From the NCBI RefSeq assembly GCF_002019765.1, contig NZ_KV917380.1:548707-612706 (forward strand): 64,000 bases of DNA, in the 5' to 3' direction. The stretch comes from Shouchella oshimensis (GTDB lineage Bacteria > Bacillota > Bacilli > Bacillales > Bacillaceae_D). Every line of letters begins with the position of its first letter. The stretch's first letter is position 1. Positions 1 through 64,000 of the stretch are shown here, one piece after another. Position numbers and translations under genes: made by a program. The notes beneath the pieces are model-generated. The model made no database searches and had not been told where the DNA came from. It worked only from the letters and a program-made list of their open reading frames with translations.

Positions 1-420
1 GGTAATGGAGATGACGCTCTCGATTTAACACAAGAGGTTTTTATTTCAGCTTTAAAAGGTTTAAGTTCCTATGATGATCGTAAATCTTCTTTTCGAACGT
101 GGCTCTTTCGTATTGGAACATATAAAGTCATTGATTCTCGGCGCAAGCTAAAAATCACTTGGTTCGAATTAAAAGAAGGAGAATTGGTGGAAGAACAAGA
201 TTTTCACGAAACCTTATATCAGAAAGAGCTTTTAGATGCTATCAATCAATATGTCGCGAATTTTCAGCCAGAAATACAAGAAATTTTCCATTTAAGAGTT
301 TACGGTGAACTATCTTTTCCGGAAATTTCTTCATTGCTTGCTCAAAAAGAAGAACGAATTAAAGCTCTTTATTACCGACTGATAAAAAAAGTTAGGGAGG
401 AGTTTCATGACTATGAATAA
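1..420 (+). CDS. ECF-type RNA polymerase sigma factor, 5' end missing
   Basis: Frame 1 is open from the first base and ends at TAA 418-420, so the gene begins before the window. The visible 139 residues include sigma region 2 (DLTQEVFISAL, then FRTWLFRIGTYKVIDSRRK, the usual ECF region 2.3-2.4) and a C-terminal region 4 (EIFHLRVYGELSFPEISSLL, then ALYYRLIKKVREEF, a helix-turn-helix that would read the -35 element). Family knowledge: ECF sigmas direct RNA polymerase to a few stress or envelope promoters and are usually held by a membrane anti-sigma. The stop overlaps the start of the next gene by 14 bases, and an ABC exporter follows, as in the B. subtilis sigY-yxl layout. Which ECF group it belongs to cannot be told without the N-terminus. 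Confidence 0.9.
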   Translation, partial: GNGDDALDLTQEVFISALKGLSSYDDRKSSFRTWLFRIGTYKVIDSRRKLKITWFELKEGELVEEQDFHETLYQKELLDAINQYVANFQPEIQEIFHLRVYGELSFPEISSLLAQKEERIKALYYRLIKKVREEFHDYE

Positions 421-1189
421 GAGGCAAAAAATGATTCTTCTTAATCAAGATGAGAAGGATCAAAGCATTGCACTTATCTTAAAAGAAGTGAATTTGAAAC
501 CAGTAACGTTTAGAGCATTTATTGGTTCTTTTTTTCAAGAAGTTGGTTTCCGATACCTTTTCTGGGGATTAGGAGATATTTTATACATTGTCGGTCTCTT
601 GCTGTTAGGAGTAGGTGCTCTTTACCTTCCTGATTTAAATTCTTTCGCTAAGAATGGACATGTTGAGTATGTTTATTTTGCTGTTTTTATGATATCTCCT
701 CTTTGCTATGCCCTACTGTATTTTCTTGGAATGTGGAAAGAGAAATTGTTAGGAACATTCGAATTAAAAATGACACTGAAAGTTTCGTTAAAAGAAATAT
801 TCATTTTACGTATGTTCATGTTCAGCGGAATTTCTTTAATTGTATCTACAATTGGGAGTGTCTTCATTTGGCAACTAATTGGTCAAGAACTTTCATTAAT
901 GAAACTATTCAGTCTTTCTTTTGCTTCTTTATTTTTATTTGCTAGTATGCAACTACTTTTAGAATTTCAACTACCGATGCGTTGTCACTACTGGGTCACC
1001 CCAATGATATGGGCAGTGATCGGAATTCTCTTTATCTGGAAAAAAGACTTAATGACTCAGATTCTGTTGTATCTTCCTCTTTCACTTATAACCGCAATCA
1101 GTTTTGGGTTTATTCTCCTATTTATCTATTTGTTGAGGTACAACTACTTAATGCAAAAGGAAGGAACGATTTATTATGCTAATGCTTAG
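407..1189 (+). CDS. Multi-pass membrane protein, candidate sigma-factor regulator or ABC partner
   Basis: The ATG lies inside the end of the sigma gene, six bases after a strong GGAGG (396-400), so the two are translationally coupled. The 260-residue product has a cytoplasmic N-terminus of about 50 residues (many K, E and Q), then roughly six hydrophobic segments (near residues 55-75, 90-110, 130-150, 160-180, 195-215 and 220-245). It has no zinc-finger anti-sigma motif (HxxxCxxC). From position and topology I infer either the anti-sigma factor or a subunit of the downstream ABC system. The family is not recognised. The next gene starts 14 bases before this one ends. Confidence 0.7.
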   Translation: MTMNKRQKMILLNQDEKDQSIALILKEVNLKPVTFRAFIGSFFQEVGFRYLFWGLGDILYIVGLLLLGVGALYLPDLNSFAKNGHVEYVYFAVFMISPLCYALLYFLGMWKEKLLGTFELKMTLKVSLKEIFILRMFMFSGISLIVSTIGSVFIWQLIGQELSLMKLFSLSFASLFLFASMQLLLEFQLPMRCHYWVTPMIWAVIGILFIWKKDLMTQILLYLPLSLITAISFGFILLFIYLLRYNYLMQKEGTIYYANA

Positions 1190-2051
1190 CCACGTTAGTA
1201 AACACTTTCAATCGAATGAAATTTTGGAAGACATCTCTTTAACATTTGAAAACGGCGTGTACGGCTTACTTTCTCCAAATGGAGCAGGAAAAACAACTTT
1301 ATTAAAAATGATTACAACGCTTTTATTTCCAAGTTCTGGTGAAATCTTATGGAATGGTCAATCAATCAAAGACTTGGGGGCGGAGTATCGTGGAGTAATT
1401 GGCTATTTGCCACAGGATTTTGGTTATTACGGAAATTATACACCGTTCAAATTTTTACTGTATATGTCAGCATTGCAGAAGATGAAAAAGAGGGAAGCGG
1501 AGAAAAGGATTGATGAGTTGTTAGAACTTGTTGCGCTTTCTGATGTGAAGAATAAAAAAATGAAACGCTTTTCAGGAGGGATGATTCAACGAGTAGGCAT
1601 CGCTCAAGCCATGTTGAACAATCCGAAATTATTAATATTGGATGAACCAACAGCTGGGTTAGACCCAAAAGAACGGGTAAGATTTCGTAATTTAATTCAC
1701 CGTCTTGCTCAAGATCGAATTGTTATTCTATCGACACATATTGTTTCTGATGTTGAGACCATTGCAAAACAAATTATTATGATTAAAAATCGTCGACTTT
1801 ATTGTTGTGAAACGCCAGCTTCTATTATTCACTCGGTTCAAGGGAAAATTTATGAAGTTCCTGCTAGTTATACGTTATCGGAAGAGCAATTGTTATTAAG
1901 TGAAAGAGAAGGTGACAGAGGTCATTTAATGAGAATCGCAAGTCCATTTAGTACAAAAGAAGGTGTGGAAGTACGTCCCAGCTTAGAAGATGCTTTTCTA
2001 TATATTTATCGAGATGAGGTGTCTAAAAATGGTGCGAATTATCCTCTATGA
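1176..2051 (+). CDS. ABC transporter ATP-binding protein (ABC-2 type export)
   Basis: 291 residues. The Walker A loop is SPNGAGKTT near residue 33, with S where G is usual; Q-loop LPQDFGYYG; signature FSGGM; Walker B LLILDEPTAGLDP; switch histidine in STHIVSD. The C-terminal ~75 residues form the extension typical of drug, bacteriocin or lantibiotic type exporters. It would power the two membrane proteins encoded next, whose starts overlap or abut. ATG 1176 follows AAGGAAGG at a suitable distance; ATG 1182 is possible. The link to an ECF sigma factor suggests export or resistance under envelope stress. The substrate cannot be told. Confidence 0.92.
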   Translation: MLMLSHVSKHFQSNEILEDISLTFENGVYGLLSPNGAGKTTLLKMITTLLFPSSGEILWNGQSIKDLGAEYRGVIGYLPQDFGYYGNYTPFKFLLYMSALQKMKKREAEKRIDELLELVALSDVKNKKMKRFSGGMIQRVGIAQAMLNNPKLLILDEPTAGLDPKERVRFRNLIHRLAQDRIVILSTHIVSDVETIAKQIIMIKNRRLYCCETPASIIHSVQGKIYEVPASYTLSEEQLLLSEREGDRGHLMRIASPFSTKEGVEVRPSLEDAFLYIYRDEVSKNGANYPL

Positions 2052-3180
2052 AATTCGTAAACTTTTAGAACAACCAATTATTCTTTTCTTTTTTATTGCG
2101 AGTGTACTACTAAATACAATTTATATTACAACAGTAGACTTAAACCAATCCTATTTAGATTATGTTCAAGACATCAAAGAAAAAACGGGGAATGTGATTT
2201 CAGACGAGTTTAAAGGAGAACTTGCTCACCAATCTTCTAGTAAAGATCAGCAACGTTTACTAACAGAAACAAGATCACTAGAGAATGTATTTCTCCATTA
2301 TTCAACGGCGGAGTTAGGTGAAGAGATTATTGATTTTTATCAAATTCAAGGTTCGGTTGCAGAACAAATGACGAAAAAATATGAAACGTTGGCTCCGGTT
2401 GTTTTCGAATTAGACGAAACGCATGCTTCATTAGAAGTTGGCGCAGCAGGAGAAACCATGAGTGTATTTACCTTTATAAGAAATCGATTGTTTAATACCA
2501 TTTTGGCTGAGTCGTTACTCTTTGCTGTATTAATTGGTTTATATGGAAGTACATCTGAAACATTCACAAGAACTGATAGACTACTTCTAAGTTCAAAAAC
2601 AGGACGAAACATACAAGTTAGCAAGTATGTGGCAAGTGTACTCCTTACATTTCTTTTTTATTTAACAATGATTCTAGTAACGTTTAGCATGTTTAATCTT
2701 GTTCATCCTATTGGACAAATATGGAATACGAGTATTTCTACTCAATTTCATCTAAATGTATATTTCCCTCAGCTATTAGAAGTTCCCTTTATTCCATGGT
2801 CTCCAATGACTTTGTTCAATTATACATTTTTATCCATTGTATTAGGGGCTTTTCTAGTCATTATTTGTCACGGATTTAATTTCCTAATAGGTTTATGGAC
2901 AAACCATTTGTTTCAAGGGTTTCTTGTGTTTGTTGCTGTATATGTTGTCTTTCTGAGTTTTGGGGCAATGGTCGACCAGTTAGGTTGGTGGAGTTTGCAA
3001 GCAGTATTAATGTGGCATCCAGTCTCACTTTGGAGGCTACAAGGATATTGGTTTACGGAGATGGGACCTTATGCAATTTTGCCTTGGCAAGAATCCATCG
3101 CTATGGCAGTAAACCTCTTACTTTTAGGTATTAGTTGCATTGTGACAGGTGCATTCTATTCAACGAAAGAGGTGAAATAA
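2029..3180 (+). CDS. ABC-2 type permease subunit 1
   Basis: 383 residues from ATG 2029, chosen because GAGGTG (2015-2020) lies just upstream; the frame is open further, to 1990, without a ribosome site. An N-terminal transmembrane helix (residues ~15-35) is followed by an extracytoplasmic region of ~110 residues and then five or six more helices, the ABC-2 permease pattern. It overlaps the ATPase gene by 23 bases and the second permease starts one base after its stop, so all are probably one transcript. The overlap and the pairing with another permease suggest a heteromeric channel. Confidence 0.8.
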   Translation: MVRIILYEIRKLLEQPIILFFFIASVLLNTIYITTVDLNQSYLDYVQDIKEKTGNVISDEFKGELAHQSSSKDQQRLLTETRSLENVFLHYSTAELGEEIIDFYQIQGSVAEQMTKKYETLAPVVFELDETHASLEVGAAGETMSVFTFIRNRLFNTILAESLLFAVLIGLYGSTSETFTRTDRLLLSSKTGRNIQVSKYVASVLLTFLFYLTMILVTFSMFNLVHPIGQIWNTSISTQFHLNVYFPQLLEVPFIPWSPMTLFNYTFLSIVLGAFLVIICHGFNFLIGLWTNHLFQGFLVFVAVYVVFLSFGAMVDQLGWWSLQAVLMWHPVSLWRLQGYWFTEMGPYAILPWQESIAMAVNLLLLGISCIVTGAFYSTKEVK

Positions 3181-3181
3181 C

Positions 3182-4408
3182 GTGTTTATTGTTGAATTGA
3201 AGAAATTAGTGCAACCAAGTATCTTTCTAGTTGCACTGTTAATAACAATTGTATTCTACAACTTAGAATTAAACTTTGTACATAAAGGTTGGCCAATAGC
3301 TGGAGCAATTCAATATTATGAACAAGCCTCAGATTGGCAGAGCCGTTTTGGACAAAATCTCGATGATGAAGATATAGCAGAGGTTGAAGCCGATTATAAG
3401 TTCTTAATTGAGCAAGTGGATAAGATCGTAGTAAATCACCCTATTGCTAAAGAATTACAACTAAGTAATTTTGCCGAATTTGAACGATGGTATGAAGAGA
3501 ATCTCCCTGCCGGTGCCATAAACGATTTGAATGAACAAGAGATGGAAAAGTATCAACAAATAAATACCATTCAGCAGAGTTTAGTAGATCATAACAATTA
3601 TTCAATAGACGGACAAATTGCCGTCTTAAGAACAGTATTTAACTCAATAAGTCAATTTAATTCACCTGAAAGCTTTTTAAATAATGCTCTCTATACAGAA
3701 GTAGAGAGAGAACGACTTTCAAAAACGCTGTTTAAAGATGAAGGTTGGCGAAATATAGTGCCTCCTGAGTTGACTGTGGTTTTTGCTGCTCACTTTGAAA
3801 GCTTACTAAAGGTACTAATTATACTGATGTCTTTATTAATTCCTTCTGTTTTTGTTAGGGATCGCTTATTAGGTATTCAAAAGACCCAATGGAGTAGTCA
3901 CCATGGTCGAAGGATAAGATGGACTCAATTTGCTGTTGGTATGACTGCAAGCTTTATGTTGATTACTTTTATAGTAGGATTATTTGTAAGTTTATTATAC
4001 ACAACTGATTTTAAACCCTATTTTTCTAATGGATTAAACTCTTTCTTCACAAGTCGCGAGGAACCCTTATTGCTATCTTTCTATCAGTGGACATTAAATC
4101 AATGGATAGGGAGAATGGTGATCTTGATCTATTTAATTGGGCTCGCTTACAGTGGAATCCTCTTGTTGATCTCCCAAACGAGTAAGCATTATTTATCATT
4201 ACTGATGAAAGTCATACCTGTTTCGTTTACGTTCATTATGATCGCTAATAGTGTACTGAAAGATGCTTTTTATCTAAAAAACGATTTGTACCAATGGACT
4301 AACATTCCCATGGTTGAAGTATATGCGTCTATTCTTTTAATGGTTGTTTGTATCAGTTTACCTATTATCTTCTGTCTTCGACAAAAAGAAAAAGATCTAG
4401 TGAACTGA
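3182..4408 (+). CDS. ABC-2 type permease subunit 2
   Basis: 408 residues from GTG 3182, preceded by GAGGTG at 3170-3175. Topology matches the gene before it: one N-terminal helix (~residues 10-30), a large acidic external loop (~residues 35-205), then about five helices to the C-terminus. The loop has many D and E residues, as expected for a surface-exposed part in an alkaliphile. It is the last clear gene of the operon. Its distinct sequence argues against a recent duplication of subunit 1. Confidence 0.78.
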   Translation: MFIVELKKLVQPSIFLVALLITIVFYNLELNFVHKGWPIAGAIQYYEQASDWQSRFGQNLDDEDIAEVEADYKFLIEQVDKIVVNHPIAKELQLSNFAEFERWYEENLPAGAINDLNEQEMEKYQQINTIQQSLVDHNNYSIDGQIAVLRTVFNSISQFNSPESFLNNALYTEVERERLSKTLFKDEGWRNIVPPELTVVFAAHFESLLKVLIILMSLLIPSVFVRDRLLGIQKTQWSSHHGRRIRWTQFAVGMTASFMLITFIVGLFVSLLYTTDFKPYFSNGLNSFFTSREEPLLLSFYQWTLNQWIGRMVILIYLIGLAYSGILLLISQTSKHYLSLLMKVIPVSFTFIMIANSVLKDAFYLKNDLYQWTNIPMVEVYASILLMVVCISLPIIFCLRQKEKDLVN

Positions 4409-4453
4409 TTCCACTTATCTCTCAATTGTAAGAGTAATAAAGGAATTGGCTAG

Positions 4454-4582
4454 GTGAAAACTTATAAAAAAAGTAGGAAAGTGAAAAGTGGTCTTTATTA
4501 CGTAACCTCAACCCTGCTAATGGCAGGATTATTTATCATTTGTTCTGATAAAATAAGATGTAAAAGAATTAATTTTAAGTAA
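4454..4582 (+). CDS. Possible 42-residue membrane peptide
   Basis: A GTG-started frame preceded by AAAGGAA (4440-4446). The peptide has a basic start (VKTYKKSRKVKSGLYY) and one hydrophobic stretch ending in CSD. The start is loosely like the KxYKxGKxW class of Firmicute signal peptides, so it may be a leftover of a larger surface-protein gene or a real small membrane peptide. No terminator separates it clearly from the permease gene. Weak call. Confidence 0.3.
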   Translation: MKTYKKSRKVKSGLYYVTSTLLMAGLFIICSDKIRCKRINFK

Positions 4583-4735
4583 ATGCCACCGAAGAATTTG
4601 GATTGAGGATAAATTCAATCGTGAATTCTGGTGGCGAGTATGGACTAAAAATAGCATGAAGTTAAAAAGAAAATAAGGAATGGTCTTGTATCATAATGAT
4701 AGTATATAGACCTAAAAGAGGAGGTTCTTTCTATT

Positions 4736-5116
4736 TTGAGCAAAAACCATATTTCAAAAAAATCAATTGTCATAGGTATCTTTTTAAGTATTTTGCTAAT
4801 CTCTGTCATTGCATTAGTATTCAACAAACCTCCAAAAAATAGTGCGCTTAAAGGAACCTATTTAAGCAGTGATCTACCTTTTGCAACAATGGTATTTGAT
4901 TTAGATGATAATCGTACATTTTATTTCTACAACGAAAGTGAAACGGATAAAGGAACATATGAATACGTTTCAGAGACAACCTATAAGATAAACAGTGAAA
5001 AATTTAATGGACAAGAAATGATGTTTAACGGGGATGATGAAGTAAGAATTCAAATCGATCATGAAACCTATACGTTCAAAAAAGATTCTGATCTACCGAC
5101 AATAATAAATGAATGA
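4736..5116 (+). CDS. Small membrane-anchored or exported hypothetical protein
   Basis: 126 residues from TTG 4736, with AGAGGAGG at 4717-4724. A basic N-terminus and one helix (residues ~10-30) are followed by an extracytoplasmic part of ~95 residues that looks like one small beta barrel (LKGTYLSSDLPF, then short alternating strands such as YTFKKDS). No cysteine follows the helix, so it is not a lipoprotein. This shape is common in small Bacillus surface proteins of unknown role. No family is recognised. Confidence 0.65.
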   Translation: MSKNHISKKSIVIGIFLSILLISVIALVFNKPPKNSALKGTYLSSDLPFATMVFDLDDNRTFYFYNESETDKGTYEYVSETTYKINSEKFNGQEMMFNGDDEVRIQIDHETYTFKKDSDLPTIINE

Positions 5117-5182
5117 GCTGATTTAATTAAAATGTTTATTGAAATACGCAAGTCATGAGTGACTAAGAAGAATAGCAGTAGA

Positions 5183-5213
5183 CCTTAAGGAAAAGCGAGA
5201 ACCTTCCTTAAGG
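5183..5213. other. Hairpin between convergent genes
   Basis: CCTTAAGGAA at 5183-5192 is matched by TTCCTTAAGG at 5204-5213 around an 11-base loop. It overlaps the stop codon of the minus-strand gene that ends at 5208 and follows the plus-strand gene that ends at 5116. There is no good U-run on either side, so it may stabilise 3' ends rather than terminate. Confidence 0.5.
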
Positions 5214-5606
5214 CAACAAGTCTTTAATGGATTGGATCTGGTCTAGATACAAGAAGGAAAAAAGGGGAATGAGGGCTAAAGCGATCACCAGAAAAAGGAT
5301 TCTCCACTTTGGTCGATGCCAACTAAATAGGACGAAACCGACATTCATTGCTAATAGGGAAGAATACATAAATCCTCTGGCTTGTAACGAGTCAATCGAA
5401 TGAGTAATTAAAGAAAGCTCCTGCTGGGTAAAATCTTCTTTGTCTAAAGAAATGGAATGTGGTTGGAACACACCTTGTCGTACGAAGAGTTGAGTCTCAG
5501 TTGTCTCATAGGTGAACACGCCAGGAAATAAGTGAAAGGAATACATGGCTATTGGTGTGCCAAAAAGGAAAACGGCAGTAATGAAAAGGCCGACTTTGTT
5601 TCTAAT
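5208..5606 (-). CDS. Small two- or three-helix membrane protein, possible ATT start
   Basis: About 132 residues with helices near residues 6-25, 75-90 and 95-115 and a ~50-residue external loop between the first two. The only good ribosome site, AAAGGAGGAG (5614-5623 on the minus strand), is followed seven bases after GGAGG by ATT (5606-5604), giving IRNKVGLFITAVFL. There is no ATG, GTG or TTG in frame at suitable spacing. The frame stays open back to an ATG at 5747, but that stretch contains the terminator of the upstream gene, so a start there is unlikely. Alternatives are an internal ATG after the first helix or a degraded start. The family is not recognised. Confidence 0.5.
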   Translation of the reverse strand: MRNKVGLFITAVFLFGTPIAMYSFHLFPGVFTYETTETQLFVRQGVFQPHSISLDKEDFTQQELSLITHSIDSLQARGFMYSSLLAMNVGFVLFSWHRPKWRILFLVIALALIPLFSFLYLDQIQSIKDLLP

Positions 5607-5694
5607 AAAGACTCCTCCTTTCGGATAAGAACAATCTAATTTTAGCAAATTATCCAATTCTAAACAAAAAACTGAATGACCATTTTCTTTAAAT

Positions 5695-5737
5695 ACAAAA
5701 ACAACCACCCATAAATTTTGAAAGGGTAGTTGTTTTT
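5695..5737 (-). terminator. Terminator after the siderophore-binding lipoprotein gene
   Basis: On the minus strand AACAACTACCC pairs with GGGTGGTTGTT (one G-U), followed by a U-run. It starts a few bases past the stop of the gene that ends at 5744. Confidence 0.8.
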
Positions 5738-5743
5738 TTGTCG

Positions 5744-6664
5744 TCACAGCAGTTCTTCTGCAATTTGATCAACGACCAAGTTTATAGCAATTGGACCGTA
5801 GTAGCCGATCCAGAGACCGGTGTTTTTCTCGTAAACGTGATCGTTCTTTACAGCATCTAGCCCTTGCCAGACAGAGGATGCTTGGAAAGACGCTGTTAAG
5901 TCTAGGTTTGTGTCGTCTTGCAGTAAGAAGAGATGATCAGCTTCTAAATCTGGCATGACTTCAAGGGAGATCATCGTACTGGAATCAGAACTTAACGTAG
6001 CCATTTCTGGTGGCGTCAGACCGAGATCGTCATACAAGATTTGTGCTGTTCGGTGGGATGTAGTGTGAAGGCGTATCATATCATCCCTTGGTCGAATGAG
6101 ACCAACGATTTCATCGCCTACCGATTCTTCCAAATCGGCTTTTAGCTCGTCCACTTTTGTTGTGTAATCGGCTATCACCGTTTCTGCTTTTTCCGTTTGA
6201 TCTAAGATTGTCCCAAAGGAAAGGAGCACTGTCTGCCAATCTTCCATTCGATCGAACATGATGGTAGGAGCAATTCGTTCTAATTGATCATAGATGTCTT
6301 CATGGGTGTCTGTGGCAATAATGAGATCAGGATCGGTGCTAATGATCGCTTCTAAATTCGGTTCGAGGTAGGTACCTAGCAAAGTCGCATCACTAGGCGC
6401 CTCCCCAAGATACTCTGGCAGACCGTTATCGGTTTCAGCGTAAACGGTTCCGACAGGGATCTCGTCTAAAGCCATCATTTGGTCTAAAAATTGTACATCT
6501 AATACAACCACTCGCTCTGGCTTGTCTTCTACGACAAATTCACCCTTTATATGTTCAATGACTTCGTTATCTGAATGCTCTATGTTTTCTTCTGTGCTCG
6601 TTGAACAGGCACTGAGAAGGAGCGTCATGCATACAAGACTTGTTTTTTTCCATGTATCGTTCAT
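5744..6664 (-). CDS. Iron-siderophore ABC transporter substrate-binding lipoprotein
   Basis: 306 residues. Signal peptide with lipobox LLSAC (Cys near residue 20), then the FecB/FhuD/BtuF type fold: KPERVVVLDVQFLDQMMALDEIPVGTVY in the first lobe, LEAIISTDPDLIIATD, and a second lobe ending KNDHVYEKNTGLWIGYYGP. It would capture ferric-siderophore at the membrane face and hand it to a FecCD-type permease. No permease or ATPase gene is adjacent, so it must use partners encoded elsewhere. A Fur-like box lies in the intergenic space shared with the divergent Btr-like regulator, suggesting iron repression. Confidence 0.9.
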   Translation of the reverse strand: MNDTWKKTSLVCMTLLLSACSTSTEENIEHSDNEVIEHIKGEFVVEDKPERVVVLDVQFLDQMMALDEIPVGTVYAETDNGLPEYLGEAPSDATLLGTYLEPNLEAIISTDPDLIIATDTHEDIYDQLERIAPTIMFDRMEDWQTVLLSFGTILDQTEKAETVIADYTTKVDELKADLEESVGDEIVGLIRPRDDMIRLHTTSHRTAQILYDDLGLTPPEMATLSSDSSTMISLEVMPDLEADHLFLLQDDTNLDLTASFQASSVWQGLDAVKNDHVYEKNTGLWIGYYGPIAINLVVDQIAEELL

Positions 6665-6688
6665 ACATACCCTGCTTTCAATTGATAG

Positions 6689-6703
6689 TGAGAATCATAA
6701 TCA
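6689..6703. promoter_or_regulatory. Fur box
   Basis: TGAGAATCATAATCA matches the 7-1-7 Fur consensus TGATAATnATTATCA at all but two positions. A further ATAATGATAG follows at 6708-6717. It sits 25 bases before the start of the minus-strand siderophore-binding protein gene and about 100 bases before the plus-strand regulator gene. Confidence 0.75.
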
Positions 6704-6800
6704 ACTATAATGATAGTAAAGCAAGAGAGAAGCGTCCATGGATATTTCCGTTTTAATATGAAAGAAAACGACTTTTATGATTGTGAAAGGGGATTCGATT

Positions 6801-8327
6801 ATGATGGGGAAGGAAATGATCCTTCAATTAACATCAATTACATACGCTCAAAGCCTTCAAGTGATAAGACAAGCACAGGGTCATCATGGCTTCCTAATGG
6901 AAATAACATCGAATGAGAGGAACATAAGGTTTATCCCTGCGCATTTTGAACAGAATCAGACAATGGAGCTTACAAGCGGCTACTATATTGAATTCCTTGC
7001 ATTAAAAGAAGAGGATCATGTGTTCAAACCGACTGTATGTCTTTTTCCAAAGGCGACCAAGTCGGAAATGCCTTATCGTTTTGAGCACCTACTCGATGAA
7101 ATGGTCACACATTTTAAAGAAGGATCAGATATAGGCTATCTTCGAGCAAATGGCTATTTCCAAGAATTAGTGAGTACACTTTTAGTTAAACAGCAAGAAA
7201 TGAACGAATCCATTGAAGCCCGAATCGCACAAAGCAAGCGCTATATCGAAACCCATTATCATCAAGAGCTGACCCGAGAACAACTCGCCGAGAGAACGGA
7301 GCTTCAAGTCGACTACTATGCGAGGAAATTTAAGGAGCATGTAAAAATGAGTCCGATGGCGTATGTGAACCACGTTCGATTGCAAGAAGCTAAGAAGCTG
7401 TTGCTTGAGAACCGGTTAAGCGTGCACGCAATTGCGAGACAGGTTGGATTTAATGATGAGTTTTATTTTAGCCGCAAATTCAAACGAAAGGAAGGCTATG
7501 CCCCTTCTGTTTATAGCCATACGTTTAAACAAACCCAAAGGATTGCTTCTTTGAATCATTTGGTAACGGGACATTTAATTGCCCTTGGCGTAAAACCATA
7601 TGCGGCCATTATAGATGAATCGTTTCCTGCGCTAGAGCATTTAATGGAGACCAAGTCCATAGGGGAGAAAGGTCCGGATTTAGAACGATTACTGGCGATG
7701 AAACCAGATTTACTTGTACGGACAGGAATGACCACTGAATCTCAAACCCAAAAAGAAGCGCTTTTAACCCATATTGCTCCTACCATCGTCCTGAATTATC
7801 AAGACGATTGGCGTGCCCATTTGAACACGATTGCGAAAGTCATCGGACGAGAAAAAGAGGCAGCTGCCTTTTTAACAGCCTATAGAGAGCAAGTCGAGAA
7901 CGTGAAAGAACGGATATGTGAAAATGTAAGGGACGAACGGGTACTGATTATAGGTATTGGTCACGGTACTCAGTGTATCTATGGAAAGCGAAACATCGGC
8001 TCCGTCCTGTACGGAGACTTGCACGTAAGGGCCCCAGAAGGCATTGACCGCATTGCTCATATAGAGGAAGTGAGTGTGCAGAGGATAGCGGCGTATGAAC
8101 CGGACCGTATCATCGTTACCGTGTACCGAAAGCATAACCAGCTGCCAAGTAACAAGCAGATTCGAATGCAATTAAGTCGCCTACAAAACAATCCAGTCTG
8201 GCAATCGATGCGCGCAGTAAAAGACCATCACGTACATGAAATCTTTGCAGAAAAGCATTTGTATACGAGCTACAACGCGTATTCACATAAGTTGATGCTG
8301 CAAAAATTTGCCCAATTCATTGGCTAA
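6801..8327 (+). CDS. AraC-family activator fused to a siderophore-binding domain (Btr-like)
   Basis: 508 residues from ATG 6801, chosen because GAAAGGGGA (6785-6793) lies eight bases upstream; the frame is open back to 6777. Order of parts: N-terminal ~130 residues; AraC DNA-binding domain at ~residues 145-245 (IETHYHQELTREQLAERTEL, then HAIARQVGFNDEFYFSRKFK); then a complete FecB-type binding domain (~260-508) with KPDLLVRTG and a C-terminal HVHEIFAEKHLYTSY. This is the layout of B. subtilis Btr (YbbB), which binds bacillibactin inside the cell and activates siderophore uptake genes. Its likely targets here are the divergent binding protein and perhaps the following reductase gene. Confidence 0.88.
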   Translation: MMGKEMILQLTSITYAQSLQVIRQAQGHHGFLMEITSNERNIRFIPAHFEQNQTMELTSGYYIEFLALKEEDHVFKPTVCLFPKATKSEMPYRFEHLLDEMVTHFKEGSDIGYLRANGYFQELVSTLLVKQQEMNESIEARIAQSKRYIETHYHQELTREQLAERTELQVDYYARKFKEHVKMSPMAYVNHVRLQEAKKLLLENRLSVHAIARQVGFNDEFYFSRKFKRKEGYAPSVYSHTFKQTQRIASLNHLVTGHLIALGVKPYAAIIDESFPALEHLMETKSIGEKGPDLERLLAMKPDLLVRTGMTTESQTQKEALLTHIAPTIVLNYQDDWRAHLNTIAKVIGREKEAAAFLTAYREQVENVKERICENVRDERVLIIGIGHGTQCIYGKRNIGSVLYGDLHVRAPEGIDRIAHIEEVSVQRIAAYEPDRIIVTVYRKHNQLPSNKQIRMQLSRLQNNPVWQSMRAVKDHHVHEIFAEKHLYTSYNAYSHKLMLQKFAQFIG

Positions 8328-8436
8328 ACATATAAAGGTCGGAAAACACCAAAAAAGAGACTGGAATGTCTATGTTCTTTTTAATCGTGAGCCGTATACT
8401 AGTCGAATAAACTTGATAAAAAGGTGTTGGCTATAA

Positions 8437-9153
8437 ATGGACACGACCCAGCTAGATGAGTACCACACGTTTTTTATAAACAAAGAAGAACCGAATGAAC
8501 AATATAGACGATTATCCTATTTAGTTGAAGAAGCGGGCTGTCGTTCTTTTCTAGAGAGTTACATGGCAAGCTGCGGCACATCGGATTTAAAGATTGCCGC
8601 CTCGCTTTTTCTAAAGCATTATGCCAGAATAGTGGCTGCTTCTACCCTTTATCACTTGGCAAGCGCTGATGCTGTCTTGCGCTTACCGCCAGATCAAATG
8701 TACGTAAGTGAAAACGGGCGTCAGTTGTCTATCCCTCATGCAGACAAGCTGTGGCTAACTATCCCAATTGAGAATCGAACAACCATGCGGCAAACGTTGC
8801 TGTCTGAATTATTCGCAGATCATCTCACGCCATTACTCGTGACGATGAAACAAGTCTCTTCTGCGCCCTATAACATACTGTGGGAAAACGTGGGTGTCCG
8901 TATCAATTCCAATTATCGCAAAATGCTTTCGAAAGACATAAGCCCAATTGTAAAGCAACGCATCATCGACGATTTTACGTTTTTACAACAAGCAGATGGT
9001 GCCCTATTTGCATGTAAGAAGAATCCCATTCGCTCCTTTCTCTACTTGCATAACCCTGACGTGGAAGCACCAAAAAGGCGCACTTGCTGCTTTAATTATA
9101 AAGTCGGAAAGAGGGAATACTGTGAAGCGTGTCCACATCTCAAACTTGTGTAG
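8437..9153 (+). CDS. FhuF-like ferric-siderophore reductase with 2Fe-2S C-terminus
   Basis: 238 residues from ATG 8437 after AAAGGTG. The C-terminus reads RTCCFNYKVGKREYCEACP, the Cys-Cys-x10-Cys-x2-Cys cluster signature of the FhuF family, whose members reduce ferric iron bound to siderophores in the cytoplasm. The rest is the family's all-purpose alpha/beta region (LWENVGVRINSNYRKM near residue 150). It lies 110 bases after the Btr-like regulator in the same direction. No clear Fur box was seen directly in front of it, so it may be read with the regulator gene. Confidence 0.85.
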   Translation: MDTTQLDEYHTFFINKEEPNEQYRRLSYLVEEAGCRSFLESYMASCGTSDLKIAASLFLKHYARIVAASTLYHLASADAVLRLPPDQMYVSENGRQLSIPHADKLWLTIPIENRTTMRQTLLSELFADHLTPLLVTMKQVSSAPYNILWENVGVRINSNYRKMLSKDISPIVKQRIIDDFTFLQQADGALFACKKNPIRSFLYLHNPDVEAPKRRTCCFNYKVGKREYCEACPHLKLV

Positions 9154-9258
9154 AAGATTCAAGCAACCTAAAAAAGTGTGTAACCATTGCTAAAGACGTT
9201 TCGTTCTGCCTCTAGGAAGGTAGCCATCCTATAAGTTCAAAAATAGGAGGAGATCGAG

Positions 9259-9858
9259 ATGAATAAGAAATGGTTCGCTATTGTTCCGGCGGTTGCGCTT
9301 GTAGCAGCACCACTTCCCATGCAGCACGCATCCGCCTCCGATGATCAAATGGTACAGGCAACAGATGAAAAAAATGAGTATGAAAACGTATTAAACATCG
9401 CCCCAGAACACCAGCCAACGCTTACCCAAGGTAGCACAGGTATGTATGGAAACGAAGTTGACTTTGTTCAATTTACGATCAGCCAAGCTGGATTTGAAAC
9501 CGAGGTTGACGGGGTATTTGGACCAAACACGGAAGATCAAGTCAAAGCCTTTCAAGCCGAACACGGACTGATTGCTGACGGCATTGTTGGCGTCAATACG
9601 TGGGTAGCGCTGTTCTCAGAGTACGATGACGCACAATTCCCAGTGGAAACAGCGATTCACTATGCAGAAGAGGAACTTCAAAACGATGACCTCATCTTTA
9701 GTAGCGACGGTGTCTTAAGAGAAGATTCAGAAGGGAACCACTTCTACTCCCTTAAAGCACAAAGCCAAGACTTAATTGATAGCGGCGGCTCCGGCACAGT
9801 CGGATTCTACAACGTCTATAAAAATGGCGATGTCGTCGAAGCCGATCCACAATCGTAA
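9259..9858 (+). CDS. Secreted peptidoglycan-binding domain protein
   Basis: 199 residues, ATG 9259 after AGGAGGAG. Signal peptide of ~26 residues ending QHASA, then a PG_binding_1 domain at ~residues 55-120 (FVQFTISQAGFETEVDGVFGP, then VKAFQAEHGLIADGIVG, VNTWVAL), which in this family attaches proteins to cell-wall peptidoglycan. The last ~75 residues form a separate acidic domain of unknown role (FYNVYKNGDVVEADPQS). No catalytic domain is attached, so it is a wall-binding protein rather than an evident hydrolase. Confidence 0.85.
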   Translation: MNKKWFAIVPAVALVAAPLPMQHASASDDQMVQATDEKNEYENVLNIAPEHQPTLTQGSTGMYGNEVDFVQFTISQAGFETEVDGVFGPNTEDQVKAFQAEHGLIADGIVGVNTWVALFSEYDDAQFPVETAIHYAEEELQNDDLIFSSDGVLREDSEGNHFYSLKAQSQDLIDSGGSGTVGFYNVYKNGDVVEADPQS

Positions 9859-9874
9859 AGAACAATAAATGGAG

Positions 9875-9905
9875 AACCCTTGACCAATGTGTCAGGGGTT
9901 TTTTC
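9875..9905 (+). terminator. Terminator after the peptidoglycan-binding protein gene
   Basis: AACCCTTGAC pairs with GTCAGGGGTT around a six-base loop, followed by TTTTTTC. Confidence 0.85.
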
Positions 9906-9914
9906 GTGGTTTGA

Positions 9915-10562
9915 TTGAAAAGTGGCAAACGTTGTGGACTCTACTTAAGCATTTTTACTAGCAGAAACAGTGTAGGAAAAGAGATTAATCATGCTGACGA
10001 TGAATTGCTAGACTTTAGCCAGACGATTGAAGCAATGGCATCTGTTGATGACGACAATGGGGAATATGGCTCTGGACTATATGAAGGCCTGAACGTTCAA
10101 GAGGCAACGATTGATGACAATCAATCGATAGTCAGCTATAACCTACATGACGGTAGTGAGCCATCCGAACAAGAGCGGATCGATTTTGAACACGTCGTTC
10201 AATTAGCTGCCCTTGACTTCCAAGTAGAGGAGCTTCGACTTGTCAATGAAACAGAGAAAGTGATCTCTATCTACCCTTTAGCTGAACCGTTTGATTTCAA
10301 TGAGGAAGAACAACATGAAGAATCAAATGAATAAGAGGAAAGCACAGCTATCACGAGAGAGGATGCCTCGAATATCGTGTTTGGCTATATTCGAGATCAT
10401 GGAGACTATGACCTTGAAGAAGTGCAAATAGGTGTGGAAGATCGAGAGGACGAAGAAGATGTATTTGTTGTGCGCGTATTTGTCTTTTCAGGAGAGAGGA
10501 TGAATACAGTAGGCTGGTACCAAGTAGACAGAGAAACAGGGGAAGTAGAAGAGAGGCAGTGA
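9915..10562 (+). pseudogene. Broken exported-protein gene with in-frame stop
   Basis: One reading frame runs from about 9915 to 10562 but is cut by TAA at 10332-10334. Before the stop are ~115 residues (HADDELLDFSQTIEAMASVD, then RIDFEHVVQLAALDF) that may be the second half of a GerMN-like domain; after it, in the same frame, ~75 residues ending YQVDRETGEVEERQ, a PepSY-like ending. The acidic linker EEEQHEESNE continues on both sides of the stop, which argues for one original protein. There is no signal peptide or good start at the 5' end, and the frame begins right after the previous terminator, so the front has been lost too. Domain names are uncertain. Confidence 0.6.
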
Positions 10563-10584
10563 AGTGACGATGAATAGAAGAAAA

Positions 10585-10622
10585 GACTACCTGTGCTTTA
10601 GTAAACAAGGTAGTCCTTTTTG
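10585..10622. terminator. Terminator between convergent genes
   Basis: GACTACCT pairs with AGGTAGTC around a 15-base loop, followed by CTTTTTG on the plus strand and a weaker U-rich end on the minus strand. It may serve the broken gene to its left and the minus-strand gene that ends at 10670. Confidence 0.75.
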
Positions 10623-10669
10623 TTACCCTTTATTATACATTTCTACCACAAAGGGAAAGATTCAACGTC

Positions 10670-11218
10670 CTATTGAATGAAAATGAAATCAGACATTAAA
10701 TTCCAAGGGTGATTCGTTGAGCGATTTTGGAACTGAAACTGTCCTTCTTCAAAGCCACTTGCATCCCACCAATAAAACCAACCATCAATAATGTTGTCTC
10801 CTGTAAGATCAATGTGCTGGCTATGTATACTTTGCAAGCGAGTGCCTTCCATTGTCGCTTGTCTTAGATGACCATAGCCTATTTCAGCAGTGACGACATG
10901 CATATACGCGCCTCCATGATCGGCTGCAGACCTAAACTGAAATTCGTCGAAATACTCGAAGTCTGGATGTTTCTCCGAATAAGCTGCATATACAGATAGG
11001 AATGATAACGGTGGAGCGGGGCCAAAAGTCGATATGGGCCCAAAAGCCTCAGAATCCTTAACAAATTGAGCATGAGGAAAATCTTCTCTAACCTTTTCTA
11101 GTAATTGGGTTTCCATCAACTCAAAATCAACAGGTGTCTCTTGAATACTTGATGCATAAGCGTCTTTAGACAAGAAAAGAAAAAACAGAATCAGACATGT
11201 GCTAAATACCTTTTTCAT
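10670..11218 (-). CDS. Secreted hypothetical protein
   Basis: 182 residues, ATG at 11218 with TTAGGAGG just upstream. A clear signal peptide of ~22 residues ends DAYA. The mature part has a central GPAPPLSFLSVYAAYSEKHPD and a tryptophan-rich end (IDGWFYWWDASGFEEG), and one run DLTGDNIIDGW that looks like a calcium-loop or surface-turn motif. No lipobox is present. No family is recognised. It is a single gene with its own intergenic space on both sides. Confidence 0.7.
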   Translation of the reverse strand: MKKVFSTCLILFFLFLSKDAYASSIQETPVDFELMETQLLEKVREDFPHAQFVKDSEAFGPISTFGPAPPLSFLSVYAAYSEKHPDFEYFDEFQFRSAADHGGAYMHVVTAEIGYGHLRQATMEGTRLQSIHSQHIDLTGDNIIDGWFYWWDASGFEEGQFQFQNRSTNHPWNLMSDFIFIQ

Positions 11219-11376
11219 GTTAAAACCTCCTAAATTTTGTCTTACAATACTTATATCGGATAAAATATGTTAATCTAAAGTATTTTCAGAAAATATTTAA
11301 AAAAGTAAGTGAGACCTCAAAGACGGCTCTAATCAAGAAAGCCATCTTAAAAAAATGAAAATTATCCTTAAAACTA

Positions 11377-11403
11377 TAAACATCTTAAAAATCCGTTCGA
11401 TAT
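11377..11403 (+). promoter_or_regulatory. SigD (sigma-28) promoter of hag
   Basis: TAAA at 11377-11380 is followed 15 bases later by TTCGATAT at 11396-11403, against the SigD consensus TAAA-N15-GCCGATAT (two mismatches). It lies 73 bases before the flagellin start, leaving room for a regulated leader. Confidence 0.78.
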
Positions 11404-11427
11404 ATAGAGTAGCAACACCGCAAGACA

Positions 11428-11468
11428 ATCTCCAAACGGATGTGGAGATCAAAAAAACATAAGGATGT
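11428..11468 (+). promoter_or_regulatory. Two CsrA-type hairpins in the hag leader
   Basis: Hairpin 1: ATCTCC (11428-11433) pairs with GGAGAT (11444-11449), with the loop AAACGGATGT showing GGA. Hairpin 2: ACAT (11457-11460) and ATGT (11465-11468) close the loop AAGG, which contains the ribosome-binding site. This matches the B. subtilis hag leader, where CsrA binds two GGA hairpins, one over the Shine-Dalgarno site, and is relieved by FliW. Confidence 0.72.
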
Positions 11469-11476
11469 GTTGAACA

Positions 11477-12625
11477 ATGATTATCAACAACAATTTGAGC
11501 GCAATGAACGCTCACCGTCAACTTGGCGTAAACCAAGGAATGGCAGCAAAAGCACAAGAAAAATTATCTTCAGGTCTTCGTATTAACCGTGCAGGCGATG
11601 ACGCAGCAGGTCTAGCAATCTCTGAAAAAATGCGCGCACAAGTTCGTGGTTTAGACCAAGCGAGCCGTAACGCGCAAGATGGTATTTCTCTAATTCAAAC
11701 AGCTGAAGGTGCTTTAAACGAAACACACTCAATCCTTCAACGTATGCGTGAACTTGCTACACAATCAGCAAACGATACAAATGACGGAAGTAACGACCGT
11801 GAAGCGATTCAAAAAGAAATGGATGAATTGGCGAACGAATTAACACGTATTAACAAAGATACAACGTTTAACGGTCAATCTATATTTAATGGTGGCGGTA
11901 CTGATGGAAATGGTACTGGCTCATTCAGTCTTCACATTGGGGCAGACGGTAGTTCTGAAAAGTTAAACATTACTATTGGTCAATTTGATGCTGCTACGTT
12001 ATTAGTTAGTGGAGGAGAAGATGCAGAAGCTGGTGCAGATGTCTCAGCTAGATATACTGGAGCTACATTTACTGCGACTGATGGTGATGATGCAAGCTTT
12101 ACTATTACTACAAATGCACAAGGTGAAGTAACAAACGTAAGAAATGCTGCTGGAGAGGCAGTTGATCTTGATAGTTTTTCAGGTGAATTTACATCTAGCA
12201 CCGGAGATACGTTAACATTTGCCGCTCCAACAGCTGAAGATAACACTCAAATCCCTCCTGTAGAAGCAGCCGCTGGAAGTCTTACTTCAGCAGTTACTAC
12301 TGAAGCTTCTGAAGCTAGAGCGGGAATTGACGTTACAACACGTGAAGCAGCTACTACTGCAATTGACACGATTAACGATGCAATCAACACTGTATCACAA
12401 AACCGTGCACAATTAGGTGCTTGGCAAAATCGTCTAGAGCACACAATTTCTAACTTAGAAAACACTTCTGAAAACCTAACTGCTGCTGAGTCTCGTATCC
12501 GTGACGTAGACATGGCGAAAGAAATCATGGAATTCACGAAGCAAAACATTCTTGCTCAAGCGTCTCAATCGATGCTTGCTCAAGCAAACCAAGCTCCACA
12601 ACAAGTACTTCAGTTACTTGGATAA
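11477..12625 (+). CDS. hag: Flagellin
   Basis: 382 residues. The N-terminal D0/D1 part (MIINNNLSAMNAHRQL, SSGLRINRAGDDAAGLAISE, LQRMRELATQSAND) and C-terminal D1/D0 part (AAESRIRDVDMAKEIMEFT, NILAQASQSMLAQANQ, VLQLLG) are fully conserved and build the filament core after export by the flagellar type III apparatus. The middle (~residues 140-300) is the surface domain, rich in A, D, E and T and nearly free of K and R, as in alkaliphile flagellins. At 382 residues it is longer than the ~300 of B. subtilis Hag because of this insert. It has its own promoter, leader and terminator, so it is a single-gene unit away from the main flagellar operon. Confidence 0.97.
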   Translation: MIINNNLSAMNAHRQLGVNQGMAAKAQEKLSSGLRINRAGDDAAGLAISEKMRAQVRGLDQASRNAQDGISLIQTAEGALNETHSILQRMRELATQSANDTNDGSNDREAIQKEMDELANELTRINKDTTFNGQSIFNGGGTDGNGTGSFSLHIGADGSSEKLNITIGQFDAATLLVSGGEDAEAGADVSARYTGATFTATDGDDASFTITTNAQGEVTNVRNAAGEAVDLDSFSGEFTSSTGDTLTFAAPTAEDNTQIPPVEAAAGSLTSAVTTEASEARAGIDVTTREAATTAIDTINDAINTVSQNRAQLGAWQNRLEHTISNLENTSENLTAAESRIRDVDMAKEIMEFTKQNILAQASQSMLAQANQAPQQVLQLLG

Positions 12626-12632
12626 TCATGAA

Positions 12633-12662
12633 GAGCCCCTTCTTATGGAAGGGGTCTTTTTT
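12633..12662 (+). terminator. hag: hag terminator
   Basis: CCCCTTC pairs with GAAGGGG around a five-base loop, followed by a run of T. Confidence 0.88.
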
Positions 12663-12702
12663 GTATGTGCTTGTGCAACTAGCACATAAGCAAGAGCGTC
12701 AG

Positions 12703-13845
12703 TTAGTTTCGAACTAATTGAATGACGGTTTCGTTATTCTCGTCACGTACGGCATATGCCAGTGTTGTTCCGTCGCTGCTTACAGTAAAACTATCAATGC
12801 GGTCATCTTCACCTAGCTCTGGGGTATGTGCCGTTGTTGTGGTATCCGTGTCTAAATTGAAATGAATAAATTCGTCATCGTAGGTAAACATCATAATGGT
12901 TCCATCTGTTAATGGGTACGTCGCAATGCCCTCGCCAAGTTCAATCGATTCACCTGATTCAATACTGTAAGCAAAATGAGTCATGCGTCTGTCCTCCAGC
13001 ATGGCATAGAGAATATAACGGTCATCGGAGGTGAGAATCGATGTTTGTGATTTTTCATTGTTCGCGAAGAATCCAACCTCTGCTGAATGAATGAATTCAG
13101 ACGTATCATCTTCTAAGTTATAATGTAAGATCCCTACGTCAGCTAGAACCGCATACATTTCTGTTCCATCGCTTGTAATGGCTCCATGGGGGTATGCACT
13201 TAGTTCCTCAAGATCAACTTCATTTGCAACGGTTTCCGTCAAGTCAATCTCTTTGACTTCATTTGAATCCATATCCCAGAGATACATATGTACCACCTCA
13301 TCGTCATAATGATTGCGGCTACTAATGACGCGTCGAGGATCTTCTGAATAATTCGACCCCATTGTAACAACATATTGATCCCAGTCGTTGTCCATATAAA
13401 ATTCGGTTACTTCTTCACTAGAAGGGTTCAGTTCCGCTACCCAATTTCGCTCTTCAATTGGTCGGTCACTGTCAGAGTGGGAATAAACAATCATTCCACT
13501 TTCAGAAAGCATTGGTTGAATAGGATGTTCACGTTCTGGGATATCCGCTTCTTTCGTTTCACCATTCATCCAAACCTTTGAACTTTCAATATTTGTTAAT
13601 TGGCCAGGCTTCTCTCCCCATAATAACGTATCACCGTTTTCACTTATGTAAAACACTGTGTCAGCAACATGACCTTCAATAGAAATTTCATCGAAATGGC
13701 TGTATCCCTCAGCTTCAACCTCTGCATTCTCGTTTTCATCAGTTGGCTCATTTCCATTACCATCTTCTTCGTTACCCCCACATGCGCTTAAGAGTGTAAC
13801 GCTAGTAAGACTGACCATTGCCCCGTAAACTAAACTTTTTCTCAT
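12703..13845 (-). CDS. Lipoprotein with a predicted beta-propeller
   Basis: 380 residues from ATG 13845, chosen for AAAAGGAGAC just upstream; the frame opens back to 13872. Lipobox TLLSAC near residue 21, then an acidic linker of E, N and D, then ~320 residues of repeated four-strand units with D-rich turns (SDDRYILYAMLEDRR, SSDGTTLAYAVRDENN, TSDGTEMYAVLADVG). Repeats of this kind are typical of TolB/WD40-like propellers. It should sit on the outer face of the membrane, but no ligand or enzyme motif is visible. It faces hag and shares no operon. Confidence 0.75.
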   Translation of the reverse strand: MRKSLVYGAMVSLTSVTLLSACGGNEEDGNGNEPTDENENAEVEAEGYSHFDEISIEGHVADTVFYISENGDTLLWGEKPGQLTNIESSKVWMNGETKEADIPEREHPIQPMLSESGMIVYSHSDSDRPIEERNWVAELNPSSEEVTEFYMDNDWDQYVVTMGSNYSEDPRRVISSRNHYDDEVVHMYLWDMDSNEVKEIDLTETVANEVDLEELSAYPHGAITSDGTEMYAVLADVGILHYNLEDDTSEFIHSAEVGFFANNEKSQTSILTSDDRYILYAMLEDRRMTHFAYSIESGESIELGEGIATYPLTDGTIMMFTYDDEFIHFNLDTDTTTTAHTPELGEDDRIDSFTVSSDGTTLAYAVRDENNETVIQLVRN

Positions 13846-13983
13846 TGTTCGTCTCCTTTTCGTTGAATTCATAGGTGATTGTCTAAAGTTTTAACATTTT
13901 GCAAATAGTAAAGACAGTAAATCTTTTCCCACTTTTATAGGAATTAAACGCTTTATTTACGTTGTTGCACCTTTTAAAACGCA

Positions 13984-14017
13984 AAAATAAGCCTATTCAC
14001 TTAGTGTGAATGGGCTT
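13984..14017 (-). terminator. Terminator of the lipoprotein gene ending at 14080
   Basis: On the minus strand AAGCCCATTCAC pairs with GTGAATAGGCTT around a short loop, followed by ATTTTTG. Confidence 0.75.
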
Positions 14018-14079
14018 AATTAATTATAGAGGTAAGTAGCGTGATGCTTCTTACTATGCATACACGACTTTAAACGGTT

Positions 14080-14673
14080 CTAGTTAGAAGAGAACACAAT
14101 GCCGCTAAATCTATTCTCATTTTCTTCAGAAGGGACTAAATCCGCACGGACTTCTCGGTAATCAGTGCGATCACTTAAGTGACCAGTCATTGTATGAAAC
14201 GTCGCTTCAAGCTGGTCACTTGTATAGTGCAACATAAATAACTCTTCTTCTTCATCCATTTCTTCTCGCTCAAACTGAGAGTCTTCAGGAAGGACAGCTT
14301 GAATTAAGTCGTCTACTTCCTCTTTGCTACGATCAACTTGGTCAGTTCCTTCAAAATGAAGCACAACGGTATAGGTTAGGGTATCATTATAATTTATCCA
14401 GATGGATTCGTTTTGAAAAAAACCGATTCCCTCTGTGTCAGATGTGTCTTCTCCAAAAGCTTCAACAAACTCCTCATATGTATCGCCTAACCTAGCTTCA
14501 CCTAATCCGATAAACTCTTCATTTGAAGAAGTAGACGCTTCCCCGGATTCCACTTGTTCAGCCGTTTGGTCATCATTTTCTGTGTTAGCGTCATTAGTCG
14601 TTCCTTCTTCATTTTCTGAACAAGCCGCTAAAACAATGACGATTAAGCTGCTTAAAAAAAATCTCTTCACCAA
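14080..14673 (-). CDS. Hypothetical lipoprotein
   Basis: 197 residues. Lipobox VLAAC near residue 18, an acidic linker (SENEEGTTND and on), then a folded part with GLGEARLGDTYEEFVEAFGE, which resembles the start of small SmpA/BamE-like or DUF-type secreted domains in Bacillus (short repeat of G-x-L-G-D-T-Y-E-E-F). The end is GIVFSSN. TTG at 14673 and GTG at 14670 are both possible starts after AGGAGGAG. It is a single gene; its role is unknown. Confidence 0.72.
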   Translation of the reverse strand: MVKRFFLSSLIVIVLAACSENEEGTTNDANTENDDQTAEQVESGEASTSSNEEFIGLGEARLGDTYEEFVEAFGEDTSDTEGIGFFQNESIWINYNDTLTYTVVLHFEGTDQVDRSKEEVDDLIQAVLPEDSQFEREEMDEEEELFMLHYTSDQLEATFHTMTGHLSDRTDYREVRADLVPSEENENRFSGIVFSSN

Positions 14674-14866
14674 TCTTGTTCAACTCCTCCTATTGAATAG
14701 GTAATATCCATTTTTTCTTACCCTAAACGGACTTTTGCAAACCGGAAAATTTCATTTCTTTTTATGAAAGGGTATATAAATTCGTTTATGAAATGGGAGG
14801 GAGAAAAATTTTCAAGAGAGGGAACCGTAAGGATTTTTCTTAAGTGTGAACACTATGTGAATTAGT

Positions 14867-14884
14867 TTGTGAAGTTATTCACAA
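14867..14884. promoter_or_regulatory. Rex/Fnr-type operator 1, over the -35 of doxX
   Basis: TTGTGAAGTTATTCACAA fits the Rex consensus TTGTGAA-N4-TTCACAA exactly and also the Fnr form TGTGA-N6-TCACA. Its right arm supplies the -35 (TTCACA 14878-14883) of a promoter with -10 TATACT at 14900-14905 and a 16-base spacer, so binding would block transcription. Confidence 0.75.
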
Positions 14885-14920
14885 ATCTATGAAAGCGTGT
14901 ATACTAAGAGTGTAAAGAGA

Positions 14921-14938
14921 ATGTGAAAACATTCACAA
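14921..14938. promoter_or_regulatory. Rex/Fnr-type operator 2, between promoter and start of doxX
   Basis: ATGTGAAAACATTCACAA differs from the Rex consensus at one base. It lies 16 bases past the -10 and directly before the ribosome site AAAGGAGG, again a repressing position. Confidence 0.7.
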
Positions 14939-14951
14939 AGGAGGAAAAACC

Positions 14952-15470
14952 ATGTTACAGTTCTTGCAATCATCTAAATTAGCTCAAGTAGCACTAACGG
15001 TTTTACGTATAGCTTTAGGGTGGATGTGGTTTAGCTCAGGTATTGGAAAAGTGATGGGAGGAGAATTTAACGCAGGTGGATTTTTACAAGCAGCCGCAGC
15101 CAATCCGGTTTTAAAAGGGGGTACGGAAGAAGTAGCCTACCCGTTGTACGTAGCTTTTCTTGAAAACGTAGCAATCCCCAATGCAGACTTGTTTAGTTTT
15201 ATGGTTATGTGGGGTGAGGTGTTCGTCGGAATCGCTTTGATCATTGGTCTTTTCACGAAAACGGCTGGATTTTTCGGAGGGGTCATGAATACATCTTTCT
15301 TGCTGGCTGGAACTGTATCAACGAATCCACTTATGCTTCTGATGACCATTCCGTTATTAGTAAGCAAGCGTAACGCTGGGCGTTTGGGCGTCGATCGTTT
15401 TACACCAGCTATTGAAGAAAAGGTAAAGAATAAAAAACGACCGTTAAAAACGATAGAGAAACCAGCATAG
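14952..15470 (+). CDS. DoxX family membrane protein
   Basis: 172 residues, ATG after AAAGGAGG. Four helices (~residues 12-30, 70-90, 95-112, 120-138) with the family patterns LRIALGWMWFSSGIGKVMGG and VMWGEVFVGIALIIGLFTK. DoxX-type proteins are small redox-linked membrane subunits; in thiosulfate:quinone oxidoreductase they pass electrons to quinone, and in other bacteria they act in oxidative-stress complexes. The two Rex/Fnr-type operators suggest control by NADH/NAD+ balance or oxygen. The last ~20 residues are basic and cytoplasmic. The electron donor is unknown. Confidence 0.85.
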   Translation: MLQFLQSSKLAQVALTVLRIALGWMWFSSGIGKVMGGEFNAGGFLQAAAANPVLKGGTEEVAYPLYVAFLENVAIPNADLFSFMVMWGEVFVGIALIIGLFTKTAGFFGGVMNTSFLLAGTVSTNPLMLLMTIPLLVSKRNAGRLGVDRFTPAIEEKVKNKKRPLKTIEKPA

Positions 15471-15521
15471 TCGGTAGCGGCACCATATCTATTAGAACCT
15501 ACTATGTAAGGGGGAACATGA

Positions 15522-15923
15522 ATGAATGTATATGAGCATATTCTTCAACAGATTTATGGAAAGCCCCAACTGCTTATTGATGAAAAGAGACTTTTCTTAA
15601 ATGCCATTTATGAACGTGTTGTTATCGCGATAACAACAGAACAATTAAACAGCGGAAAGATCTACAAAGTATTGCTTGAAGAAATGGAAAAGGACAACGA
15701 TTTACGTCTCTGGATTAATGGCTCTAAGCCTTACAACCAGTATGCCTACTATGTTCAGACCGCAATAAAATTAGGTGTATCCTTCACCGTTGTTCATAGT
15801 AAAAGAGCCTCACCTTTCGGGTTAGTTCTAGCAACAGTATCTGTGCCGTCTAATGTGAGCAATCCGTTTATAGAAGATCATCATTTTCATTTCGATGCAG
15901 AGGACGTTTTAGAAGCTAGTTAA
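15522..15923 (+). CDS. yueI: YueI family protein
   Basis: 133 residues, a typical length for the family. It follows B. subtilis YueI along its length: IYGKPQLLIDEKRLFLNAIYERVVIAIT, then LLEEME, LRLWINGSKPYNQYAYYVQTAIKLGVSFTVV and PFGLVLA. The protein is small and soluble; its function is not established. ATG 15522 follows AAGGGGGAA. A possible short lipoprotein gene begins a few bases after the stop. Confidence 0.78.
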   Translation: MNVYEHILQQIYGKPQLLIDEKRLFLNAIYERVVIAITTEQLNSGKIYKVLLEEMEKDNDLRLWINGSKPYNQYAYYVQTAIKLGVSFTVVHSKRASPFGLVLATVSVPSNVSNPFIEDHHFHFDAEDVLEAS

Positions 15924-15928
15924 TAGGA

Positions 15929-16039
15929 TTGATTTCTATTTTAAGATTCATTCTATTAATCAGTGCACTAATACTATTCACTGGCTGTTCGAATTCAATT
16001 AATGATGAACAAACAGAAAGTTCAGAGAAAAACATCTAA
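15929..16039 (+). CDS. 36-residue lipoprotein ORF or lipoprotein-gene remnant
   Basis: A TTG-started frame codes a full lipoprotein signal peptide (ILRFILLISALILFTGC) and then only SNSINDEQTESSEKNI before the stop. Either it is a real small lipoprotein or the front end of a longer gene whose remainder was lost; the following 100 bases show no continuation. Bases 16040-16147 hold nothing I can name. No strong ribosome site is seen. Confidence 0.35.
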   Translation: MISILRFILLISALILFTGCSNSINDEQTESSEKNI

Positions 16040-16147
16040 GTTAAAAATGAAATATTCTAAAACCTAATATAACTACAGAAGCAGCTCGAGATAAGAATTA
16101 TAACTAACTTTTAGTGATTATTGAACGTTAGGAATGCAGTAACTCTT

Positions 16148-16699
16148 TTATGATTCAAACTCAACATCTTTAACTATCGCGGTATAAAAGCGGTGAGACT
16201 TGTGCTCATAAATAACTCGGACCGTAAAAAGAGCATTACCATTGTATCGTTGGTTGTTGTCATTTTTTGAAACTAACTCATAGCGAAACAACACGTCATA
16301 CATTCTATACCCTTGGTCAATTACAATTTTACTGCTATTTCTTTCTACAACTTCTAGATTTTTCTTTGTGGCTACATTTTCCATGTCATCTAAATAATCT
16401 TCAAAAGTCAGGTCTGGGTTTTCTGATGCTTCAAATAGATAGTTTTCTTCAGTGAAGCTTACTAAATCTTTCATTTCGGAGCTTGTCTGAACGTGTTCAA
16501 GTTTTTGAAACTGTTCTACATAACCAATTTGCCTCTGTACATCTTGTATAGCATGTAAGCTAATTACATCCATCTCCAGTTCTTCTAGAAAGTTCTCTAA
16601 TACTAACTCGGCATGCTCTTCAGTTGAGCGTGCTGGCTCTGAATTGAAAGAACATCCAATAAATAGAGAAGTCAAAATAAGAACAAAAAGCTTTTTCAT
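16148..16699 (-). CDS. Hypothetical lipoprotein
   Basis: 183 residues, ATG 16699 preceded by GGAGGATT. Lipobox LFIGC (Cys 16). The mature part starts with a helix-rich acidic stretch (HAELVLENFLEELEMDV) and ends in a beta-rich half (YRMYDVLFRYELVSKNDNN, then ALFTVRVIYEHKS), which looks like an NTF2- or DUF-type secreted fold. No family is firmly recognised. It is monocistronic. Confidence 0.7.
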   Translation of the reverse strand: MKKLFVLILTSLFIGCSFNSEPARSTEEHAELVLENFLEELEMDVISLHAIQDVQRQIGYVEQFQKLEHVQTSSEMKDLVSFTEENYLFEASENPDLTFEDYLDDMENVATKKNLEVVERNSSKIVIDQGYRMYDVLFRYELVSKNDNNQRYNGNALFTVRVIYEHKSHRFYTAIVKDVEFES

Positions 16700-16804
16700 A
16701 CGTCTAATCCTCCATGAACTATAACATCCTCTGTCATCATATCACCTGTTTTAGTATTATAGTAAGATAAAATAGTGATGATATACGTAAATGGATGTAA
16801 ACAC

Positions 16805-16837
16805 CTCGCCACCGTTACTCTAGTGGCGAGTTTTTTT
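16805..16837 (+). terminator. Orphan terminator-like hairpin
   Basis: CTCGCCAC pairs with GTGGCGAG around a ten-base loop, followed by seven T. The only gene to its left within 750 bases reads the other way, so it has no clear customer unless a short untranslated transcript starts between 16700 and 16800. Confidence 0.7.
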
Positions 16838-16895
16838 AAGTAAATGTCTACTTTGCTATTTTCCCAATTGAAAGATTCATAGAAGTAGGATACGG

Positions 16896-16917
16896 TTAAC
16901 GAAAGCGCTTTCGTTAA
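16896..16917. promoter_or_regulatory. CcpA cre site 1 (22-base perfect palindrome)
   Basis: The core GAAAGCGCTTTC matches the cre consensus, and the symmetry continues for a full 22 bases (TTAAC outward on each side). It lies 55 bases before the laminarinase start. A LacI-type regulator other than CcpA could also bind such a perfect site. Confidence 0.8.
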
Positions 16918-16930
16918 GTGGGGATGTTTA

Positions 16931-16944
16931 TGTAAGCGCTTTTA
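16931..16944. promoter_or_regulatory. CcpA cre site 2
   Basis: TGTAAGCGCTTTTA matches the cre consensus TGWAARCGNTTNCW except near the end. It sits just before the ribosome site of the laminarinase gene, 35 bases from the first site centre. Confidence 0.7.
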
Positions 16945-16971
16945 TAAAAATTGAATAAAGGAGGCATAAGT

Positions 16972-19347
16972 ATGAAACGAAAGTGGTTCTTATTCTTTAT
17001 GGTGGCTTTATTGTTCATTCCTACAACAACGAGTAACAATACGGAAGCTTCAACTTTATTTAATACACTCTATTTAGTAGAACAAGACGGGGAGCGCTCA
17101 TTGTCGAGTGTTCAAGGGACTGGGTTAAAAGCAGATACGATCCGTGCAGCTGGGGAGGGGAATGTCTATTTAATCGAACAGATAAGTGGATCGTATGATG
17201 GAAACGGTACAGCTGTTGCAGATTTATTCTTAAATGGGACAGCAGTCGGTATCGGGATCGATGCACGTGTTTCCTATGACTTTGATGGAGATGGGCAGTG
17301 GGACCGAGTAGAGGAAACGGATTTAATAGCGACAGATGGGGTTTTAGAGGAAGGCTCTTATGAACAATTTACAAGAGAATTGGTTCATGTGGAGGGAGAT
17401 GCTTACAAAGCATTTGAAAACGGTAAGATTCAGGTTGAAGTGTCGATGAGATTTGGGAATGGCGATGCAGAGATCAAAGTAAATGCACCAGAGCTCGCTT
17501 CGAATCTACAGTTGCCGTATACGCTTGAACAAAAAAGCGATGAATCCCCTAGCACAGGCGAGAATCTTGTACGGAATGGCGATTTTTCCGAGGGAACAGC
17601 GCATTGGGATACGTGGGATGGTGAAGGCGGGCAGTCAACATTTTCGGTTGAGAATGGAGCAGGGAACATGCACATTCACCAAATCGCTGGTATGCACCCT
17701 GATTGGAACATTCCGATTAGCTGGTCAAATCAATTGTTTCAAGAAGGAATTTCTCTTGCTGGAGGAAACGTCTATGAATTGAGTTTTGATGTGTCATCCA
17801 CAATGGAACGACCGATTGAAATTGAGCTTAATGGGCTTTCCAACAATCCGAAACATGCCTTTGATGTCACAACCGACACCGATACGAAACGAATTGAATT
17901 TTCATTGTTTCAGCAAAGCGACCTACAGCTTATGTTTTTATTGGGGAATGTTCGAAATGGTGAAAACCATACAGAAAACCGTCCTCACACGATTACGATA
18001 GATAATGTATCCATAAATAGAATTGGTGGGATTGGCGATAACGAACCAGACCGAGAATGGGAACTCGTCTGGAATGATGAATTTGAAGGCACGGAATTAG
18101 ATCGCTCCAAGTGGAACATCGATACAGGTAACGGGTTTTATTCAGGAGGAGAGTACTTCCCGGGATGGGGGAATAACGAATCACAATCCTATCAAGAAGA
18201 AAATGTGGAAATCAGAGATGGACACCTTGTCCTTCGTGCCGAAGAAGAAACCGTTACAGATGAGCACGGTACGTATGACTTCACGTCAGGTAAAGTTCAA
18301 ACGAATGGCTTATTCAGTCAAGCATACGGAAAGTTTGAAGCAAGAATGAAGTTGCCAGAAGGTCAAGGGTACTGGCCTGCTTTTTGGATGATGCCTGAAG
18401 AAGATATTTACGGAGGATGGGCGTTATCAGGGGAAATTGATATTATGGAAAATCGCGGCTCTGAAACCGATGAAGTTGGCGCAGCGATTCATTACGGAGG
18501 TCAGTGGCCAAACAATCAATATTCAGGGGGAGCTTATCGTTTTCCAGAGGGTCAATCCACAACGGATTTCAACGTGTATAGCGTAGAGTGGGAGCCAGGA
18601 GAGCTTCGCTGGTATGTAAACGGAAATTTGTATACACGATTAACCGAATGGCATTCTGATAACGGCGAGTATCCAGCACCGTTTGATCAAGAATTCTTTC
18701 TTATTTTAAATTTAGCTGTTGGTGGCTGGTACGGTGGTGAACCAGACGCAACTACTGAATTTCCGGGTGAAGTCGTTGTAGATTATGTTCGCGTGTATGA
18801 AGAAGTAGGCGCGAACTATCCTCAGCCAGGAGAACCAGACGATCGGGAATGGGTTGAAATAGGAGAAAACCTAGTGCGAGATGGTGCCTTTACAGAAACA
18901 ACAGAGCTTGGTACGCCTGACCAATTGTCAGATACGTGGAATATCCACAACCAAGGCTGGTATGAAGGCTGGGCGGGTTTAGCCGATTTCGCCATTGAAC
19001 AAGAAACCTTGCGAGCAACGGTTCAGCAGGTCGGTTGGGAATGGTGGCACATTCAACTGTTTCAAAATCTAGAAGTGTCAGAAGGTGTGTACAAACTAGC
19101 CTTTGATATGCGTTCCGATACCCCACGCTTTCTAAATACCGAATTAGTCGGCAGTCAATCAGGGATAAAGCGACACTCCATTGGAATGGAAATGGAAACC
19201 CATGAAGCGATCATTGAAGTAGACGAAAATGGGGATTACAGTCTTATGTTTGGCTTTGGACGACGAGCCGGAGATGCACAACTAGCAGTTCCTTATGGAA
19301 TGGAATTGGACAATGTCCGCTTAGTAGAAGTAGAAGAAGTGAAATAA
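16972..19347 (+). CDS. Secreted GH16 endo-1,3-beta-glucanase (laminarinase), multidomain
   Basis: 791 residues from ATG 16972 after AAAGGAGG. Order: signal peptide (~1-30, ending TEAS); unassigned beta-rich domain (~31-190, with DFDGDGQWDRVEE); CBM4_9-like carbohydrate module (~197-352, starting NLVRNGDFSEG); GH16 catalytic domain (~363-613); a second CBM4_9-like module (~631-791, starting NLVRDGAFTE). The active site is GEIDIMENRG with nucleophile E488, D490 and acid/base E493. FWMMPE and FFLILNLAVGG are also typical of laminarinases. The enzyme would cut beta-1,3-glucan outside the cell. The two cre-type sites upstream imply glucose repression. No wall anchor is present. Confidence 0.92.
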   Translation: MKRKWFLFFMVALLFIPTTTSNNTEASTLFNTLYLVEQDGERSLSSVQGTGLKADTIRAAGEGNVYLIEQISGSYDGNGTAVADLFLNGTAVGIGIDARVSYDFDGDGQWDRVEETDLIATDGVLEEGSYEQFTRELVHVEGDAYKAFENGKIQVEVSMRFGNGDAEIKVNAPELASNLQLPYTLEQKSDESPSTGENLVRNGDFSEGTAHWDTWDGEGGQSTFSVENGAGNMHIHQIAGMHPDWNIPISWSNQLFQEGISLAGGNVYELSFDVSSTMERPIEIELNGLSNNPKHAFDVTTDTDTKRIEFSLFQQSDLQLMFLLGNVRNGENHTENRPHTITIDNVSINRIGGIGDNEPDREWELVWNDEFEGTELDRSKWNIDTGNGFYSGGEYFPGWGNNESQSYQEENVEIRDGHLVLRAEEETVTDEHGTYDFTSGKVQTNGLFSQAYGKFEARMKLPEGQGYWPAFWMMPEEDIYGGWALSGEIDIMENRGSETDEVGAAIHYGGQWPNNQYSGGAYRFPEGQSTTDFNVYSVEWEPGELRWYVNGNLYTRLTEWHSDNGEYPAPFDQEFFLILNLAVGGWYGGEPDATTEFPGEVVVDYVRVYEEVGANYPQPGEPDDREWVEIGENLVRDGAFTETTELGTPDQLSDTWNIHNQGWYEGWAGLADFAIEQETLRATVQQVGWEWWHIQLFQNLEVSEGVYKLAFDMRSDTPRFLNTELVGSQSGIKRHSIGMEMETHEAIIEVDENGDYSLMFGFGRRAGDAQLAVPYGMELDNVRLVEVEEVK

Positions 19348-19356
19348 GAATAAAGG

Positions 19357-19384
19357 AAAACCGCTGCGGCGCAGTGGTTTTTCT
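19357..19384 (+). terminator. Laminarinase gene terminator
   Basis: AAACC-CTGC pairs with GCAG-GGTTT (mispaired G/T between) around GGC, followed by a T-rich end. Confidence 0.8.
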
Positions 19385-19444
19385 TTATTAAAGATAAACA
19401 AGTGGTCTACAAGACGAAATACGATTCACGTCTCCTATTGTCTA

Positions 19445-19987
19445 TTAGAACACATCGTCCACTCGAATCGGTTTATCAATCGGATTTCCATTCGCATCAA
19501 ACGGTGCTTTAACCATGAAGGTCACTTGTTTAACATCGGCAGCTTGAACGGTTTTTAATGGAAAGTACATACGTTTTTCAAGCGGACTCTCAGTGATGAT
19601 TTGCCATTCAATACCGTTGCTAATATGTAAGTCAACTTCTTCTAAAATCTCTTCACCATTCACTTCTAATGTGAAATGATCTGTATCGAAGATGAGTTCC
19701 TCATCAACTTCTTCAGCAAACACCTCATAGTCAACATAGATGTATGAACCTTCAGCGGAGTCTAGACCGTCAACAATAAAAGAAATGTGCCATTCGGCAT
19801 CTATCACTCGTACCTCGTTCAAAGAGAGTTCGATTGGGCCTGTTTTATAGTAACCCAGTTCAGTAGCTTCTTTCCAGACTTGATAGGTGGCTTGTTCTGT
19901 CTCTTCAATGCGAAGAGGAGCAGTATCGCCTGCTTGATTACACGAGAACAGAAATAAAAGAATGAAAGGAATAGAAAAATATCTCAT
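19445..19987 (-). CDS. Hypothetical lipoprotein
   Basis: 180 residues from ATG 19987, chosen for AGGAGG just upstream; the frame opens to 20035. Lipobox LFSC (Cys ~15). The mature part reads as one beta-sandwich (IELSLNEVRVIDAEWHISF, then YIYVDYEVFAEEVDEEL, FTLEVNGEEI, VKQVTFMVKAPFDANGNP), close in style to the DUF4352/TRAF-like sandwiches found in Bacillus lipoproteins. The closing words VKQVTFMVKAPF match that group well. Its role is unknown. It converges on the laminarinase gene. Confidence 0.7.
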   Translation of the reverse strand: MRYFSIPFILLFLFSCNQAGDTAPLRIEETEQATYQVWKEATELGYYKTGPIELSLNEVRVIDAEWHISFIVDGLDSAEGSYIYVDYEVFAEEVDEELIFDTDHFTLEVNGEEILEEVDLHISNGIEWQIITESPLEKRMYFPLKTVQAADVKQVTFMVKAPFDANGNPIDKPIRVDDVF

Positions 19988-20128
19988 TGTAATACCTCCT
20001 GATTCTATCTCCACCTTTACTTTATCAATTATCAAACCGAGCGTACATGAATAGACCTTACTAAGAGGCGAATGAAGTGGTGAAAATCAAAAGGAGGAGT
20101 TTTGATTTAGATAAGATTTTCGACACTG

Positions 20129-20165
20129 AGAACCTTTCATCTACTAGATAGGTTCTTTTCATTTT
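20129..20165 (+). terminator. Terminator-like hairpin without a clear upstream gene
   Basis: GAACCT pairs with AGGTTC, and the loop contains an inner ATCT-ACT-AGAT hairpin; TTTTCATTTT follows. To its left are only ~140 bases with no convincing gene. The rest of 20036-20351 holds GTTTAC (20281) and GTAAAC (20304) as an inverted pair in front of the RpiR gene. Confidence 0.5.
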
Positions 20166-20351
20166 GTAAAAGAGAAATCGAGTATCCGTACTTTGCTTTC
20201 CCCTTTGCCTTCAAACGCTATAAGTAAGGGCAAAAAACCCACATAAGTTCTGTGCATGTCGTTCTTTTTGGCTACGTTCCGTTTACTCTTTAAACAGTGT
20301 TGGGTAAACTAAAAAAGAGTTACTGAAAAAATGTTTAGAGTGGGGTCTACT

Positions 20352-21146
20352 ATGGATAAAGCACTATTTAACATCGCTCCTGAAACGTTTGAGCGCTTGA
20401 GCTCAACGGAACGTTATTTGTTAACGTACATACATGATCATCTAGATGAGATTGCAACCATGTCGATTGTTACATTAAGTGAGCGTGCAACAGTTTCAAC
20501 AGCAACCATTGTCCGTTTAATGAAAAAAATGGGCTACCGGGGATATACTCCTTTCAAATATAGATTGGAACAAGATAAGAAAATGGTTGATACAGAGGGG
20601 AACTTGAGTGGTATTGATCATTCCATAAAAAAAGCGTTACAGAAAAATGAAGAAGAAGTCCGTCGAACGATACAATTGCAAAGCATTGGACAAATTGAAG
20701 ACGTTGTCCAGAAAATGTTTAATGCTGAAAAAATTTATATCTTCGCTAGAGGATTTTCTCAAATGATTGCACAGGAAATGATGGTAAAGCTACAAGTATT
20801 AGGCAAGACATGTGAAATGCATGATGATCCTAACATCATACGAATTAAATCTCGGAAGATGAACCATCAAACCGATTTAGTCATTTTCGTTTCTTTGAAT
20901 GGAGAAACGGAAGAACTTGTTGAGGCTTGTCAAAACTTAAGAATCTTACAAGTCACAACCATTACGTTAACAACAAAAGTCAATTCTTCGTTAAACAAGT
21001 TGTCCGATATGACCTTACTTGGCTATAAGAGTGAGGGTTCCCCAATACCTGAATATGAAGTCCGTTCCAGGCTGTCTCTTAACGTTATTGCTAGAGTATT
21101 ACTAGATGCCTATGTGATACGTAGGGAAGATGCTGTCCATAAGTAA
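20352..21146 (+). CDS. RpiR/MurR family transcriptional regulator
   Basis: 265 residues from ATG 20352; the frame is open to 20331, but the family start MDKALFNIAPETFERLSSTE fits here. N-terminal HTH_6 (~residues 1-77: TLSERATVSTATIVRLMKKMGYRGY), then a SIS sugar-phosphate isomerase-like domain (~105-240: YIFARGFSQMIAQEMMVKL, DLVIFVSLNGETEEL). These regulators sense phosphosugars. It is followed by its own terminator and then the ketose PTS operon, which it probably controls. Confidence 0.9.
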   Translation: MDKALFNIAPETFERLSSTERYLLTYIHDHLDEIATMSIVTLSERATVSTATIVRLMKKMGYRGYTPFKYRLEQDKKMVDTEGNLSGIDHSIKKALQKNEEEVRRTIQLQSIGQIEDVVQKMFNAEKIYIFARGFSQMIAQEMMVKLQVLGKTCEMHDDPNIIRIKSRKMNHQTDLVIFVSLNGETEELVEACQNLRILQVTTITLTTKVNSSLNKLSDMTLLGYKSEGSPIPEYEVRSRLSLNVIARVLLDAYVIRREDAVHK

Positions 21147-21156
21147 AACACATAAT

Positions 21157-21196
21157 AACCACGCCTCTCCATCTATTAAAGGGAAGCGTGGTTTTT
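21157..21196 (+). terminator. Terminator of the RpiR gene
   Basis: AACCACGC pairs with GCGTGGTT around a 21-base loop that has a further CTCTCC/GGGA pairing; TTTTTG follows. Confidence 0.82.
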
Positions 21197-21209
21197 GTTA
21201 TGCGCTACT

Positions 21210-21230
21210 TGTTTTCATAAGTTGAAAACA
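21210..21230. promoter_or_regulatory. Candidate operator of the ketose PTS operon
   Basis: TGTTTTC (21210-21216) and GAAAACA (21224-21230) form an inverted repeat with a seven-base spacer, directly before a possible -35 TTTACA (21231-21236). TGAAAACATTTACA within it is also one base away from a cre site (A for the core G). Likely bound by the RpiR regulator, CcpA or both. Confidence 0.45.
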
Positions 21231-21294
21231 TTTACAAAATAGCTCGTGCCATAATAAGGACAAGAAAGAAAACCAAGAAAAGTTGGTGAGACAA

Positions 21295-22218
21295 ATGATT
21301 TATACGTGCACGATGAACGCCGCAATCGATCTTTACGTAGAGCTAGATACGCTGAAGCCAGGACGAGTGAATCGAACGGTTGATGAAGACTACCAGCCAA
21401 ATGGAAAAGGCGTCAATGTATCGATTATATTAAAAAAGTATAAGATCGATAGTGTAGCGATGGGATTTGTTGCTGGATTTACTGGACGCTTTATTGAGCA
21501 ATCCTTACATGAAATGGATGTAATGACCGATTTTGTTCAAGTGGATGGCATTACGCGAGTCAACGTGTTTATGAATGCAGATAAAGAGTACAAGCTAGTA
21601 AATCAAGGGCCTTCAGTAACAGATGAAAAACAACAGGAATTGCTTGATAAAGTAGCGCAATTTCATGCAGGCGATACATTCATTGTCTCAGGTAGCCTAC
21701 CTAGAAATGTAAGCGAATCAATTTTAGCAGAGATGGCAAAGATCTGTGAAACAAACGGAATTGACTTTGTTTTAGATACAAGTATCCGCTCGCTCCAGGA
21801 TATTTTACACCACAAGCCTTACCTTCTTAAACCGAACGAAGAAGAGCTCGCTGACTTCTTTGGTCTTGAGCACGAATTAACCGAAGAAGAGTGTATCCAT
21901 TACGGAAAAGAATTACTCACTCAAGGCGCCAGAAACATTCTCATTTCTCGTGGAGAGAAGGGTAGCATTTTTATAAATGATGATACATGTATCCTTGCCG
22001 CTTCTCCTAAAGGGGACGTGCTTAATACAGCATGTGCAGGCGACGCGCTACTTGGAACATTTATAGGACTGTATAAGAATGGAACCCCTCTAGAGGAAGC
22101 CTTAATGAGGGCTACAGCTACAGGGGCATCAACGGCATTTTCTAAGGGATTAAGTGATCTGCAGGATGTTCCGCAACTCTTGAATCAAGTTGAAGTAACT
22201 AGGAGGGAATACGTATGA
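21295..22218 (+). CDS. fruK: 1-phosphofructokinase (PfkB family sugar-phosphate kinase)
   Basis: 307 residues from ATG 21295 after GGTGAG; the frame begins at TTG 21283. MIYTCTMNAAIDLYVELD and NGKGVNVSIILKKY are the PfkB substrate-side motifs of FruK/LacC enzymes, and NTACAGDALLGTFIGLY is the anion-hole/catalytic motif (GAGD variant CAGD with the base Asp). Family role: fructose-1-phosphate plus ATP to fructose-1,6-bisphosphate, or tagatose-6-phosphate to the 1,6-bisphosphate. It is the first gene of the PTS operon and overlaps the EIIBC gene by four bases. LacC activity cannot be excluded. Confidence 0.85.
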   Translation: MIYTCTMNAAIDLYVELDTLKPGRVNRTVDEDYQPNGKGVNVSIILKKYKIDSVAMGFVAGFTGRFIEQSLHEMDVMTDFVQVDGITRVNVFMNADKEYKLVNQGPSVTDEKQQELLDKVAQFHAGDTFIVSGSLPRNVSESILAEMAKICETNGIDFVLDTSIRSLQDILHHKPYLLKPNEEELADFFGLEHELTEEECIHYGKELLTQGARNILISRGEKGSIFINDDTCILAASPKGDVLNTACAGDALLGTFIGLYKNGTPLEEALMRATATGASTAFSKGLSDLQDVPQLLNQVEVTRREYV

Positions 22219-23636
22219 GTCAAGTTAAAATCATTGCCGTTACAGGTTGTCCAACGGGCATTGCGCATACATTTATGGCAGCGGCAGCACTAAAAAAAGC
22301 GGCCGAGAAAATGGATGTAGACATTAAAATCAAAGTTGAGACCCACGGTCAGGCTGGAATTGAGAACGCTTTAACTGAGCAGGACATACAAGAAGCAAAA
22401 GGCGTTATTGTAGCCGCTGACAAGGATGTGAACGCCGATCGGTTTCATGGAAAACCTGTTGTTGATGTTCCAGTGGCTAAAGCGTTACGTGGAGCAGAGG
22501 CGCTGATTCAACAAATTCTTACTGGTGAAGCTCCCATCTATAAAGCAAAAAGTGGCTACACAAATCAAGAAGGAACAGAAAAGCCTACAACTAAAAAAGG
22601 CGGCTCTATTGGGCGCTCTATCTATAAGTCATTAATGAATGGCGTATCTCACATGCTTCCGTTTGTCGTAGGTGGTGGGGTACTGATTGCCTTATCTTTC
22701 TTATTTGGGATTTATTCGGCCGATCCAGACCATGAAACCTATAATGCCTTTGCTGGCTTTTTAAACAATTTAGGCGGACTTAGTTTTAGCTTAATGGTTC
22801 CGATCCTGGCTGCGTTCATTGCTGAATCGATTGGAAAACGCTCAGGTATGGTTGTTGGTTTTATAGGAGGACTATTGGCGGTTGAAACTGGCGCTGGCTT
22901 TCTTGGTGGTATTATAGCTGGTTTTGCCGCTGGTTATCTCATTGTTCTTTTACAATTCGTCATGAAGAAATTTCCTAAATCTTTAGACGGATTGAAAATG
23001 ATCTTCTTATTTCCAGTACTCGGTATTTTCCTAATCGGAGCAGTGATGTTCCCGCTTATGACACCGATCGCATCCATAAATGAAGGAATGATGACCTTCT
23101 TGTCTTCCGTCCAGACTTCGAGCCCGCTGTTATTAGGATTAATTGTAGGCGCCATGTGTGCATTTGACATGGGTGGACCGGTAAACAAAGCGGCTTATGT
23201 AACAGGAACATTGTTGTTATCACAAGGAAATCTCTACTTTATGGCAGGGGTATCTGCGGCTTGTATTGCACCACCGCTTATTACCGCTTTTGCTGTTTTG
23301 TTTTACCGTAAGTATTTCACGAAAGAAGAACGTAACGCTGGAATGGTCAACTTTATACTAGGTTCAACTCATATTACGGAAGGCGCTATTCCTTTTGCGG
23401 CGAAAAACCCGATTGTTGTATTACCAATCCTTATGTTCGGATCGTCTATCGCTGCCATTATGACGTATTACTTTAGCGTCCAAGTGCCAGCACCACATGG
23501 CGGGTTTCTCGTCTTGCCAGTTGTAACAGGAGCATTAAAATGGGTCTTTTCTATCTTAACTGGCTCCATTCTAGCCGGCATTCTATTTGGCTTATACCGC
23601 AAGAAGATTGCTGGAGGGAAACCAATCGAAGACTAA
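22215..23636 (+). CDS. fruA: Fructose-type PTS transporter subunit EIIBC
   Basis: 473 residues, ATGA overlap with the kinase gene. EIIB-fru domain (~1-100) with phospho-cysteine C12 in VTGCPTGIAHT; a linker; then EIIC (~135-470) of nine or ten helices (GGGVLIALSFLFGIY, CAFDMGGPVNKAAYVTG, FILGSTHITEGAIPFAAKNP). It imports a ketohexose and phosphorylates it on C1 from EIIA. In B. subtilis FruA also carries EIIA, while here EIIA is a separate gene 21 bases downstream. Confidence 0.92.
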   Translation: MSQVKIIAVTGCPTGIAHTFMAAAALKKAAEKMDVDIKIKVETHGQAGIENALTEQDIQEAKGVIVAADKDVNADRFHGKPVVDVPVAKALRGAEALIQQILTGEAPIYKAKSGYTNQEGTEKPTTKKGGSIGRSIYKSLMNGVSHMLPFVVGGGVLIALSFLFGIYSADPDHETYNAFAGFLNNLGGLSFSLMVPILAAFIAESIGKRSGMVVGFIGGLLAVETGAGFLGGIIAGFAAGYLIVLLQFVMKKFPKSLDGLKMIFLFPVLGIFLIGAVMFPLMTPIASINEGMMTFLSSVQTSSPLLLGLIVGAMCAFDMGGPVNKAAYVTGTLLLSQGNLYFMAGVSAACIAPPLITAFAVLFYRKYFTKEERNAGMVNFILGSTHITEGAIPFAAKNPIVVLPILMFGSSIAAIMTYYFSVQVPAPHGGFLVLPVVTGALKWVFSILTGSILAGILFGLYRKKIAGGKPIED

Positions 23637-23657
23637 ACACCTAAAGGAGTGAAAGAC

Positions 23658-24113
23658 ATGATAACGGAAAATCAAATTCATTTGCATGCAACAGCCAAAA
23701 CACAAGAAGAGGTCTTCTCTACAATTGCTGAGATTGCTGTCCAAAATGGGATAGCAACAGACGCAGAAAGAGTGATGGCGGGTTTAAAAGAGCGAGAGGC
23801 ACAGAGCACAACGGGATTCCTAGACGGATTTGCTATTCCTCACACGCAAGCTGAAACCATTACCCAACCGGGCATCATCGTTGTTCGAACGGAGCAAGGG
23901 ATTGACTGGGATTCGTTTGATGATCAACCCGCCTTTTTCTTTATTTCGTTGCTTATTCCAAAAGAAGAAGCTGGCTCTACCCACCTGCAAGCGTTGGCTG
24001 CCTTATCATCAGCCCTGATGGACGATGAGAAAAGAGATGGTTTTCTTCAGGCACAGACTGCACGTGAACTTTCAGAGAACATTAATTTAGCCATTATAGG
24101 AGATGACAACTAA
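23658..24113 (+). CDS. PTS fructose/mannitol-type EIIA protein
   Basis: 151 residues from ATG 23658, nine bases after AAAGGAG; a GTG at 23649 is in frame but lies inside the ribosome site. The phospho-accepting histidine is in GFLDGFAIPHTQ, the PTS_EIIA_2 signature. It takes phosphate from HPr and gives it to EIIB. Its stop overlaps the start of the aldolase gene by one base. The short independent subunit shows a split-gene form of the fructose permease. Confidence 0.9.
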   Translation: MITENQIHLHATAKTQEEVFSTIAEIAVQNGIATDAERVMAGLKEREAQSTTGFLDGFAIPHTQAETITQPGIIVVRTEQGIDWDSFDDQPAFFFISLLIPKEEAGSTHLQALAALSSALMDDEKRDGFLQAQTARELSENINLAIIGDDN

Positions 24114-24982
24114 TGGGATTACAATCAACGACACCAATGCTAGAGAAAGCGAAAGCGAATAAACACGGCATTGTCGCATTCAACGTCCATTCATTTGATA
24201 GCATCTTTTGGGTGTTAGAAGCGGCAGCAGCATTAAAATCACCGGTCATTCTCCAAACAACAGTGGGAACGGTTCAATCTTTAAAAGCGGACAACCTTGT
24301 GCGAGTGGTAAAAGCAGCAGCTGAGCATTTTAATGTTCCAACTGGTCTGCACCTGGATCATTGCACAGATTATAACGTCATAAAAGAAGCCATTCGCGCC
24401 GGTTATACCTCTGTAATGATTGATGCGTCGATGCATCCATTTGACGAGAATGTCGCTCGTACTAAAGAAGTCATCGCGTTGGCAAAAACACTAGGTGTTA
24501 ACATTGAAGCAGAACTCGGCAAAGTCGGTGGTGTAGAAGATGACATCGTTGTGGCTGAAGAAGATGCGCAGAAAGCCATTCCTGAAGAGTGTAAACGATT
24601 CGTTGAACAAACAGGAGTACCTACTCTAGCACCAGCTATTGGAACAGCTCATGGCATATACAAAGGGAAACCAGAAATTGATTTTGAACGAATTGAACAA
24701 ATTGCTTCAATCGTCGATGTTCCACTCGTACTACATGGGGGATCAGCCGTACCAGAGGAAGATGTACGCCGATGTGTCGAACTCGGAATGGCCAAAGTGA
24801 ATGTTTCGACTGAATTAAAGAACGCTTATTCAGAAGCCATCCGTCAGCACTTTGAAGATGCACCAGAAAGCTTAGATCCTAGAGCTTACTTACAAAAAGC
24901 AAAAGAAGCTGCAATCGAGATGGCGAAATCAAAAATCCGCATGGTCGGAAGTGAGAATACCGTCGTACCAGCATTCGTATAA
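24113..24982 (+). CDS. Class II ketose-bisphosphate aldolase
   Basis: 289 residues. Class II TIM-barrel motifs in order: VAFNVHSFDS; HLDHCTDY with catalytic D82 and zinc-binding H83; EAELGKVGG; PAIGTAHGIYKG with zinc His; LVLHGGSAV with zinc His. It splits fructose- or tagatose-1,6-bisphosphate into dihydroxyacetone phosphate and glyceraldehyde-3-phosphate. Together with the kinase and PTS it makes a self-contained route for a ketohexose. Exact sugar (fructose, tagatose or a relative) is not decided by sequence; having a private aldolase leans toward a non-fructose ketose. The following 35 bases lead into a repeat element that may also end the transcript. Confidence 0.87.
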   Translation: MGLQSTTPMLEKAKANKHGIVAFNVHSFDSIFWVLEAAAALKSPVILQTTVGTVQSLKADNLVRVVKAAAEHFNVPTGLHLDHCTDYNVIKEAIRAGYTSVMIDASMHPFDENVARTKEVIALAKTLGVNIEAELGKVGGVEDDIVVAEEDAQKAIPEECKRFVEQTGVPTLAPAIGTAHGIYKGKPEIDFERIEQIASIVDVPLVLHGGSAVPEEDVRRCVELGMAKVNVSTELKNAYSEAIRQHFEDAPESLDPRAYLQKAKEAAIEMAKSKIRMVGSENTVVPAFV

Positions 24983-25017
24983 GGTAAACAGCCTCTAACA
25001 GAATTTGTTTGTGGTGT

Positions 25018-25301
25018 GGAAGAGGCTGGGACATAACTAAAAGTAGTATTTGAAAAGACGAATAGTCTAAACTATGCTGAGTAGCACCGCTACAGGAGAA
25101 TCCTTCGCTTTCCGGGGACACGGCCTCAACCTCCTCCGTGGAAAACCGCCACTCCAGAGTCTTCAGACACGTGCTGATCCCCCAGGAGTCTTCGGATTCT
25201 CCTTCCGTTCATTTTCATATAAAACAAACGATGAACGTTCCTATTTTCAGGAATGTTCGTCGTTTTGGTCTGTCTATCTACTTTTGTCCCAGCCTCTTTC
25301 C
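25018..25301. repeat. Intergenic repeat with terminal inverted repeat, Bacillaceae type
   Basis: AGAGGCTGGGACA (25021-25033) and TGTCCCAGCCTCT (25285-25297) close a ~280-base element. Inside, TGCTGAGTAGCACCGCTACA and AATCCTTCGCTTTCCGGGGA, then CACGGCCTCAACCTCCTCC, are unlike the local sequence (high GC) and from memory resemble a repeat spread between genes in alkaliphilic Bacillus genomes. A second inner pair, AGAATCCTTCG (25097-25107) and CGGATTCTCCTTCCG (25193-25207), suggests a folded RNA. The outer stem plus T-rich flank may end the aldolase transcript. No protein is encoded. Confidence 0.65.
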
Positions 25302-25359
25302 TACGTTTAGTCAATAGGGTTTTTATAATAATTCTGATGATGTTATTTTTAAATCTAGG

Positions 25360-25408
25360 CATAGGAAATAAACCTTATCCCTGTCTATTTTTAAATAAGG
25401 TTCCTATG
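25360..25408. repeat. Imperfect hairpin next to the IS110 3' end
   Basis: CATAGG pairs with CCTATG and, after a small bulge, CCTTAT pairs with ATAAGG. It lies 12 bases beyond the transposase stop and could belong to the element's right end or be its target. Confidence 0.45.
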
Positions 25409-25419
25409 GTATACTACAG

Positions 25420-26640
25420 TTATTGGTCCATTGAGACCGCGTGCGAGTAATCGTACTCTGTATGATTCCTAGCCATGGAATACATACACTTTATGAACTT
25501 GTTCATACAAGCGACAACGGCAACCTTGTCCTTCTTGGGGGTAGGTTGCTTTTTTAATTTGTAATAATACTCGACAATATGATTAGGAGCTGCTTTCTGC
25601 TGGCGGATCATGTTCCGAATGATGAGATATAAAATCTTTCTCCCTTTGGGATTTCCACGTTTATTAATATGGTCTTGTCCATGATATTTGCCAGATTGAT
25701 ATCTGCGGATATCAATTCCCACGAAGGCGTTCACTTTTTTGTGATTTGAGAAGCGGGACAGATCACCAAGTTCCCCCATCACAAGAGCTGCACTAATTTC
25801 TCCAATACCAGGTACGCTAAGAAATAAATCAAACTCAGGAAGGTTTTTGGCTTCCTCGATCAGTTCTTTAGATACGCGTTCTTTTTCTTCTAAAAGATGA
25901 AGAAGCTGACGCGCATAGTATCGTACCTTTTGAGTTTGAACACTCTCTATAGAGACGGCTGGGTAAGAAGAGTGAGCGTAGCTCATGATCTCGACTGCTT
26001 TCTGTTTTGCGCGATTCTGTGAAATGTTTTTTAACGTATGATTGATGAGCTGATTTTTAATTTTTGTGATACTCGACCTTAAAACAAGATCGGGATGAGG
26101 AAAGAGCGCAATCAGACTTAAAGCGTAAGGTGTAATTCGACTCGAGAAAAATTGTTCAAGCTCTGGGAAACTAAGCTGGAGTGCATTGTGTAGATACATA
26201 CGCATCCGTTTAATTTCCTCTTCAATCTCTTGATAAAAACGCGAGAGGTCACGCAGATGTTGATAGATGATGGATTGCGTTTGAGTTTCCTCTCTTCTGT
26301 GAAGGGAATGAGACTGAGCTAATAAGTGGGCATCGTGTTTGTCGGTTTTCCAGCTTCTGAGTGTCCCTAGCTCAAGCTGTTTTTTAGCCTCTAACGGATT
26401 AAGAATACAGTAACGTAAAGCATTCCTTTGGCAAAACGTCTCCACTGGTTTGGAATAAATCCCTGTGGCTTCAAAGACAACGGTCACACTACCTGGAAGG
26501 GTCTGAATGTGATCGAATAGCTGTTGAAATCCTAGTTGATTATGAGCAATTTCTTCTTCGTACAAACATCTTTGGTCTTGATAAATGACCGAGTAACTTT
26601 TCCCCATTGATACATCTAAAGCGACTACAAACTCCATCAT
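25420..26640 (-). mobile_element. IS110-family transposase gene (insertion sequence, ends not defined)
   Basis: About 406 residues from ATG 26640; ATG 26655 is possible. N-terminal DEDD RuvC-like domain: VALDVSMGKS (D), VFEATGIYS (E), SWKTDKHDAHLLAQ (D, D). C-terminal Transposase_20 domain: LSVPGIGEISAALVMGELGD, then FVGIDIRRYQSGKYHGQ with the conserved Ser of the Ser-type step. All known catalytic residues are present, so it looks active. IS110 elements have no clear terminal inverted repeats, so the element's ends cannot be set from the sequence. It may reach from ~25410 to ~26835. Confidence 0.93.
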
Positions 26641-26835
26641 TGTTCCTCTTTTCATTTAGCATTGAAAGGTCTTCACTTAATCATTCCGATTCTAATTTCC
26701 TCTACACGAGCTCAATGGCCCCAACATACTTAAACCTGATTCAGTAATGAAAGTGAAGAAGCTCGGTTTTTAATACGGATTCTAGATCCTTGAGGCTTAG
26801 GTCGAGCTTTCTTTCACCTCTCACTATACGCCTAA
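26641..26835 (-). ncRNA. Candidate IS110 bridge-RNA region
   Basis: The ~195-base noncoding stretch before the transposase start is where IS110-group elements encode the bridge RNA that pairs with target and donor DNA. It has short complementary pairs such as GAGCTC/GAGCTT and AAGCTCGG, consistent with folded loops, and it ends at a strong hairpin at 26844. No structure could be computed here, so the call rests on position. Confidence 0.4.
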
Positions 26836-26837
26836 AC

Positions 26838-26890
26838 GAAAAATAGTGGGTAAGATTCATCCGTCGATGATCTTACCCACTAATCTTAGT
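26838..26890 (-). terminator. Strong hairpin terminator between the rhomboid gene and IS110
   Basis: TAGTGGGTAAGA (26844-26855) pairs with TCTTACCCACTA (26871-26882), with CATC/GATG stacked inside. On the minus strand it is followed by TTTTTCG, so it would end rhomboid transcripts before the transposase; the plus strand has a later T-run (26894-26899). Confidence 0.75.
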
Positions 26891-27079
26891 ATGTTTTTTG
26901 TGTTTGTTTCTCTTCTTGCTCTTCAAGAGCTACTATTTACCGTATGCTAAATGATAGCTAAGCTCTTATTCTGGTGCAGGGGCAAAACCAAGGGTATGTA
27001 AATGAGCCTTATTAAAAAACAAATGAAAAATGCTGAGTACATCTGCTCTTAATCTGTAGATTTTTCTTTTATCTACTAT

Positions 27080-27697
27080 CTAATGAGTAATTCTCTTCCT
27101 ATCCTTAATCATTAAATCTGTTATAAACCCCATTAACAAACCAAAAGTGAAAGCACTAAAATGTCCTACAATAGAGATATTTGGAATCGTAAAAGTTGAA
27201 AGTAAACCAATTACACTAAAGATTGTCATGAACCTTCTGTCGTCTTGATTCAATTTGTTTTGATTAAAAATAATATAATACATATAAATTCCTATTAAAC
27301 CATAGCCAATTCCTGAAGACCCTGCTAAAGGAAAATCTCTAGAGTGAAACATCTCAATGGTAATGCCGGTCAACAAGGATAAAAAAACAAGGATTATTAG
27401 ATATAGAAAACTACCAAAATATTTTTCTAATGGTCTTGATAGAATCATTAAAAACGGTATATTAACAATCAGATGAAAAAGACTCATATGCCCAATTGAG
27501 TAAGTGATGAATCTCCAAAATTCACCATTTTCGAGCGTGTTCCCATTCAATGCCCCCATAAGCAATAATGAATGCTCCCTATAACCATTTAGAAAAAACA
27601 GAACTATTAGAGAAAATAAGACACACAAGCATATATAGATCACTGTTATTGGATAACTACTCACAAACTGCTTTAAGTTCTTTTCAAAATTAAACAT
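27080..27697 (-). CDS. Rhomboid family intramembrane serine protease
   Basis: 205 residues from ATG 27697, chosen for AAAGGGGTG upstream; the frame opens to 27706. Six helices. HMSLFHLIVN gives the His/Asn of the oxyanion region, AGSSGIGYGLIG is the catalytic GxSG motif, and GHFSAFTFGLLMG supplies the catalytic His in the last helix. Rhomboids cut single-pass membrane proteins within the bilayer. The gene stands alone. Between its stop and the hairpin at 26844-26882 are ~190 bases with nothing recognisable. Confidence 0.9.
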   Translation of the reverse strand: MFNFEKNLKQFVSSYPITVIYICLCVLFSLIVLFFLNGYREHSLLLMGALNGNTLENGEFWRFITYSIGHMSLFHLIVNIPFLMILSRPLEKYFGSFLYLIILVFLSLLTGITIEMFHSRDFPLAGSSGIGYGLIGIYMYYIIFNQNKLNQDDRRFMTIFSVIGLLSTFTIPNISIVGHFSAFTFGLLMGFITDLMIKDRKRITH

Positions 27698-27938
27698 AAA
27701 ATTCACCCCTTTATATTTTTCTGCAAATTAATCTAGCTTATCAGCATTATGTATTATTCCTTAAACACTTCCAAAATCCCCCCATAGTTAATAGGACAGC
27801 TAAGGGGGAAGATTTAAAGTCCTGTAATACGTACAATTAAAGTACACTTTCTTACATAATGAATATATGTAATATATAGTTTGCATTATGCAATGTATAT
27901 GTTACAATTAACTAGTAATTGGAAAGGGTGATTTTTTA

Positions 27939-28136
27939 TTGATAAATAAGGTTAAGCTTGCACGACTCGAAAAATCCCTAACCCAAAGCGAACTAGCAGA
28001 TTTAACTAATGTTACAAGGCAAACTATTGGTTTAATCGAAAAAGGGCAATATAATCCATCTTTAAAGCTTTGTTTAGATATTGCCCAAGTCTTGAATAAG
28101 ACTTTGGATGATTTGTTTTGGGAGGTGGAAAGTTGA
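27939..28136 (+). CDS. Short XRE-family DNA-binding regulator
   Basis: 65 residues from TTG 27939 after GGAAAGGGTG. The whole protein is one helix-turn-helix (ARLEKSLTQSELADLTNVTR, QTIGLIEKGQYNPSLKLCLD, IAQVLNKTLDDLFW), of the Cro/YozG/SdpR-like small type. It overlaps the next gene by four bases. Such regulators paired with a membrane protein often control a toxin/immunity or stress cassette. Confidence 0.9.
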   Translation: MINKVKLARLEKSLTQSELADLTNVTRQTIGLIEKGQYNPSLKLCLDIAQVLNKTLDDLFWEVES

Positions 28137-28600
28137 TTAAAACGTGGATTCGTTTCTTGTTACCTAGTGATGAGTATAAAGAACAAAAAATCATCTACTA
28201 CATGGCAGAAAGCTTTGTTTTGTTATTCTTATCGAGTATTGTGTTATTAGCTTTAAGTCGTTTCACTCAGCTAGACATGACTATATCTACACTTGCCCTT
28301 ATTGGTGTTGGTTCGATTTATATTACAGTAAGATATTCCTTTTCAGGAATTGAATACACAAATTTGTCTAGCAAAAAGGAATTTAAGAAAGAAAGAAAGA
28401 CGGCGTTAGTACAATCATTGATATTCGGTGGGATTTTCACTGTATTGTCCTCTATTTTCATTAATCTACCAACAAATTCTACCGATTGGTTAAGTATGGT
28501 AGCACAGTTCTTACTAGTATCCTTCCTAATGTACTTACTTACTTTCTTGTCTTTAGTAAGGTCTTACAAGAAAAATAAAGACCTAATGGATGATGAATAA
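28133..28600 (+). CDS. Four-helix membrane protein, partner of the XRE regulator
   Basis: 155 residues from TTG 28133 (TTGA overlap), with GGGAGGTGG upstream. Helices at ~residues 25-45, 52-68, 92-112 and 122-142, with a charged middle loop (SSKKEFKKERKTA). The opening IKTWIRFLLPSDEYKEQKI resembles DUF3278-type proteins often found next to short XRE regulators. It may act as a membrane sensor or anti-regulator, or in immunity. The family assignment is from memory. Confidence 0.7.
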   Translation: MIKTWIRFLLPSDEYKEQKIIYYMAESFVLLFLSSIVLLALSRFTQLDMTISTLALIGVGSIYITVRYSFSGIEYTNLSSKKEFKKERKTALVQSLIFGGIFTVLSSIFINLPTNSTDWLSMVAQFLLVSFLMYLLTFLSLVRSYKKNKDLMDDE

Positions 28601-28631
28601 TCAACTTTAATATAAAAAGGAGGAACTCATA

Positions 28632-28808
28632 ATGAAGTATATTCTTTACTTCTTAATAACATTTATTTTGCAATTAGGGGTCTTTAAAGTTCTATATAGT
28701 GACCTCGCATTAACTGTATTTCATATGTTGGCGTTCTCTGTGTTATATACACTACTTATGTATGTTGTGGATAAACTCTTTCCATTAACAAAGAAAAAGC
28801 CCATTTAA
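28632..28808 (+). CDS. 58-residue two-helix membrane protein
   Basis: ATG 28632 follows AAGGAGGAA by eight bases. The protein has two helices (YILYFLITFILQLGVFKVLY and LTVFHMLAFSVLYTLLMYVV) and ends in KLFPLTKKKPI. It is third in the cassette and its end overlaps the terminator. Size and topology fit a small immunity or accessory protein, which cannot be proven. Confidence 0.6.
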   Translation: MKYILYFLITFILQLGVFKVLYSDLALTVFHMLAFSVLYTLLMYVVDKLFPLTKKKPI

Positions 28809-28818
28809 GGGCTTTTTC
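28794..28818. terminator. Shared terminator of convergent genes
   Basis: AAAAAGCCC pairs with GGGCTTTTT around a short loop that holds the stop codon of the small membrane protein; it has U-runs on both strands and also serves the minus-strand gene that ends at 28828. Confidence 0.85.
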
Positions 28819-28827
28819 GTTTCAGTA

Positions 28828-29394
28828 TTATTTACCAATACAAGCAATACTCCAAACACCAAGCGATGCAGTTAGACCTACAACGCCACCTCTAACTGCA
28901 TTTTTCCCTACAATTTTAATGATTTCTTTTGAAAGTTTTTTCCAGTTTTTATCATCGATTAGTTTTTGCATTCCGCCACTAATGAAACCAATACCAGTTC
29001 CAATGAGGATTTTATCAATCATACAGCTTCTCCATGAGAATGTACCAATTTCATCTTCTTGTGCTACTTCAATAATTCCAGCAGCGACAAGTTCTTCTCC
29101 AAACACTTCTTCTTCATTAATAATTTTCATGAAAATTTTAATAGTTTCCAAGTCTTGACCCACACCAAAATATTCCGATGCTTTTGCTTCATCTAATATG
29201 TACTTCTCACCGTTGAATTCAGATGCTTCACCAAACAAAAATTCAAGGTCTCTTTCCAATTGTAAAAGTTCTTTGTCTTCTTCACTTAGGATGTTAGCCA
29301 TGGAAATTGCTGGTGAAAAAGCCATTAGTATCACCAATGTCGCTAATAATGCTAAAGCTGATTTAAAGAATTTACTTTCCTGAATTGCTGTCAA
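28828..29394 (-). CDS. Secreted protein with possible bacteriocin-like C-terminus
   Basis: 188 residues from TTG 29394 after GGGAGTG; TTG 29409 is possible. Signal peptide of ~33 residues ending AISMA. The middle (~35-115) is acidic and helical (EEDKELLQLERDLEFLF). The last ~65 residues are quite different: basic and amphipathic with two cysteines (SWRSCMIDK, KNWKKLSKEIIKIVGK and SIACIGK at the very end) and glycine-rich hydrophobic stretches. That shape, a propart followed by a Cys-bracketed helical domain, recalls streptococcin A-M57 or halocin-like bacteriocins. It faces the XRE/membrane-protein cassette. Toxin function is an inference. Confidence 0.6.
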   Translation of the reverse strand: MTAIQESKFFKSALALLATLVILMAFSPAISMANILSEEDKELLQLERDLEFLFGEASEFNGEKYILDEAKASEYFGVGQDLETIKIFMKIINEEEVFGEELVAAGIIEVAQEDEIGTFSWRSCMIDKILIGTGIGFISGGMQKLIDDKNWKKLSKEIIKIVGKNAVRGGVVGLTASLGVWSIACIGK

Positions 29395-29527
29395 ACTAAT
29401 CACTCCCAATTAAGATGTTTGTTACAACGGAAACTATAGACCAATTTATACCAGCAAACAACAGTTTTTATACAAATTTTATAAAAACTTTATAATTTTG
29501 TAAATTTGTATATAGTTATGTGATTTA

Positions 29528-29824
29528 ATGAATAAGGCGCACTTAAAATTTTTGAAAGCTACAGATAGCATATTTTTCTTTTTTGCCTATTCGAACAAAG
29601 CCCATTCATCATATTCCTTATTAAATAACCTTAGAGGTAGTAAAGGATGGGGGGAATCGATTTGGAAAGAAGTGAAAGAACATTTTCGATTTATTAAACC
29701 ACTTTCTGAGGAAAGCTACTTATTAATCTATACTCGTGATAATACCTATCCAATTGCAAATCAAAAACAAGGACTTGGAAGTTGTCAGTACTTGGAAGTT
29801 GTCTACGAGTTTGAGGTTGAATGA
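29528..29824 (+). pseudogene. Decayed gene fragment sharing its 3' end with the gene at 33911
   Basis: The frame has no ribosome site, and the first ~70 residues are not protein-like. From 29745 the DNA matches the 3' end of the gene at 33911-34420 (CCAATTGCAA, AACAAGGACTTGGAAGTTGT, ending LEVVYEFEVE). A 17-base tandem duplication of ACTTGGAAGTTGTCAGT restores the frame for the last ten residues. It therefore looks like a leftover of a duplicated gene. Confidence 0.6.
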
Positions 29825-29909
29825 GTGATAACCGAGTATCTTTTCCTCATAGACTATGAAGTATAACCATATCCTTTCTACTAAAAATGACACTAATAGA
29901 CAAAAACAG
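29745..29909 (+). repeat. Direct repeat copy A flanking the Rap-Phr region
   Basis: It shares with 34358-34509 the 3' end of a gene and ~80 bases beyond its stop (TTTCCTCATA, ACTATRAAGTATRA and GACAAAAA stay recognisable), with scattered changes and the 17-base duplication. Confidence 0.7.
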
Positions 29910-30024
29910 ACATGTGAAAAATTTACTAGTTCAACCATTTTCCCAACCTTGAAAATCTTAAATTTCAATATATTTCCTGTATACTAATTGGAAGAGATTG
30001 AATTTGAAGAAATGAGGATTGGAT

Positions 30025-31113
30025 ATGAAGACATATGCCGTCGAAAGGGTAGGACAACAAATTGTAGAGTGGTATAGCTGCATTATGACAAAGGATATAA
30101 AACAAGCAAAATTATTAAAGCCAGAAGTGGATATAATGGTTGCGAATATGGAACCAGACGACAAAATGTTAGCTTACTATCAATTGGTTTCTTTGCAGTA
30201 TGATTTGTTGGTTCTAAGAGAAGCTCCTGATGAAAAGACAGAAGCGTTAAACGAAACGATATTAGAAAACATCGCCGTTCAGACAAATGATTATTTAAAC
30301 TTTATGTATTACTATGTATGGGGTCAGACTGAGTTTTATAAACAACGTTATAAGTCAGCTATACGAACATACAAAATAGCGGAACGGTTAATTGAAAAAG
30401 TAAAAGACCCTTTAGAAAAAGCTGAATTCTATCAAAAGCTTGGAATCAGTTATTATCGGATTGATCAATATACATTTGCGTTCTCCTATCTGGAACAGGC
30501 TTTAGAGATCTTTGAAAAAGATTCTAGTTATATAATGAATGTCATATCTTGTAAGCAAATCTTAGCAGGTATTCATAGTGAACTTAAGGAATATGAGAAA
30601 GCCGAAGCGATTTATACTGAGCTACTAGTATTATCAAAACCATATCCTTATTATCAAGCGATCACTACATACAATATGGGTTTAAGTAGAATCTTTGTTG
30701 GCAATCTTGACGAAGCTATTCAACATTTTAACAAGGCTATACGAATTGAAGAATTTAGGAATTCAGCTATCTATTTAAAAGCAAAGTACCATGTATTAAA
30801 TTTACAAATGAGGTTGGGAAACTATGCAGAGGGGCTTGAACAATTAGAAGAAGAAGTACATAATAAAGATGTGAAAGAGATTGAAGGGAAGCTTTTAATA
30901 TGTCGTGGTCTTTACTTGAATGAGGGATACTGGCTTATAGAAAAGGGCTTGAATTTGCTACAAACACATGAGTATTATTCTGAATGTCGCAATCTGTGTG
31001 AAGAAATTTCCAAACATTATAAAAAAGCGGATGATTACAAAAAAGCTTTATATTTCTTAGAGTATGCAAATGAAATGGGTAATAAAACAATACTAGGGGT
31101 TGATCAAAGTTGA
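30025..31113 (+). CDS. Rap-type tetratricopeptide regulator 1
   Basis: 362 residues from ATG 30025 with GAGG eight bases upstream. An N-terminal three-helix part (VGQQIVEWYSCIMTKDIKQAK) is followed by ~7 TPR units (ALEIFEKDSSYIMNVISCKQ, ELKEYEKAEAIYTELL, GNLDEAIQHFNKAIR). Rap proteins of the RRNPP group bind response regulators or DNA-binding partners and are switched by a short peptide. A Phr-like gene overlaps the 3' end by four bases, as in classical rap-phr operons. It is clearly paralogous to the second copy at 31370. Confidence 0.92.
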   Translation: MKTYAVERVGQQIVEWYSCIMTKDIKQAKLLKPEVDIMVANMEPDDKMLAYYQLVSLQYDLLVLREAPDEKTEALNETILENIAVQTNDYLNFMYYYVWGQTEFYKQRYKSAIRTYKIAERLIEKVKDPLEKAEFYQKLGISYYRIDQYTFAFSYLEQALEIFEKDSSYIMNVISCKQILAGIHSELKEYEKAEAIYTELLVLSKPYPYYQAITTYNMGLSRIFVGNLDEAIQHFNKAIRIEEFRNSAIYLKAKYHVLNLQMRLGNYAEGLEQLEEEVHNKDVKEIEGKLLICRGLYLNEGYWLIEKGLNLLQTHEYYSECRNLCEEISKHYKKADDYKKALYFLEYANEMGNKTILGVDQS

Positions 31114-31253
31114 AAAAGTTGTTAACTGGATTAGCGGTTGTTTTTGTTCTAGGTTCTATAAGTTATACGGCAAATACTTTTGATTCATTAAGTCACAAGC
31201 ATGAGCATGGTCCTGCAAGTTTTGGTTCAGTAGAAAGTAAGCACGAGCATTAA
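31110..31253 (+). CDS. Phr-like signalling peptide precursor 1, histidine-rich
   Basis: 47 residues from TTG 31110, which overlaps the Rap stop (TTGA). Signal peptide KKLLTGLAVVFVLGSISYTA, then NTFDSLSHKHEHGPASFGSV and ESKHEH. The tetrapeptide KHEH occurs at residues 30-33 and again at the C-terminus (44-47). In Rap-Phr systems the mature penta/hexapeptide is cut from the exported tail and re-imported by Opp. Which part is mature here is unknown. Confidence 0.8.
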   Translation: MKKLLTGLAVVFVLGSISYTANTFDSLSHKHEHGPASFGSVESKHEH

Positions 31254-31303
31254 TTATTTACCTAGAGTCGCTCCACGTCTAAGTAGTACTGCTTTGTTAT
31301 TTT

Positions 31304-31340
31304 GAAAAATCCTCATCTTTTGAACAGACGAGGGTTTTTC
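31304..31340 (+). terminator. Terminator after the first rap-phr pair
   Basis: GAAAAATCCTC pairs with GAGGGTTTTTC (one G-U) around a 15-base loop with an ATC/GAC contact. Confidence 0.82.
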
Positions 31341-31369
31341 AGTATATATAGAAAGAAAAGAGGGTAGTT

Positions 31370-32458
31370 ATGAAGGGTTTAGCAGTTGAGAGGGTAGGAC
31401 AACAAATCGTAGATTGGTATAGTTGTATTAAGACAAATGATGTAAAACAAGCAAAGTTATTAAAGCCAGAAGTCGATGTACTGGTTGCCAATATGAAACC
31501 AGACGACAAAATGCTTGCTTATTATCAATTGGTTTCATTGCAGTATGATCTATTAATCTTGAAGGTGTCTCCAGAGGAAGCGAAAACCAATTTAGATGTG
31601 AGTGTATTGGAGGGCATTGCAAATCAGGCAGACGATTATCTTAAATTCATGTACTACTATGTTTGTGGGAGAGCTGAATTTTATCACAAGCGCTATAAGT
31701 CGGCGATACGTACCTATAAAATTGCCGAACGATTAATTGAAGAAGTCAAAGATCCTGTGGAAAAGGCTGAGTTCTATCAGAAACTTGGGATTAGTTATTA
31801 TCAAATTGATCAATACACGTTCGCATATACCTATCTTGAACTAGCCTTAGAATTCTTTGAGAAGAACTCCAGCTATAAGATTAATGTCTTTATATGCAAG
31901 CAAACTTTATCAGGCATATACAGCGAGCTTCAACAACATAGCAAAGCTCAAGAAATGTATAATGACCTATTGGAGGATACAAAGTCTTCTCCCTATAATC
32001 AAGCTATAACCAAATACAATATTGGAATCAACAGAATCTGGTTAGGAAACTTTGATGAAGCAATATCCTACTTTAAACAAGCTTTAGAGAATCCTGCATT
32101 TCAAAAATCAACTATTTCTATAAAGGCTCATTATCATATTATGAATTTAGAAATACGATTAGGTAAAAAACAAAAAGGGCTAGCGTGGCTAGAAGAAGAG
32201 GCCAAACTGAAGAATGCGAAAGATATTGAAGGGAAGCTAATGGTCACCCGTGGTTTATATGTAGATAAAGAGAATTCGTTAATTATGCAGGGCCTAGAAT
32301 TACTAGAATCAAGTCAATGCTTTTATGAAGCTTATGAAATGAGCAGTGAAGTTTCGAAATATTATAAACGGAGTAGAGACCTAAAAAAAACCGCCTATTT
32401 TACTAAGTATGCGCACGATATGAAGTGTAAAGCGATTTTAGGACTTGATCAGTCATGA
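31370..32458 (+). CDS. Rap-type tetratricopeptide regulator 2
   Basis: 362 residues, ATG after AAAGAGGG. It lines up without gaps of note against the first copy (shared AVERVGQQIV, WYSCI, LLKPEVD, YKSAIRTYKIAERLIE, EKAEFYQKLGISYY), with most changes in the C-terminal TPRs that in known Raps form the peptide pocket. The pair is a diverged tandem duplication, each copy with its own Phr. The target response regulator (Spo0F, ComA or other) cannot be told. Confidence 0.92.
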   Translation: MKGLAVERVGQQIVDWYSCIKTNDVKQAKLLKPEVDVLVANMKPDDKMLAYYQLVSLQYDLLILKVSPEEAKTNLDVSVLEGIANQADDYLKFMYYYVCGRAEFYHKRYKSAIRTYKIAERLIEEVKDPVEKAEFYQKLGISYYQIDQYTFAYTYLELALEFFEKNSSYKINVFICKQTLSGIYSELQQHSKAQEMYNDLLEDTKSSPYNQAITKYNIGINRIWLGNFDEAISYFKQALENPAFQKSTISIKAHYHIMNLEIRLGKKQKGLAWLEEEAKLKNAKDIEGKLMVTRGLYVDKENSLIMQGLELLESSQCFYEAYEMSSEVSKYYKRSRDLKKTAYFTKYAHDMKCKAILGLDQS

Positions 32459-32607
32459 AGCAAGTAGTTGCCATGATCGCAGCTTTACTTATTGTGAGTT
32501 CTCTTTATCTCGTATCCAATTCTTTCGATGCTTCATCCTCAAAACAAGATACTGACTATAGCGTAATTGAGCTTAACTCACCACCCAAAAATGAAACAGG
32601 TAATTGA
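32455..32607 (+). CDS. Phr-like signalling peptide precursor 2
   Basis: 50 residues, ATGA overlap with the second Rap. Signal peptide KQVVAMIAALLIVSSLYLVS, then NSFDASSSKQDTDYSVIELN and SPPKNETGN. The NSFDA/NTFDS element right after the signal region is shared with Phr 1, while the tails differ fully, as expected when paralogous systems gain separate signals. It ends just before a terminator. Confidence 0.78.
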   Translation: MKQVVAMIAALLIVSSLYLVSNSFDASSSKQDTDYSVIELNSPPKNETGN

Positions 32608-32634
32608 GATAAGCGATATGTTTCATTTAATTTG

Positions 32635-32667
32635 AACAACCAAAGAATCAGCTGGTTGTTTTTTTAT
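32635..32667 (+). terminator. Terminator after the second rap-phr pair
   Basis: AACAACCA pairs with TGGTTGTT around a ten-base loop, followed by seven T. Confidence 0.88.
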
Positions 32668-32790
32668 TTTTATATATTGATAGGTGGAGGAAAGCCACGA
32701 TTAAATCTTATTACATAAAAGAGGATCAGTGTTTTTATGTATGTACACAATGCCGACCACATAAAAGGTAATAAGGGTATTCCTTTAAAT

Positions 32791-32828
32791 AAAGACTAGA
32801 AAGAGCCTGAACTCTTCTAGTCTTTTTT
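32791..32828. terminator. Bidirectional terminator
   Basis: AAAGACTAGAAGAG-type stem (GACTAGA/TCTAGTC, AGAG/CTCT) around a short loop, with T-runs on both sides. It ends the minus-strand lipoprotein gene at 32830. The stretch 32668-32790 in front holds CTTATTAC (32707) and GTAATAAG (32768) as an outer inverted repeat. Confidence 0.8.
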
Positions 32829-32829
32829 A

Positions 32830-33240
32830 TTATTCTGCTCTGACTTCAATGGTTCTCTCATTAACAATCTCATCACCATCAAACTCTTGAAGATTCAAAT
32901 CAAAATCATACATATTCTCTAAAATATCATCTGGTGGCACTTCTTCAAGGTTAACAGAGAAAGTGAACTCTTGGTCTCCAGGAATTGTATTTGGAATTTC
33001 AGCATGAATAGATGCACTCTCATGTTCAAAGTATTCATTTACTCCATCATCCAAAAACAATAGTTCGTAGGCAACGTCAATCTCCTGATTGTTTTCGTTC
33101 TCGAGAGTAATTGCAAAAGTTGGTATCGGCTCAGAAACAAACTGGGAATGAACAAACTGAACATCATTCAAGTCAGTCCCTGAAGAGCATCCGGCTAATA
33201 AGAAAAAAGAAGATATTGTGTAAAGAGATAATTTCTTCAA
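32830..33240 (-). CDS. Small hypothetical lipoprotein
   Basis: 136 residues, ATG 33240. Lipobox LLAGC (Cys 18), then one acidic beta-sandwich (FAITLENENNQEIDVAYELL, EFTFSVNLEEVPPDD, NERTIEVRAE). The net charge is strongly negative. Folds of this kind (DUF4352-like or immunoglobulin-like) are common at Bacillus surfaces. No function is known. Monocistronic. Confidence 0.72.
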   Translation of the reverse strand: MKKLSLYTISSFFLLAGCSSGTDLNDVQFVHSQFVSEPIPTFAITLENENNQEIDVAYELLFLDDGVNEYFEHESASIHAEIPNTIPGDQEFTFSVNLEEVPPDDILENMYDFDLNLQEFDGDEIVNERTIEVRAE

Positions 33241-33548
33241 ATGAAAACCCCCATTTATAAAATTTTTATAAATTATTAATAGTCTGTATTTATAAATTTA
33301 TCATATATGGTTATAATCAGTTAATCTACTAAGCATTTCGTTTTTAGTTAGAGTGGAATTTCAGTGAACCCATAAAAAGTCATCAGAGTCTATCAAAATG
33401 GTTTTTGGGAGTGGTTCGTATAATATTTATATTTTGCGAAGATACTAAAAATATTCGACAATTTCCTCTTAATCACAAAAAACCAATAATTTTTCGACAC
33501 CAAGTCTAATGCTTTGTGTAAGAAAAATAAAGAGGGAAGGAGTATGAC
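33241..33548. other. AT-rich intergenic stretch
   Basis: Very AT-rich (runs such as ATAAATTTATCATATATGG near 33291-33310). It should contain the promoters of the lipoprotein gene on the left and the small membrane protein on the right, but I could not fix -35/-10 pairs with confidence. No coding frame or hairpin is convincing. Confidence 0.4.
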
Positions 33549-33734
33549 ATGAATTCAAAAAATCGTTTTCTATTATCGTTTTCTATTTCAATAATTATTT
33601 TTATTGGTACCTTTTTTATACTAGGTTTAGAGCAAGCTTTTTATTATTCACTTGGCTTTTTCCTTGTATACTTCTTTGTCTATCCATGGCTTTTAAAAAT
33701 AAAGAATGATAGTGAAAACTCTAGTTCACGTTAG
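33549..33734 (+). CDS. 61-residue two-helix membrane protein
   Basis: ATG 33549 after GGGAAGGAG. Two helices (FLLSFSISIIIFIGTFFILG and AFYYSLGFFLVYFFVYPWLL) and a charged cytoplasmic tail KIKNDSENSSSR. The ribosome site and codon use support a real gene. It is a single small unit with unknown role. Confidence 0.65.
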   Translation: MNSKNRFLLSFSISIIIFIGTFFILGLEQAFYYSLGFFLVYFFVYPWLLKIKNDSENSSSR

Positions 33735-33910
33735 AATAAATACAGAGAAGGATATTACTCAAAGCACAGGTTTATCATTGATCTGTGCTTTCTTGACATA
33801 CTACAGAAACGGTATTATGAAAAAAGTATAAGGTAGGCATAATCGTAAACATTATCAACTGAAACAAAAATATCTCATTAAACCTTTTTTCTATTTAAGG
33901 AGTGAAACGG

Positions 33911-34420
33911 ATGAAACAGAAACGACTGTGGGTGTCTCTAGCTGTTGTGCTAGCACTGATTCTCGCTGCTTTCTTTCTATTTCCGCAAGATGATAAAGCC
34001 ATGGTAAGGTACACCGAATACATTCAAGAGAAAAGGCATGAGCCTTTGCGCACGTACCATCAAGACCCGGTTGTCGGTCTCTTTCTAACTGAGGATGGGA
34101 ACCACGCAGGTATTGCGATGGTGACAGAGGATCACATTGGCGAAGTAACAAACCTCATTCATCAAAGCGACCCCACGTTTTTAAGTGTAAAAGGGGCGGA
34201 AGAAACGTATATTGGCATTCTTTTGCCTAGCGCTCTTGTCGAGGATAACAGCATTCATTCTGTTTCTATTAAAGATACAGAGAGTGGAGAGCTTCCAATT
34301 GATGAGGAACAAGACATCTTCTTTTCCTTTGTGTTTCTAGAAGCGGATGTTTCTATTCCTATCCAATTGCAATTCAAAAACAAGGACTTGGAAGTTGTCT
34401 ACGAGTTTGAGGTTGAATGA
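33911..34420 (+). CDS. Membrane-anchored hypothetical protein
   Basis: 169 residues from ATG 33911 after AAGGAGTG; GTG 33902 is possible. A single N-terminal anchor (KRLWVSLAVVLALILAAFFL) precedes an acidic extracytoplasmic domain with GLFLTEDGNHAGIAMVTEDH and ending LEVVYEFEVE. GC content and codon use are nearer the conserved chromosome than the AT-rich genes on its left. The last ~20 codons and the 3' flank are duplicated at 29745. No family is recognised. Confidence 0.7.
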   Translation: MKQKRLWVSLAVVLALILAAFFLFPQDDKAMVRYTEYIQEKRHEPLRTYHQDPVVGLFLTEDGNHAGIAMVTEDHIGEVTNLIHQSDPTFLSVKGAEETYIGILLPSALVEDNSIHSVSIKDTESGELPIDEEQDIFFSFVFLEADVSIPIQLQFKNKDLEVVYEFEVE

Positions 34421-34509
34421 GTGACAACAGAGTGTATTTTCCTCATAAACTATAAAGTATGAATAATTCTTCTAGTAAACCAACTCCAAGTTTAATCGAC
34501 AAAAATGCT
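34358..34509 (+). repeat. Direct repeat copy B flanking the Rap-Phr region
   Basis: Second copy of the element at 29745-29909; this copy lies inside an intact gene and its 3' flank, so it is likely the original. Confidence 0.7.
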
Positions 34510-34541
34510 CCCTCCAAATTTTTTACATTGAAGGGAGCATA
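34500..34541 (-). terminator. Hairpin terminator, minus strand
   Basis: ATGCTCCCT pairs with AGGGAGCAT around an 18-base loop; on the minus strand TTTTTGTC follows. It could end transcripts of the minus-strand gene at 34746, 200 bases away, and also block read-through from the left. Confidence 0.65.
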
Positions 34542-34745
34542 GAGTGGGGGTTCTTTTACTTTTATACGTTCGTAAGGTATTTCTCAAATATTGATGAAAA
34601 TACTATGCCGTTGGTTGGTTAAATTGCAACCCCTTTCCCTATCCTCTTGATAAGAAGGGAGAATTTTGAACACCTGTTAAGTGTCCACCTAGTTTTTTAG
34701 GAGCACTGACCCTTCATTCCAATTATCTTTTAAAGATAGGAAGAT
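34542..34745. other. Noncoding stretch, possible mobile-element scar
   Basis: No coding frame is convincing. AGTGTCCACC, GTTTTTTAGGAGCACTGACC (34680-34710) looks somewhat like the ends of IS3-type elements, but there is no matching second end. Confidence 0.25.
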
Positions 34746-35048
34746 TTAATACTCTAGAAGAAAAAGAATACCTAAAACCAGTAAAGCAATTATTATTGCA
34801 GTCACTATGCTTCTCGATCTACTGAGATATTTTCTAGAAATAAAATAACTTATAACCAATGATATAATAATAGGTGAAACAAAGTAACCAGCTAAAAAAG
34901 AATGATCCCAGAAGTTAAAGCCTGTTAATTCAGTTCCAATGAGCAATAAATAAAGGCTATAGAGCATTCCAACCATAAGTGATAATAAGAGAGCCGCTAG
35001 TAAATAAGCCATTAATTTAAAAGAAAAGTTAAATACTGATTGATACAA
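34746..35048 (-). CDS. Small three-helix membrane protein
   Basis: 100 residues from TTG 35048 with GGAGGTAG upstream. Helices at ~10-38, 50-68 and 78-98, separated by TELTGFNFWDHSF and SRKYLSRSRS. No family is recognised. It is the last gene before the exopolysaccharide locus and reads away from it. Confidence 0.6.
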   Translation of the reverse strand: MYQSVFNFSFKLMAYLLAALLLSLMVGMLYSLYLLLIGTELTGFNFWDHSFLAGYFVSPIIISLVISYFISRKYLSRSRSIVTAIIIALLVLGILFLLEY

Positions 35049-35324
35049 GTAGCACTACCTCCAACCTGTTTAATTATTAATAACTAAATTTAAAGCTTTG
35101 TTGAGGCATACCAGGAATTAAATTTGAGTATATGGCTATCCATTATTAATGCAACCGCAACTTTTTAATTGTATGACGTCATTTTAATAATATCTACCAA
35201 TTCCGTAACCAAAGCTTAACATTAAAAGGTTTATTTTGGAGGAAACTTTTGTAGCCTTCCCTATTAAACTATGATAAATTATGAGTAGTACTCTTAAATT
35301 TGTAGAAATCAGCATGATATTGTC
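35049..35324. other. Noncoding leader region before the exopolysaccharide locus
   Basis: No gene is seen. A possible promoter is TTGTAG (35246) with TGATAA 17 bases later, which would place the start of a long leader that includes the two terminators and the EAR-type RNA. The assignment is tentative. Confidence 0.35.
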
Positions 35325-35360
35325 AAAAAAGTGGGGTTTGAACCACTTTTTGTTTGTTTT
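35325..35360 (+). terminator. Terminator upstream of the EAR-type RNA
   Basis: AAAAAGTGG pairs with CCACTTTTT around an eight-base loop, followed by GTTTGTTTTT. Confidence 0.8.
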
Positions 35361-35407
35361 TGAGAGTTTTAACAATTATGGTCATGTCTTCAATACCATT
35401 ATCAATG

Positions 35408-35506
35408 AAGGCACTCGGCTATGCTAAGGGTCATCACCTTAGGCGCAGGTCGCCGATGGCATGGTGTGAGGAGAGGTTCAATGCCTCTGGTCAAAGCGAC
35501 CGAGAC
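35408..35506 (+). ncRNA. EAR element (eps-associated RNA), processive antitermination
   Basis: A compact GC-rich RNA in an AT-rich leader. Closing helix CTCGG (35414-35418) with CCGAG (35500-35504); hairpin CTAAGG (35424-35429) with CCTTAG (35437-35442), then GCGCAGGTCGCCGA; hairpin AGAGG (35472-35476) with CCTCT (35484-35488); GGTC/GACC near the 3' end. In B. subtilis the EAR element lies in the eps operon directly before epsC and lets RNA polymerase read through distant terminators. Here the same kind of RNA lies directly before the epsC homologue and is followed by a terminator, as the mechanism needs. The family name rests on recalled sequence features plus position. Confidence 0.78.
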
Positions 35507-35570
35507 AAAAAACAGTTAGAAAAGCGCTTACATTAAGGATGTAGGGATTTTTCTAACTGTTTTTATTTTT
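35507..35570 (+). terminator. Terminator between the EAR element and epsC
   Basis: AACAGTTAGAAA pairs with TTTCTAACTGTT across a ~30-base loop that itself holds ACATT/GATGT, and is followed by TTTTATTTTT. It would stop transcription into the locus unless the EAR element overrides it. Confidence 0.82.
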
Positions 35571-35635
35571 AATAAATAAAGTTAAATGTATAGTTATGTT
35601 TCTTAATTATTTATGTAGGGGGATGAATAAACAAG

Positions 35636-37456
35636 ATGACACTAAAGCAACGATTATTGGCTCTTATCGGAATTGACTCTGCAATTGTACTTTTTTCTAT
35701 CTATATCTGTAGCTTAATTTTAACGGCAGGTGTTTCACCAGTAACCGAGGTCATTATTGCAAGCTCGATAGTTTTGTTACTTGTCCACCATCTGTGCGCT
35801 TATCGCTTTAAGTTGTACAAAAAAGCTTGGGAATATGCAAGTATCACTGAGTTGAAAGCAATTGTGTACACGGTCACGATTTCAATCGTCGCAGCAGGTC
35901 TAACACAGATGATCTTCTTCCAAGATCTTTACGTACGGACACTTATTATGACATGGATGATGCACGTACTATTAATCGGTGGATCTAGAATGTCGTGGCG
36001 CGTCTATAAAGATGCCTATATGGGTAATAAAAAAGACGGTAAACGCACACTCATAATTGGTGCCGGATCAGCTGGAACCATGATTGCGAGACAGTTAAAA
36101 CAAGATCAAGACACTACGCTGACGCCTGTTGGCTTTGTTGATGATAATTTTACTAAGCATGGTTTAGAGATATTAGATCTCCCTGTATTAGGCGGTACAA
36201 AGAGCCTACAAGAAATTGTTGCAAATGAAAGAGTAGAGCATATTATTATTGCGATCCCTTCATTAAATAAAACCGACCTTAATCATATTATTAAATTATC
36301 CACAGATACAAAGATAAAAACGCAAATTCTTCCTCGTATGGAAGACTTAGTACTTGGAGCTGTTCAAGTTAGCCAGTTTAAAGACGTGGAAGTAGAGGAT
36401 TTACTTGGACGTGAACCTGTAGAGCTAGACGTCGATGGAATTGCTGACTATATTACTGGAGAAACCATCCTTGTCACAGGTGCTGGCGGTTCCATTGGTT
36501 CAGAGATTTGTCGTCAAGTCGCTCGGTTCTCTCCTAAAGAAATCATTTTATTAGGTCATGGAGAGAACAGTATTTATTCCATTGAGATGGAGTTGCGTCG
36601 AAACTTACCTAATCTACCTATTGATACAGAAATTGCAGATGTACAGGATAAGGAAAAAATTCAATCAATTATGTTTAAAAGACAACCACATGTTATCTTC
36701 CATGCGGCAGCACATAAGCATGTACCGCTTATGGAGCGGAATCCAGAAGAAGCGGTTAAGAATAACGTGATTGGTACAAGAAACGTTGCTGAAGCTGCCG
36801 ACCTAGCTGGCGTGAATACGTTTGTGATGATTTCAACAGATAAAGCTGTCAACCCAACAAGCGTAATGGGGGCTACAAAGCGAATTGCGGAGATGATTAT
36901 CCAGCACATGGATATGATTAGCGACACTCGCTTCGTCGCTGTTCGTTTTGGAAACGTATTAGGCAGTCGCGGTAGCGTTATTCCATTATTTAAAGATCAA
37001 ATTAAAGCTGGTGGACCGGTTACGGTGACACACCCAGAAATGGTTCGGTATTTTATGACAATCCCGGAGGCGTCACGTTTAGTTCTACAAGCAGGGTCTT
37101 TAGCGGATGGTGGAGAGGTTTTTGTTCTTGACATGGGTGAGCCTGTGAAAATAGTTGATCTTGCTAAAAACTTAATACGATTAAGTGGGTTTTCTGAAGA
37201 TGAAATACCAATCCGATTTTCGGGTATGAGACCTGGAGAGAAAATGTTTGAAGAATTATTAGGGGAAGATGAAGTTCATAGTGAACAAGTTTATCCAATG
37301 ATTTACCGTGGTAAAACCCCTGAAGTCAATATAGAAGTTACATACAATTTAATAATCCAATACGTCCATATGGATACGAATCAGTTAAGAGAAGAACTTT
37401 TAAATATAGCTAATTTTAAAGTAGACGGTTTAAGAGAATTGATTACAGCAAATTAA
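35636..37456 (+). CDS. epsC: Membrane UDP-sugar 4,6-dehydratase (EpsC/PglF/CapD type)
   Basis: 606 residues, ATG 35636 after AGGGGG. Four N-terminal helices (~10-105), a first Rossmann domain with LIIGAGSAGTMIARQ (~140), then the catalytic SDR domain with ILVTGAGGSIGSE (~283) and TSVMGATKR, where Met replaces the usual Tyr as in this dehydratase family. It would convert UDP-GlcNAc to the 4-keto-6-deoxy sugar at the inner membrane. The following aminotransferase and phosphosugar transferase match the bacillosamine-type route of B. subtilis EpsC-EpsN-EpsL. GC content is normal here and falls in the genes that follow. Confidence 0.93.
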   Translation: MTLKQRLLALIGIDSAIVLFSIYICSLILTAGVSPVTEVIIASSIVLLLVHHLCAYRFKLYKKAWEYASITELKAIVYTVTISIVAAGLTQMIFFQDLYVRTLIMTWMMHVLLIGGSRMSWRVYKDAYMGNKKDGKRTLIIGAGSAGTMIARQLKQDQDTTLTPVGFVDDNFTKHGLEILDLPVLGGTKSLQEIVANERVEHIIIAIPSLNKTDLNHIIKLSTDTKIKTQILPRMEDLVLGAVQVSQFKDVEVEDLLGREPVELDVDGIADYITGETILVTGAGGSIGSEICRQVARFSPKEIILLGHGENSIYSIEMELRRNLPNLPIDTEIADVQDKEKIQSIMFKRQPHVIFHAAAHKHVPLMERNPEEAVKNNVIGTRNVAEAADLAGVNTFVMISTDKAVNPTSVMGATKRIAEMIIQHMDMISDTRFVAVRFGNVLGSRGSVIPLFKDQIKAGGPVTVTHPEMVRYFMTIPEASRLVLQAGSLADGGEVFVLDMGEPVKIVDLAKNLIRLSGFSEDEIPIRFSGMRPGEKMFEELLGEDEVHSEQVYPMIYRGKTPEVNIEVTYNLIIQYVHMDTNQLREELLNIANFKVDGLRELITAN

Positions 37457-37480
37457 GTGAATGTGGAAGGAAGTACCGAG

Positions 37481-38587
37481 ATGAGTAAAAGGATATACCT
37501 ATCATCCCCTCACATGAGTGATGAGGGTTATGAGATGGATTATGTCAAAGAAGCGTTCGAAACTAATTGGATTGCACCTTTAGGTGAAAATGTTAATAAA
37601 TTTGAACAAGAATTTGCTGAGAAAGTGGGAGTAAGAGCTGCAGCGGCACTATCTTCTGGAACTGCTGCCTTACACTTGGCTCTTAAAGCAGCGGGTGTAG
37701 GTAGTGGGGATATTGTATTTTGCCAAACATTAACGTTTTCTGCAACTGCAAATCCAATAATCTATCAAAATGCAACTCCAGTCTTTATTGATAGTAACTA
37801 TGAAACATGGAATATGTGCCCGGATGCATTAGAGGAAGCTTTTAATAAGTATCCTGAAGTAAAAGCGGTAATTGTCGTTCATCTGTATGGACTTTCTGCC
37901 GACATCGAACGCATTGCTCAAATGTGTAAAGAGAGAAATGTCGTGTTAATAGAGGATGCTGCGGAGTCCTTAGGCTCCCTTTATAATGGACAACAAACCG
38001 GAACTTTTGGTGATTTTGGTATCTTTTCATTTAATGGCAATAAAATTATCACTACTTCTGGAGGTGGTATGCTTGTGTCAAATAATGAGGAAGCGATAGA
38101 GAAAGCTCGTTTCTGGGCAACTCAATCTAGAGATAAAGCAATTCATTACCAACACAGTGAATTAGGCTACAACTACAGGATGAGCAATGTTTTAGCTGGC
38201 ATAGGAAGAGGGCAACTTAAAGTTTTAGATGAAAGGGTAGAAAAGAAGAGATATATTTATGAGTTTTACAAAAGAGAATTAAAAGAGTTAAACGGAATTA
38301 AATGGATGCCTGAAATTAAGATTGATCGACCTAATTATTGGTTAAGTGCAATTACTTTAACTGGTGATACTACCCCTTTGGATATTATAGACACCTTAGA
38401 AAAAGAGAACATTGAATCAAGGCCAGTTTGGAAACCGATGCATATGCAACCTTATTTTAAGAATTACGATTATGTAGGTTCTACTATTTCGGAACAGTTG
38501 TTTGGAAATGGTGTATGTTTGCCATCGGAGACAAAGATGACTGATAAGGATTTATATAGAATAACATCAATAATTAAGAGTTTATAG
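37481..38587 (+). CDS. PLP sugar aminotransferase (DegT/DnrJ/EryC1, EpsN-like)
   Basis: 368 residues from ATG 37481 after GGAAGG; GTG 37457 is possible. PLP enzyme motifs: SSGTAALHLALKAAG, LIEDAAESLGSLYNG and FNGNKIITTSGGG, with the Schiff-base Lys in the last. It would put an amino group on the 4-keto sugar made by the dehydratase, giving UDP-4-amino-4,6-dideoxy-GlcNAc. It follows epsC by 24 bases. SYNYRMSN-type NYRMSNVLAG is another family mark. Confidence 0.92.
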   Translation: MSKRIYLSSPHMSDEGYEMDYVKEAFETNWIAPLGENVNKFEQEFAEKVGVRAAAALSSGTAALHLALKAAGVGSGDIVFCQTLTFSATANPIIYQNATPVFIDSNYETWNMCPDALEEAFNKYPEVKAVIVVHLYGLSADIERIAQMCKERNVVLIEDAAESLGSLYNGQQTGTFGDFGIFSFNGNKIITTSGGGMLVSNNEEAIEKARFWATQSRDKAIHYQHSELGYNYRMSNVLAGIGRGQLKVLDERVEKKRYIYEFYKRELKELNGIKWMPEIKIDRPNYWLSAITLTGDTTPLDIIDTLEKENIESRPVWKPMHMQPYFKNYDYVGSTISEQLFGNGVCLPSETKMTDKDLYRITSIIKSL

Positions 38588-38620
38588 ATTATTGTATTTA
38601 AAACGGAGGCTATTTAATAA

Positions 38621-39214
38621 ATGTATGGAAATTTTTTCAAAAGATTAATTGATATAATACTTTCTCTCATAGGTATTATAGTTACAGCTCCAATCATGAT
38701 TGTTGTTGCTATTCTTGTGTTTACAAAATTAGGAAGACCAATTCTGTTTAAGCAAGAAAGACCTGGTTTGAACGGAGAAATTTTTAAATTATATAAATTT
38801 AGAAGCATGAAAAATGATAAAGATGAAAATGGAGAATTTCTACCAAATGAACTAAGATTAACAAAGTTCGGTAAACTACTTAGGTCAACTAGTATGGATG
38901 AACTTCCTGAACTGTTCAATATACTGAAAGGTGATATGAGTGTAATTGGGCCAAGACCATTGTTAACTACTTATCTATCTTTATATAGTGAAGAACAAAA
39001 GAAAAGACACGACGTTAGACCGGGATTATCAGGAATAACAGCAGTTAACGGTAGAGCAAGCCTATCATGGGAAGAAAAGCTTGCAATGGATGTCTGGTAC
39101 GTAGAAAATGTCAGCTTCACTTTAGATATAAAGATTATATTAAAGACTATACTAACTGTCTTAAAAAGAAAAAATATAAGTAGTAACAGAGGAAAGTTTA
39201 AGGGCAACAAATAA
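38621..39214 (+). CDS. Initiating undecaprenyl-phosphate sugar phosphotransferase (EpsL/PglC-like)
   Basis: 197 residues, ATG 38621 after GGAGG. One N-terminal re-entrant helix (LIDIILSLIGIIVTAPIMIVVA), then FKQERPGLNGEIFKLYKFRSM, LGKLLRSTSMDELPELFNIL-type core and MSVIGPRPLL, VRPGLSGITAVNGRA. This small monotopic enzyme loads the first sugar phosphate on the lipid carrier. With the dehydratase and aminotransferase it fixes the first residue as a bacillosamine-type sugar. An acetyltransferase for the new amino group is expected, and the next gene may supply it. Confidence 0.93.
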   Translation: MYGNFFKRLIDIILSLIGIIVTAPIMIVVAILVFTKLGRPILFKQERPGLNGEIFKLYKFRSMKNDKDENGEFLPNELRLTKFGKLLRSTSMDELPELFNILKGDMSVIGPRPLLTTYLSLYSEEQKKRHDVRPGLSGITAVNGRASLSWEEKLAMDVWYVENVSFTLDIKIILKTILTVLKRKNISSNRGKFKGNK

Positions 39215-39235
39215 CAAATTAATTAGGGGCTTTTT

Positions 39236-40165
39236 ATGGAAATTAAGATCAAAGACGTATTAGACTTACTTACTAAGTCAAATTACAAGTTTTCCTTTCA
39301 TGGAGATAGAAATGAAATCTTAGAAGGCTTCTCTACTCTATTTAACTATAAAAAGAGTACAATTACTTTCGTGTCTTCCTTAAATAAGTTCGAGGATCAC
39401 GAATCGTTATTCAAGGGTAGTAAAATCACTTTAATAGTTGCTGATCCAAGTGAAGCTATTAATAGCTGTTTTTTAAATACCATTCATATTAAAAACCCTA
39501 AGAGAGCTTTTTTCTTTATACTCGATAACTTATTCAATTCTAATTTAGAGAGTGAGAGTATCCGAAAAATGGAAGTGGAAGATGATAATGACCATTCGTT
39601 CATTTCTAAAAAAGCAAAAGTAAGTGTTGGAGTAAAGGTTGGTATTAACTGTATTATTGAAGAAGATGTTGTTATTGGTGAGGGTACAGTGATACATCAT
39701 AATGTAGTAATTCGAAGCGGTACAAAGATCGGAAAAAACTGCACAATATTATCAGGTAATATCATTGGGGAGACTGGCTTTAATCCACTTAAGTTAGATG
39801 ACGGTACAAGAATGATGGTAAGGCATTATGGTGGTGTAACAATAGGAGATAACGTTTTTATTGGTGACAACTGCTCAATTTCAAAAGGAGCAATAGACGA
39901 TACAATAATCGAAAGTGGAGTGAAAATAAACAAAAAAGTTATAGTGGCTCATAATGTTTTAATTGGAAAAAATACTGTTATTACCTCCCCTACTTTTATT
40001 TGTGGGAGTGTAAAAATTGGATCAAATTGTCATATTGCAGCTAGTGTAATTAAAAATCAGTGTACTATCGGTGACGAAGCTATTTTAGGATTAGGATCTG
40101 TAGTGGTTAAGAATGTTGAAAGTAAGACAACAGTTGTAGGTAATCCAGCAAAAGAGTTAATCTGA
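39236..40165 (+). CDS. LpxD-like left-handed beta-helix acyltransferase
   Basis: 309 residues. N-terminal domain (~1-110) of the LpxD type (ITFVSSLNKFEDHESLFKGS), then hexapeptide repeats (~125-305: VGVKVGINCIIEEDVVIGEG, TKIGKNCTILSGNIIGETGF, HYGGVTIGDNVFIGDNCSIS). The catalytic His is likely in HNVLIGKN or HHNVVI. LpxD normally acts in lipid A synthesis, which this Gram-positive lacks, so here it most likely acylates an amino sugar of the polysaccharide. Start ATG 39236; ribosome site is AGGGGC. Confidence 0.82.
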   Translation: MEIKIKDVLDLLTKSNYKFSFHGDRNEILEGFSTLFNYKKSTITFVSSLNKFEDHESLFKGSKITLIVADPSEAINSCFLNTIHIKNPKRAFFFILDNLFNSNLESESIRKMEVEDDNDHSFISKKAKVSVGVKVGINCIIEEDVVIGEGTVIHHNVVIRSGTKIGKNCTILSGNIIGETGFNPLKLDDGTRMMVRHYGGVTIGDNVFIGDNCSISKGAIDDTIIESGVKINKKVIVAHNVLIGKNTVITSPTFICGSVKIGSNCHIAASVIKNQCTIGDEAILGLGSVVVKNVESKTTVVGNPAKELI

Positions 40166-40175
40166 GGTGAATTTT

Positions 40176-40826
40176 ATGAGAATATTAGTTTTTGCTCCAC
40201 ACAATGATGATGAAGTATTAGGTGTAGGTGGAACGATAGCGAAATATGTAAATGAAGGACATGAAGTGTATGTCTGTGAAGTAACTAGTGGTGTAGATAA
40301 AAAACGCCTGGAAAGAATTGAGAATGAAGCATTAGCTGCACACCGTATTTTAGGCGTTAAAGAAACAATGTTTTTAGGACTCCCAGTTGTGGGTTTGTCT
40401 GATATTCCGCTCAAAGAACTAAATCAATCAATACTAGACGCTGTTAATAAAGTTAAACCAGATATTGCATATATTCCCCATAAGGGAGATATGCATGATG
40501 ATCATACTAGAGTTGCAGAAAGTGCCATGGTGGCTTTAAGACCAGTGAATAGTCCTCAGCTAAAAGCAATATATGCTTATGAGACATTATCTGAAACAGA
40601 GTGGAATATTCCAACTGTGGACAATGCTTTTATACCAAATGCATGGACCGATATTAGTGAGACAATAGATGATAAATTAAGGGCTATGAGTGAATTCAAA
40701 TCGCAAGTGAAAGAATTTCCTAATCCGAGATCTTTAGAAGCTATTGAGTCACTATCTAAATTTAGAGGATCAACGATTTGTGTTAGAAATGCAGAAAGTT
40801 TTATGGTAGTAAGAATTATAAACTAA
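40176..40826 (+). CDS. PIG-L family (LmbE-like) N-deacetylase
   Basis: 216 residues from ATG 40176 after GAGGTG. FAPHNDDEVLGVGGT is the AHxDDE zinc/base motif (Asn replacing one residue) and PHKGDMHDDHTRVAESA holds the second zinc His pair (HxxDH). These enzymes remove N-acetyl from GlcNAc-type residues. In an exopolysaccharide locus it would free an amine on a sugar, which can then be charged or further substituted. It follows the acyltransferase by ten bases. Confidence 0.88.
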   Translation: MRILVFAPHNDDEVLGVGGTIAKYVNEGHEVYVCEVTSGVDKKRLERIENEALAAHRILGVKETMFLGLPVVGLSDIPLKELNQSILDAVNKVKPDIAYIPHKGDMHDDHTRVAESAMVALRPVNSPQLKAIYAYETLSETEWNIPTVDNAFIPNAWTDISETIDDKLRAMSEFKSQVKEFPNPRSLEAIESLSKFRGSTICVRNAESFMVVRIIN

Positions 40827-40837
40827 GGGGTTTTTTT

Positions 40838-41941
40838 TTGACCTATAATCAGAGAAATGAAATAGGGAGTTATTTTGAAACTGAAGATAAAATAATTAAT
40901 TGCAAGCAGGAAAATCGATTCGATTTTGATTTTGAAAAGTTATTCTCAGATTCCACTTATGTTTTCTCGGGTAGAAATGCTATTGAGTTAGCTTTAAAAG
41001 ATATTGAATTAACCAAAGAGATAAGAACCGTTTACATGCCGTCTTATCTGTGTGATTCAATGATTGATCCATTTTTGGAAAATGAGGTTAAGATACATTA
41101 TTATAAAGTCAATTATAATTTTAATTTAAAAGTAGTTGAAGTAGATATCAATAAGAATGTCGAATGCGACATTCTTTTTATTAACAATTATTTTGGTAAC
41201 AATAAATTAGTTAATAAAGAAAGTATTGATCATTTCAAATCAAAAGGTACGGTTATTTTTGAAGATGTCACTCATGGATTGTTTAACAAAAACTTTATCG
41301 AGAATAGTTCAGATTATTATGTAGCAAGTATTAGGAAATGGCTAGGCTTAGCTTCAGGTGGATTATTATTAAAAAAAAATGGAATCCTTGCTAATAAACC
41401 AATTATTAATAGTGACAAGTTTGCAAGTACAAAGATTAATGCTATGGAATTAAAGAAAAAATACTTAAAAGGCTTTAATGTTAATAAAAATGATTTTATG
41501 AAAATTTTTGCTGAATCCGACAAAATGTTTAAAGAAGTTGGTACGAAATATAAGATTGATACTCATTCAATAAACATATTGAACAAATTAGATAGCGATT
41601 TGTTGAGAAAAGTAAGAATTAATAATTCGAAATATATATATGATCAATTAAAAAGACTAGAATTCATTGAACCAATTTTTACGGAAAACTTTAGAGATGA
41701 TATTTGTCCATTATTTGTTCCTGTTATTATTAAGGCTGGAAAAAGAGATGAATTGCGTAATTTATTAATTGAAAATGGTATTTATTGTCCAGTACACTGG
41801 CCACAAAACAGAGGACAATATTCAAATATACAAAACAATGAACTATCATTAATATGTGATCATAGATATGATCACAATGATATGGAGAGATTGTGTGCAG
41901 TTCTAAAAAACTGGGATAAAATAAATAGCGAAACTACCTAG
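40838..41941 (+). CDS. DegT-fold PLP-dependent enzyme, divergent
   Basis: 367 residues from TTG 40838 after AAGGGG. The fold-type I outline is there: FSGRNAIELALKDIEL, CDILFINNYFG, VIFEDVTHGLFNK, VASIRKWLGLASGGLLLK with the probable Schiff-base Lys, and PVHWPQNRG near the end. It is too divergent to say whether it transfers amino groups to sugars, condenses amino acids or does something else. AT-rich, like its neighbours, and tightly packed after the deacetylase gene. Confidence 0.72.
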   Translation: MTYNQRNEIGSYFETEDKIINCKQENRFDFDFEKLFSDSTYVFSGRNAIELALKDIELTKEIRTVYMPSYLCDSMIDPFLENEVKIHYYKVNYNFNLKVVEVDINKNVECDILFINNYFGNNKLVNKESIDHFKSKGTVIFEDVTHGLFNKNFIENSSDYYVASIRKWLGLASGGLLLKKNGILANKPIINSDKFASTKINAMELKKKYLKGFNVNKNDFMKIFAESDKMFKEVGTKYKIDTHSINILNKLDSDLLRKVRINNSKYIYDQLKRLEFIEPIFTENFRDDICPLFVPVIIKAGKRDELRNLLIENGIYCPVHWPQNRGQYSNIQNNELSLICDHRYDHNDMERLCAVLKNWDKINSETT

Positions 41942-41975
41942 CTATTAATAGTTTTTAATAAAGAGGAGTTCTAGA

Positions 41976-42959
41976 ATGCAAGATATTTATTTTGAAGACT
42001 CATACGGAAAACTTTATGAACGTATTGAAGATGGAAAATCAAAAAGTTTCCTCTTTGAAAGCGAATTAGGTAAAGTGAGACATCAGTTTATTAAGCGGAA
42101 AATTTCTACTTCCTTATATAAAAATGAAGTATATGACCTCGTTACTCCTTATGGATATGGTGGACCAATTATTGAAAAGGTCAGGAAAGGTTATGAAGCA
42201 GAGCTTGTTGAAGAATTTAATGAAGCTTTTAAACAGTATTGTTTTAATGAGAATATCATCAGCGAATTTGTGAGATTTCATCCAATACTAGAAAACGCTA
42301 AGCACTTTGGAAATGTATATGATGTTACCAAAATACGGAAAACTGTCGGTACTGACTTATTAAATTATACAGATCCATATAGTGAAGAGTTCTCAAAAAG
42401 TGCCAGGAAAATTATAAAAAAATCTTTATTGAATGGTATTAAATATAATGTTGTGCGCAACCCAGAGAATATAGGTTCTTTTAAAAATATCTATTATTCT
42501 ACTATGGATAGAAATAAGGCAAGTGACTATTATTATTTTGGTGAAGAGTACTTCGATAGCTGTCTTAATTACTTAGGTCAAAATATTATTTTAGTAGAAG
42601 TCTATCTCGAAAATAAAGTTATTGCTTCTGGATTTTATTTTGTATTCAATAAGACAATACATGCTCATTTATCAGGAACATTAAATGAGTATCTAAATTA
42701 TTCCCCAGCTTATATTTTAAAGTACGCAACGTTAGAATGGGCAAAGGATAACGGAATAGAGCTTATACATTATGGCGGAGGTACTAGCAACAGCGAAGAA
42801 GATAATCTATACAAATTTAAGAAGAAGTTTGGCAAAAATACATCGTTTGATTTTTATGTTGGGAAAAAGATTTGGAACAAAGATGTATATAAAGAGCTTT
42901 CTGAAGGTGTAGAGAGTAACATAGATTTCTTTCCATTATATAGGTTTCATAAAAAATAA
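41976..42959 (+). CDS. FemAB/GNAT-like aminoacyl- or acyltransferase
   Basis: 327 residues, ATG after AGAGGAG. YGYGGPII, an N-terminal FemX-like strand pair, then a second GNAT domain with VEVYLENKVIASGFYFVFNK, HAHLSGTLNEYLNYSPAYIL, LIHYGGGTSNSEEDNLYKFK. Fem proteins add amino acids from aminoacyl-tRNA to peptidoglycan amino groups; relatives in capsule loci are thought to add amino acids or acyl groups to amino sugars. With the preceding deacetylase it could substitute the freed amine. Confidence 0.78.
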   Translation: MQDIYFEDSYGKLYERIEDGKSKSFLFESELGKVRHQFIKRKISTSLYKNEVYDLVTPYGYGGPIIEKVRKGYEAELVEEFNEAFKQYCFNENIISEFVRFHPILENAKHFGNVYDVTKIRKTVGTDLLNYTDPYSEEFSKSARKIIKKSLLNGIKYNVVRNPENIGSFKNIYYSTMDRNKASDYYYFGEEYFDSCLNYLGQNIILVEVYLENKVIASGFYFVFNKTIHAHLSGTLNEYLNYSPAYILKYATLEWAKDNGIELIHYGGGTSNSEEDNLYKFKKKFGKNTSFDFYVGKKIWNKDVYKELSEGVESNIDFFPLYRFHKK

Positions 42960-42979
42960 TTGTTAGTTAGGAGTATAAA

Positions 42980-44278
42980 ATGTTAAGTAATCTTAGTGGT
43001 AAAAAGTTATTAATCCTAGGCGGTTCAAAAATTTCATGTGAAATTGTAAGAAAAGCAAAAGCAATGGGGGTTTATACAATGGTTACTGATTGGTATCCTA
43101 TTGATAAATCACCAGCAAAAAAAATTGCTGATGAGTCATTTATGACAAGTACAACTGATATACCAGCGTTACTTAAATTGATAAAAGAAAATAAAGTAGA
43201 TGGAATTTTAACTGGGTTTACAGATTCAACTCTACCTCATTATGCAAGGATCTGTGAAGCTGCTAATTTACCGTGCTACGGTACAGAGGAGCAATTCAAT
43301 ACACTGATAGATAAAAAAGTTTATAAAGAGGTATGTAAAAATTATAATATACCTATAGTTGATGAGTTTTTATTTGAGCCATCTAAGGATAGCATTAACA
43401 CATCTAAAATAACGTTCCCGGTGTTAGTAAAACCTTCTGATAGTAGTGGTGCAAAAGGTGTAACAATCTGTAATGAAGAATCACAGTTCTTAAACGCCTA
43501 TGAAAAAGCATTGAGCTATTCCGAGAAAAAACGAGTAATTGTTGAAAGATACATAAAAGGTAAGGAAGTAACGATTTTTTATTTATTAAACGATGGAGAA
43601 ATCTATTTAACGGGAATGGGCAATAGACACGTTAAACATAATCAAGATGGAGTTATCCCTTTACCTGTTGCTTACACTTTTCCATCAGTTTATCTTGATA
43701 AGTATAGGGAAAATACTGATTCAAAAGTAAAAAGGATGTTTAAAGATTTAGGGTTGAAGAACGGTATGGTCTTTATGCAATGTTTAATTGAAAAAGAGGA
43801 AGCAATTATCTATGACATTGGTTACAGATTAACTGGAACATTAGAGTACAAATTAATGGAAGAGATCAATGGTTATAATCCATTAAAAATGTTGATAAAT
43901 TTTGCCTTAACAGGGAGAATGACAGAAGAGCCTGCTAATCTACCAATAGAATCTAATTGGAACAAATATGCTTGTAACGTTTCATTTTTAATGAAACCAG
44001 GCGAAATTGCAAGAATTGATGGTTTAGAAAGAATAAAAGAATTTCCAGAAGTAATAGATGCAGTCATTGCAAATGATGTTGGTACAATTATTTCTGAGGA
44101 ACTTAAAGGGACACTTAGACAAATAGTGTTGCGCGTATTTGCTGTTACAGATAATAGAGATGACTTGGAAAAAGTCTTGGACAAAATTTATAAATCACTT
44201 AAAGTTGTATCAACTAGTGGAGAAGATTTATTATTGCCTGGATTTAATACACAAGAATTGGATGGTCTGTTAAAATGA
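42980..44278 (+). CDS. ATP-grasp ligase
   Basis: 432 residues. An N-terminal Rossmann-like pre-ATP domain (KKLLILGGSKISCEIVRKAK, DGILTGFTDSTLPHYARICE), then ATP-grasp (PVLVKPSDSSGAKGVTICNE, VIVERYIKGKEVTIFYL, MFMQCLIEKEE-type active loops with IYDIGYRLTGTLEYKLMEEI). These enzymes join a carboxylate to an amine or similar via an acyl phosphate. In this locus it may link an amino acid or other acid to the sugar chain or make the donor for the FemAB-like gene. It overlaps the next gene by four bases. Confidence 0.85.
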   Translation: MLSNLSGKKLLILGGSKISCEIVRKAKAMGVYTMVTDWYPIDKSPAKKIADESFMTSTTDIPALLKLIKENKVDGILTGFTDSTLPHYARICEAANLPCYGTEEQFNTLIDKKVYKEVCKNYNIPIVDEFLFEPSKDSINTSKITFPVLVKPSDSSGAKGVTICNEESQFLNAYEKALSYSEKKRVIVERYIKGKEVTIFYLLNDGEIYLTGMGNRHVKHNQDGVIPLPVAYTFPSVYLDKYRENTDSKVKRMFKDLGLKNGMVFMQCLIEKEEAIIYDIGYRLTGTLEYKLMEEINGYNPLKMLINFALTGRMTEEPANLPIESNWNKYACNVSFLMKPGEIARIDGLERIKEFPEVIDAVIANDVGTIISEELKGTLRQIVLRVFAVTDNRDDLEKVLDKIYKSLKVVSTSGEDLLLPGFNTQELDGLLK

Positions 44279-45174
44279 ATATTGCCCAGAAAAGAGTTTT
44301 ATTAAGTGGATCTGGAGGGCTTCTTGGTAGTGAAATTATTAATCAATTAAAGAACAATGACAGTTACAATGTGATAGCAATAACCTCGCAAAGTAAACAA
44401 CTCCAGGCAAAGTACAAGGAATTTGAAAATTTAACTGTTGTCGATATTACTGAGTGGTTTGGACGTAAAGATATAGAGGCAGATGTTTTAATACATTCAG
44501 GCTTTCCGAGAAGTTCAAATCCTACGTCACTTTCTGCTGGGTTGATTTCAACTGAAAAAATTATAAAGAAGTCTATAGATTCAGGTGTAAGTTCCGTAAT
44601 TAATATATCTTCACAAAGTGTATATAGCCAAAGTGAAAAGGATAATACTACGGAGCAAATAGACGTCTCACCTGAATCAAATTATGGTATGACTAAATTT
44701 GCTGTTGAAAGGATAGTCAATGCATTCTGCAAAGAGAGAGTCCATTTTACAAATATTAGATTAGCTAGTTTAGTAGCATTAAATTTTGATATTAGGTTAA
44801 CAAATAAGTTTGTCAAGGATGCTTTTTTAGGAAAAGCTTTAAATCTAACTGGTGGAGATCAGAAAATTTCTTATTTAGACGTTAGAGATGCTGCATCAGG
44901 AATCATTAATATGCTCGAATTCAATTCATCTAAGTGGAAAGAGGTCTATAATTTGGGCAATGATGACTACTTAACTCTAGTTCAGATTGCCGAGCATATA
45001 AGAAAATTGTTAAAAGAGTCCCACAACATTGATGTTGTAATAAATATTAAAGAAAACAGTGGTCCAAATACAAATAACTTAATAGATAGTAATTTATTCT
45101 ATAAAGATTTTAACTGGAAACCAGATTTTACAATGAAACATTTTATAAAGGATTTAATTCATAACTATAATTAA
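44275..45174 (+). CDS. NAD-dependent sugar epimerase/dehydratase
   Basis: 299 residues, ATGA overlap. Extended SDR with LLSGSGGLLGSEII (NAD loop), VINISSQSVYSQSEKD, and YGMTKFAVE (catalytic Y-x3-K). It probably epimerises or reduces a nucleotide sugar for this polymer, or acts on the product of the ATP-grasp enzyme with which it is translationally coupled. The exact substrate is unknown. Confidence 0.85.
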   Translation: MNIAQKRVLLSGSGGLLGSEIINQLKNNDSYNVIAITSQSKQLQAKYKEFENLTVVDITEWFGRKDIEADVLIHSGFPRSSNPTSLSAGLISTEKIIKKSIDSGVSSVINISSQSVYSQSEKDNTTEQIDVSPESNYGMTKFAVERIVNAFCKERVHFTNIRLASLVALNFDIRLTNKFVKDAFLGKALNLTGGDQKISYLDVRDAASGIINMLEFNSSKWKEVYNLGNDDYLTLVQIAEHIRKLLKESHNIDVVINIKENSGPNTNNLIDSNLFYKDFNWKPDFTMKHFIKDLIHNYN

Positions 45175-45198
45175 GAAGAAAGTTGCGGGTGCCATTAA

Positions 45199-46344
45199 GT
45201 GTACACATTAGTAATTGGTAGAGCGTATCCTGAAGAAAGTACAGGAATGATGGGCATTTTTGAGTTTGAACAAGCTAAAGCTTTGAATCGTAATGGTATG
45301 AGGACAATCTATGCATTCTGTGACAATCGGTCAATAAAGAAGTTAAAAAAATTTGGAAGTTTTACTGCTGAAGATGAGATCAAAGCTTATGGGTATAATT
45401 TACCTATAGGAGGACTGCCTACAAAGATATTTAACAGATTTAAATCCAAGCTACTAAAAAAAATAATTAATGAAATAATATCAAAATATGGGAAACCCAA
45501 TATTATCCACGTACACTTTCCTTTATTGACTTTAACAGATGAGCTATGGTCATTTCTTTGTGAATTACAAATTCCTTTAGCTACAACAGAACATTGGACT
45601 AAAGTTCAGACTAAAAATCTAGAACCTTTTAGAATAAAATTGCTAAAAAGGGTTGTTGAAGAATCATCTGCTTTTATATGTGTAGGTGAGTTATTAAGGG
45701 AAAGCGTAGCAGAAATAACATCTACTAACAAAAAAATTCAAGTGATACCAAATATGGTTGCTCAAGAATTTACTTTTGAGAAAAAGAAAAAATCCAATTC
45801 AAGTTTTAACTTTATATCTGTTGGAAGGTTAGTAGAAGTCAAAGGTTTTGGTTCACTTATAGATTCATTTGCTAAAGCATTTAATGGAAATACAGGTGTT
45901 ACCCTAACAATTGTTGGTGGTGGTAAACTAGAAACTACTTTGAAGGATCAAGTCATTCAGTTGGGAATTAGTAACAAAGTTAATTTTATGGGATTTCTTA
46001 GTAGGAATGAAACTGCTAAACTTGTTAAAGAGAGCGATGTATTTGTATCCGCTAGTTATTTAGAAACTTTTGGCGTTCCCTTTATAGAGGCTATGACATG
46101 TGGAAAGCCAGTTATAGGCTTAAAAGATGGACCAATTGACGATTACATTACTGAAGACGTAGGTATGTTAGTAAATAAGAATAGTTTAGACGATCTTTCT
46201 AATTCACTTATATATATGCACGAGAATTATGAGAAATTTGATAGTAGATTTATTAAAGATTATGCTATTAATAACTTCTCTGAAAGTGCTGTAACGAGTA
46301 AGTTGAAATTAATTTACGATAACGCTATGACAAGTAAAAGATGA
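45199..46344 (+). CDS. Glycosyltransferase, GT4 family
   Basis: 381 residues from GTG 45199. GT-B fold: N-terminal acceptor lobe (PEESTGMMGIFEFEQAKALN, HVHFPLLTLTDELW) and C-terminal donor lobe with ISVGRLVEVKGFGSLIDSFA, GFLSRNETAKLV and VSASYLETFGVPFIEAMTCG (E-x7-E). It transfers a sugar onto the lipid-linked repeat unit in the cytoplasm. Confidence 0.9.
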   Translation: MYTLVIGRAYPEESTGMMGIFEFEQAKALNRNGMRTIYAFCDNRSIKKLKKFGSFTAEDEIKAYGYNLPIGGLPTKIFNRFKSKLLKKIINEIISKYGKPNIIHVHFPLLTLTDELWSFLCELQIPLATTEHWTKVQTKNLEPFRIKLLKRVVEESSAFICVGELLRESVAEITSTNKKIQVIPNMVAQEFTFEKKKKSNSSFNFISVGRLVEVKGFGSLIDSFAKAFNGNTGVTLTIVGGGKLETTLKDQVIQLGISNKVNFMGFLSRNETAKLVKESDVFVSASYLETFGVPFIEAMTCGKPVIGLKDGPIDDYITEDVGMLVNKNSLDDLSNSLIYMHENYEKFDSRFIKDYAINNFSESAVTSKLKLIYDNAMTSKR

Positions 46345-46351
46345 GGATAAT

Positions 46352-47488
46352 ATGAATGTATTGTTGATTGCTACGTACTCGGGTATCTCTGGAGCTAGTA
46401 AATCATTAGTGAAACTAGCTGAATTACTGAAATCAAAGGGTGTTAATATTATTGTTATAATACCTAAAAACGGAGAAATTGAAAAGTTATTGGTTGAAAG
46501 TGAAATCAGTTATAAAGTGATAAGATTATATAACTGGGTTGCTCCTTTAGATAATAAAATTCGTTTTAATGGGAATTTAGCATGGAAAGTAAAGCAAGTA
46601 ATAAATTACATGCAAGAGATCCGTTTGTTTTATTTAATAAAACAAAATAATATTGATATCGTCCATATAAATGCTATCACTGCTAATTGGGGTTATTTAG
46701 CGTCAAGAATTGCAAGAGTAAAAACAGTTTGGCATATTCGAGAACTTCTTGAAGAAGATCTAAATAAACAATTTAGAGATAAGAAAAAGTCAGTTAAGCA
46801 GATAAGCCAAGCAAATAAAATAATTGCAATATCAAACAGTGTTTCTTTGAAATATAAGGACATATTAAAAGTTGATATATCAACTATATATAATGGGATT
46901 GACAGTGCTAATTTTGTTGTGAATAACAAGAGTCTTTTGAAAGATAACTACGTAAAATGTACTATAGCTGGTAGATTGATCAAAGAAAAAGGCATTCTAG
47001 AATGTATTGAAGCATTAAACATTCTAATCAGTCATAAGGGTTATAAAAATATCTCTTTAGATATTATTGGAGTAGGAGATAAAGAATATACCGCACTATT
47101 GAAGAAGAAAATATCTGAATATGATTTAGAAAAAAACGTTAAATTGTTAGGCTTTAAAAGTAATATCCATAATTACTTTGTAGAATCTGATATTATTATT
47201 GTTTCATCAAAGGCAGAAGCTTTTGGTAGAGTTACTATTGAGGCAATGTTGAGTCAATCTTTAGTTATAGGTGCGAACACTCAAGGGACAGAGGAACTGA
47301 TTGGGAGAGACTACGGCTTGTTATATAATCAGGGAAGCAGTTCTGATTTGGCGAAAAAAATAGAGTATGCAGTAAACAACAAACAATTTGTTAGAGAAAA
47401 AGCTTTTGCAGGTAGAGAATACGCATTAAATTTTTCAGCTGAGAAAAATGCGTCTGAAATTTTTAAACTATATAATGAAATTCTCTAG
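46352..47488 (+). CDS. Glycosyltransferase, GT4 family
   Basis: 378 residues, ATG 46352, eight bases after the preceding gene. TYSGISGASKSLVKLAELLK at the N-terminus, IVHINAITANWGYLASR, CTIAGRLIKEKGILECIEAL, LLGFKSNIHNYF and VSSKAEAFGRVTIEAMLSQS (E-x7-E). It is a second retaining transferase for the repeat unit. With the initiating enzyme this gives at least three sugars per repeat. Confidence 0.9.
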   Translation: MNVLLIATYSGISGASKSLVKLAELLKSKGVNIIVIIPKNGEIEKLLVESEISYKVIRLYNWVAPLDNKIRFNGNLAWKVKQVINYMQEIRLFYLIKQNNIDIVHINAITANWGYLASRIARVKTVWHIRELLEEDLNKQFRDKKKSVKQISQANKIIAISNSVSLKYKDILKVDISTIYNGIDSANFVVNNKSLLKDNYVKCTIAGRLIKEKGILECIEALNILISHKGYKNISLDIIGVGDKEYTALLKKKISEYDLEKNVKLLGFKSNIHNYFVESDIIIVSSKAEAFGRVTIEAMLSQSLVIGANTQGTEELIGRDYGLLYNQGSSSDLAKKIEYAVNNKQFVREKAFAGREYALNFSAEKNASEIFKLYNEIL

Positions 47489-47508
47489 CTAAGAATAATA
47501 TTATTTAT

Positions 47509-48708
47509 ATGTCTGAGGTTGGAATATTGATTAAAAATAAGCAGGAATTGAATATAAATATGACGCTTGTATTAATTTTAGTATTTATACCATTAATACT
47601 GCCGGATTATTTACAAACTATAACAATTATAGATGATCTTTCAATTTTGTTAGCCATAATTATTTTTATAGTAGCATTGACGTTATCAATCTTATATAAG
47701 AAAATGAATATTTTTGTTATCTTAAGTATTTTATTTCTAGTATGGAGATATTTTTCAAGTTACTATTTAGCAGGTTCTATAACCGATTTCTCAAATATTT
47801 TAAAAACCGCTTCAGTATTACTGATGATTAACTTAGTCGTCAGAAATTATACTAAACCCTTGATAAGAGCGCTATATATAATATTTGTAATATATATTGT
47901 CGCTAATTTCCTTAGTTTGTTAATATTTCCTGAAGGTCTCTACTTAGATAATCCCCGAGATAATCAATATAGATCGGCTTGGTTATTAGGTATCAGAAAC
48001 CAATTCGCTTATTTTATTATACCGGGCATAGCAATAGTGCTTTTACACGCTTGGTTCTTTAAAAATAGGTTAACCTTAATATCTTCAATTGTATTAATTA
48101 TTGCTGTAGTATCAATATTAAGTGTGAGTTCAGCAACAGCAATAGTAAGCATTGTTTTGCTATTAGTACTATACTTAATTAACCTTAGAAAAAAGATTAA
48201 GCCTTTTATTAGCTTTAGTAACTTATCCATATTGTATGTAGGGATATGGATATTGCTAGTGGTGTCAAATTCGATTGGACCATTACAAACTTTGATAGTT
48301 GATTATTTAGAAAGGGACATGACTCTATCAGGTAGAACTGCTATTTGGGAGCAGGTTCTTAACGTTATTCCTGAGTCATTTTGGTACGGCTTTGGAATTA
48401 ATGTACGTATACTGGTTAGTCATACTTATTTTGGGTCCCATAACTTAATACTACAAACAACTTTAGAAAGTGGAATAATTGGTCTTATCTTGCTAATTTC
48501 TTGTGTAGTAGTTTCTGGTATTCAACTTCAAAAATTTAGAAATTCAAATATAACTATTATTCTGCTGGTAGCTGTTTTTGGAATTTTTATTGGAGGTTTA
48601 ACGGAATCTTACAGATTGAACTACTTATTTTTACTAATGGCATTATCCTGGAACGTAAAGCATTTGATAATGAATCAAAAACTTTATTTAGAAAAAAAGG
48701 GTAATTAA
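47509..48708 (+). CDS. Wzy-like polysaccharide polymerase (O-antigen ligase family)
   Basis: 399 residues with about 11 helices. The long external loop between late helices holds LSGRTAIWEQVLNVIPESFWYG, the O-antigen ligase/polymerase signature, and SHNLILQTTLESGIIGLILL. It would join lipid-linked repeats outside the membrane. TTG 47527, with GAGGT upstream, may be the true start because ATG 47509 has no ribosome site. Confidence 0.87.
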   Translation: MSEVGILIKNKQELNINMTLVLILVFIPLILPDYLQTITIIDDLSILLAIIIFIVALTLSILYKKMNIFVILSILFLVWRYFSSYYLAGSITDFSNILKTASVLLMINLVVRNYTKPLIRALYIIFVIYIVANFLSLLIFPEGLYLDNPRDNQYRSAWLLGIRNQFAYFIIPGIAIVLLHAWFFKNRLTLISSIVLIIAVVSILSVSSATAIVSIVLLLVLYLINLRKKIKPFISFSNLSILYVGIWILLVVSNSIGPLQTLIVDYLERDMTLSGRTAIWEQVLNVIPESFWYGFGINVRILVSHTYFGSHNLILQTTLESGIIGLILLISCVVVSGIQLQKFRNSNITIILLVAVFGIFIGGLTESYRLNYLFLLMALSWNVKHLIMNQKLYLEKKGN

Positions 48709-48736
48709 ACTAGAATTAAATAGGATTGTAGATGAC

Positions 48737-50047
48737 ATGAAAAAAATAAAGCATTTTAAAAGAATAATAAGGAAAAAAGGTTTTCTCAAAAATGTTCTTA
48801 CGGTTGCAACTGGAACAGCGCTCGCTCAATTTATAACGATGGTTTTCTCATTGTTCATTACTAGAATCTATGGACCTGAGCAATATGGGATCTTAGGAGT
48901 ATTTACTTCTCTCGCGGTAGTTTTAATGCCAGTGGTTGCTCTATCATATCCGATAGCAATAGTTTTGCCACAAAAAAATTCTGAAGTGAAAAAGATTATT
49001 AAACTATCATTTTATTCCATAATATTAATATCAACGTTGACTTTCTTGCTTTTGCTTTTATTCGGAGATTGGTTTAGAAATATAACTAACACAGAATTAC
49101 TTGGAAGTTTTTTATTGCTTATTCCTCTAATTATGTTTTTTGATGGTTTGTTACAAATTGTTCAGCAAACCGTTATTCGTAAGAAGTATTTTAAAGCAAA
49201 AGCGACAGTTGCAGTACAGCAATCAATTATTACAAATGGGTCAAGTACTTTAATAGGTTTATTTAAACCTTATGGAATAGTATTGATATTAGTATCTGTT
49301 TTTGGAAAAGCAATTTATGCGTTTAGTTTGGCATTGAGAGTAACAAATTTAAAAAATCTAAAGAGGTTCTTTAAATATTTCTTTAACTTTAATGATATAG
49401 AAGAGGTAAGTAAGGTAAGGAAAAAATACAATGATTTCCCAAGATTTAGAGCTCCACAAGTTTTAATTAATGGGTTATCTGAAAGTCTTCCAATTATTAT
49501 ATTATCAAGCTTTTACGGTCCTGCTGCTTCTGGTTTTTATGTACTAGGAAAGAAAATATTGGAGGTGCCCACTCAATTAATAGGTAACGCGGTTGGGGAT
49601 GTCTTTTATCCTAGAATAGCAGAAGGTGCGAATAGGAAAGAAAGAATAGATAAATTATTAATAAAATCTAATTTAGTCTTAGCGCTAGTAGGTATAGTAC
49701 CATTTGGAACAATAATTTTAATTGGACCAGAATTATTTTCACTAATTTATGGTGAGAGTTGGTACACTGCGGGCGAATATGCACGTTGGTTAAGCGTGTG
49801 GATATATTTTATGCTGTTAACTAGACCAACCATAAAAGCTTTACCAGTTATAGGAGCCCAAAAATTTCATTTATCATTTACTGTCGTTTCTATTATTATA
49901 AGAGCTACAGCCTTAATAATGGGTGTATATCTATTGAACGATGATGTGATTGCTGTAGCATTATATAGTGTTGCAGGTTCATTTTTATATCTTTATCTTT
50001 GTATAATTACAATAGTTAAGACAAAGGTATATATAAAAAATAAATAA
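48737..50047 (+). CDS. Wzx-like polysaccharide flippase
   Basis: 436 residues, about 12 helices, MATE/MOP superfamily. ATGTALAQFITMVFSLFITR and YGPEQYGILGVFTSLA are the usual first two helices of Wzx proteins. It moves the lipid-linked repeat across the membrane for the polymerase encoded just upstream. With Wzy it defines a Wzx/Wzy-dependent export route; no tyrosine-kinase chain-length pair is seen in the window. Confidence 0.9.
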   Translation: MKKIKHFKRIIRKKGFLKNVLTVATGTALAQFITMVFSLFITRIYGPEQYGILGVFTSLAVVLMPVVALSYPIAIVLPQKNSEVKKIIKLSFYSIILISTLTFLLLLLFGDWFRNITNTELLGSFLLLIPLIMFFDGLLQIVQQTVIRKKYFKAKATVAVQQSIITNGSSTLIGLFKPYGIVLILVSVFGKAIYAFSLALRVTNLKNLKRFFKYFFNFNDIEEVSKVRKKYNDFPRFRAPQVLINGLSESLPIIILSSFYGPAASGFYVLGKKILEVPTQLIGNAVGDVFYPRIAEGANRKERIDKLLIKSNLVLALVGIVPFGTIILIGPELFSLIYGESWYTAGEYARWLSVWIYFMLLTRPTIKALPVIGAQKFHLSFTVVSIIIRATALIMGVYLLNDDVIAVALYSVAGSFLYLYLCIITIVKTKVYIKNK

Positions 50048-50073
50048 TAAAATATTTAATAGGAGGTGCCAAT

Positions 50074-51399
50074 GTGAATGCCAAAAAAGTAGCTGTTGTT
50101 GGAACTGGATACGTCGGTCTCGTCACAGGAGTTGCTCTTTCGGAAATTGGTCATTCTGTCACTTGTGTGGATGTAGATGAAAAAAAAGTTAATAGCATGC
50201 TTAATGGAATTTCACCTATTTTTGAACCTAGTTTATCAGATTTAATGGTAAAAAATATTAAAGAAGACCGCCTTTCTTTTACAACAAATCATAAAGAAGC
50301 ATTCGAAGGTGCCGACGCTATATATATCGCTGTTGGAACTCCTCAGAAAGAAGATGGTACAGCTGATTTAAGGTTTATCGAATCCGTTGCAACGAATATT
50401 GCAGACCATCTACATAACTATGCTGTTGTTGTTACAAAAAGTACCGTACCTGTTGGCACCAATGACTATATTAAAAGATATATAGAGCAACTTACAGATA
50501 TTCCATTTGATGTCGTTTCTAACCCTGAATTTCTTCGTGAAGGTTCAGCAGTTCAAGATACGTTCCATGGAGATCGAATCGTAATTGGGGCAGATAGTTC
50601 AATTGCAGGAGACTTAATTGAAGAGATTAATAAGCCTTTCGGAATTCCTGTATTCCGCACCGATATACGTAGTGCGGAAATGATCAAATACGCCTCTAAT
50701 GCGTTTCTTGCTACTAAAATTAGTTTTGTTAATGAGATTGCAAATCTTTGTGATAAATTGGATGCAAACATTGACGATGTGGCAAAGGGAATGGGCCAAG
50801 ATAAACGTATAGGAGATAAGTTCTTAAATGCAGGTATTGGTTATGGTGGTTCCTGTTTCCCTAAAGACACGAGTGCTTTAGTCCAAATTGCAGGGAATGT
50901 TGAGCATGAGTTCACACTGCTAAAAGCGGTTATTGAAGTGAACTATAAGCAACAGCGGTTATTAGTAGACAAAGCTAGAGAGTACTTTGGCTCGTTAAGA
51001 GGTAAAACAATTGCGATGCTTGGACTGGCTTTTAAACCAAATACCGATGATATGCGAGAAGCGGCATCTATTGTACTTGCTCAAGAGTTGGTTCTTGCAG
51101 GGGCTACCGTTGTTGGGTATGATCCTATTGCCATGTGTAATGCAAAAAAGGTACTTCCTGATGCTATGAACTATGCAGATAGTGCGTTAGAAGCCATAAA
51201 AGGTGCAGATACTGCATTTATTGTAACGGAATGGGATGAGATTTGCTCGCTTACGTCAGAGCAGTTTAAAGAAAATTTAAAAGAAGCCGTTATTTTTGAT
51301 GGTAGAAACTGCTTTGATATTAAAGAAATGAAAAAAGCAAAAGTAGACTATTTTTCAGTGGGAAGACCAGTTGTGAAAACTGAAAAAGAGTATGCATAA
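50074..51399 (+). CDS. ugd: UDP-glucose 6-dehydrogenase
   Basis: 441 residues from GTG 50074 after AGGAGGTG. VAVVGTGYVGLVTGVALSEI (NAD site), FLREGSAVQDTFHGDRIVIG, EMIKYASNAFLATKISFVNE, GIGYGGSCFPKDTSALV (catalytic Cys) and LGLAFKPNTDDMREAAS. It oxidises UDP-glucose to UDP-glucuronate, pointing to an acidic polymer. Its GC content is that of the conserved flanks. It is the last gene before the locus terminator. Confidence 0.96.
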   Translation: MNAKKVAVVGTGYVGLVTGVALSEIGHSVTCVDVDEKKVNSMLNGISPIFEPSLSDLMVKNIKEDRLSFTTNHKEAFEGADAIYIAVGTPQKEDGTADLRFIESVATNIADHLHNYAVVVTKSTVPVGTNDYIKRYIEQLTDIPFDVVSNPEFLREGSAVQDTFHGDRIVIGADSSIAGDLIEEINKPFGIPVFRTDIRSAEMIKYASNAFLATKISFVNEIANLCDKLDANIDDVAKGMGQDKRIGDKFLNAGIGYGGSCFPKDTSALVQIAGNVEHEFTLLKAVIEVNYKQQRLLVDKAREYFGSLRGKTIAMLGLAFKPNTDDMREAASIVLAQELVLAGATVVGYDPIAMCNAKKVLPDAMNYADSALEAIKGADTAFIVTEWDEICSLTSEQFKENLKEAVIFDGRNCFDIKEMKKAKVDYFSVGRPVVKTEKEYA

Positions 51400-51403
51400 T
51401 ATC

Positions 51404-51446
51404 CACCTCGTTGTCTTAAATCTTTAAGGCAACGAGGTGTATTTTA
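51404..51446 (+). terminator. Terminator at the end of the exopolysaccharide locus
   Basis: CACCTCGTTG pairs with CAACGAGGTG, with CTTAA/TTAAG stacked inside, followed by TATTTTAT. Confidence 0.85.
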
Positions 51447-51481
51447 TATAATAAATAATAGAAACCGTTGAGGTGAGGGTA

Positions 51482-51625
51482 ATGGACAACCTTTCAAACT
51501 TAGATCAACTGACATTACAAAAAATACTGGTAGAAATAACGGAGAAAATAGAAAAAGAAAAAGAGGGCAGCTTAGAGGTTGTAATGAAAGAAATCGTTGA
51601 AAAGTTAAAGAGTTATTCAAACTAA
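51482..51625 (+). CDS. 47-residue helical protein
   Basis: ATG 51482 after GAGGTGAGGG. The protein (MDNLSNLDQLTLQKILVEIT, then KEKEGSLEVVMKEIVEKLKS) is one amphipathic highly charged helix without membrane segments. It lies between the locus terminator and the XRE gene. The strong ribosome site supports translation; its role is unknown. Confidence 0.55.
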   Translation: MDNLSNLDQLTLQKILVEITEKIEKEKEGSLEVVMKEIVEKLKSYSN

Positions 51626-51702
51626 TAGAGTCATTAGATGTTAAAATGTAGAATCTAAGACACTCTACAAAGGCAAAGAATGTATAAATTGTTTGGTGTT
51701 TG

Positions 51703-51921
51703 TCACCTTCTCTCCCTTTCATCACTTCTCCCCACTAAATAATCTATTGATACCTCATAAAAATCAGCAATTTTAATTAAACCCTCTAAATCAGGAGTGC
51801 GTGCGCCACTTGCGTAATGTTGCACAGCTCTTAAACTAATCCCTAGGTATTCTGCTAACTCTTGATAACTTGTTGATGATTCGTTTTTTAAGGATTTTAA
51901 GCGTTCTTGAAAATTAGCCAT
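51703..51921 (-). CDS. XRE-family transcriptional regulator
   Basis: 72 residues from ATG 51921 after AAAGGAG. One helix-turn-helix domain (TSYQELAEYLGISLRAVQHY, ASGARTPDLEGLIKIADFYE) and the standard ending VSIDYLVGRSDERERR. It is divergent from the small-protein gene at 52032, with two direct repeats in the shared promoter region, so it probably represses both. Confidence 0.9.
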   Translation of the reverse strand: MANFQERLKSLKNESSTSYQELAEYLGISLRAVQHYASGARTPDLEGLIKIADFYEVSIDYLVGRSDERERR

Positions 51922-51939
51922 TTGCAAACTCCTTTTGTA

Positions 51940-51997
51940 TTGACATGTACAGTTTGTTCGTATATAGTGAAATTAATCAGTTGCGTACAAATTGTTC
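51940..51997 (+). promoter_or_regulatory. SigA promoter with two direct-repeat operator sites
   Basis: TTGACA (51940-51945), 17-base spacer, TATAGT (51963-51968). Direct repeats GTACAGTTTGTTC (51947-51959) and GTACAAATTGTTC (51985-51997) cover the spacer and the downstream side and differ at two bases, the likely sites of the divergent XRE protein. Confidence 0.75.
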
Positions 51998-52031
51998 ATC
52001 TGTCGTTATTTTTAATGTTGGAGGTCTTCTT

Positions 52032-52205
52032 ATGTCTGCAATCTATTCTCGTCTCGTTTTAGCTGAAATAAAGATGGAGTTGTTGCATCATGCCCATGTG
52101 CTTGAAAGCCAGAATATGTACGAATTGCTTCAGCAAGTGTTAGCGACTGTTAAGAAGATTGATGCTATGGATAAAGACATTCAGCAAAACATTACGACCT
52201 CGTAA
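52032..52205 (+). CDS. 57-residue protein, probable small cytoplasmic regulator
   Basis: ATG 52032 after GGAGGT, 64 bases past the promoter. Two predicted helices with no membrane segment: SAIYSRLVLAEIKMELLHHA and YELLQQVLATVKKIDAMDKD. The size, XRE control and double-helix shape recall SinI-like antagonists or other small modulators, but no sequence match can be claimed. Confidence 0.6.
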   Translation: MSAIYSRLVLAEIKMELLHHAHVLESQNMYELLQQVLATVKKIDAMDKDIQQNITTS

Positions 52206-52494
52206 GTATTCATGTCTAATGTTTAAATTACAAAAAGACTCCGATACCTACTTGTATCTATTAAGCTTTTTGCAAAAATACTCGACATACCCCTACCTCA
52301 CATAATAAGCGCCTATCTATCGTTCTATTGATAGTGTTTTTAGTATATCATCTCACTAAGGCAATATGTACAATGAGTACGTATAATGTGCATTGCTTGT
52401 TTAACCATGCTTTTCCCCCAACCACCTTTTATCTCCCACCTCACCCCCTCTCATGCTAAACTAAATGAAAGACACACCATTACAGGAGTCACAA
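52206..52494. other. Intergenic region before the histidine kinase
   Basis: It contains a weak hairpin with T-rich end (CTATC-N8-GATAG at 52317-52334, TGTTTTTAG) that may end the preceding small gene, and TATAAT at 52381-52386 region as a possible -10. No coding frame is convincing. Confidence 0.4.
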
Positions 52495-53937
52495 ATGAAC
52501 AGTATTGAGACGTTAAAAGAAATTGCGAAAACGTTAAATGAAGGGGAACGAATCGAAGACATTTTACAGGCGGTGTTAGTCTCTCTTCTTGAAACGACTG
52601 GGCTTAAAACGGGCTGGATCTTTCTTGTATCGCCACAAGGGAAGCAGCGATTGGTGGCGCAAGTAGGGTTGCCGGTAGGGTTGATGCATCAGGCGTGCGC
52701 GCCTCTTAAAGAGGGTAGCTGTTATTGTGTGAATAAATACAACAACGGGGAGCTTCATGAACCGATTAATATTATGAATTGTAAGCGATTGAAGCTTGCT
52801 GTAGAGAACGACTGGGGCGATACAGGGGGTCTGTCTCGGCATGCGACGATCCCCATTAAAGCGGGAAGCGAGTCTCTTGGGTTAATCAATATCGCGTCGC
52901 CGTCTATTGATACGTTTTCCCGGAATGAATTGGAATTGTTTGAAACGGTGGCGTATCAAATTGGAGCAACGATTAAGCGGTTGAATGCGTATATTGAGGA
53001 ACAGAAGCAGACGGCTTTGCTTTCTCAGCTTGGAAAGTATCTCGCCTTTCAACGGGATGTGGCGAATGAGGACGACTATTTGGCAACGGTAGGGGAGACT
53101 TTACAGTCGTTTTTCGGATGGAAGGGCGTTCGGTTTTTCTACAATGAGTGGTCGACGTTCACTGGGGAAGAAGGCGATGCGAGCAAGACGGTACGCTTGC
53201 CGTTTGACCAGCATCTGCTTGAGCTGTGTGTGTATGATGAAGGGTTATCGGCTGGAGTCGAGTCGGTGCTGTATGAGGTGCTAACACATATTTCCCTGCA
53301 ATTAAAGCAGTTTGAGTTGAATCGTCAGCAGCAACAGCTATGGCGGCGGGAGGAACGGAATCGCCTCGCTCGTGATTTACATGACAGTGTGAATCAATTG
53401 TTATTTTCCTTGATCTTGCATGTGAAAGGGCTAGAGCGGCAGCTAGAGGATGGGGACGTGAAAGCGACGGTTGCCCATGTTCATGAGCTCGGCAATCAAG
53501 CTCTTGTGGAATTAAAAGAGTTAATTAAACAGCTTCGTCCAGAAGGGTTGGAGTCTGGGCTTGCGGCAAAGGTTGAAGCGTATGCGCGTTTAATTGGCTT
53601 AGCTGTTGTAGTAGAAGTAGAAGGATTAAAGAAAATCGCTGAGCCATTGGAAGTGTGCGTGTGGCGTTTGATACAAGAGGGGTTAAACAACTGTCAGAAG
53701 CATGCGAAGACAAAGGATGTAGTAGTCCGTCTGTTGTTTGGTAGTGAAGCGGTAACGGTACAGATCGTCGATCAAGGGATTGGGTTTGATCCCGACACTG
53801 TGAGAAAAGGAATGGGTTTCGTGAATATAAAGGAACGTGTACAGGAAATGGGCGGTACGGTAACGATTGTGTCTGCGCGGCATCAAGGCACGACCGTGAA
53901 TATAAGCATACCGCTAGTACAAGGGGACAACGTATGA
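52495..53937 (+). CDS. GAF-domain sensor histidine kinase (NarL-type partner)
   Basis: 480 residues from ATG 52495 after CAGGAG; ATG 52465 is possible. N-terminal GAF-like domain (~20-165) with cysteines in QACAPLKEGSCYC and IMNCKRLKLA, a spacing that could bind a metal or cluster. Then a second sensory part, HisKA_3 with RNRLARDLHDSVNQLLFSLI (phospho-His H296), and HATPase_c with LNNCQKHAKTKDVVV and GIGFDPDTVRKGMGFVNIKE. No transmembrane helix, so it is a cytoplasmic sensor. It overlaps the response regulator gene by four bases. Confidence 0.93.
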   Translation: MNSIETLKEIAKTLNEGERIEDILQAVLVSLLETTGLKTGWIFLVSPQGKQRLVAQVGLPVGLMHQACAPLKEGSCYCVNKYNNGELHEPINIMNCKRLKLAVENDWGDTGGLSRHATIPIKAGSESLGLINIASPSIDTFSRNELELFETVAYQIGATIKRLNAYIEEQKQTALLSQLGKYLAFQRDVANEDDYLATVGETLQSFFGWKGVRFFYNEWSTFTGEEGDASKTVRLPFDQHLLELCVYDEGLSAGVESVLYEVLTHISLQLKQFELNRQQQQLWRREERNRLARDLHDSVNQLLFSLILHVKGLERQLEDGDVKATVAHVHELGNQALVELKELIKQLRPEGLESGLAAKVEAYARLIGLAVVVEVEGLKKIAEPLEVCVWRLIQEGLNNCQKHAKTKDVVVRLLFGSEAVTVQIVDQGIGFDPDTVRKGMGFVNIKERVQEMGGTVTIVSARHQGTTVNISIPLVQGDNV

Positions 53938-54566
53938 AGGTGATGATTGTGGACGATCATACGGTTGTCCGAAAAGGGTTAGTGTTTTATTTGAATACCA
54001 TCGAAGATATGGAGATTGTCGGTGAGGCAAATAATGGGGAAGAGGCACTCCAGAAGCTGAAAACCGTTCAGCCTGATTTGATTTTAATGGATTTGTTTAT
54101 GCCGAAATTAAATGGCATGGAAGCGACGAACCAGATAAAAACTCTCTATCCTCATGTGAAGATCCTCGTGTTGAGCTCGTTTTCTGATAAGGATCATGTG
54201 ATTCCGGCGTTACAAGCTGGTGCCGATGGTTATCAGTTAAAAGACATCGATCCAGAACAATTAGTGGAAACGATGCGTGCGGTCTTAAACGGTGAAAATA
54301 AGCTGCATGATAAAGTAACGAAATTTGTGCTCAACCGGATTGCGACACCGATGTCTGAGGAAGAGCAGGCAATCGAACTCCTAACGAAGCGAGAGCGGGA
54401 AGTGCTTGTGGAGATTGCTTCAGGCTATAGCAATAAAGAAATTGCCGATCGGTTAGGGATTACAGAAAAAACGGTGAAAACTCATCTATCTCATGTGTTT
54501 TCCAAGCTGCACGTCAGCGACCGGACACAGGCGGCTTTGTTTGCGGTTAAGCATAGTCTTTTGTAG
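53934..54566 (+). CDS. NarL/FixJ-family response regulator
   Basis: 210 residues. Receiver domain with MIVDDHTVVRKG and phospho-acceptor D53 in LILMDLFMPK, then a LuxR-type HTH (TKREREVLVEIASGYSNKEI, ADRLGITEKTVKTHLSHVFS). It is the cognate partner of the GAF kinase. Its 3' end overlaps that of the convergent VOC gene by 20 bases. Confidence 0.95.
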   Translation: MKVMIVDDHTVVRKGLVFYLNTIEDMEIVGEANNGEEALQKLKTVQPDLILMDLFMPKLNGMEATNQIKTLYPHVKILVLSSFSDKDHVIPALQAGADGYQLKDIDPEQLVETMRAVLNGENKLHDKVTKFVLNRIATPMSEEEQAIELLTKREREVLVEIASGYSNKEIADRLGITEKTVKTHLSHVFSKLHVSDRTQAALFAVKHSLL

Positions 54567-54930
54567 AGGGGCATTCAATCAGTTCAATTAATTCGTTGTT
54601 GATGCCCCGAAAGTATACCGCTTTCCAGCCGTTTTCTAGATGATAGGGACCTTCTTCTAGCTTTATCTGTTGCCCTTGAAAGCGAACGATTGCGTCTGTG
54701 AGGTTGTTTGTTTGAAACGCAAGATGGATGGAGGAGGCGGATGAAACCTCCTCTTTGTCTTGCCCTGAATCGACGAGTTCGATCAAGGTGTTGCCAATTC
54801 GGATAAACGCAAGCTCTTCGCCGTTTAACGCCATGCGTTCGACTAACGTAGCGTCAAGCAAGCGTTTGTAAAAGGAAAGCGTTGCTTCTAGGTCGTGTAC
54901 GTTGATGCCAATGTGATGTGTTGTGAACAT
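54547..54930 (-). CDS. VOC (glyoxalase/bleomycin-resistance fold) protein
   Basis: 127 residues. HHIGINVHDLEATLSFYKRL (first metal-ligand His) and, in the second half, SSIHLAFQTNNLTDAIVRFQ and YFRGINNELIELIE (metal-ligand Glu). The paired beta-alpha-beta-beta-beta units are clear. Methylmalonyl-CoA epimerase-like or dioxygenase-like roles are possible. Substrate unknown. Confidence 0.87.
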   Translation of the reverse strand: MFTTHHIGINVHDLEATLSFYKRLLDATLVERMALNGEELAFIRIGNTLIELVDSGQDKEEVSSASSIHLAFQTNNLTDAIVRFQGQQIKLEEGPYHLENGWKAVYFRGINNELIELIECPSTKDYA

Positions 54931-54945
54931 GGTGTTGCCTCCTTT

Positions 54946-55962
54946 TTACAGCATGAGGTGGACATCGCCAAATTCATGCCAGAGGTAGTTGTTTTGTAAG
55001 GCGTGCTGGTAGCTTGACAGTAGTGCGTCATCGGGCAAAAACGCGCGTAATAATTCGAGATGACTAGAGTGTGGTTCGTGTAAGCCGGAAAGCAACCCAT
55101 CTACGAGCTGTAAGGGCGTTTCTCGTTGAATGAACAAATTGGTTGTGTCCTTCCAAGCTCCTTGATGTGAATGCTTGTTTTTTGCATACGATTCGACTGC
55201 GCGCACCACCGTTGTGCCGACTGCGATGATTCGTCCCCCGCGTGCTTTGGCTTCATGAATCGCTGTAATCGTTTCTGCTGGAATCATATAAGCCTCAGGG
55301 TGATGCAAAGGGTCTGGCCATTGGTTGTCTTCGTAGTAACTAATGCCTGCATGCAGCGTAAGGAAGCCCACTTGAATATGGTTTTGTTTTAATTGATGAA
55401 TCAGCTTCCACGAAAAGGCTCGCCCAGCTGAAGGCATTTCAATGGAACCAGGAACAGACGCAAATACGGTTTGGTATGACTCCAATGACCAAGGGGTGTT
55501 GATGTATTCATACCGAATCGGCTCCCCGTATTTATGGAGAAACGACAGAACCGGTTCGTGCAGGCCATGAAAGGTCACACGCTTTAACGGGGCTTCACTG
55601 CCATCTCCTTGAACATGAAGCGTCACTCCGTCTTGAAGTTGAACCACAGTCTTGTCTTTACCAAGAATGAGTGCTTCCCAACTGGTTTCGGTCAGTTGTC
55701 GAGCTAATCGAACGGTTACGTTGTCGGTTTCACTTACGAGCTGAGCTGGAATCGTTCGGCTGCGATTGAAGAGAAGCAGGTCATTCGGCTGTAAGAGCTC
55801 AGTGAGGTCGGTTAACGTGTGGTCTTGAATGCGTCCGCTCTTCCGCTCGGTATGAAGGAGCTTCACGTCGGAACGATCGTGTCCACGATGCTCAGCAGGT
55901 GTATGAGCATGAAGATGCGCTGGCAACGAGAATGCCTCATGGAGCGAAGCAAGATTGGTCAT
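54946..55962 (-). CDS. QueA-like SAM:tRNA ribosyltransferase-isomerase paralogue
   Basis: 338 residues. Family landmarks are LLLFNRSRTIPAQL, HAGISYY, AETITAIHEAKARGGRIIAV, GTTVVRAVESYAK, LQLVDGLLSGLHEP and HLELLRAFL. Usual QueA has DLLVLNDTRV and LITNFHLPKSTLLML; the changes to LLLFNRSRT and LLSGLHEPHSSHLELL are strong. It sits outside a queA-tgt operon and overlaps an SDR gene by four bases, which suggests a role other than queuosine synthesis. Confidence 0.8.
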   Translation of the reverse strand: MTNLASLHEAFSLPAHLHAHTPAEHRGHDRSDVKLLHTERKSGRIQDHTLTDLTELLQPNDLLLFNRSRTIPAQLVSETDNVTVRLARQLTETSWEALILGKDKTVVQLQDGVTLHVQGDGSEAPLKRVTFHGLHEPVLSFLHKYGEPIRYEYINTPWSLESYQTVFASVPGSIEMPSAGRAFSWKLIHQLKQNHIQVGFLTLHAGISYYEDNQWPDPLHHPEAYMIPAETITAIHEAKARGGRIIAVGTTVVRAVESYAKNKHSHQGAWKDTTNLFIQRETPLQLVDGLLSGLHEPHSSHLELLRAFLPDDALLSSYQHALQNNYLWHEFGDVHLML

Positions 55963-56675
55963 TGTGCTGCCTCCTCTAAGAACGAATCTATGTCAAACCG
56001 CTTTCCGTTGACTGTGCCACGATGTTGGATGATGTGATCGAATAGCGGCAACAGCTCTTCTGGTTCTAGTAAAGGATAATCGCAATTGGGAACGGCAATG
56101 TCGTGCATGGCAGTATTCATTTCACCAGGATCAACTAAACAAACCTCAGTCTTGGTTTCTGATAGTTCATCTGCCCATGTTTGCATCAATCCTTCCACTG
56201 CAAACTTAGATACCCCGTACGCACCCCATTCAGCAAACCCGGTCTGACCAGCAGCAGACGTAATGGAAATGATCAGCCCACGGTCATTTGTTAACATGGT
56301 CGCAAGGCTTCGTTTTGTCATTAGAAATGGGTTGAGTACATTCGTGTGAAGCACGTCTTGAAACATGTGTTCATCGTAATCAGCTAGTAGCTGTGGTCCT
56401 GGACCAAAGATCGACGCATTGTTCAGTAAAATATCAATTGTTCCGAACGTGGCTTCAACGACAGACACAAACCGATCCACATCCTTTGCGTTCGCGACAT
56501 CAGCACGAACCGCCACGACTTCCGCTCCTAAAGCAATCGCCTCTTCTTTTACCTTCATCAGCTCTTCTTCGTTTCGAGCACAGATTCCTAATCGGTACCC
56601 TTGTTTCGCATAGTGAAGGGTTAGTGCTTTTCCAAGTCCTCTTGAAGCTCCTGTAATCACCATAACGTCTCTCAT
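55959..56675 (-). CDS. Short-chain dehydrogenase/reductase
   Basis: 238 residues. VMVITGASRGLGKALTLHYA (NAD(P) loop), DILLNNASIFG, ITSAAGQTGFAEWGAYGVSK (S, Y-x3-K). The ending KRFDIDSFLEEAAQ overlaps the QueA-like gene start by four bases, so they are coexpressed. Substrate unknown; short aldehydes or ketones are typical for this class. Confidence 0.9.
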   Translation of the reverse strand: MRDVMVITGASRGLGKALTLHYAKQGYRLGICARNEEELMKVKEEAIALGAEVVAVRADVANAKDVDRFVSVVEATFGTIDILLNNASIFGPGPQLLADYDEHMFQDVLHTNVLNPFLMTKRSLATMLTNDRGLIISITSAAGQTGFAEWGAYGVSKFAVEGLMQTWADELSETKTEVCLVDPGEMNTAMHDIAVPNCDYPLLEPEELLPLFDHIIQHRGTVNGKRFDIDSFLEEAAQ

Positions 56676-56877
56676 TTATCTACACTCCTTTGTGTTGTTG
56701 CTTTTAGTGTACGAAAGAAAGAAACGATTTGAATCGTTGATAAGAGGGAGAGCATGCTCATCGATTTGACTGATCGGTGCTCAGACAAAAGTCGTAGAGA
56801 GGGGGAGTGTTCGATTGGCTGTACTTCTTTTTCTTTTGAGAACCGAATAAATTCGCATAAAAATACAGTTAATAATA

Positions 56878-56912
56878 CGTATTTTTGTACTGTTTTTTAT
56901 TCGTATTTTGTG
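56878..56912. promoter_or_regulatory. Direct repeats and -10 element before the toxin-antitoxin genes
   Basis: CGTATTTTTGT (56878-56888) and CGTATTTTGTG (56902-56912) are direct repeats 24 bases apart, the second running into the -10 TATAAT (56914-56919). They are likely autoregulation sites for the antitoxin. The rest of 56676-56960 is otherwise empty. Confidence 0.5.
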
Positions 56913-56960
56913 TATAATTTTTACTTAAGAGCATATACTTTATAGAGAGGGAGATTGGTC

Positions 56961-57323
56961 ATGGGAGTTGATTTCTTGAAAGAGCCACCGATCAAGAAGA
57001 GTCAAATTATAAAAGCAACGGATGCAAGTAAAAAGTTTGCTGAAGTTAGGAAAAAAGCGGTTTACGAGCCTCAATTTATTTCAGATCACAATGAAATAAA
57101 AAGTGTCGTTCTGAACTATGAAGAATACGAGCGTATGTATAGAGAGATAGACGATTTACGTGAAGCTTTATGGGAGCATAAAATTTCTGAGCGAATGGAG
57201 AAGTCAGACGAGGGTAAGACAAAACCAATCCCTTTTACGTCACATATGAGCAAAAAAGAGCGTGAAGAGTTTAATAAAGGCAACGAATATGATGCTCTGA
57301 CTGACAAGGATCTCTTCGAATAA
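56961..57323 (+). CDS. Type II antitoxin (Phd/YefM-like N-terminus)
   Basis: 120 residues from ATG 56961 after GAGGGAG; TTG 56955 is possible. IIKATDASKKFAEVRKKAVY, EPQFISDHNEIKSVVLNYEE, YERMYREIDDLREALWEHKI is the DNA-binding Phd/YefM pattern. The C-terminal ~45 residues, charged and disordered (FTSHMSKKEREEFNKGNEYD), would wrap the toxin. Overlaps the toxin gene by one base. Confidence 0.85.
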   Translation: MGVDFLKEPPIKKSQIIKATDASKKFAEVRKKAVYEPQFISDHNEIKSVVLNYEEYERMYREIDDLREALWEHKISERMEKSDEGKTKPIPFTSHMSKKEREEFNKGNEYDALTDKDLFE

Positions 57324-57661
57324 TGTCGCAGCAAAAAAGATTTAACGTTGTTTTTATCGATGAAGAAGCAGAAAAAGAGTATAGAAAGTTAGATGGTTCT
57401 ACGAAGAAATTAATTGCAACGGGTATTAGAAGGCTTGAAGAAAGAGCAGATGAAATAGGCAAACCGTTAACGGGCAAATTGATTGGTTGTAAGGAATTAA
57501 AATACCGAAGAGATGGGATAAGAGTTGTTTTTAGAATAAAAGAGAACGAATTGGGTGAAATGACGGTTCAATTGATAAACGTTGAATTAATCGCAATAGG
57601 CACAAGAAGCGATGGTAAAGTTTTTGATAGTGCTAGTGAAAGATTAAAGTCAAATAAGTAA
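57323..57661 (+). CDS. RelE/ParE-family toxin
   Basis: 112 residues, ATG overlapping the antitoxin stop. FNVVFIDEEAEKEYRKLDGS, LEERADEIGKPLTGKLIGCK, ELKYRRDGIRVVFRIKENEL is the usual mRNA-interferase or gyrase-toxin core. The basic run KYRRDGIR holds probable active residues. No truncation is evident, so the pair is likely functional. Confidence 0.87.
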   Translation: MSQQKRFNVVFIDEEAEKEYRKLDGSTKKLIATGIRRLEERADEIGKPLTGKLIGCKELKYRRDGIRVVFRIKENELGEMTVQLINVELIAIGTRSDGKVFDSASERLKSNK

Positions 57662-57680
57662 GTTACAGCTAAACACGTAT

Positions 57681-57722
57681 TCGAGCGAGAGGGCTTTTTG
57701 AGCTTAACTCGCTCTTTGTATT
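57681..57722 (+). terminator. Terminator after the toxin gene
   Basis: AGCGAG pairs with CTCGCT around a 20-base loop containing an AGGGC/GAGCTT contact, followed by CTTTGTATTG. Weak but well placed. Confidence 0.55.
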
Positions 57723-57857
57723 GTTTGTGGCCCCATTGTCAGATGTGTACAATAAAACTATAATGTTTCCGTTATTTTTTGTACATTCCGCACGATGTAA
57801 AACGTGTATATTCAGATTATAATCATCTTTATAAGAATGACGTAAGGTGGTTACAAC

Positions 57858-58994
57858 ATGAAAATCGTGATTGCGCCAGATTCGTTTAAAGGCAGTTTAT
57901 CGGCTGTAGACGTAGCGGCTGTCATGAAGCAGGCTATATCGAAAGCGCTTCCAAATGCTGAGGTCGTCTCCGTTCCTGTTGCAGATGGTGGGGAAGGCAC
58001 GATGGATAGCCTCGTTACAGCAACAGGAGGAAAAAAAGTAAAGGTTGTAGTGAAAGGACCGACTCGTAAGGCGGTTACCGCAGAATATGGCGTTCTTGGT
58101 GATGGGAAGACGTGTGTAATCGAAATGGCAAGTGCGTCAGGGCTTGTGTTAATTCCGGCTCATGAGCGTAATCCGATGGTGACGACGACTCTAGGGACTG
58201 GAGAGCTCATTAAAGCGGCGTTGGATGCAGGGTATCGTTCGTTTGTTTTAGCGATTGGTGGAAGTGCCACGAATGATGGCGGCACTGGTATGCTACAAGC
58301 ACTAGGAATGAAGCTTCTCAATGAGCATGGCGAATCTGTGGGATACGGTGGAGAAGCGGTTGGTCAGATTACGGCCATTGATGATGCTTTGTTTGACAAA
58401 CGTATTCGCGAGTCTACCTTTTTAATTGCATCTGATGTTCAAAATCCGTTCGTTGGTCCGACTGGGGCATCGGCTGTGTTTGGCCCTCAAAAAGGGGCAA
58501 CCCAAGAAATGGTGGAGGAACTGGATCGCGGGTTAACGACATGGGCGGATTTAATTGAGAAACAGACAGGAATTCGGCTCCATGATCAAGCTGGTGCAGG
58601 TGCAGCTGGTGGAATAGGCGGAGCGTTTCAGGCATTTTTCCCTTCTTCCATGAGAAGAGGCATTGATCTTGTTATCGAGCATACGCATTTAGAAAAGAAG
58701 CTTGTAGGCGCTGATCTCGTGTTAACAGGAGAAGGGCAAATTGATGATCAAACCGCTTCTGGTAAGACGCCGATGGGTGTAGCGGAAGCGGCGAAAAAGC
58801 AAGGTATTCCGGTTGTTGCCATTGCAGGGTCTGTTGGCGAAGGAATTGAAGAGCTGTATCAATACGGGATCACAAGTGTATTCAGTATTGTGAAAGGACC
58901 TATGAATTTAGAGCAAGCAATGAAGGGTTGCAGTGAATATCTAGCACTGACCACTGAACAAGTCGTGCGAACATTCTTTGCGTTTCGAGATTAA
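57858..58994 (+). CDS. Glycerate 2- or 3-kinase (GlxK/GarK family)
   Basis: 378 residues, ATG after AAGGTGG. KIVIAPDSFKGSLSAVDVAA at the start, then VADGGEGTMDSLVTATGG, GGSATNDGGTGMLQALG and GAGAAGGIGGAFQAFF, all typical of the family. It phosphorylates D-glycerate for entry into glycolysis. The following permease probably imports the substrate; the two genes are 46 bases apart. Confidence 0.93.
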   Translation: MKIVIAPDSFKGSLSAVDVAAVMKQAISKALPNAEVVSVPVADGGEGTMDSLVTATGGKKVKVVVKGPTRKAVTAEYGVLGDGKTCVIEMASASGLVLIPAHERNPMVTTTLGTGELIKAALDAGYRSFVLAIGGSATNDGGTGMLQALGMKLLNEHGESVGYGGEAVGQITAIDDALFDKRIRESTFLIASDVQNPFVGPTGASAVFGPQKGATQEMVEELDRGLTTWADLIEKQTGIRLHDQAGAGAAGGIGGAFQAFFPSSMRRGIDLVIEHTHLEKKLVGADLVLTGEGQIDDQTASGKTPMGVAEAAKKQGIPVVAIAGSVGEGIEELYQYGITSVFSIVKGPMNLEQAMKGCSEYLALTTEQVVRTFFAFRD

Positions 58995-59040
58995 CGACAC
59001 ATGAGCAGGTGTGAATGCCTGCTCAAAAAGGGGGATTACC

Positions 59041-60393
59041 ATGCTATTCCTTATTATTGCAATGGGTGTTTTACTTATTATCATCGCTACATCTAAATTT
59101 AACGTACATCCATTTTTATCCTTATTACTCGGTACCTTATTTGTTGGTTTTGCGTCAGGTATGTCCTTCGATCTAATTGTTGAAAGCATGAACACTGGCT
59201 TTGGGAACTTGATGATGAGCATCGGTCTCGTCATTGTCTTTGGGACAATTATTGGGCTTATTTTAGAAAAGGCTGGTGCCGCTTTTCGAATGGCAGAAGT
59301 CGTTCTTCGAATCGTTGGACCGAAGCATCCTCAGCTAGCGATGAGTATTATTGGCTTCATTGTATCAATTCCTGTATTTTGTGATTCAGGCTTTATTATT
59401 TTAAACAGTTTAAGGAAAGCGTTATCAAAACGAGCAAAGGTGTCAATGGCGTCAATGTCTGTTGCCCTGGCAACAGGTTTATACGCTACACATACCCTTG
59501 TTCCTCCTACACCTGGTCCGATTGCCGCGGCTGGGAACATTGGAGCAGACGCGTATTTAGGTACAGTCATATTCATAGGATTTATTGTTGCGGTTCCGGC
59601 TACATTCGTCGGTTATCTCTGGTCTATTAAAGTTGCAACAAAAATTGAAGTACCAGAAGATGTGACAGCAGCAGGAGAAGAATTTGATTATGATAAAGTC
59701 GTTGCGTCCTTCGGGAAAATGCCTTCGACGTTTTCAGCATTCCTCCCGATCTTACTGCCAATTGTTTTAATTGGCCTTGGCTCTATCATTGCGGTTTTGG
59801 GCGTGGAAGGTGGCTTTGCGAACTTCCTTATGTTCTTAGGAAAACCGGTTATTGCTTTATTAATCGGTGTTGTGGCAGCGTTACCACTCTTGCCGGCGTT
59901 TAATGAAGAAACCCTAACAGGCTGGATGGGTCAAGCGCTGAAGGATGCTGCACCTATTCTGTTAATAACAGGTGTCGGTGGTTCTTTTGGTACTGTTATC
60001 CGAAATTCAGGTGTAGAAGACATCATTCAAAGCTGGGACATTAGCGGTATATTCACAGGAGCCATGTTCTTGCTTGTACCATTCTTACTAGCGGCTGCGT
60101 TAAAAACAGCCCAAGGCTCTTCAACCACATCCCTTGTGATCACGTCATCGTTAATTGCACCGATGCTACCGATTATGGGAATCGAAGGGGCCATTCCATT
60201 AGCACTTGTGGTAATGGCCGTAGGTGCTGGTGCGATGACCGTCTCTCATATAAATGATAGTTATTTCTGGGTGGTTGCACAATTTACCGGGATGAAAGTC
60301 AATGATGCGTATAAAGCGCAAACAATGGCAACTTTACTACAAGGCATCGTGACCATTATAGTTACGATGATTCTATGGGCCATTCTCGTATAA
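59041..60393 (+). CDS. GntP-family gluconate/glycerate:H+ symporter
   Basis: 450 residues from ATG 59041 after AAGGGGG; the frame opens to 59011. About 12 helices, with FCDSGFIILNSLRKALSKRA, TLVPPTPGPIAAAGNIGADA (conserved PPTPGP) and TAQGSSTTSLVITSSLIAPM. Co-directional with glycerate kinase, so D-glycerate is the likely substrate. Confidence 0.92.
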   Translation: MLFLIIAMGVLLIIIATSKFNVHPFLSLLLGTLFVGFASGMSFDLIVESMNTGFGNLMMSIGLVIVFGTIIGLILEKAGAAFRMAEVVLRIVGPKHPQLAMSIIGFIVSIPVFCDSGFIILNSLRKALSKRAKVSMASMSVALATGLYATHTLVPPTPGPIAAAGNIGADAYLGTVIFIGFIVAVPATFVGYLWSIKVATKIEVPEDVTAAGEEFDYDKVVASFGKMPSTFSAFLPILLPIVLIGLGSIIAVLGVEGGFANFLMFLGKPVIALLIGVVAALPLLPAFNEETLTGWMGQALKDAAPILLITGVGGSFGTVIRNSGVEDIIQSWDISGIFTGAMFLLVPFLLAAALKTAQGSSTTSLVITSSLIAPMLPIMGIEGAIPLALVVMAVGAGAMTVSHINDSYFWVVAQFTGMKVNDAYKAQTMATLLQGIVTIIVTMILWAILV

Positions 60394-60398
60394 CAAAT

Positions 60399-60435
60399 GA
60401 AAGACAGCGGACACGGGTGGTCTGCTGTCTTTTCT
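60399..60435. terminator. Bidirectional terminator
   Basis: AAAGACAGC pairs with GCTGTCTTT, with GGAC/GGTC inside, and U-runs lie on both sides. It separates the GntP gene from the convergent Rrf2 gene. Confidence 0.85.
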
Positions 60436-60448
60436 TTGGCATCGTCAA

Positions 60449-60871
60449 TCAAGAAGATTTCATATCATGAACAATTGCTTCCATGGTGACAGAAGCCAAT
60501 TGGTCTTCGAGTGCTTTTTGCGCAGAGTGGAGGACGGGTGTTAACGTTAGTTGAATGTTGTTCCCTACTTCGCAATCAATGGTAGGTGCTTTATGAACAG
60601 AGAATAGTTCATTTTCCTTTACCGCATGAACAGCATGATAGACATCTAACAACGTAATCTCACTCAAGTTTTTTGCTAGTTTTGCCCCAGCTACGCCTGG
60701 TTTTACATCAATTAAATGAGCTTTCTTTAGCATCCCCATCAGTTTACGGATGAGAGCTGGGTTCGTGTTAACGCTAGCGGCAATGAATTCTGATGTGATC
60801 GCCGTTTCTTGGTTGAATTCGAGTAATGCAAGAATATGAACGCCAACAGTGAATCGACTGCTGATGGTCAT
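60449..60871 (-). CDS. ywnA: Rrf2-family transcriptional regulator (YwnA-like)
   Basis: 140 residues. Winged HTH (RFTVGVHILALLEFNQETAI, TSEFIAASVNTNPALIRKLM, LKKAHLIDVKPGVAGAKLAK), and only one Cys (DCEV), so it lacks the three-cysteine cluster of NsrR/IscR. It is divergent from a YwnB-like gene, the same pairing as in B. subtilis ywnA-ywnB. It likely senses a thiol-reactive or redox signal. Confidence 0.88.
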   Translation of the reverse strand: MTISSRFTVGVHILALLEFNQETAITSEFIAASVNTNPALIRKLMGMLKKAHLIDVKPGVAGAKLAKNLSEITLLDVYHAVHAVKENELFSVHKAPTIDCEVGNNIQLTLTPVLHSAQKALEDQLASVTMEAIVHDMKSS

Positions 60872-60925
60872 GGTGTCACCTTCTTTTTCCTTCGCTTTTG
60901 CTTCAGTATAGCATAGAAAAAAAGG

Positions 60926-60979
60926 TTGACAAACGAATTAGATGTAACTATTATGATTACAAGTAACTAATTTAATTAC
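60926..60979 (+). promoter_or_regulatory. SigA promoter and duplicated operator of the ywnB-like gene
   Basis: TTGACA (60926-60931), 17-base spacer, TATTAT (60949-60954). Two near-identical 17-mers, GTAACTATTATGATTAC (60944-60960) and GTAACTAATTTAATTAC (60963-60979), each with GTAA/TTAC ends, are spaced 19 bases apart, two helical turns. The first covers the -10 element. Confidence 0.78.
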
Positions 60980-61007
60980 AGGTTTACCACTCAAGGAGGA
61001 AAAACAG

Positions 61008-61640
61008 ATGAAAATAGGTGTAATCGGAGCAAATGGGAAAGCAGGGCAACTCGTCGTTAAAGAAGCGTTGAATCGAGGGCATGAAGTGATTGGCTTCGTG
61101 CGCGATTCGAGTAAGGTCAGTGAGTCGATAGAGGTTAAAGAAATAGATGTGTTCCATTTGTCGGGTGACGATGTAAAGGATTTTGATGTGGTTGTGAGTG
61201 CGTACGGTGCATTCGATACTGAATTGTTTGTGCGTGCTGGAGACGCTTTTATAAAAGCTTTTAGCGAAACCGATACGCCGCTAATCATTATTGGTGGGGC
61301 AGGAAGTCTTTATGTGGATAAGGAAAAGGGCTTACGCTTACTTGATACCCCTGATTTTCCAGAGGCATATAAACCCATCGCGAAAGGTGCAGGCCTTATG
61401 CTGGAAAAGTTGCTGGAGACGACAAGCTTAACATGGACCTACATGAGTCCAGCGGCATTCTTTGATGCGGAAGGCAAGCGTACAGGTACGTATACAAAAG
61501 GAAAAGACCAGCTCATTTTGAATCAAGCCGGTGAAAGCTATATTAGCTATGCTGACTTTGCTATAGCTGTACTGGATGAAGTTGAACAGCCGCAGCACCG
61601 GAATGAACGATTCACCGTTGTAGGGAACAGCTCGGTTTGA
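61008..61640 (+). CDS. ywnB: NAD(P)H-binding protein, YwnB-like
   Basis: 210 residues, ATG after AAGGAGG. KIGVIGANGKAGQLVVKEAL (NAD(P) loop G-x2-G-x2-G), PLIIIGGAGSLYVD, WTYMSPAAFFDAEGKRTG. It is an atypical extended SDR without Y-x3-K, close to flavin-reductase-like/NmrA-type proteins. Control by the divergent Rrf2 gene suggests a role in redox or electrophile stress. Confidence 0.88.
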   Translation: MKIGVIGANGKAGQLVVKEALNRGHEVIGFVRDSSKVSESIEVKEIDVFHLSGDDVKDFDVVVSAYGAFDTELFVRAGDAFIKAFSETDTPLIIIGGAGSLYVDKEKGLRLLDTPDFPEAYKPIAKGAGLMLEKLLETTSLTWTYMSPAAFFDAEGKRTGTYTKGKDQLILNQAGESYISYADFAIAVLDEVEQPQHRNERFTVVGNSSV

Positions 61641-61701
61641 TCGCCTAATAGAACGGATTGTGAGCCTTATAAACCATTTTTGAAAGATCCAATAAGTGAA
61701 G

Positions 61702-61744
61702 CCTCTGCTGTGAGTGTACCCAAACTCATACCAGAGGTTTTTTG
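61702..61744 (+). terminator. Terminator after the ywnB-like gene
   Basis: CCTCTG pairs with CAGAGG, with GAGT/ACTC stacked inside, followed by six T. Confidence 0.82.
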
Positions 61745-61826
61745 TAGTAAGGAAGTCAATAAATTTATAGATGTTATATTAATTTTATGGACTTTTTTAA
61801 CGAAAGGATTCTGTCATAATACATAG

Positions 61827-61840
61827 TGAAAGCGATTTCA
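61827..61840. promoter_or_regulatory. CcpA cre site before the sugar-binding protein gene
   Basis: TGAAAGCGATTTCA matches the cre consensus TGWAARCGNTTNCW. It lies 18-31 bases before the start, in the leader, a repressing position. Confidence 0.82.
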
Positions 61841-61857
61841 TAAAAGGGGGAATGAGC

Positions 61858-63159
61858 TTGTTCAATCAATTAAAAGGCGGGAAAATCGTCTATACAGGTG
61901 CAACGATAGGGATGTTGACCCTGCTTGCAGCTTGCGGTGGAAGTACAGAAGATGCAGATGGGTCAGGGAATGGTGATGCGGTAGAGCTGAGCTTCTGGGC
62001 TTCAGCAAATCCAGATCGAGATGACTTTAAATTAACGATGGATCGAGTGGAACAATTTAATGAAGAACACGATGACATTCAATTAAAAATTGAAACCACA
62101 CCGCATGCTGATTATCGGACGCGGTTAAATACACAAGCGGCAGGAGGGCAGCTGCCGGATATTTTTCAAGTGTGGCCAGGAGCGGAACTTCAACCTCTTG
62201 TGGATGGCAATGCAGTAGGCTCCCTTAACGCTATTGTGGATAATTGGACTGACAATGGCTTGTTAAATGAAGACGCCCTTGCCGATTTTACGTTTGATGG
62301 AGAGGTGTATGCCATTCCTTCTGTTCAGAATCCAACAAGCTTTGTCTTTTATAATGTCGATATGCTTGAAGAATTGGGCTATGATGAATTTCCGCAGACG
62401 TATGATGCGTTTAAGAAACTGATTACGGATTTACGTGGAGACGATACGACTCCTATTGCTTTAGGCAATTCGGCTTCATGGGTGCTGCAATCGGTTTACA
62501 TTTCAACGATTGCTGATCGGTTTACAGGCAATGATTTTATTCCACAAGTACTTGAAGGAGAGCGGTCGTTCACAGATTCAGATTTCGTTGATGCTCTTGG
62601 GGTGATAGAAGAGCTTGTTGAAATAGAAGCCTTTAATGAAGATTTGAACACCATTGATGATAACCAGATGATTGAATACTTTTTACAAGAGCGCTCTGCC
62701 ATGGTCATTGACGGGAACTGGGGTGCGATTAGCATCTTAACCAATAAACCGGATGACGTGAATGTTGGGATTGCCCCGTTTCCTTTAGGAGATTCAGGAA
62801 CCATCTCCACTGTTTATGGAAATTCATGGTCGCTGAACGCAGACTTATCGGATGAAAAACGAGAAGCAGCTGAGGCATTTTTAAAATGGATGTTTGATGA
62901 AGAATTTTATCAAGAGCTAATTGGCGTAGGTCGGGTTGTCGCTGCAGACGTCGATATGCCTGAAGATGCGGATCTGGATCCACTCTTTTTAGATATGCTT
63001 GCACTTTCTCAAGATGCTCCGCCAGCACCAGTATATGACGCTGTTCTTCCTCAGGCCATAAACAACGTCCTGCAAAATGAGCTACAAGCCATTACGATCG
63101 GACGGTCAACGCCAGAAGAAGCTGCACAGAATATCCAAAATACGGTAAACGCACAATGA
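61858..63159 (+). CDS. Carbohydrate ABC transporter substrate-binding lipoprotein
   Basis: 433 residues from TTG 61858, seven bases after AAAAGGGGG; ATG 61852 lies only one base after it. Lipobox TLLAAC. SBP_bac_1 fold: ELSFWASANPDRDDFKL, RLNTQAAGGQLPDIFQVWPG, GNWGAISILTNKPDDVNVGI, EAAEAFLKWMFDEEF. It binds an oligosaccharide at the cell surface. The following sensor kinase and a cre site suggest a regulated plant- or algal-sugar system; permease genes would lie beyond the window. Confidence 0.93.
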   Translation: MFNQLKGGKIVYTGATIGMLTLLAACGGSTEDADGSGNGDAVELSFWASANPDRDDFKLTMDRVEQFNEEHDDIQLKIETTPHADYRTRLNTQAAGGQLPDIFQVWPGAELQPLVDGNAVGSLNAIVDNWTDNGLLNEDALADFTFDGEVYAIPSVQNPTSFVFYNVDMLEELGYDEFPQTYDAFKKLITDLRGDDTTPIALGNSASWVLQSVYISTIADRFTGNDFIPQVLEGERSFTDSDFVDALGVIEELVEIEAFNEDLNTIDDNQMIEYFLQERSAMVIDGNWGAISILTNKPDDVNVGIAPFPLGDSGTISTVYGNSWSLNADLSDEKREAAEAFLKWMFDEEFYQELIGVGRVVAADVDMPEDADLDPLFLDMLALSQDAPPAPVYDAVLPQAINNVLQNELQAITIGRSTPEEAAQNIQNTVNAQ

Positions 63160-63176
63160 TGCTATAGTAAAAGACA

Positions 63177-63217
63177 AAGAGCAGACCATTCTTCAGTAGA
63201 ATCGTACTGCTCTTTTC
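63177..63217 (+). terminator. Terminator/attenuator between binding protein and sensor kinase
   Basis: AAGAGCAG pairs with CTGCTCTT, with ATTCT/AGAAT stacked inside, followed by TTCC. Partial termination here would keep kinase levels below those of the binding protein. Confidence 0.75.
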
Positions 63218-63249
63218 CAACTACTCATATAAAGGGATTGTCGCTTACG

Positions 63250-64000
63250 ATGAAAAATGGGGTGTCGTTTCGTCATTGGAGTTTACGCTGGAAGTCAATT
63301 TTGATTTTATTGTCACTGATTCTTATTCCTGCATTAACCATTAGTTTATTGGTTTACTATCAGTCCAACTCCATTTTAGAAAAGCAAGTCATTGAACGGA
63401 ATGAACAAAACTTGCGTCATATTGAATCAAGCTTACTCGGTGTCATGGAAGAAGTAGAGGAATTATCAAGCTACATTATTTACAGCCAAGAATTTCGGCA
63501 ATACTTTACTCTCCCTGTTGAGGGGGCTGGCAGTCATCCAGAAGAGATGCAGCGGCTCCGAGATCATATTCGAGGCTTCTTTACGTTTCATTTAAACAAT
63601 AAACCGTACTTTCACTCGGCGCAGATTGAAGGAATGAACGGTTCCCAACTTCACCTTGGAGAGAGGATAAGCGGGGATGAAACAAAGTGGGAAGAAGCGG
63701 CTAGAGGAGAGCTTGGAAGGGTAGTGTGGACAGACCCTTACGTACTCACACGAAGCGGCTGGGAGACAGGAGAGTATACGATCGTTTCACTTTTTCGGAT
63801 CATCAATAATTTGTACGATATTACTGAACCGATTGGGAATGTACGCATTCGTTTAGACGAACGGGAGTTATTTTCCCACATCACAAGTGGCTATTTGCAT
63901 CCAAATGATGACATGATTTTGATGCAAGAAGAAGGTCTCGTGCTCTCTCATCGCAATGCCGATCTTGTTGGGAATCGGTTCGCTAATCAAGACGTTGTTC
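63250..64000 (+). CDS. YesM-like two-component sensor histidine kinase, 3' end missing
   Basis: Open from ATG 63250 to the window end (250 residues). SLRWKSILILLSLILIPALT is a first transmembrane helix (~12-35), then an extracytoplasmic sensory domain (~40-250) with EEVEELSSYIIYSQEFRQYF and the Cache-like VVWTDPYVLTR, GNVRIRLDERELFSHI. YesM-type kinases placed next to sugar-binding proteins sense oligosaccharides and act with AraC-type YesN regulators. Kinase domains lie beyond the edge. The ribosome site (AAAGGGA) is rather distant. Confidence 0.85.
   Translation, partial: MKNGVSFRHWSLRWKSILILLSLILIPALTISLLVYYQSNSILEKQVIERNEQNLRHIESSLLGVMEEVEELSSYIIYSQEFRQYFTLPVEGAGSHPEEMQRLRDHIRGFFTFHLNNKPYFHSAQIEGMNGSQLHLGERISGDETKWEEAARGELGRVVWTDPYVLTRSGWETGEYTIVSLFRIINNLYDITEPIGNVRIRLDERELFSHITSGYLHPNDDMILMQEEGLVLSHRNADLVGNRFANQDVV

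Follow-up and report, generated by a model that had tools for sequence, protein, structure and literature searches.

The window, by which we mean the whole 64-kb stretch of DNA analyzed here, carries a polysaccharide gene cluster headed by an EpsC-type gene and preceded by a structured leader RNA. The following features make up the locus:

35272-35284, + strand: putative extended -10 promoter TGATAAATTATGA, recognized by its motif, with a start expected near 35287
35326-35351, + strand: T1, an intrinsic-terminator-like hairpin upstream of EAR (9-bp stem, T-rich tail, -10.9 kcal/mol)
35379-35487, + strand: EAR/epsC RNA core (RF01735; 96.8 bits, model positions 1-117)
35489-35501, + strand: P5, a hairpin (GGTC-AAAGC-GACC) directly next to the last one of EAR and not covered by the Rfam model (hairpin comparison)
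35508-35571, + strand: T2, candidate gate terminator, a 25-bp hairpin (35508-35564) followed by a U-tract (fold, covariation, T-score)
35519-35532, + strand: cre-like operator GAAAAGCGCTTACA within the 5' strand of the T2 stem, with two mismatches to TGWAARCGYTWNCW
35636-37456, + strand: EpsC-type nucleotide-sugar dehydratase, the first operon gene (PF02719, 3e-124)
37457-50047, + strand: apparently swapped cargo, the genes named below (Pfam, blastn)
50074-51399, + strand: UDP-glucose dehydrogenase (ugd), the conserved tail of the locus (PF03721, 1.2e-64)
51404-51439, + strand: end-of-operon terminator hairpin (16-bp stem, -25.8 kcal/mol)

The cargo begins with a DegT aminotransferase, a sugar transferase, a hexapeptide transferase, a PIG-L protein and a 367-aa protein without a Pfam match, and continues with FemAB-like and ATP-grasp proteins, an epimerase, two GT4 glycosyltransferases, Wzy and Wzx. 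A terminator-like 10-bp hairpin followed by a T-run, at 41153-41176 inside the gene for the 367-aa protein, is a candidate distal EAR target. Elsewhere in the window, neighboring genes (30019-31113 and 31370-32458) encode paralogous proteins of 362-364 aa that by eye look like Rap-type TPR regulators, with no NCBIfam match at 1e-10. Open reading frames at 29528-29824 and 33902-34420, which share an identical C-terminal end (LEVVYEFEVE), suggest a duplication around these paralogues.

The RNA that precedes the operon clearly belongs to the known EAR class of antitermination RNAs. A structured, EAR-type RNA ahead of an epsC homologue had been proposed in the initial annotation, which named the Rfam EAR model as a check, and comparison with the Rfam covariance models bears this out: RF01735 ("epsC") matches at 35379-35487 (+) over model positions 1-117 of 117, with 96.8 bits against a gathering threshold of 42 (E = 2.1e-15). 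This is the sole gathering-level match in an Rfam scan of the window, and a covariance search found no second EAR in the genome, which is one contig of 4,058,377 bases (4.06 Mb). The setting, a polysaccharide cluster with an EpsC-type first gene, is the expected location for RF01735, and the minimum-energy fold of the leader (35287-35635; -99.2 kcal/mol, z = -5.2) was equaled by none of 100 shuffles. Passages of an earlier survey treat the epsC motif and EAR as one RNA and report a pseudoknot for it (PMC2864571).

The comparison set came from a first search of 149 genomes, of which 95 (the window's own among them) carry EAR, at 127 loci in all; the 95 genomes belong to one order and share ancestry, so that the counts are not independent. 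A hold-out set from the same order comprised 40 loci from genomes new to the analysis, taken next in score order among the matches listed, with 19 higher-scoring new loci left out. Within the window's genus, 12 genomes carry EAR, and a thirteenth (G006) has none. A few loci in the main set are unusual. One (L054, G022:C5:1033452-1034099) holds a tandem of two equally scoring EARs separated by about 430 bases, the upstream copy being followed by a run of N, and could be an assembly effect; at another (L137, G141:C10:44894-45009) the gene called next is on the opposite strand, as for a possible orphan or decaying copy; and two weak EARs of 47.8 and 46.6 bits (L125, G112:C23:6772-6869, and L109, G087:C18:330-450, respectively) are perhaps degenerate copies.

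The helices proposed in the initial annotation fared differently in this set. The AGAGG/CCTCT pairing is present (35472-35476/35484-35488) and forms the last EAR hairpin. The CTAAGG/CCTTAG hairpin likewise exists in the window, but its full 6-bp match recurs in only 10 of the 127 EARs. CTGTGG stands opposite CCTTAG in 85, and CCTTAG itself is found in 117 and may thus be conserved for some other reason as well. The supposed CTCGG/CCGAG closing helix was rejected as a chance match, as CCGAG lies within 40 nt after EAR at a single locus among 127, the window's own, and the Rfam structure pairs CTCGG... with ...GTGTGAG. That EAR is a metabolite riboswitch is scarcely credible: epsC is among the riboswitch candidates of Weinberg et al. 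2010 (PMC2864571), but passages of the same text report antitermination activity and doubt a ligand, and in the minimum-energy fold (one fold) the 3' part of EAR and T2 lie side by side and do not compete.

EAR is flanked by two terminator-like hairpins, T1 (35326-35351) and T2 (35508-35564), as had been noted in the initial annotation. The T1 hairpin is common to four of the 12 genus genomes (G000, G004, G007 and G012), with an altered loop in G004, and TGRTANATTATGA occurs upstream of EAR in seven of the 12. From the putative -10 element we infer a transcription start about 90 bases before EAR; a promoter scan did not list this element (35272-35284), and there is no good -35 there. A promoter between T1 and EAR was also considered and rejected, as the scan reported none on the + strand in that interval, although the 35272 candidate is likewise unlisted by it. 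With such a start, T1 would be transcribed before EAR, and EAR therefore could not act on T1 in the usual way. A leader peptide was likewise rejected: judged by eye, the ATG frame that opens at 35313 and continues across T1 into EAR is interrupted by a frame shift in G007 and lacks an evident ribosome site.

The sequence directly after the Rfam model takes one of two forms. A U-tract (at least 5 T in 10 bases) follows 88 of the 127 EARs, a P5-like short GC hairpin follows 25 (shuffles: mean 0.62, maximum 3), none has both, and 14 have neither. P5 stems include GGTC/GACC, GGGC/GCCC, GGGG/CCCC, GGGT/ACCC and GGGA/TCCC, and their carriers are all 12 genus EARs together with some other members of family f1, and f37. 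At loci without P5, the frequency of T is 0.63-0.74 at bases 2-7 after EAR versus about 0.25-0.5 from the tenth base on. The hold-out set showed a U-tract at 28 of 40 loci, P5 at none and both at none; since none of these 40 loci comes from f1, the set is no test of P5.

Beyond P5 lies T2, in which the hairpin at 35508-35564 is followed by TTTTTATTTTT, giving the stable stem with an immediate U-tract that defines an intrinsic terminator. P5 and T2 together (35488-35580) fold with z = -7.55, as well as which none of 200 shuffles did. T2, whose stem is long and in two parts, was not listed by a simple terminator scanner. In an alignment of 11 genus genomes and two loci from a different genus in the family, seven T2 pairs are altered on both sides (reached in 3 of 500 shuffles) and the covariation score was matched by 0 of 500, although pair types are no more numerous than among shuffles (292/500).

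A strong hairpin in this position is common among EAR loci. Hairpins of -18 kcal/mol or below occur within 150 nt downstream of 95 of the 127 EARs versus upstream of 12, and in 73 of 261 other same-strand gaps, a control in which duplicates were left where one locus holds two EARs; by this measure, 32 EARs have no strong downstream hairpin. The hairpin starts a median of 14 bases after EAR, beats all 20 shuffles at 92 of the 127 loci, and recurs in 27 of the 36 families and 36 of the 50 genera in which EAR was found. The hold-out set agrees (33/40 downstream versus 3/40 upstream; median start 16). Whether these hairpins are terminators is a separate question, for which we compared T-scores. 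A value of at least 2.9 was reached by 11 of 12 genus hairpins versus 34 of 83 strong hairpins outside the genus, so "gate terminator" is not secure as a description family-wide. We regard it as unlikely, if worth weighing, that the downstream hairpin instead serves stability or processing, or forms part of a larger EAR domain, with EAR acting on distal sites only. The share outside the genus, under half, would fit such a role. The strong U-tracts within the genus speak against it, as does the overall share (45/95), which resembles that of convergent gene ends (16/35) and exceeds that of same-strand gaps (30/103). Distal terminators were rejected as proof of EAR targets: the 11 terminator-like sites counted on both strands over 35050-52300 are not clearly above the 6.6 expected by chance (sd 3.1).

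The 5' arm of T2 also contains a cre-like site, matching the cre consensus TGWAARCGYTWNCW at 12 of 14 positions. The sequence CGCTTACA occurs inside T2 in 11 of the 12 genus genomes; T2 of the twelfth, G002, carries CGCTTTCA closer to the loop, a perfect cre on the other strand. In a 12-row alignment (two rows from another genus, G002 left out), the 5' columns over CTTACA are identical in all rows while four of the six 3' partners vary, which points to a constraint beyond pairing.

Counts across loci depend on the stringency applied. A site within two mismatches of TGWAARCGYTWNCW is present in the 160 bases following EAR at 28 of 127 loci (shuffle mean 11.6, maximum 18) and upstream at four, where 12.2 are expected. 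With the genus excluded, such sites occur within 100 bases downstream at 16 of 115 loci (mean 5.8, maximum 11) and upstream at one, and sites with at most one mismatch occur downstream at three (0.5 expected). Within 100 nt downstream in the hold-out set, five of 40 loci, all from f5 and f27, have a site with at most one mismatch (mean 0.1, maximum 1) and none has one upstream; at two mismatches the count is seven of 40, which shuffles also reach (mean 2.1, maximum 7). Genome-wide, TGWAARCGYTWWCA at up to one mismatch is found 89 and 83 times on the two strands versus 32 and 30 for the control. Within the window, AAAAGCGCTTACA occurs twice (0.14 expected at up to one mismatch), in T2 and ahead of a beta-glycanase-like gene at 16951, whose profile match is below its cut-off. 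Right before that gene, at 16900-16944, lie the LacI-type palindromes CGAAAGCGCTTTCG and TGTAAGCGCTTTTA, the second of which shares AAAAGCGCTTACA with T2.

Besides a ccpA gene (543.1 bits), the genome yields another 13 sub-cut-off matches to the CcpA model, so other LacI-type regulators could read the site. As a weaker proposal, a LacI-family repressor, with CcpA as the first candidate, probably uses the cre-like site in T2 to block passage when a preferred sugar is present. A stronger version, in which such a roadblock is the main switch and EAR serves the far end of the operon, seems to us rather improbable. It draws on the retention of the operator core while its pairing partners vary, on the hold-out excess of close matches downstream, and on CcpA roadblocks known in B. 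subtilis (PMC10310618). Against it, the window's site is two mismatches off, a distance at which hold-out counts are reached by shuffles; sites with at most one mismatch are confined to nine loci in all (4/127 and 5/40); and the further CcpA-model matches leave room for other binders.

Neighboring genes, called with a simple ORF rule and grouped in BLAST clusters of which one member each was checked, place EAR in a recurrent context. The first same-strand gene downstream, present at 124 of the 127 loci, is EpsC-type at 70, GalU/GtaB-type at 33, a sugar transferase at six, DegT at four and something else at the rest; the same-strand upstream gene (110 loci) is a CpsB/CapC-type phosphatase at 56, a BY-kinase at 36 and GalU/GtaB-type at six. 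The usual place of EAR is thus between kinase/phosphatase genes and the first biosynthetic gene. Within the genus, galU/gtaB comes first in 10 of 12 genomes and epsC in two (two of the ten GalU/GtaB proteins were checked), and the upstream neighbor is an opposite-strand gene in 10, a retained phosphatase gene in G002 and a dubious ORF in G005. In the window, the called gene upstream lies on the other strand, 330 bases away. The statement that epsA and epsB are absent upstream thus holds for the directly adjacent DNA, but genes of this type exist farther off: wzz, kinase and phosphatase genes, unaccompanied by an EAR, lie about 140 kb ahead of the window's EAR, at contig positions 442.6-444.8 kb. 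The genome also has galU elsewhere. A scan of genome contigs with the genus pattern returned 14 stretches, seven from Shouchella / Bacillus sp. JCM 19041 and seven from Fibrobacter (taken as chance).

Comparison with close relatives (blastn, E 1e-6, 12 kb behind EAR) separates a constant leader from the genes behind it. The leader is 85-92% identical in DNA to those of G007, G012 and G004 as far as 35564, the base at which the T2 stem ends, ahead of epsC. From 35564 to 50085 blastn aligns nothing in G007 or G004 and a single 100-base piece in G012; identity to all three resumes at ugd (50085-50090), 14.5 kb on, at 79.8-94.5%. Hence, the leader is the constant part. A similar layout is seen between G003 and G011, which share 99% identity across leader and galU/gtaB as far as +970, do not match over 9.1-9.5 kb, and are 98% identical from ugd (about +10 kb). 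G024 and G027 also have a conserved head and tail with an unmatched middle, as do G007 and G012 in their middle, save one 66% piece. G008 and G010, by comparison, are 98% identical throughout the 12 kb. The GC content of the cargo is 30.6%, that of epsC-DegT 38.4% and that of ugd 38.1%. T2 was rejected as a general swap breakpoint: across the best-partner pairs of 126 loci, similarity ends at the T2 end in only seven, runs into the gene in 58 and stops before the T2 end in 29, and 32 have no T2. The break at 35564 is therefore particular to comparisons with the window's genome, whose leader is not followed by galU/gtaB.

These comparisons bear on the proposal of the initial annotation that EAR moved with an epsC-led operon. 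In this account the RNA is a companion of epsC brought in with the operon after loss of epsA and epsB; it is largely refuted and we give it little credence. EpsC-type genes are the commonest first gene (70/124), and the epsC DNA of the window is shared with G001, G008, G009, G010 and G002. Against this, galU/gtaB takes first place at 33 of 124 loci overall and in most of the genus, similarity to the nearest relatives spans EAR and ends at T2 before epsC, and the wzz-kinase-phosphatase module is still in the genome. Instead, the alignments show an EAR leader that stays put and is followed in close relatives by different sugar genes, a pattern that looks new.

Our preferred reading, which we consider likely, is that the leader is an EAR antitermination head that gives read-through of T2 and later stops, allows exchangeable cargo, and, less firmly, can be blocked by a repressor via the cre-like site. 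By analogy with B. subtilis, the nascent EAR, with P5 replacing the usual U-tract, would alter the polymerase, which would then read through T2 and subsequently through later weak stops in the operon. With T2 as the putative first gate, a transcript lacking a functional EAR would stop short of the cargo; and because the modified polymerase would ignore stops within the cargo, genes behind T2 would be exchangeable while head (promoter-EAR-P5-T2) and tail (ugd) stay. The operator in T2 suggests a sugar-dependent catabolite roadblock of the kind known for CcpA. More tentatively, and with considerable doubt, EAR heads may be composite in general, combining EAR, a U-tract or P5 that marks an EAR-loading pause, and, in some lineages, a repressor site at or near the gate terminator.

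The closest known system is the EAR/epsC RNA itself, with which the window's copy shares the full-length covariance match, the polysaccharide operon and a terminator downstream. The B. subtilis EAR, located between epsB and epsC (PMC7858274, PMC10653937), acts on distal and foreign terminators, with the polymerase ignoring terminators downstream (PMC7858274). Whereas that EAR sits inside its operon between the second and third genes, the one here belongs to a leader that has a putative promoter of its own and in which P5 replaces the U-tract, with T1 upstream and the operator-bearing T2 downstream. RfaH, a NusG-type protein recruited by DNA in enterobacterial polysaccharide operons, works in a similar way with ops/JUMPstart without belonging to the same class: a fixed leader element makes the polymerase processive across long polysaccharide clusters, but RfaH is a protein and EAR an RNA. 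This parallel between the epsC RNA and JUMPstart is drawn in PMC2864571, which in 2010 also described RNAs of the EAR type ahead of polysaccharide genes, in the 5' leaders, so the RNA itself was already known. As in a cre/CcpA roadblock, the window has a cre-like palindrome within a transcribed leader; unlike cre boxes, the putative site has two mismatches and sits in a terminator stem. Capsule loci exchange cassettes between conserved flanks, as in pneumococcal cps. The present locus resembles these in its conserved head and tail and differing biosynthetic middle, although the head there consists of regulatory genes and here of an antitermination RNA and a terminator. In titles and abstract openings of the EAR and eps-CcpA/cre literature, a set without Irnov and Winkler 2010 (reportedly the main EAR paper), we found no description of the U-tract, P5, the downstream hairpin, the operator-bearing T2 or a constant head with differing cargo. 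Thus the leader arrangement, with a covarying terminator hairpin that carries a site resembling that of a catabolite repressor, looks new.

The alternative 3' elements, a U-tract in most EARs and P5 in the genus and some relatives, lend themselves to short, testable constructs, as does the hairpin that directly follows EAR. If the composite reading is true, passage would need both an EAR-modified polymerase and a free operator, and any exchanged polysaccharide cluster would be expressed as one unit. A constant head with differing cargo offers a reason for antitermination in polysaccharide operons, in that new gene sets would be expressible despite their own stops, and through a cre-like site in the EAR leader the production of slime or capsule would be coupled to sugar supply.
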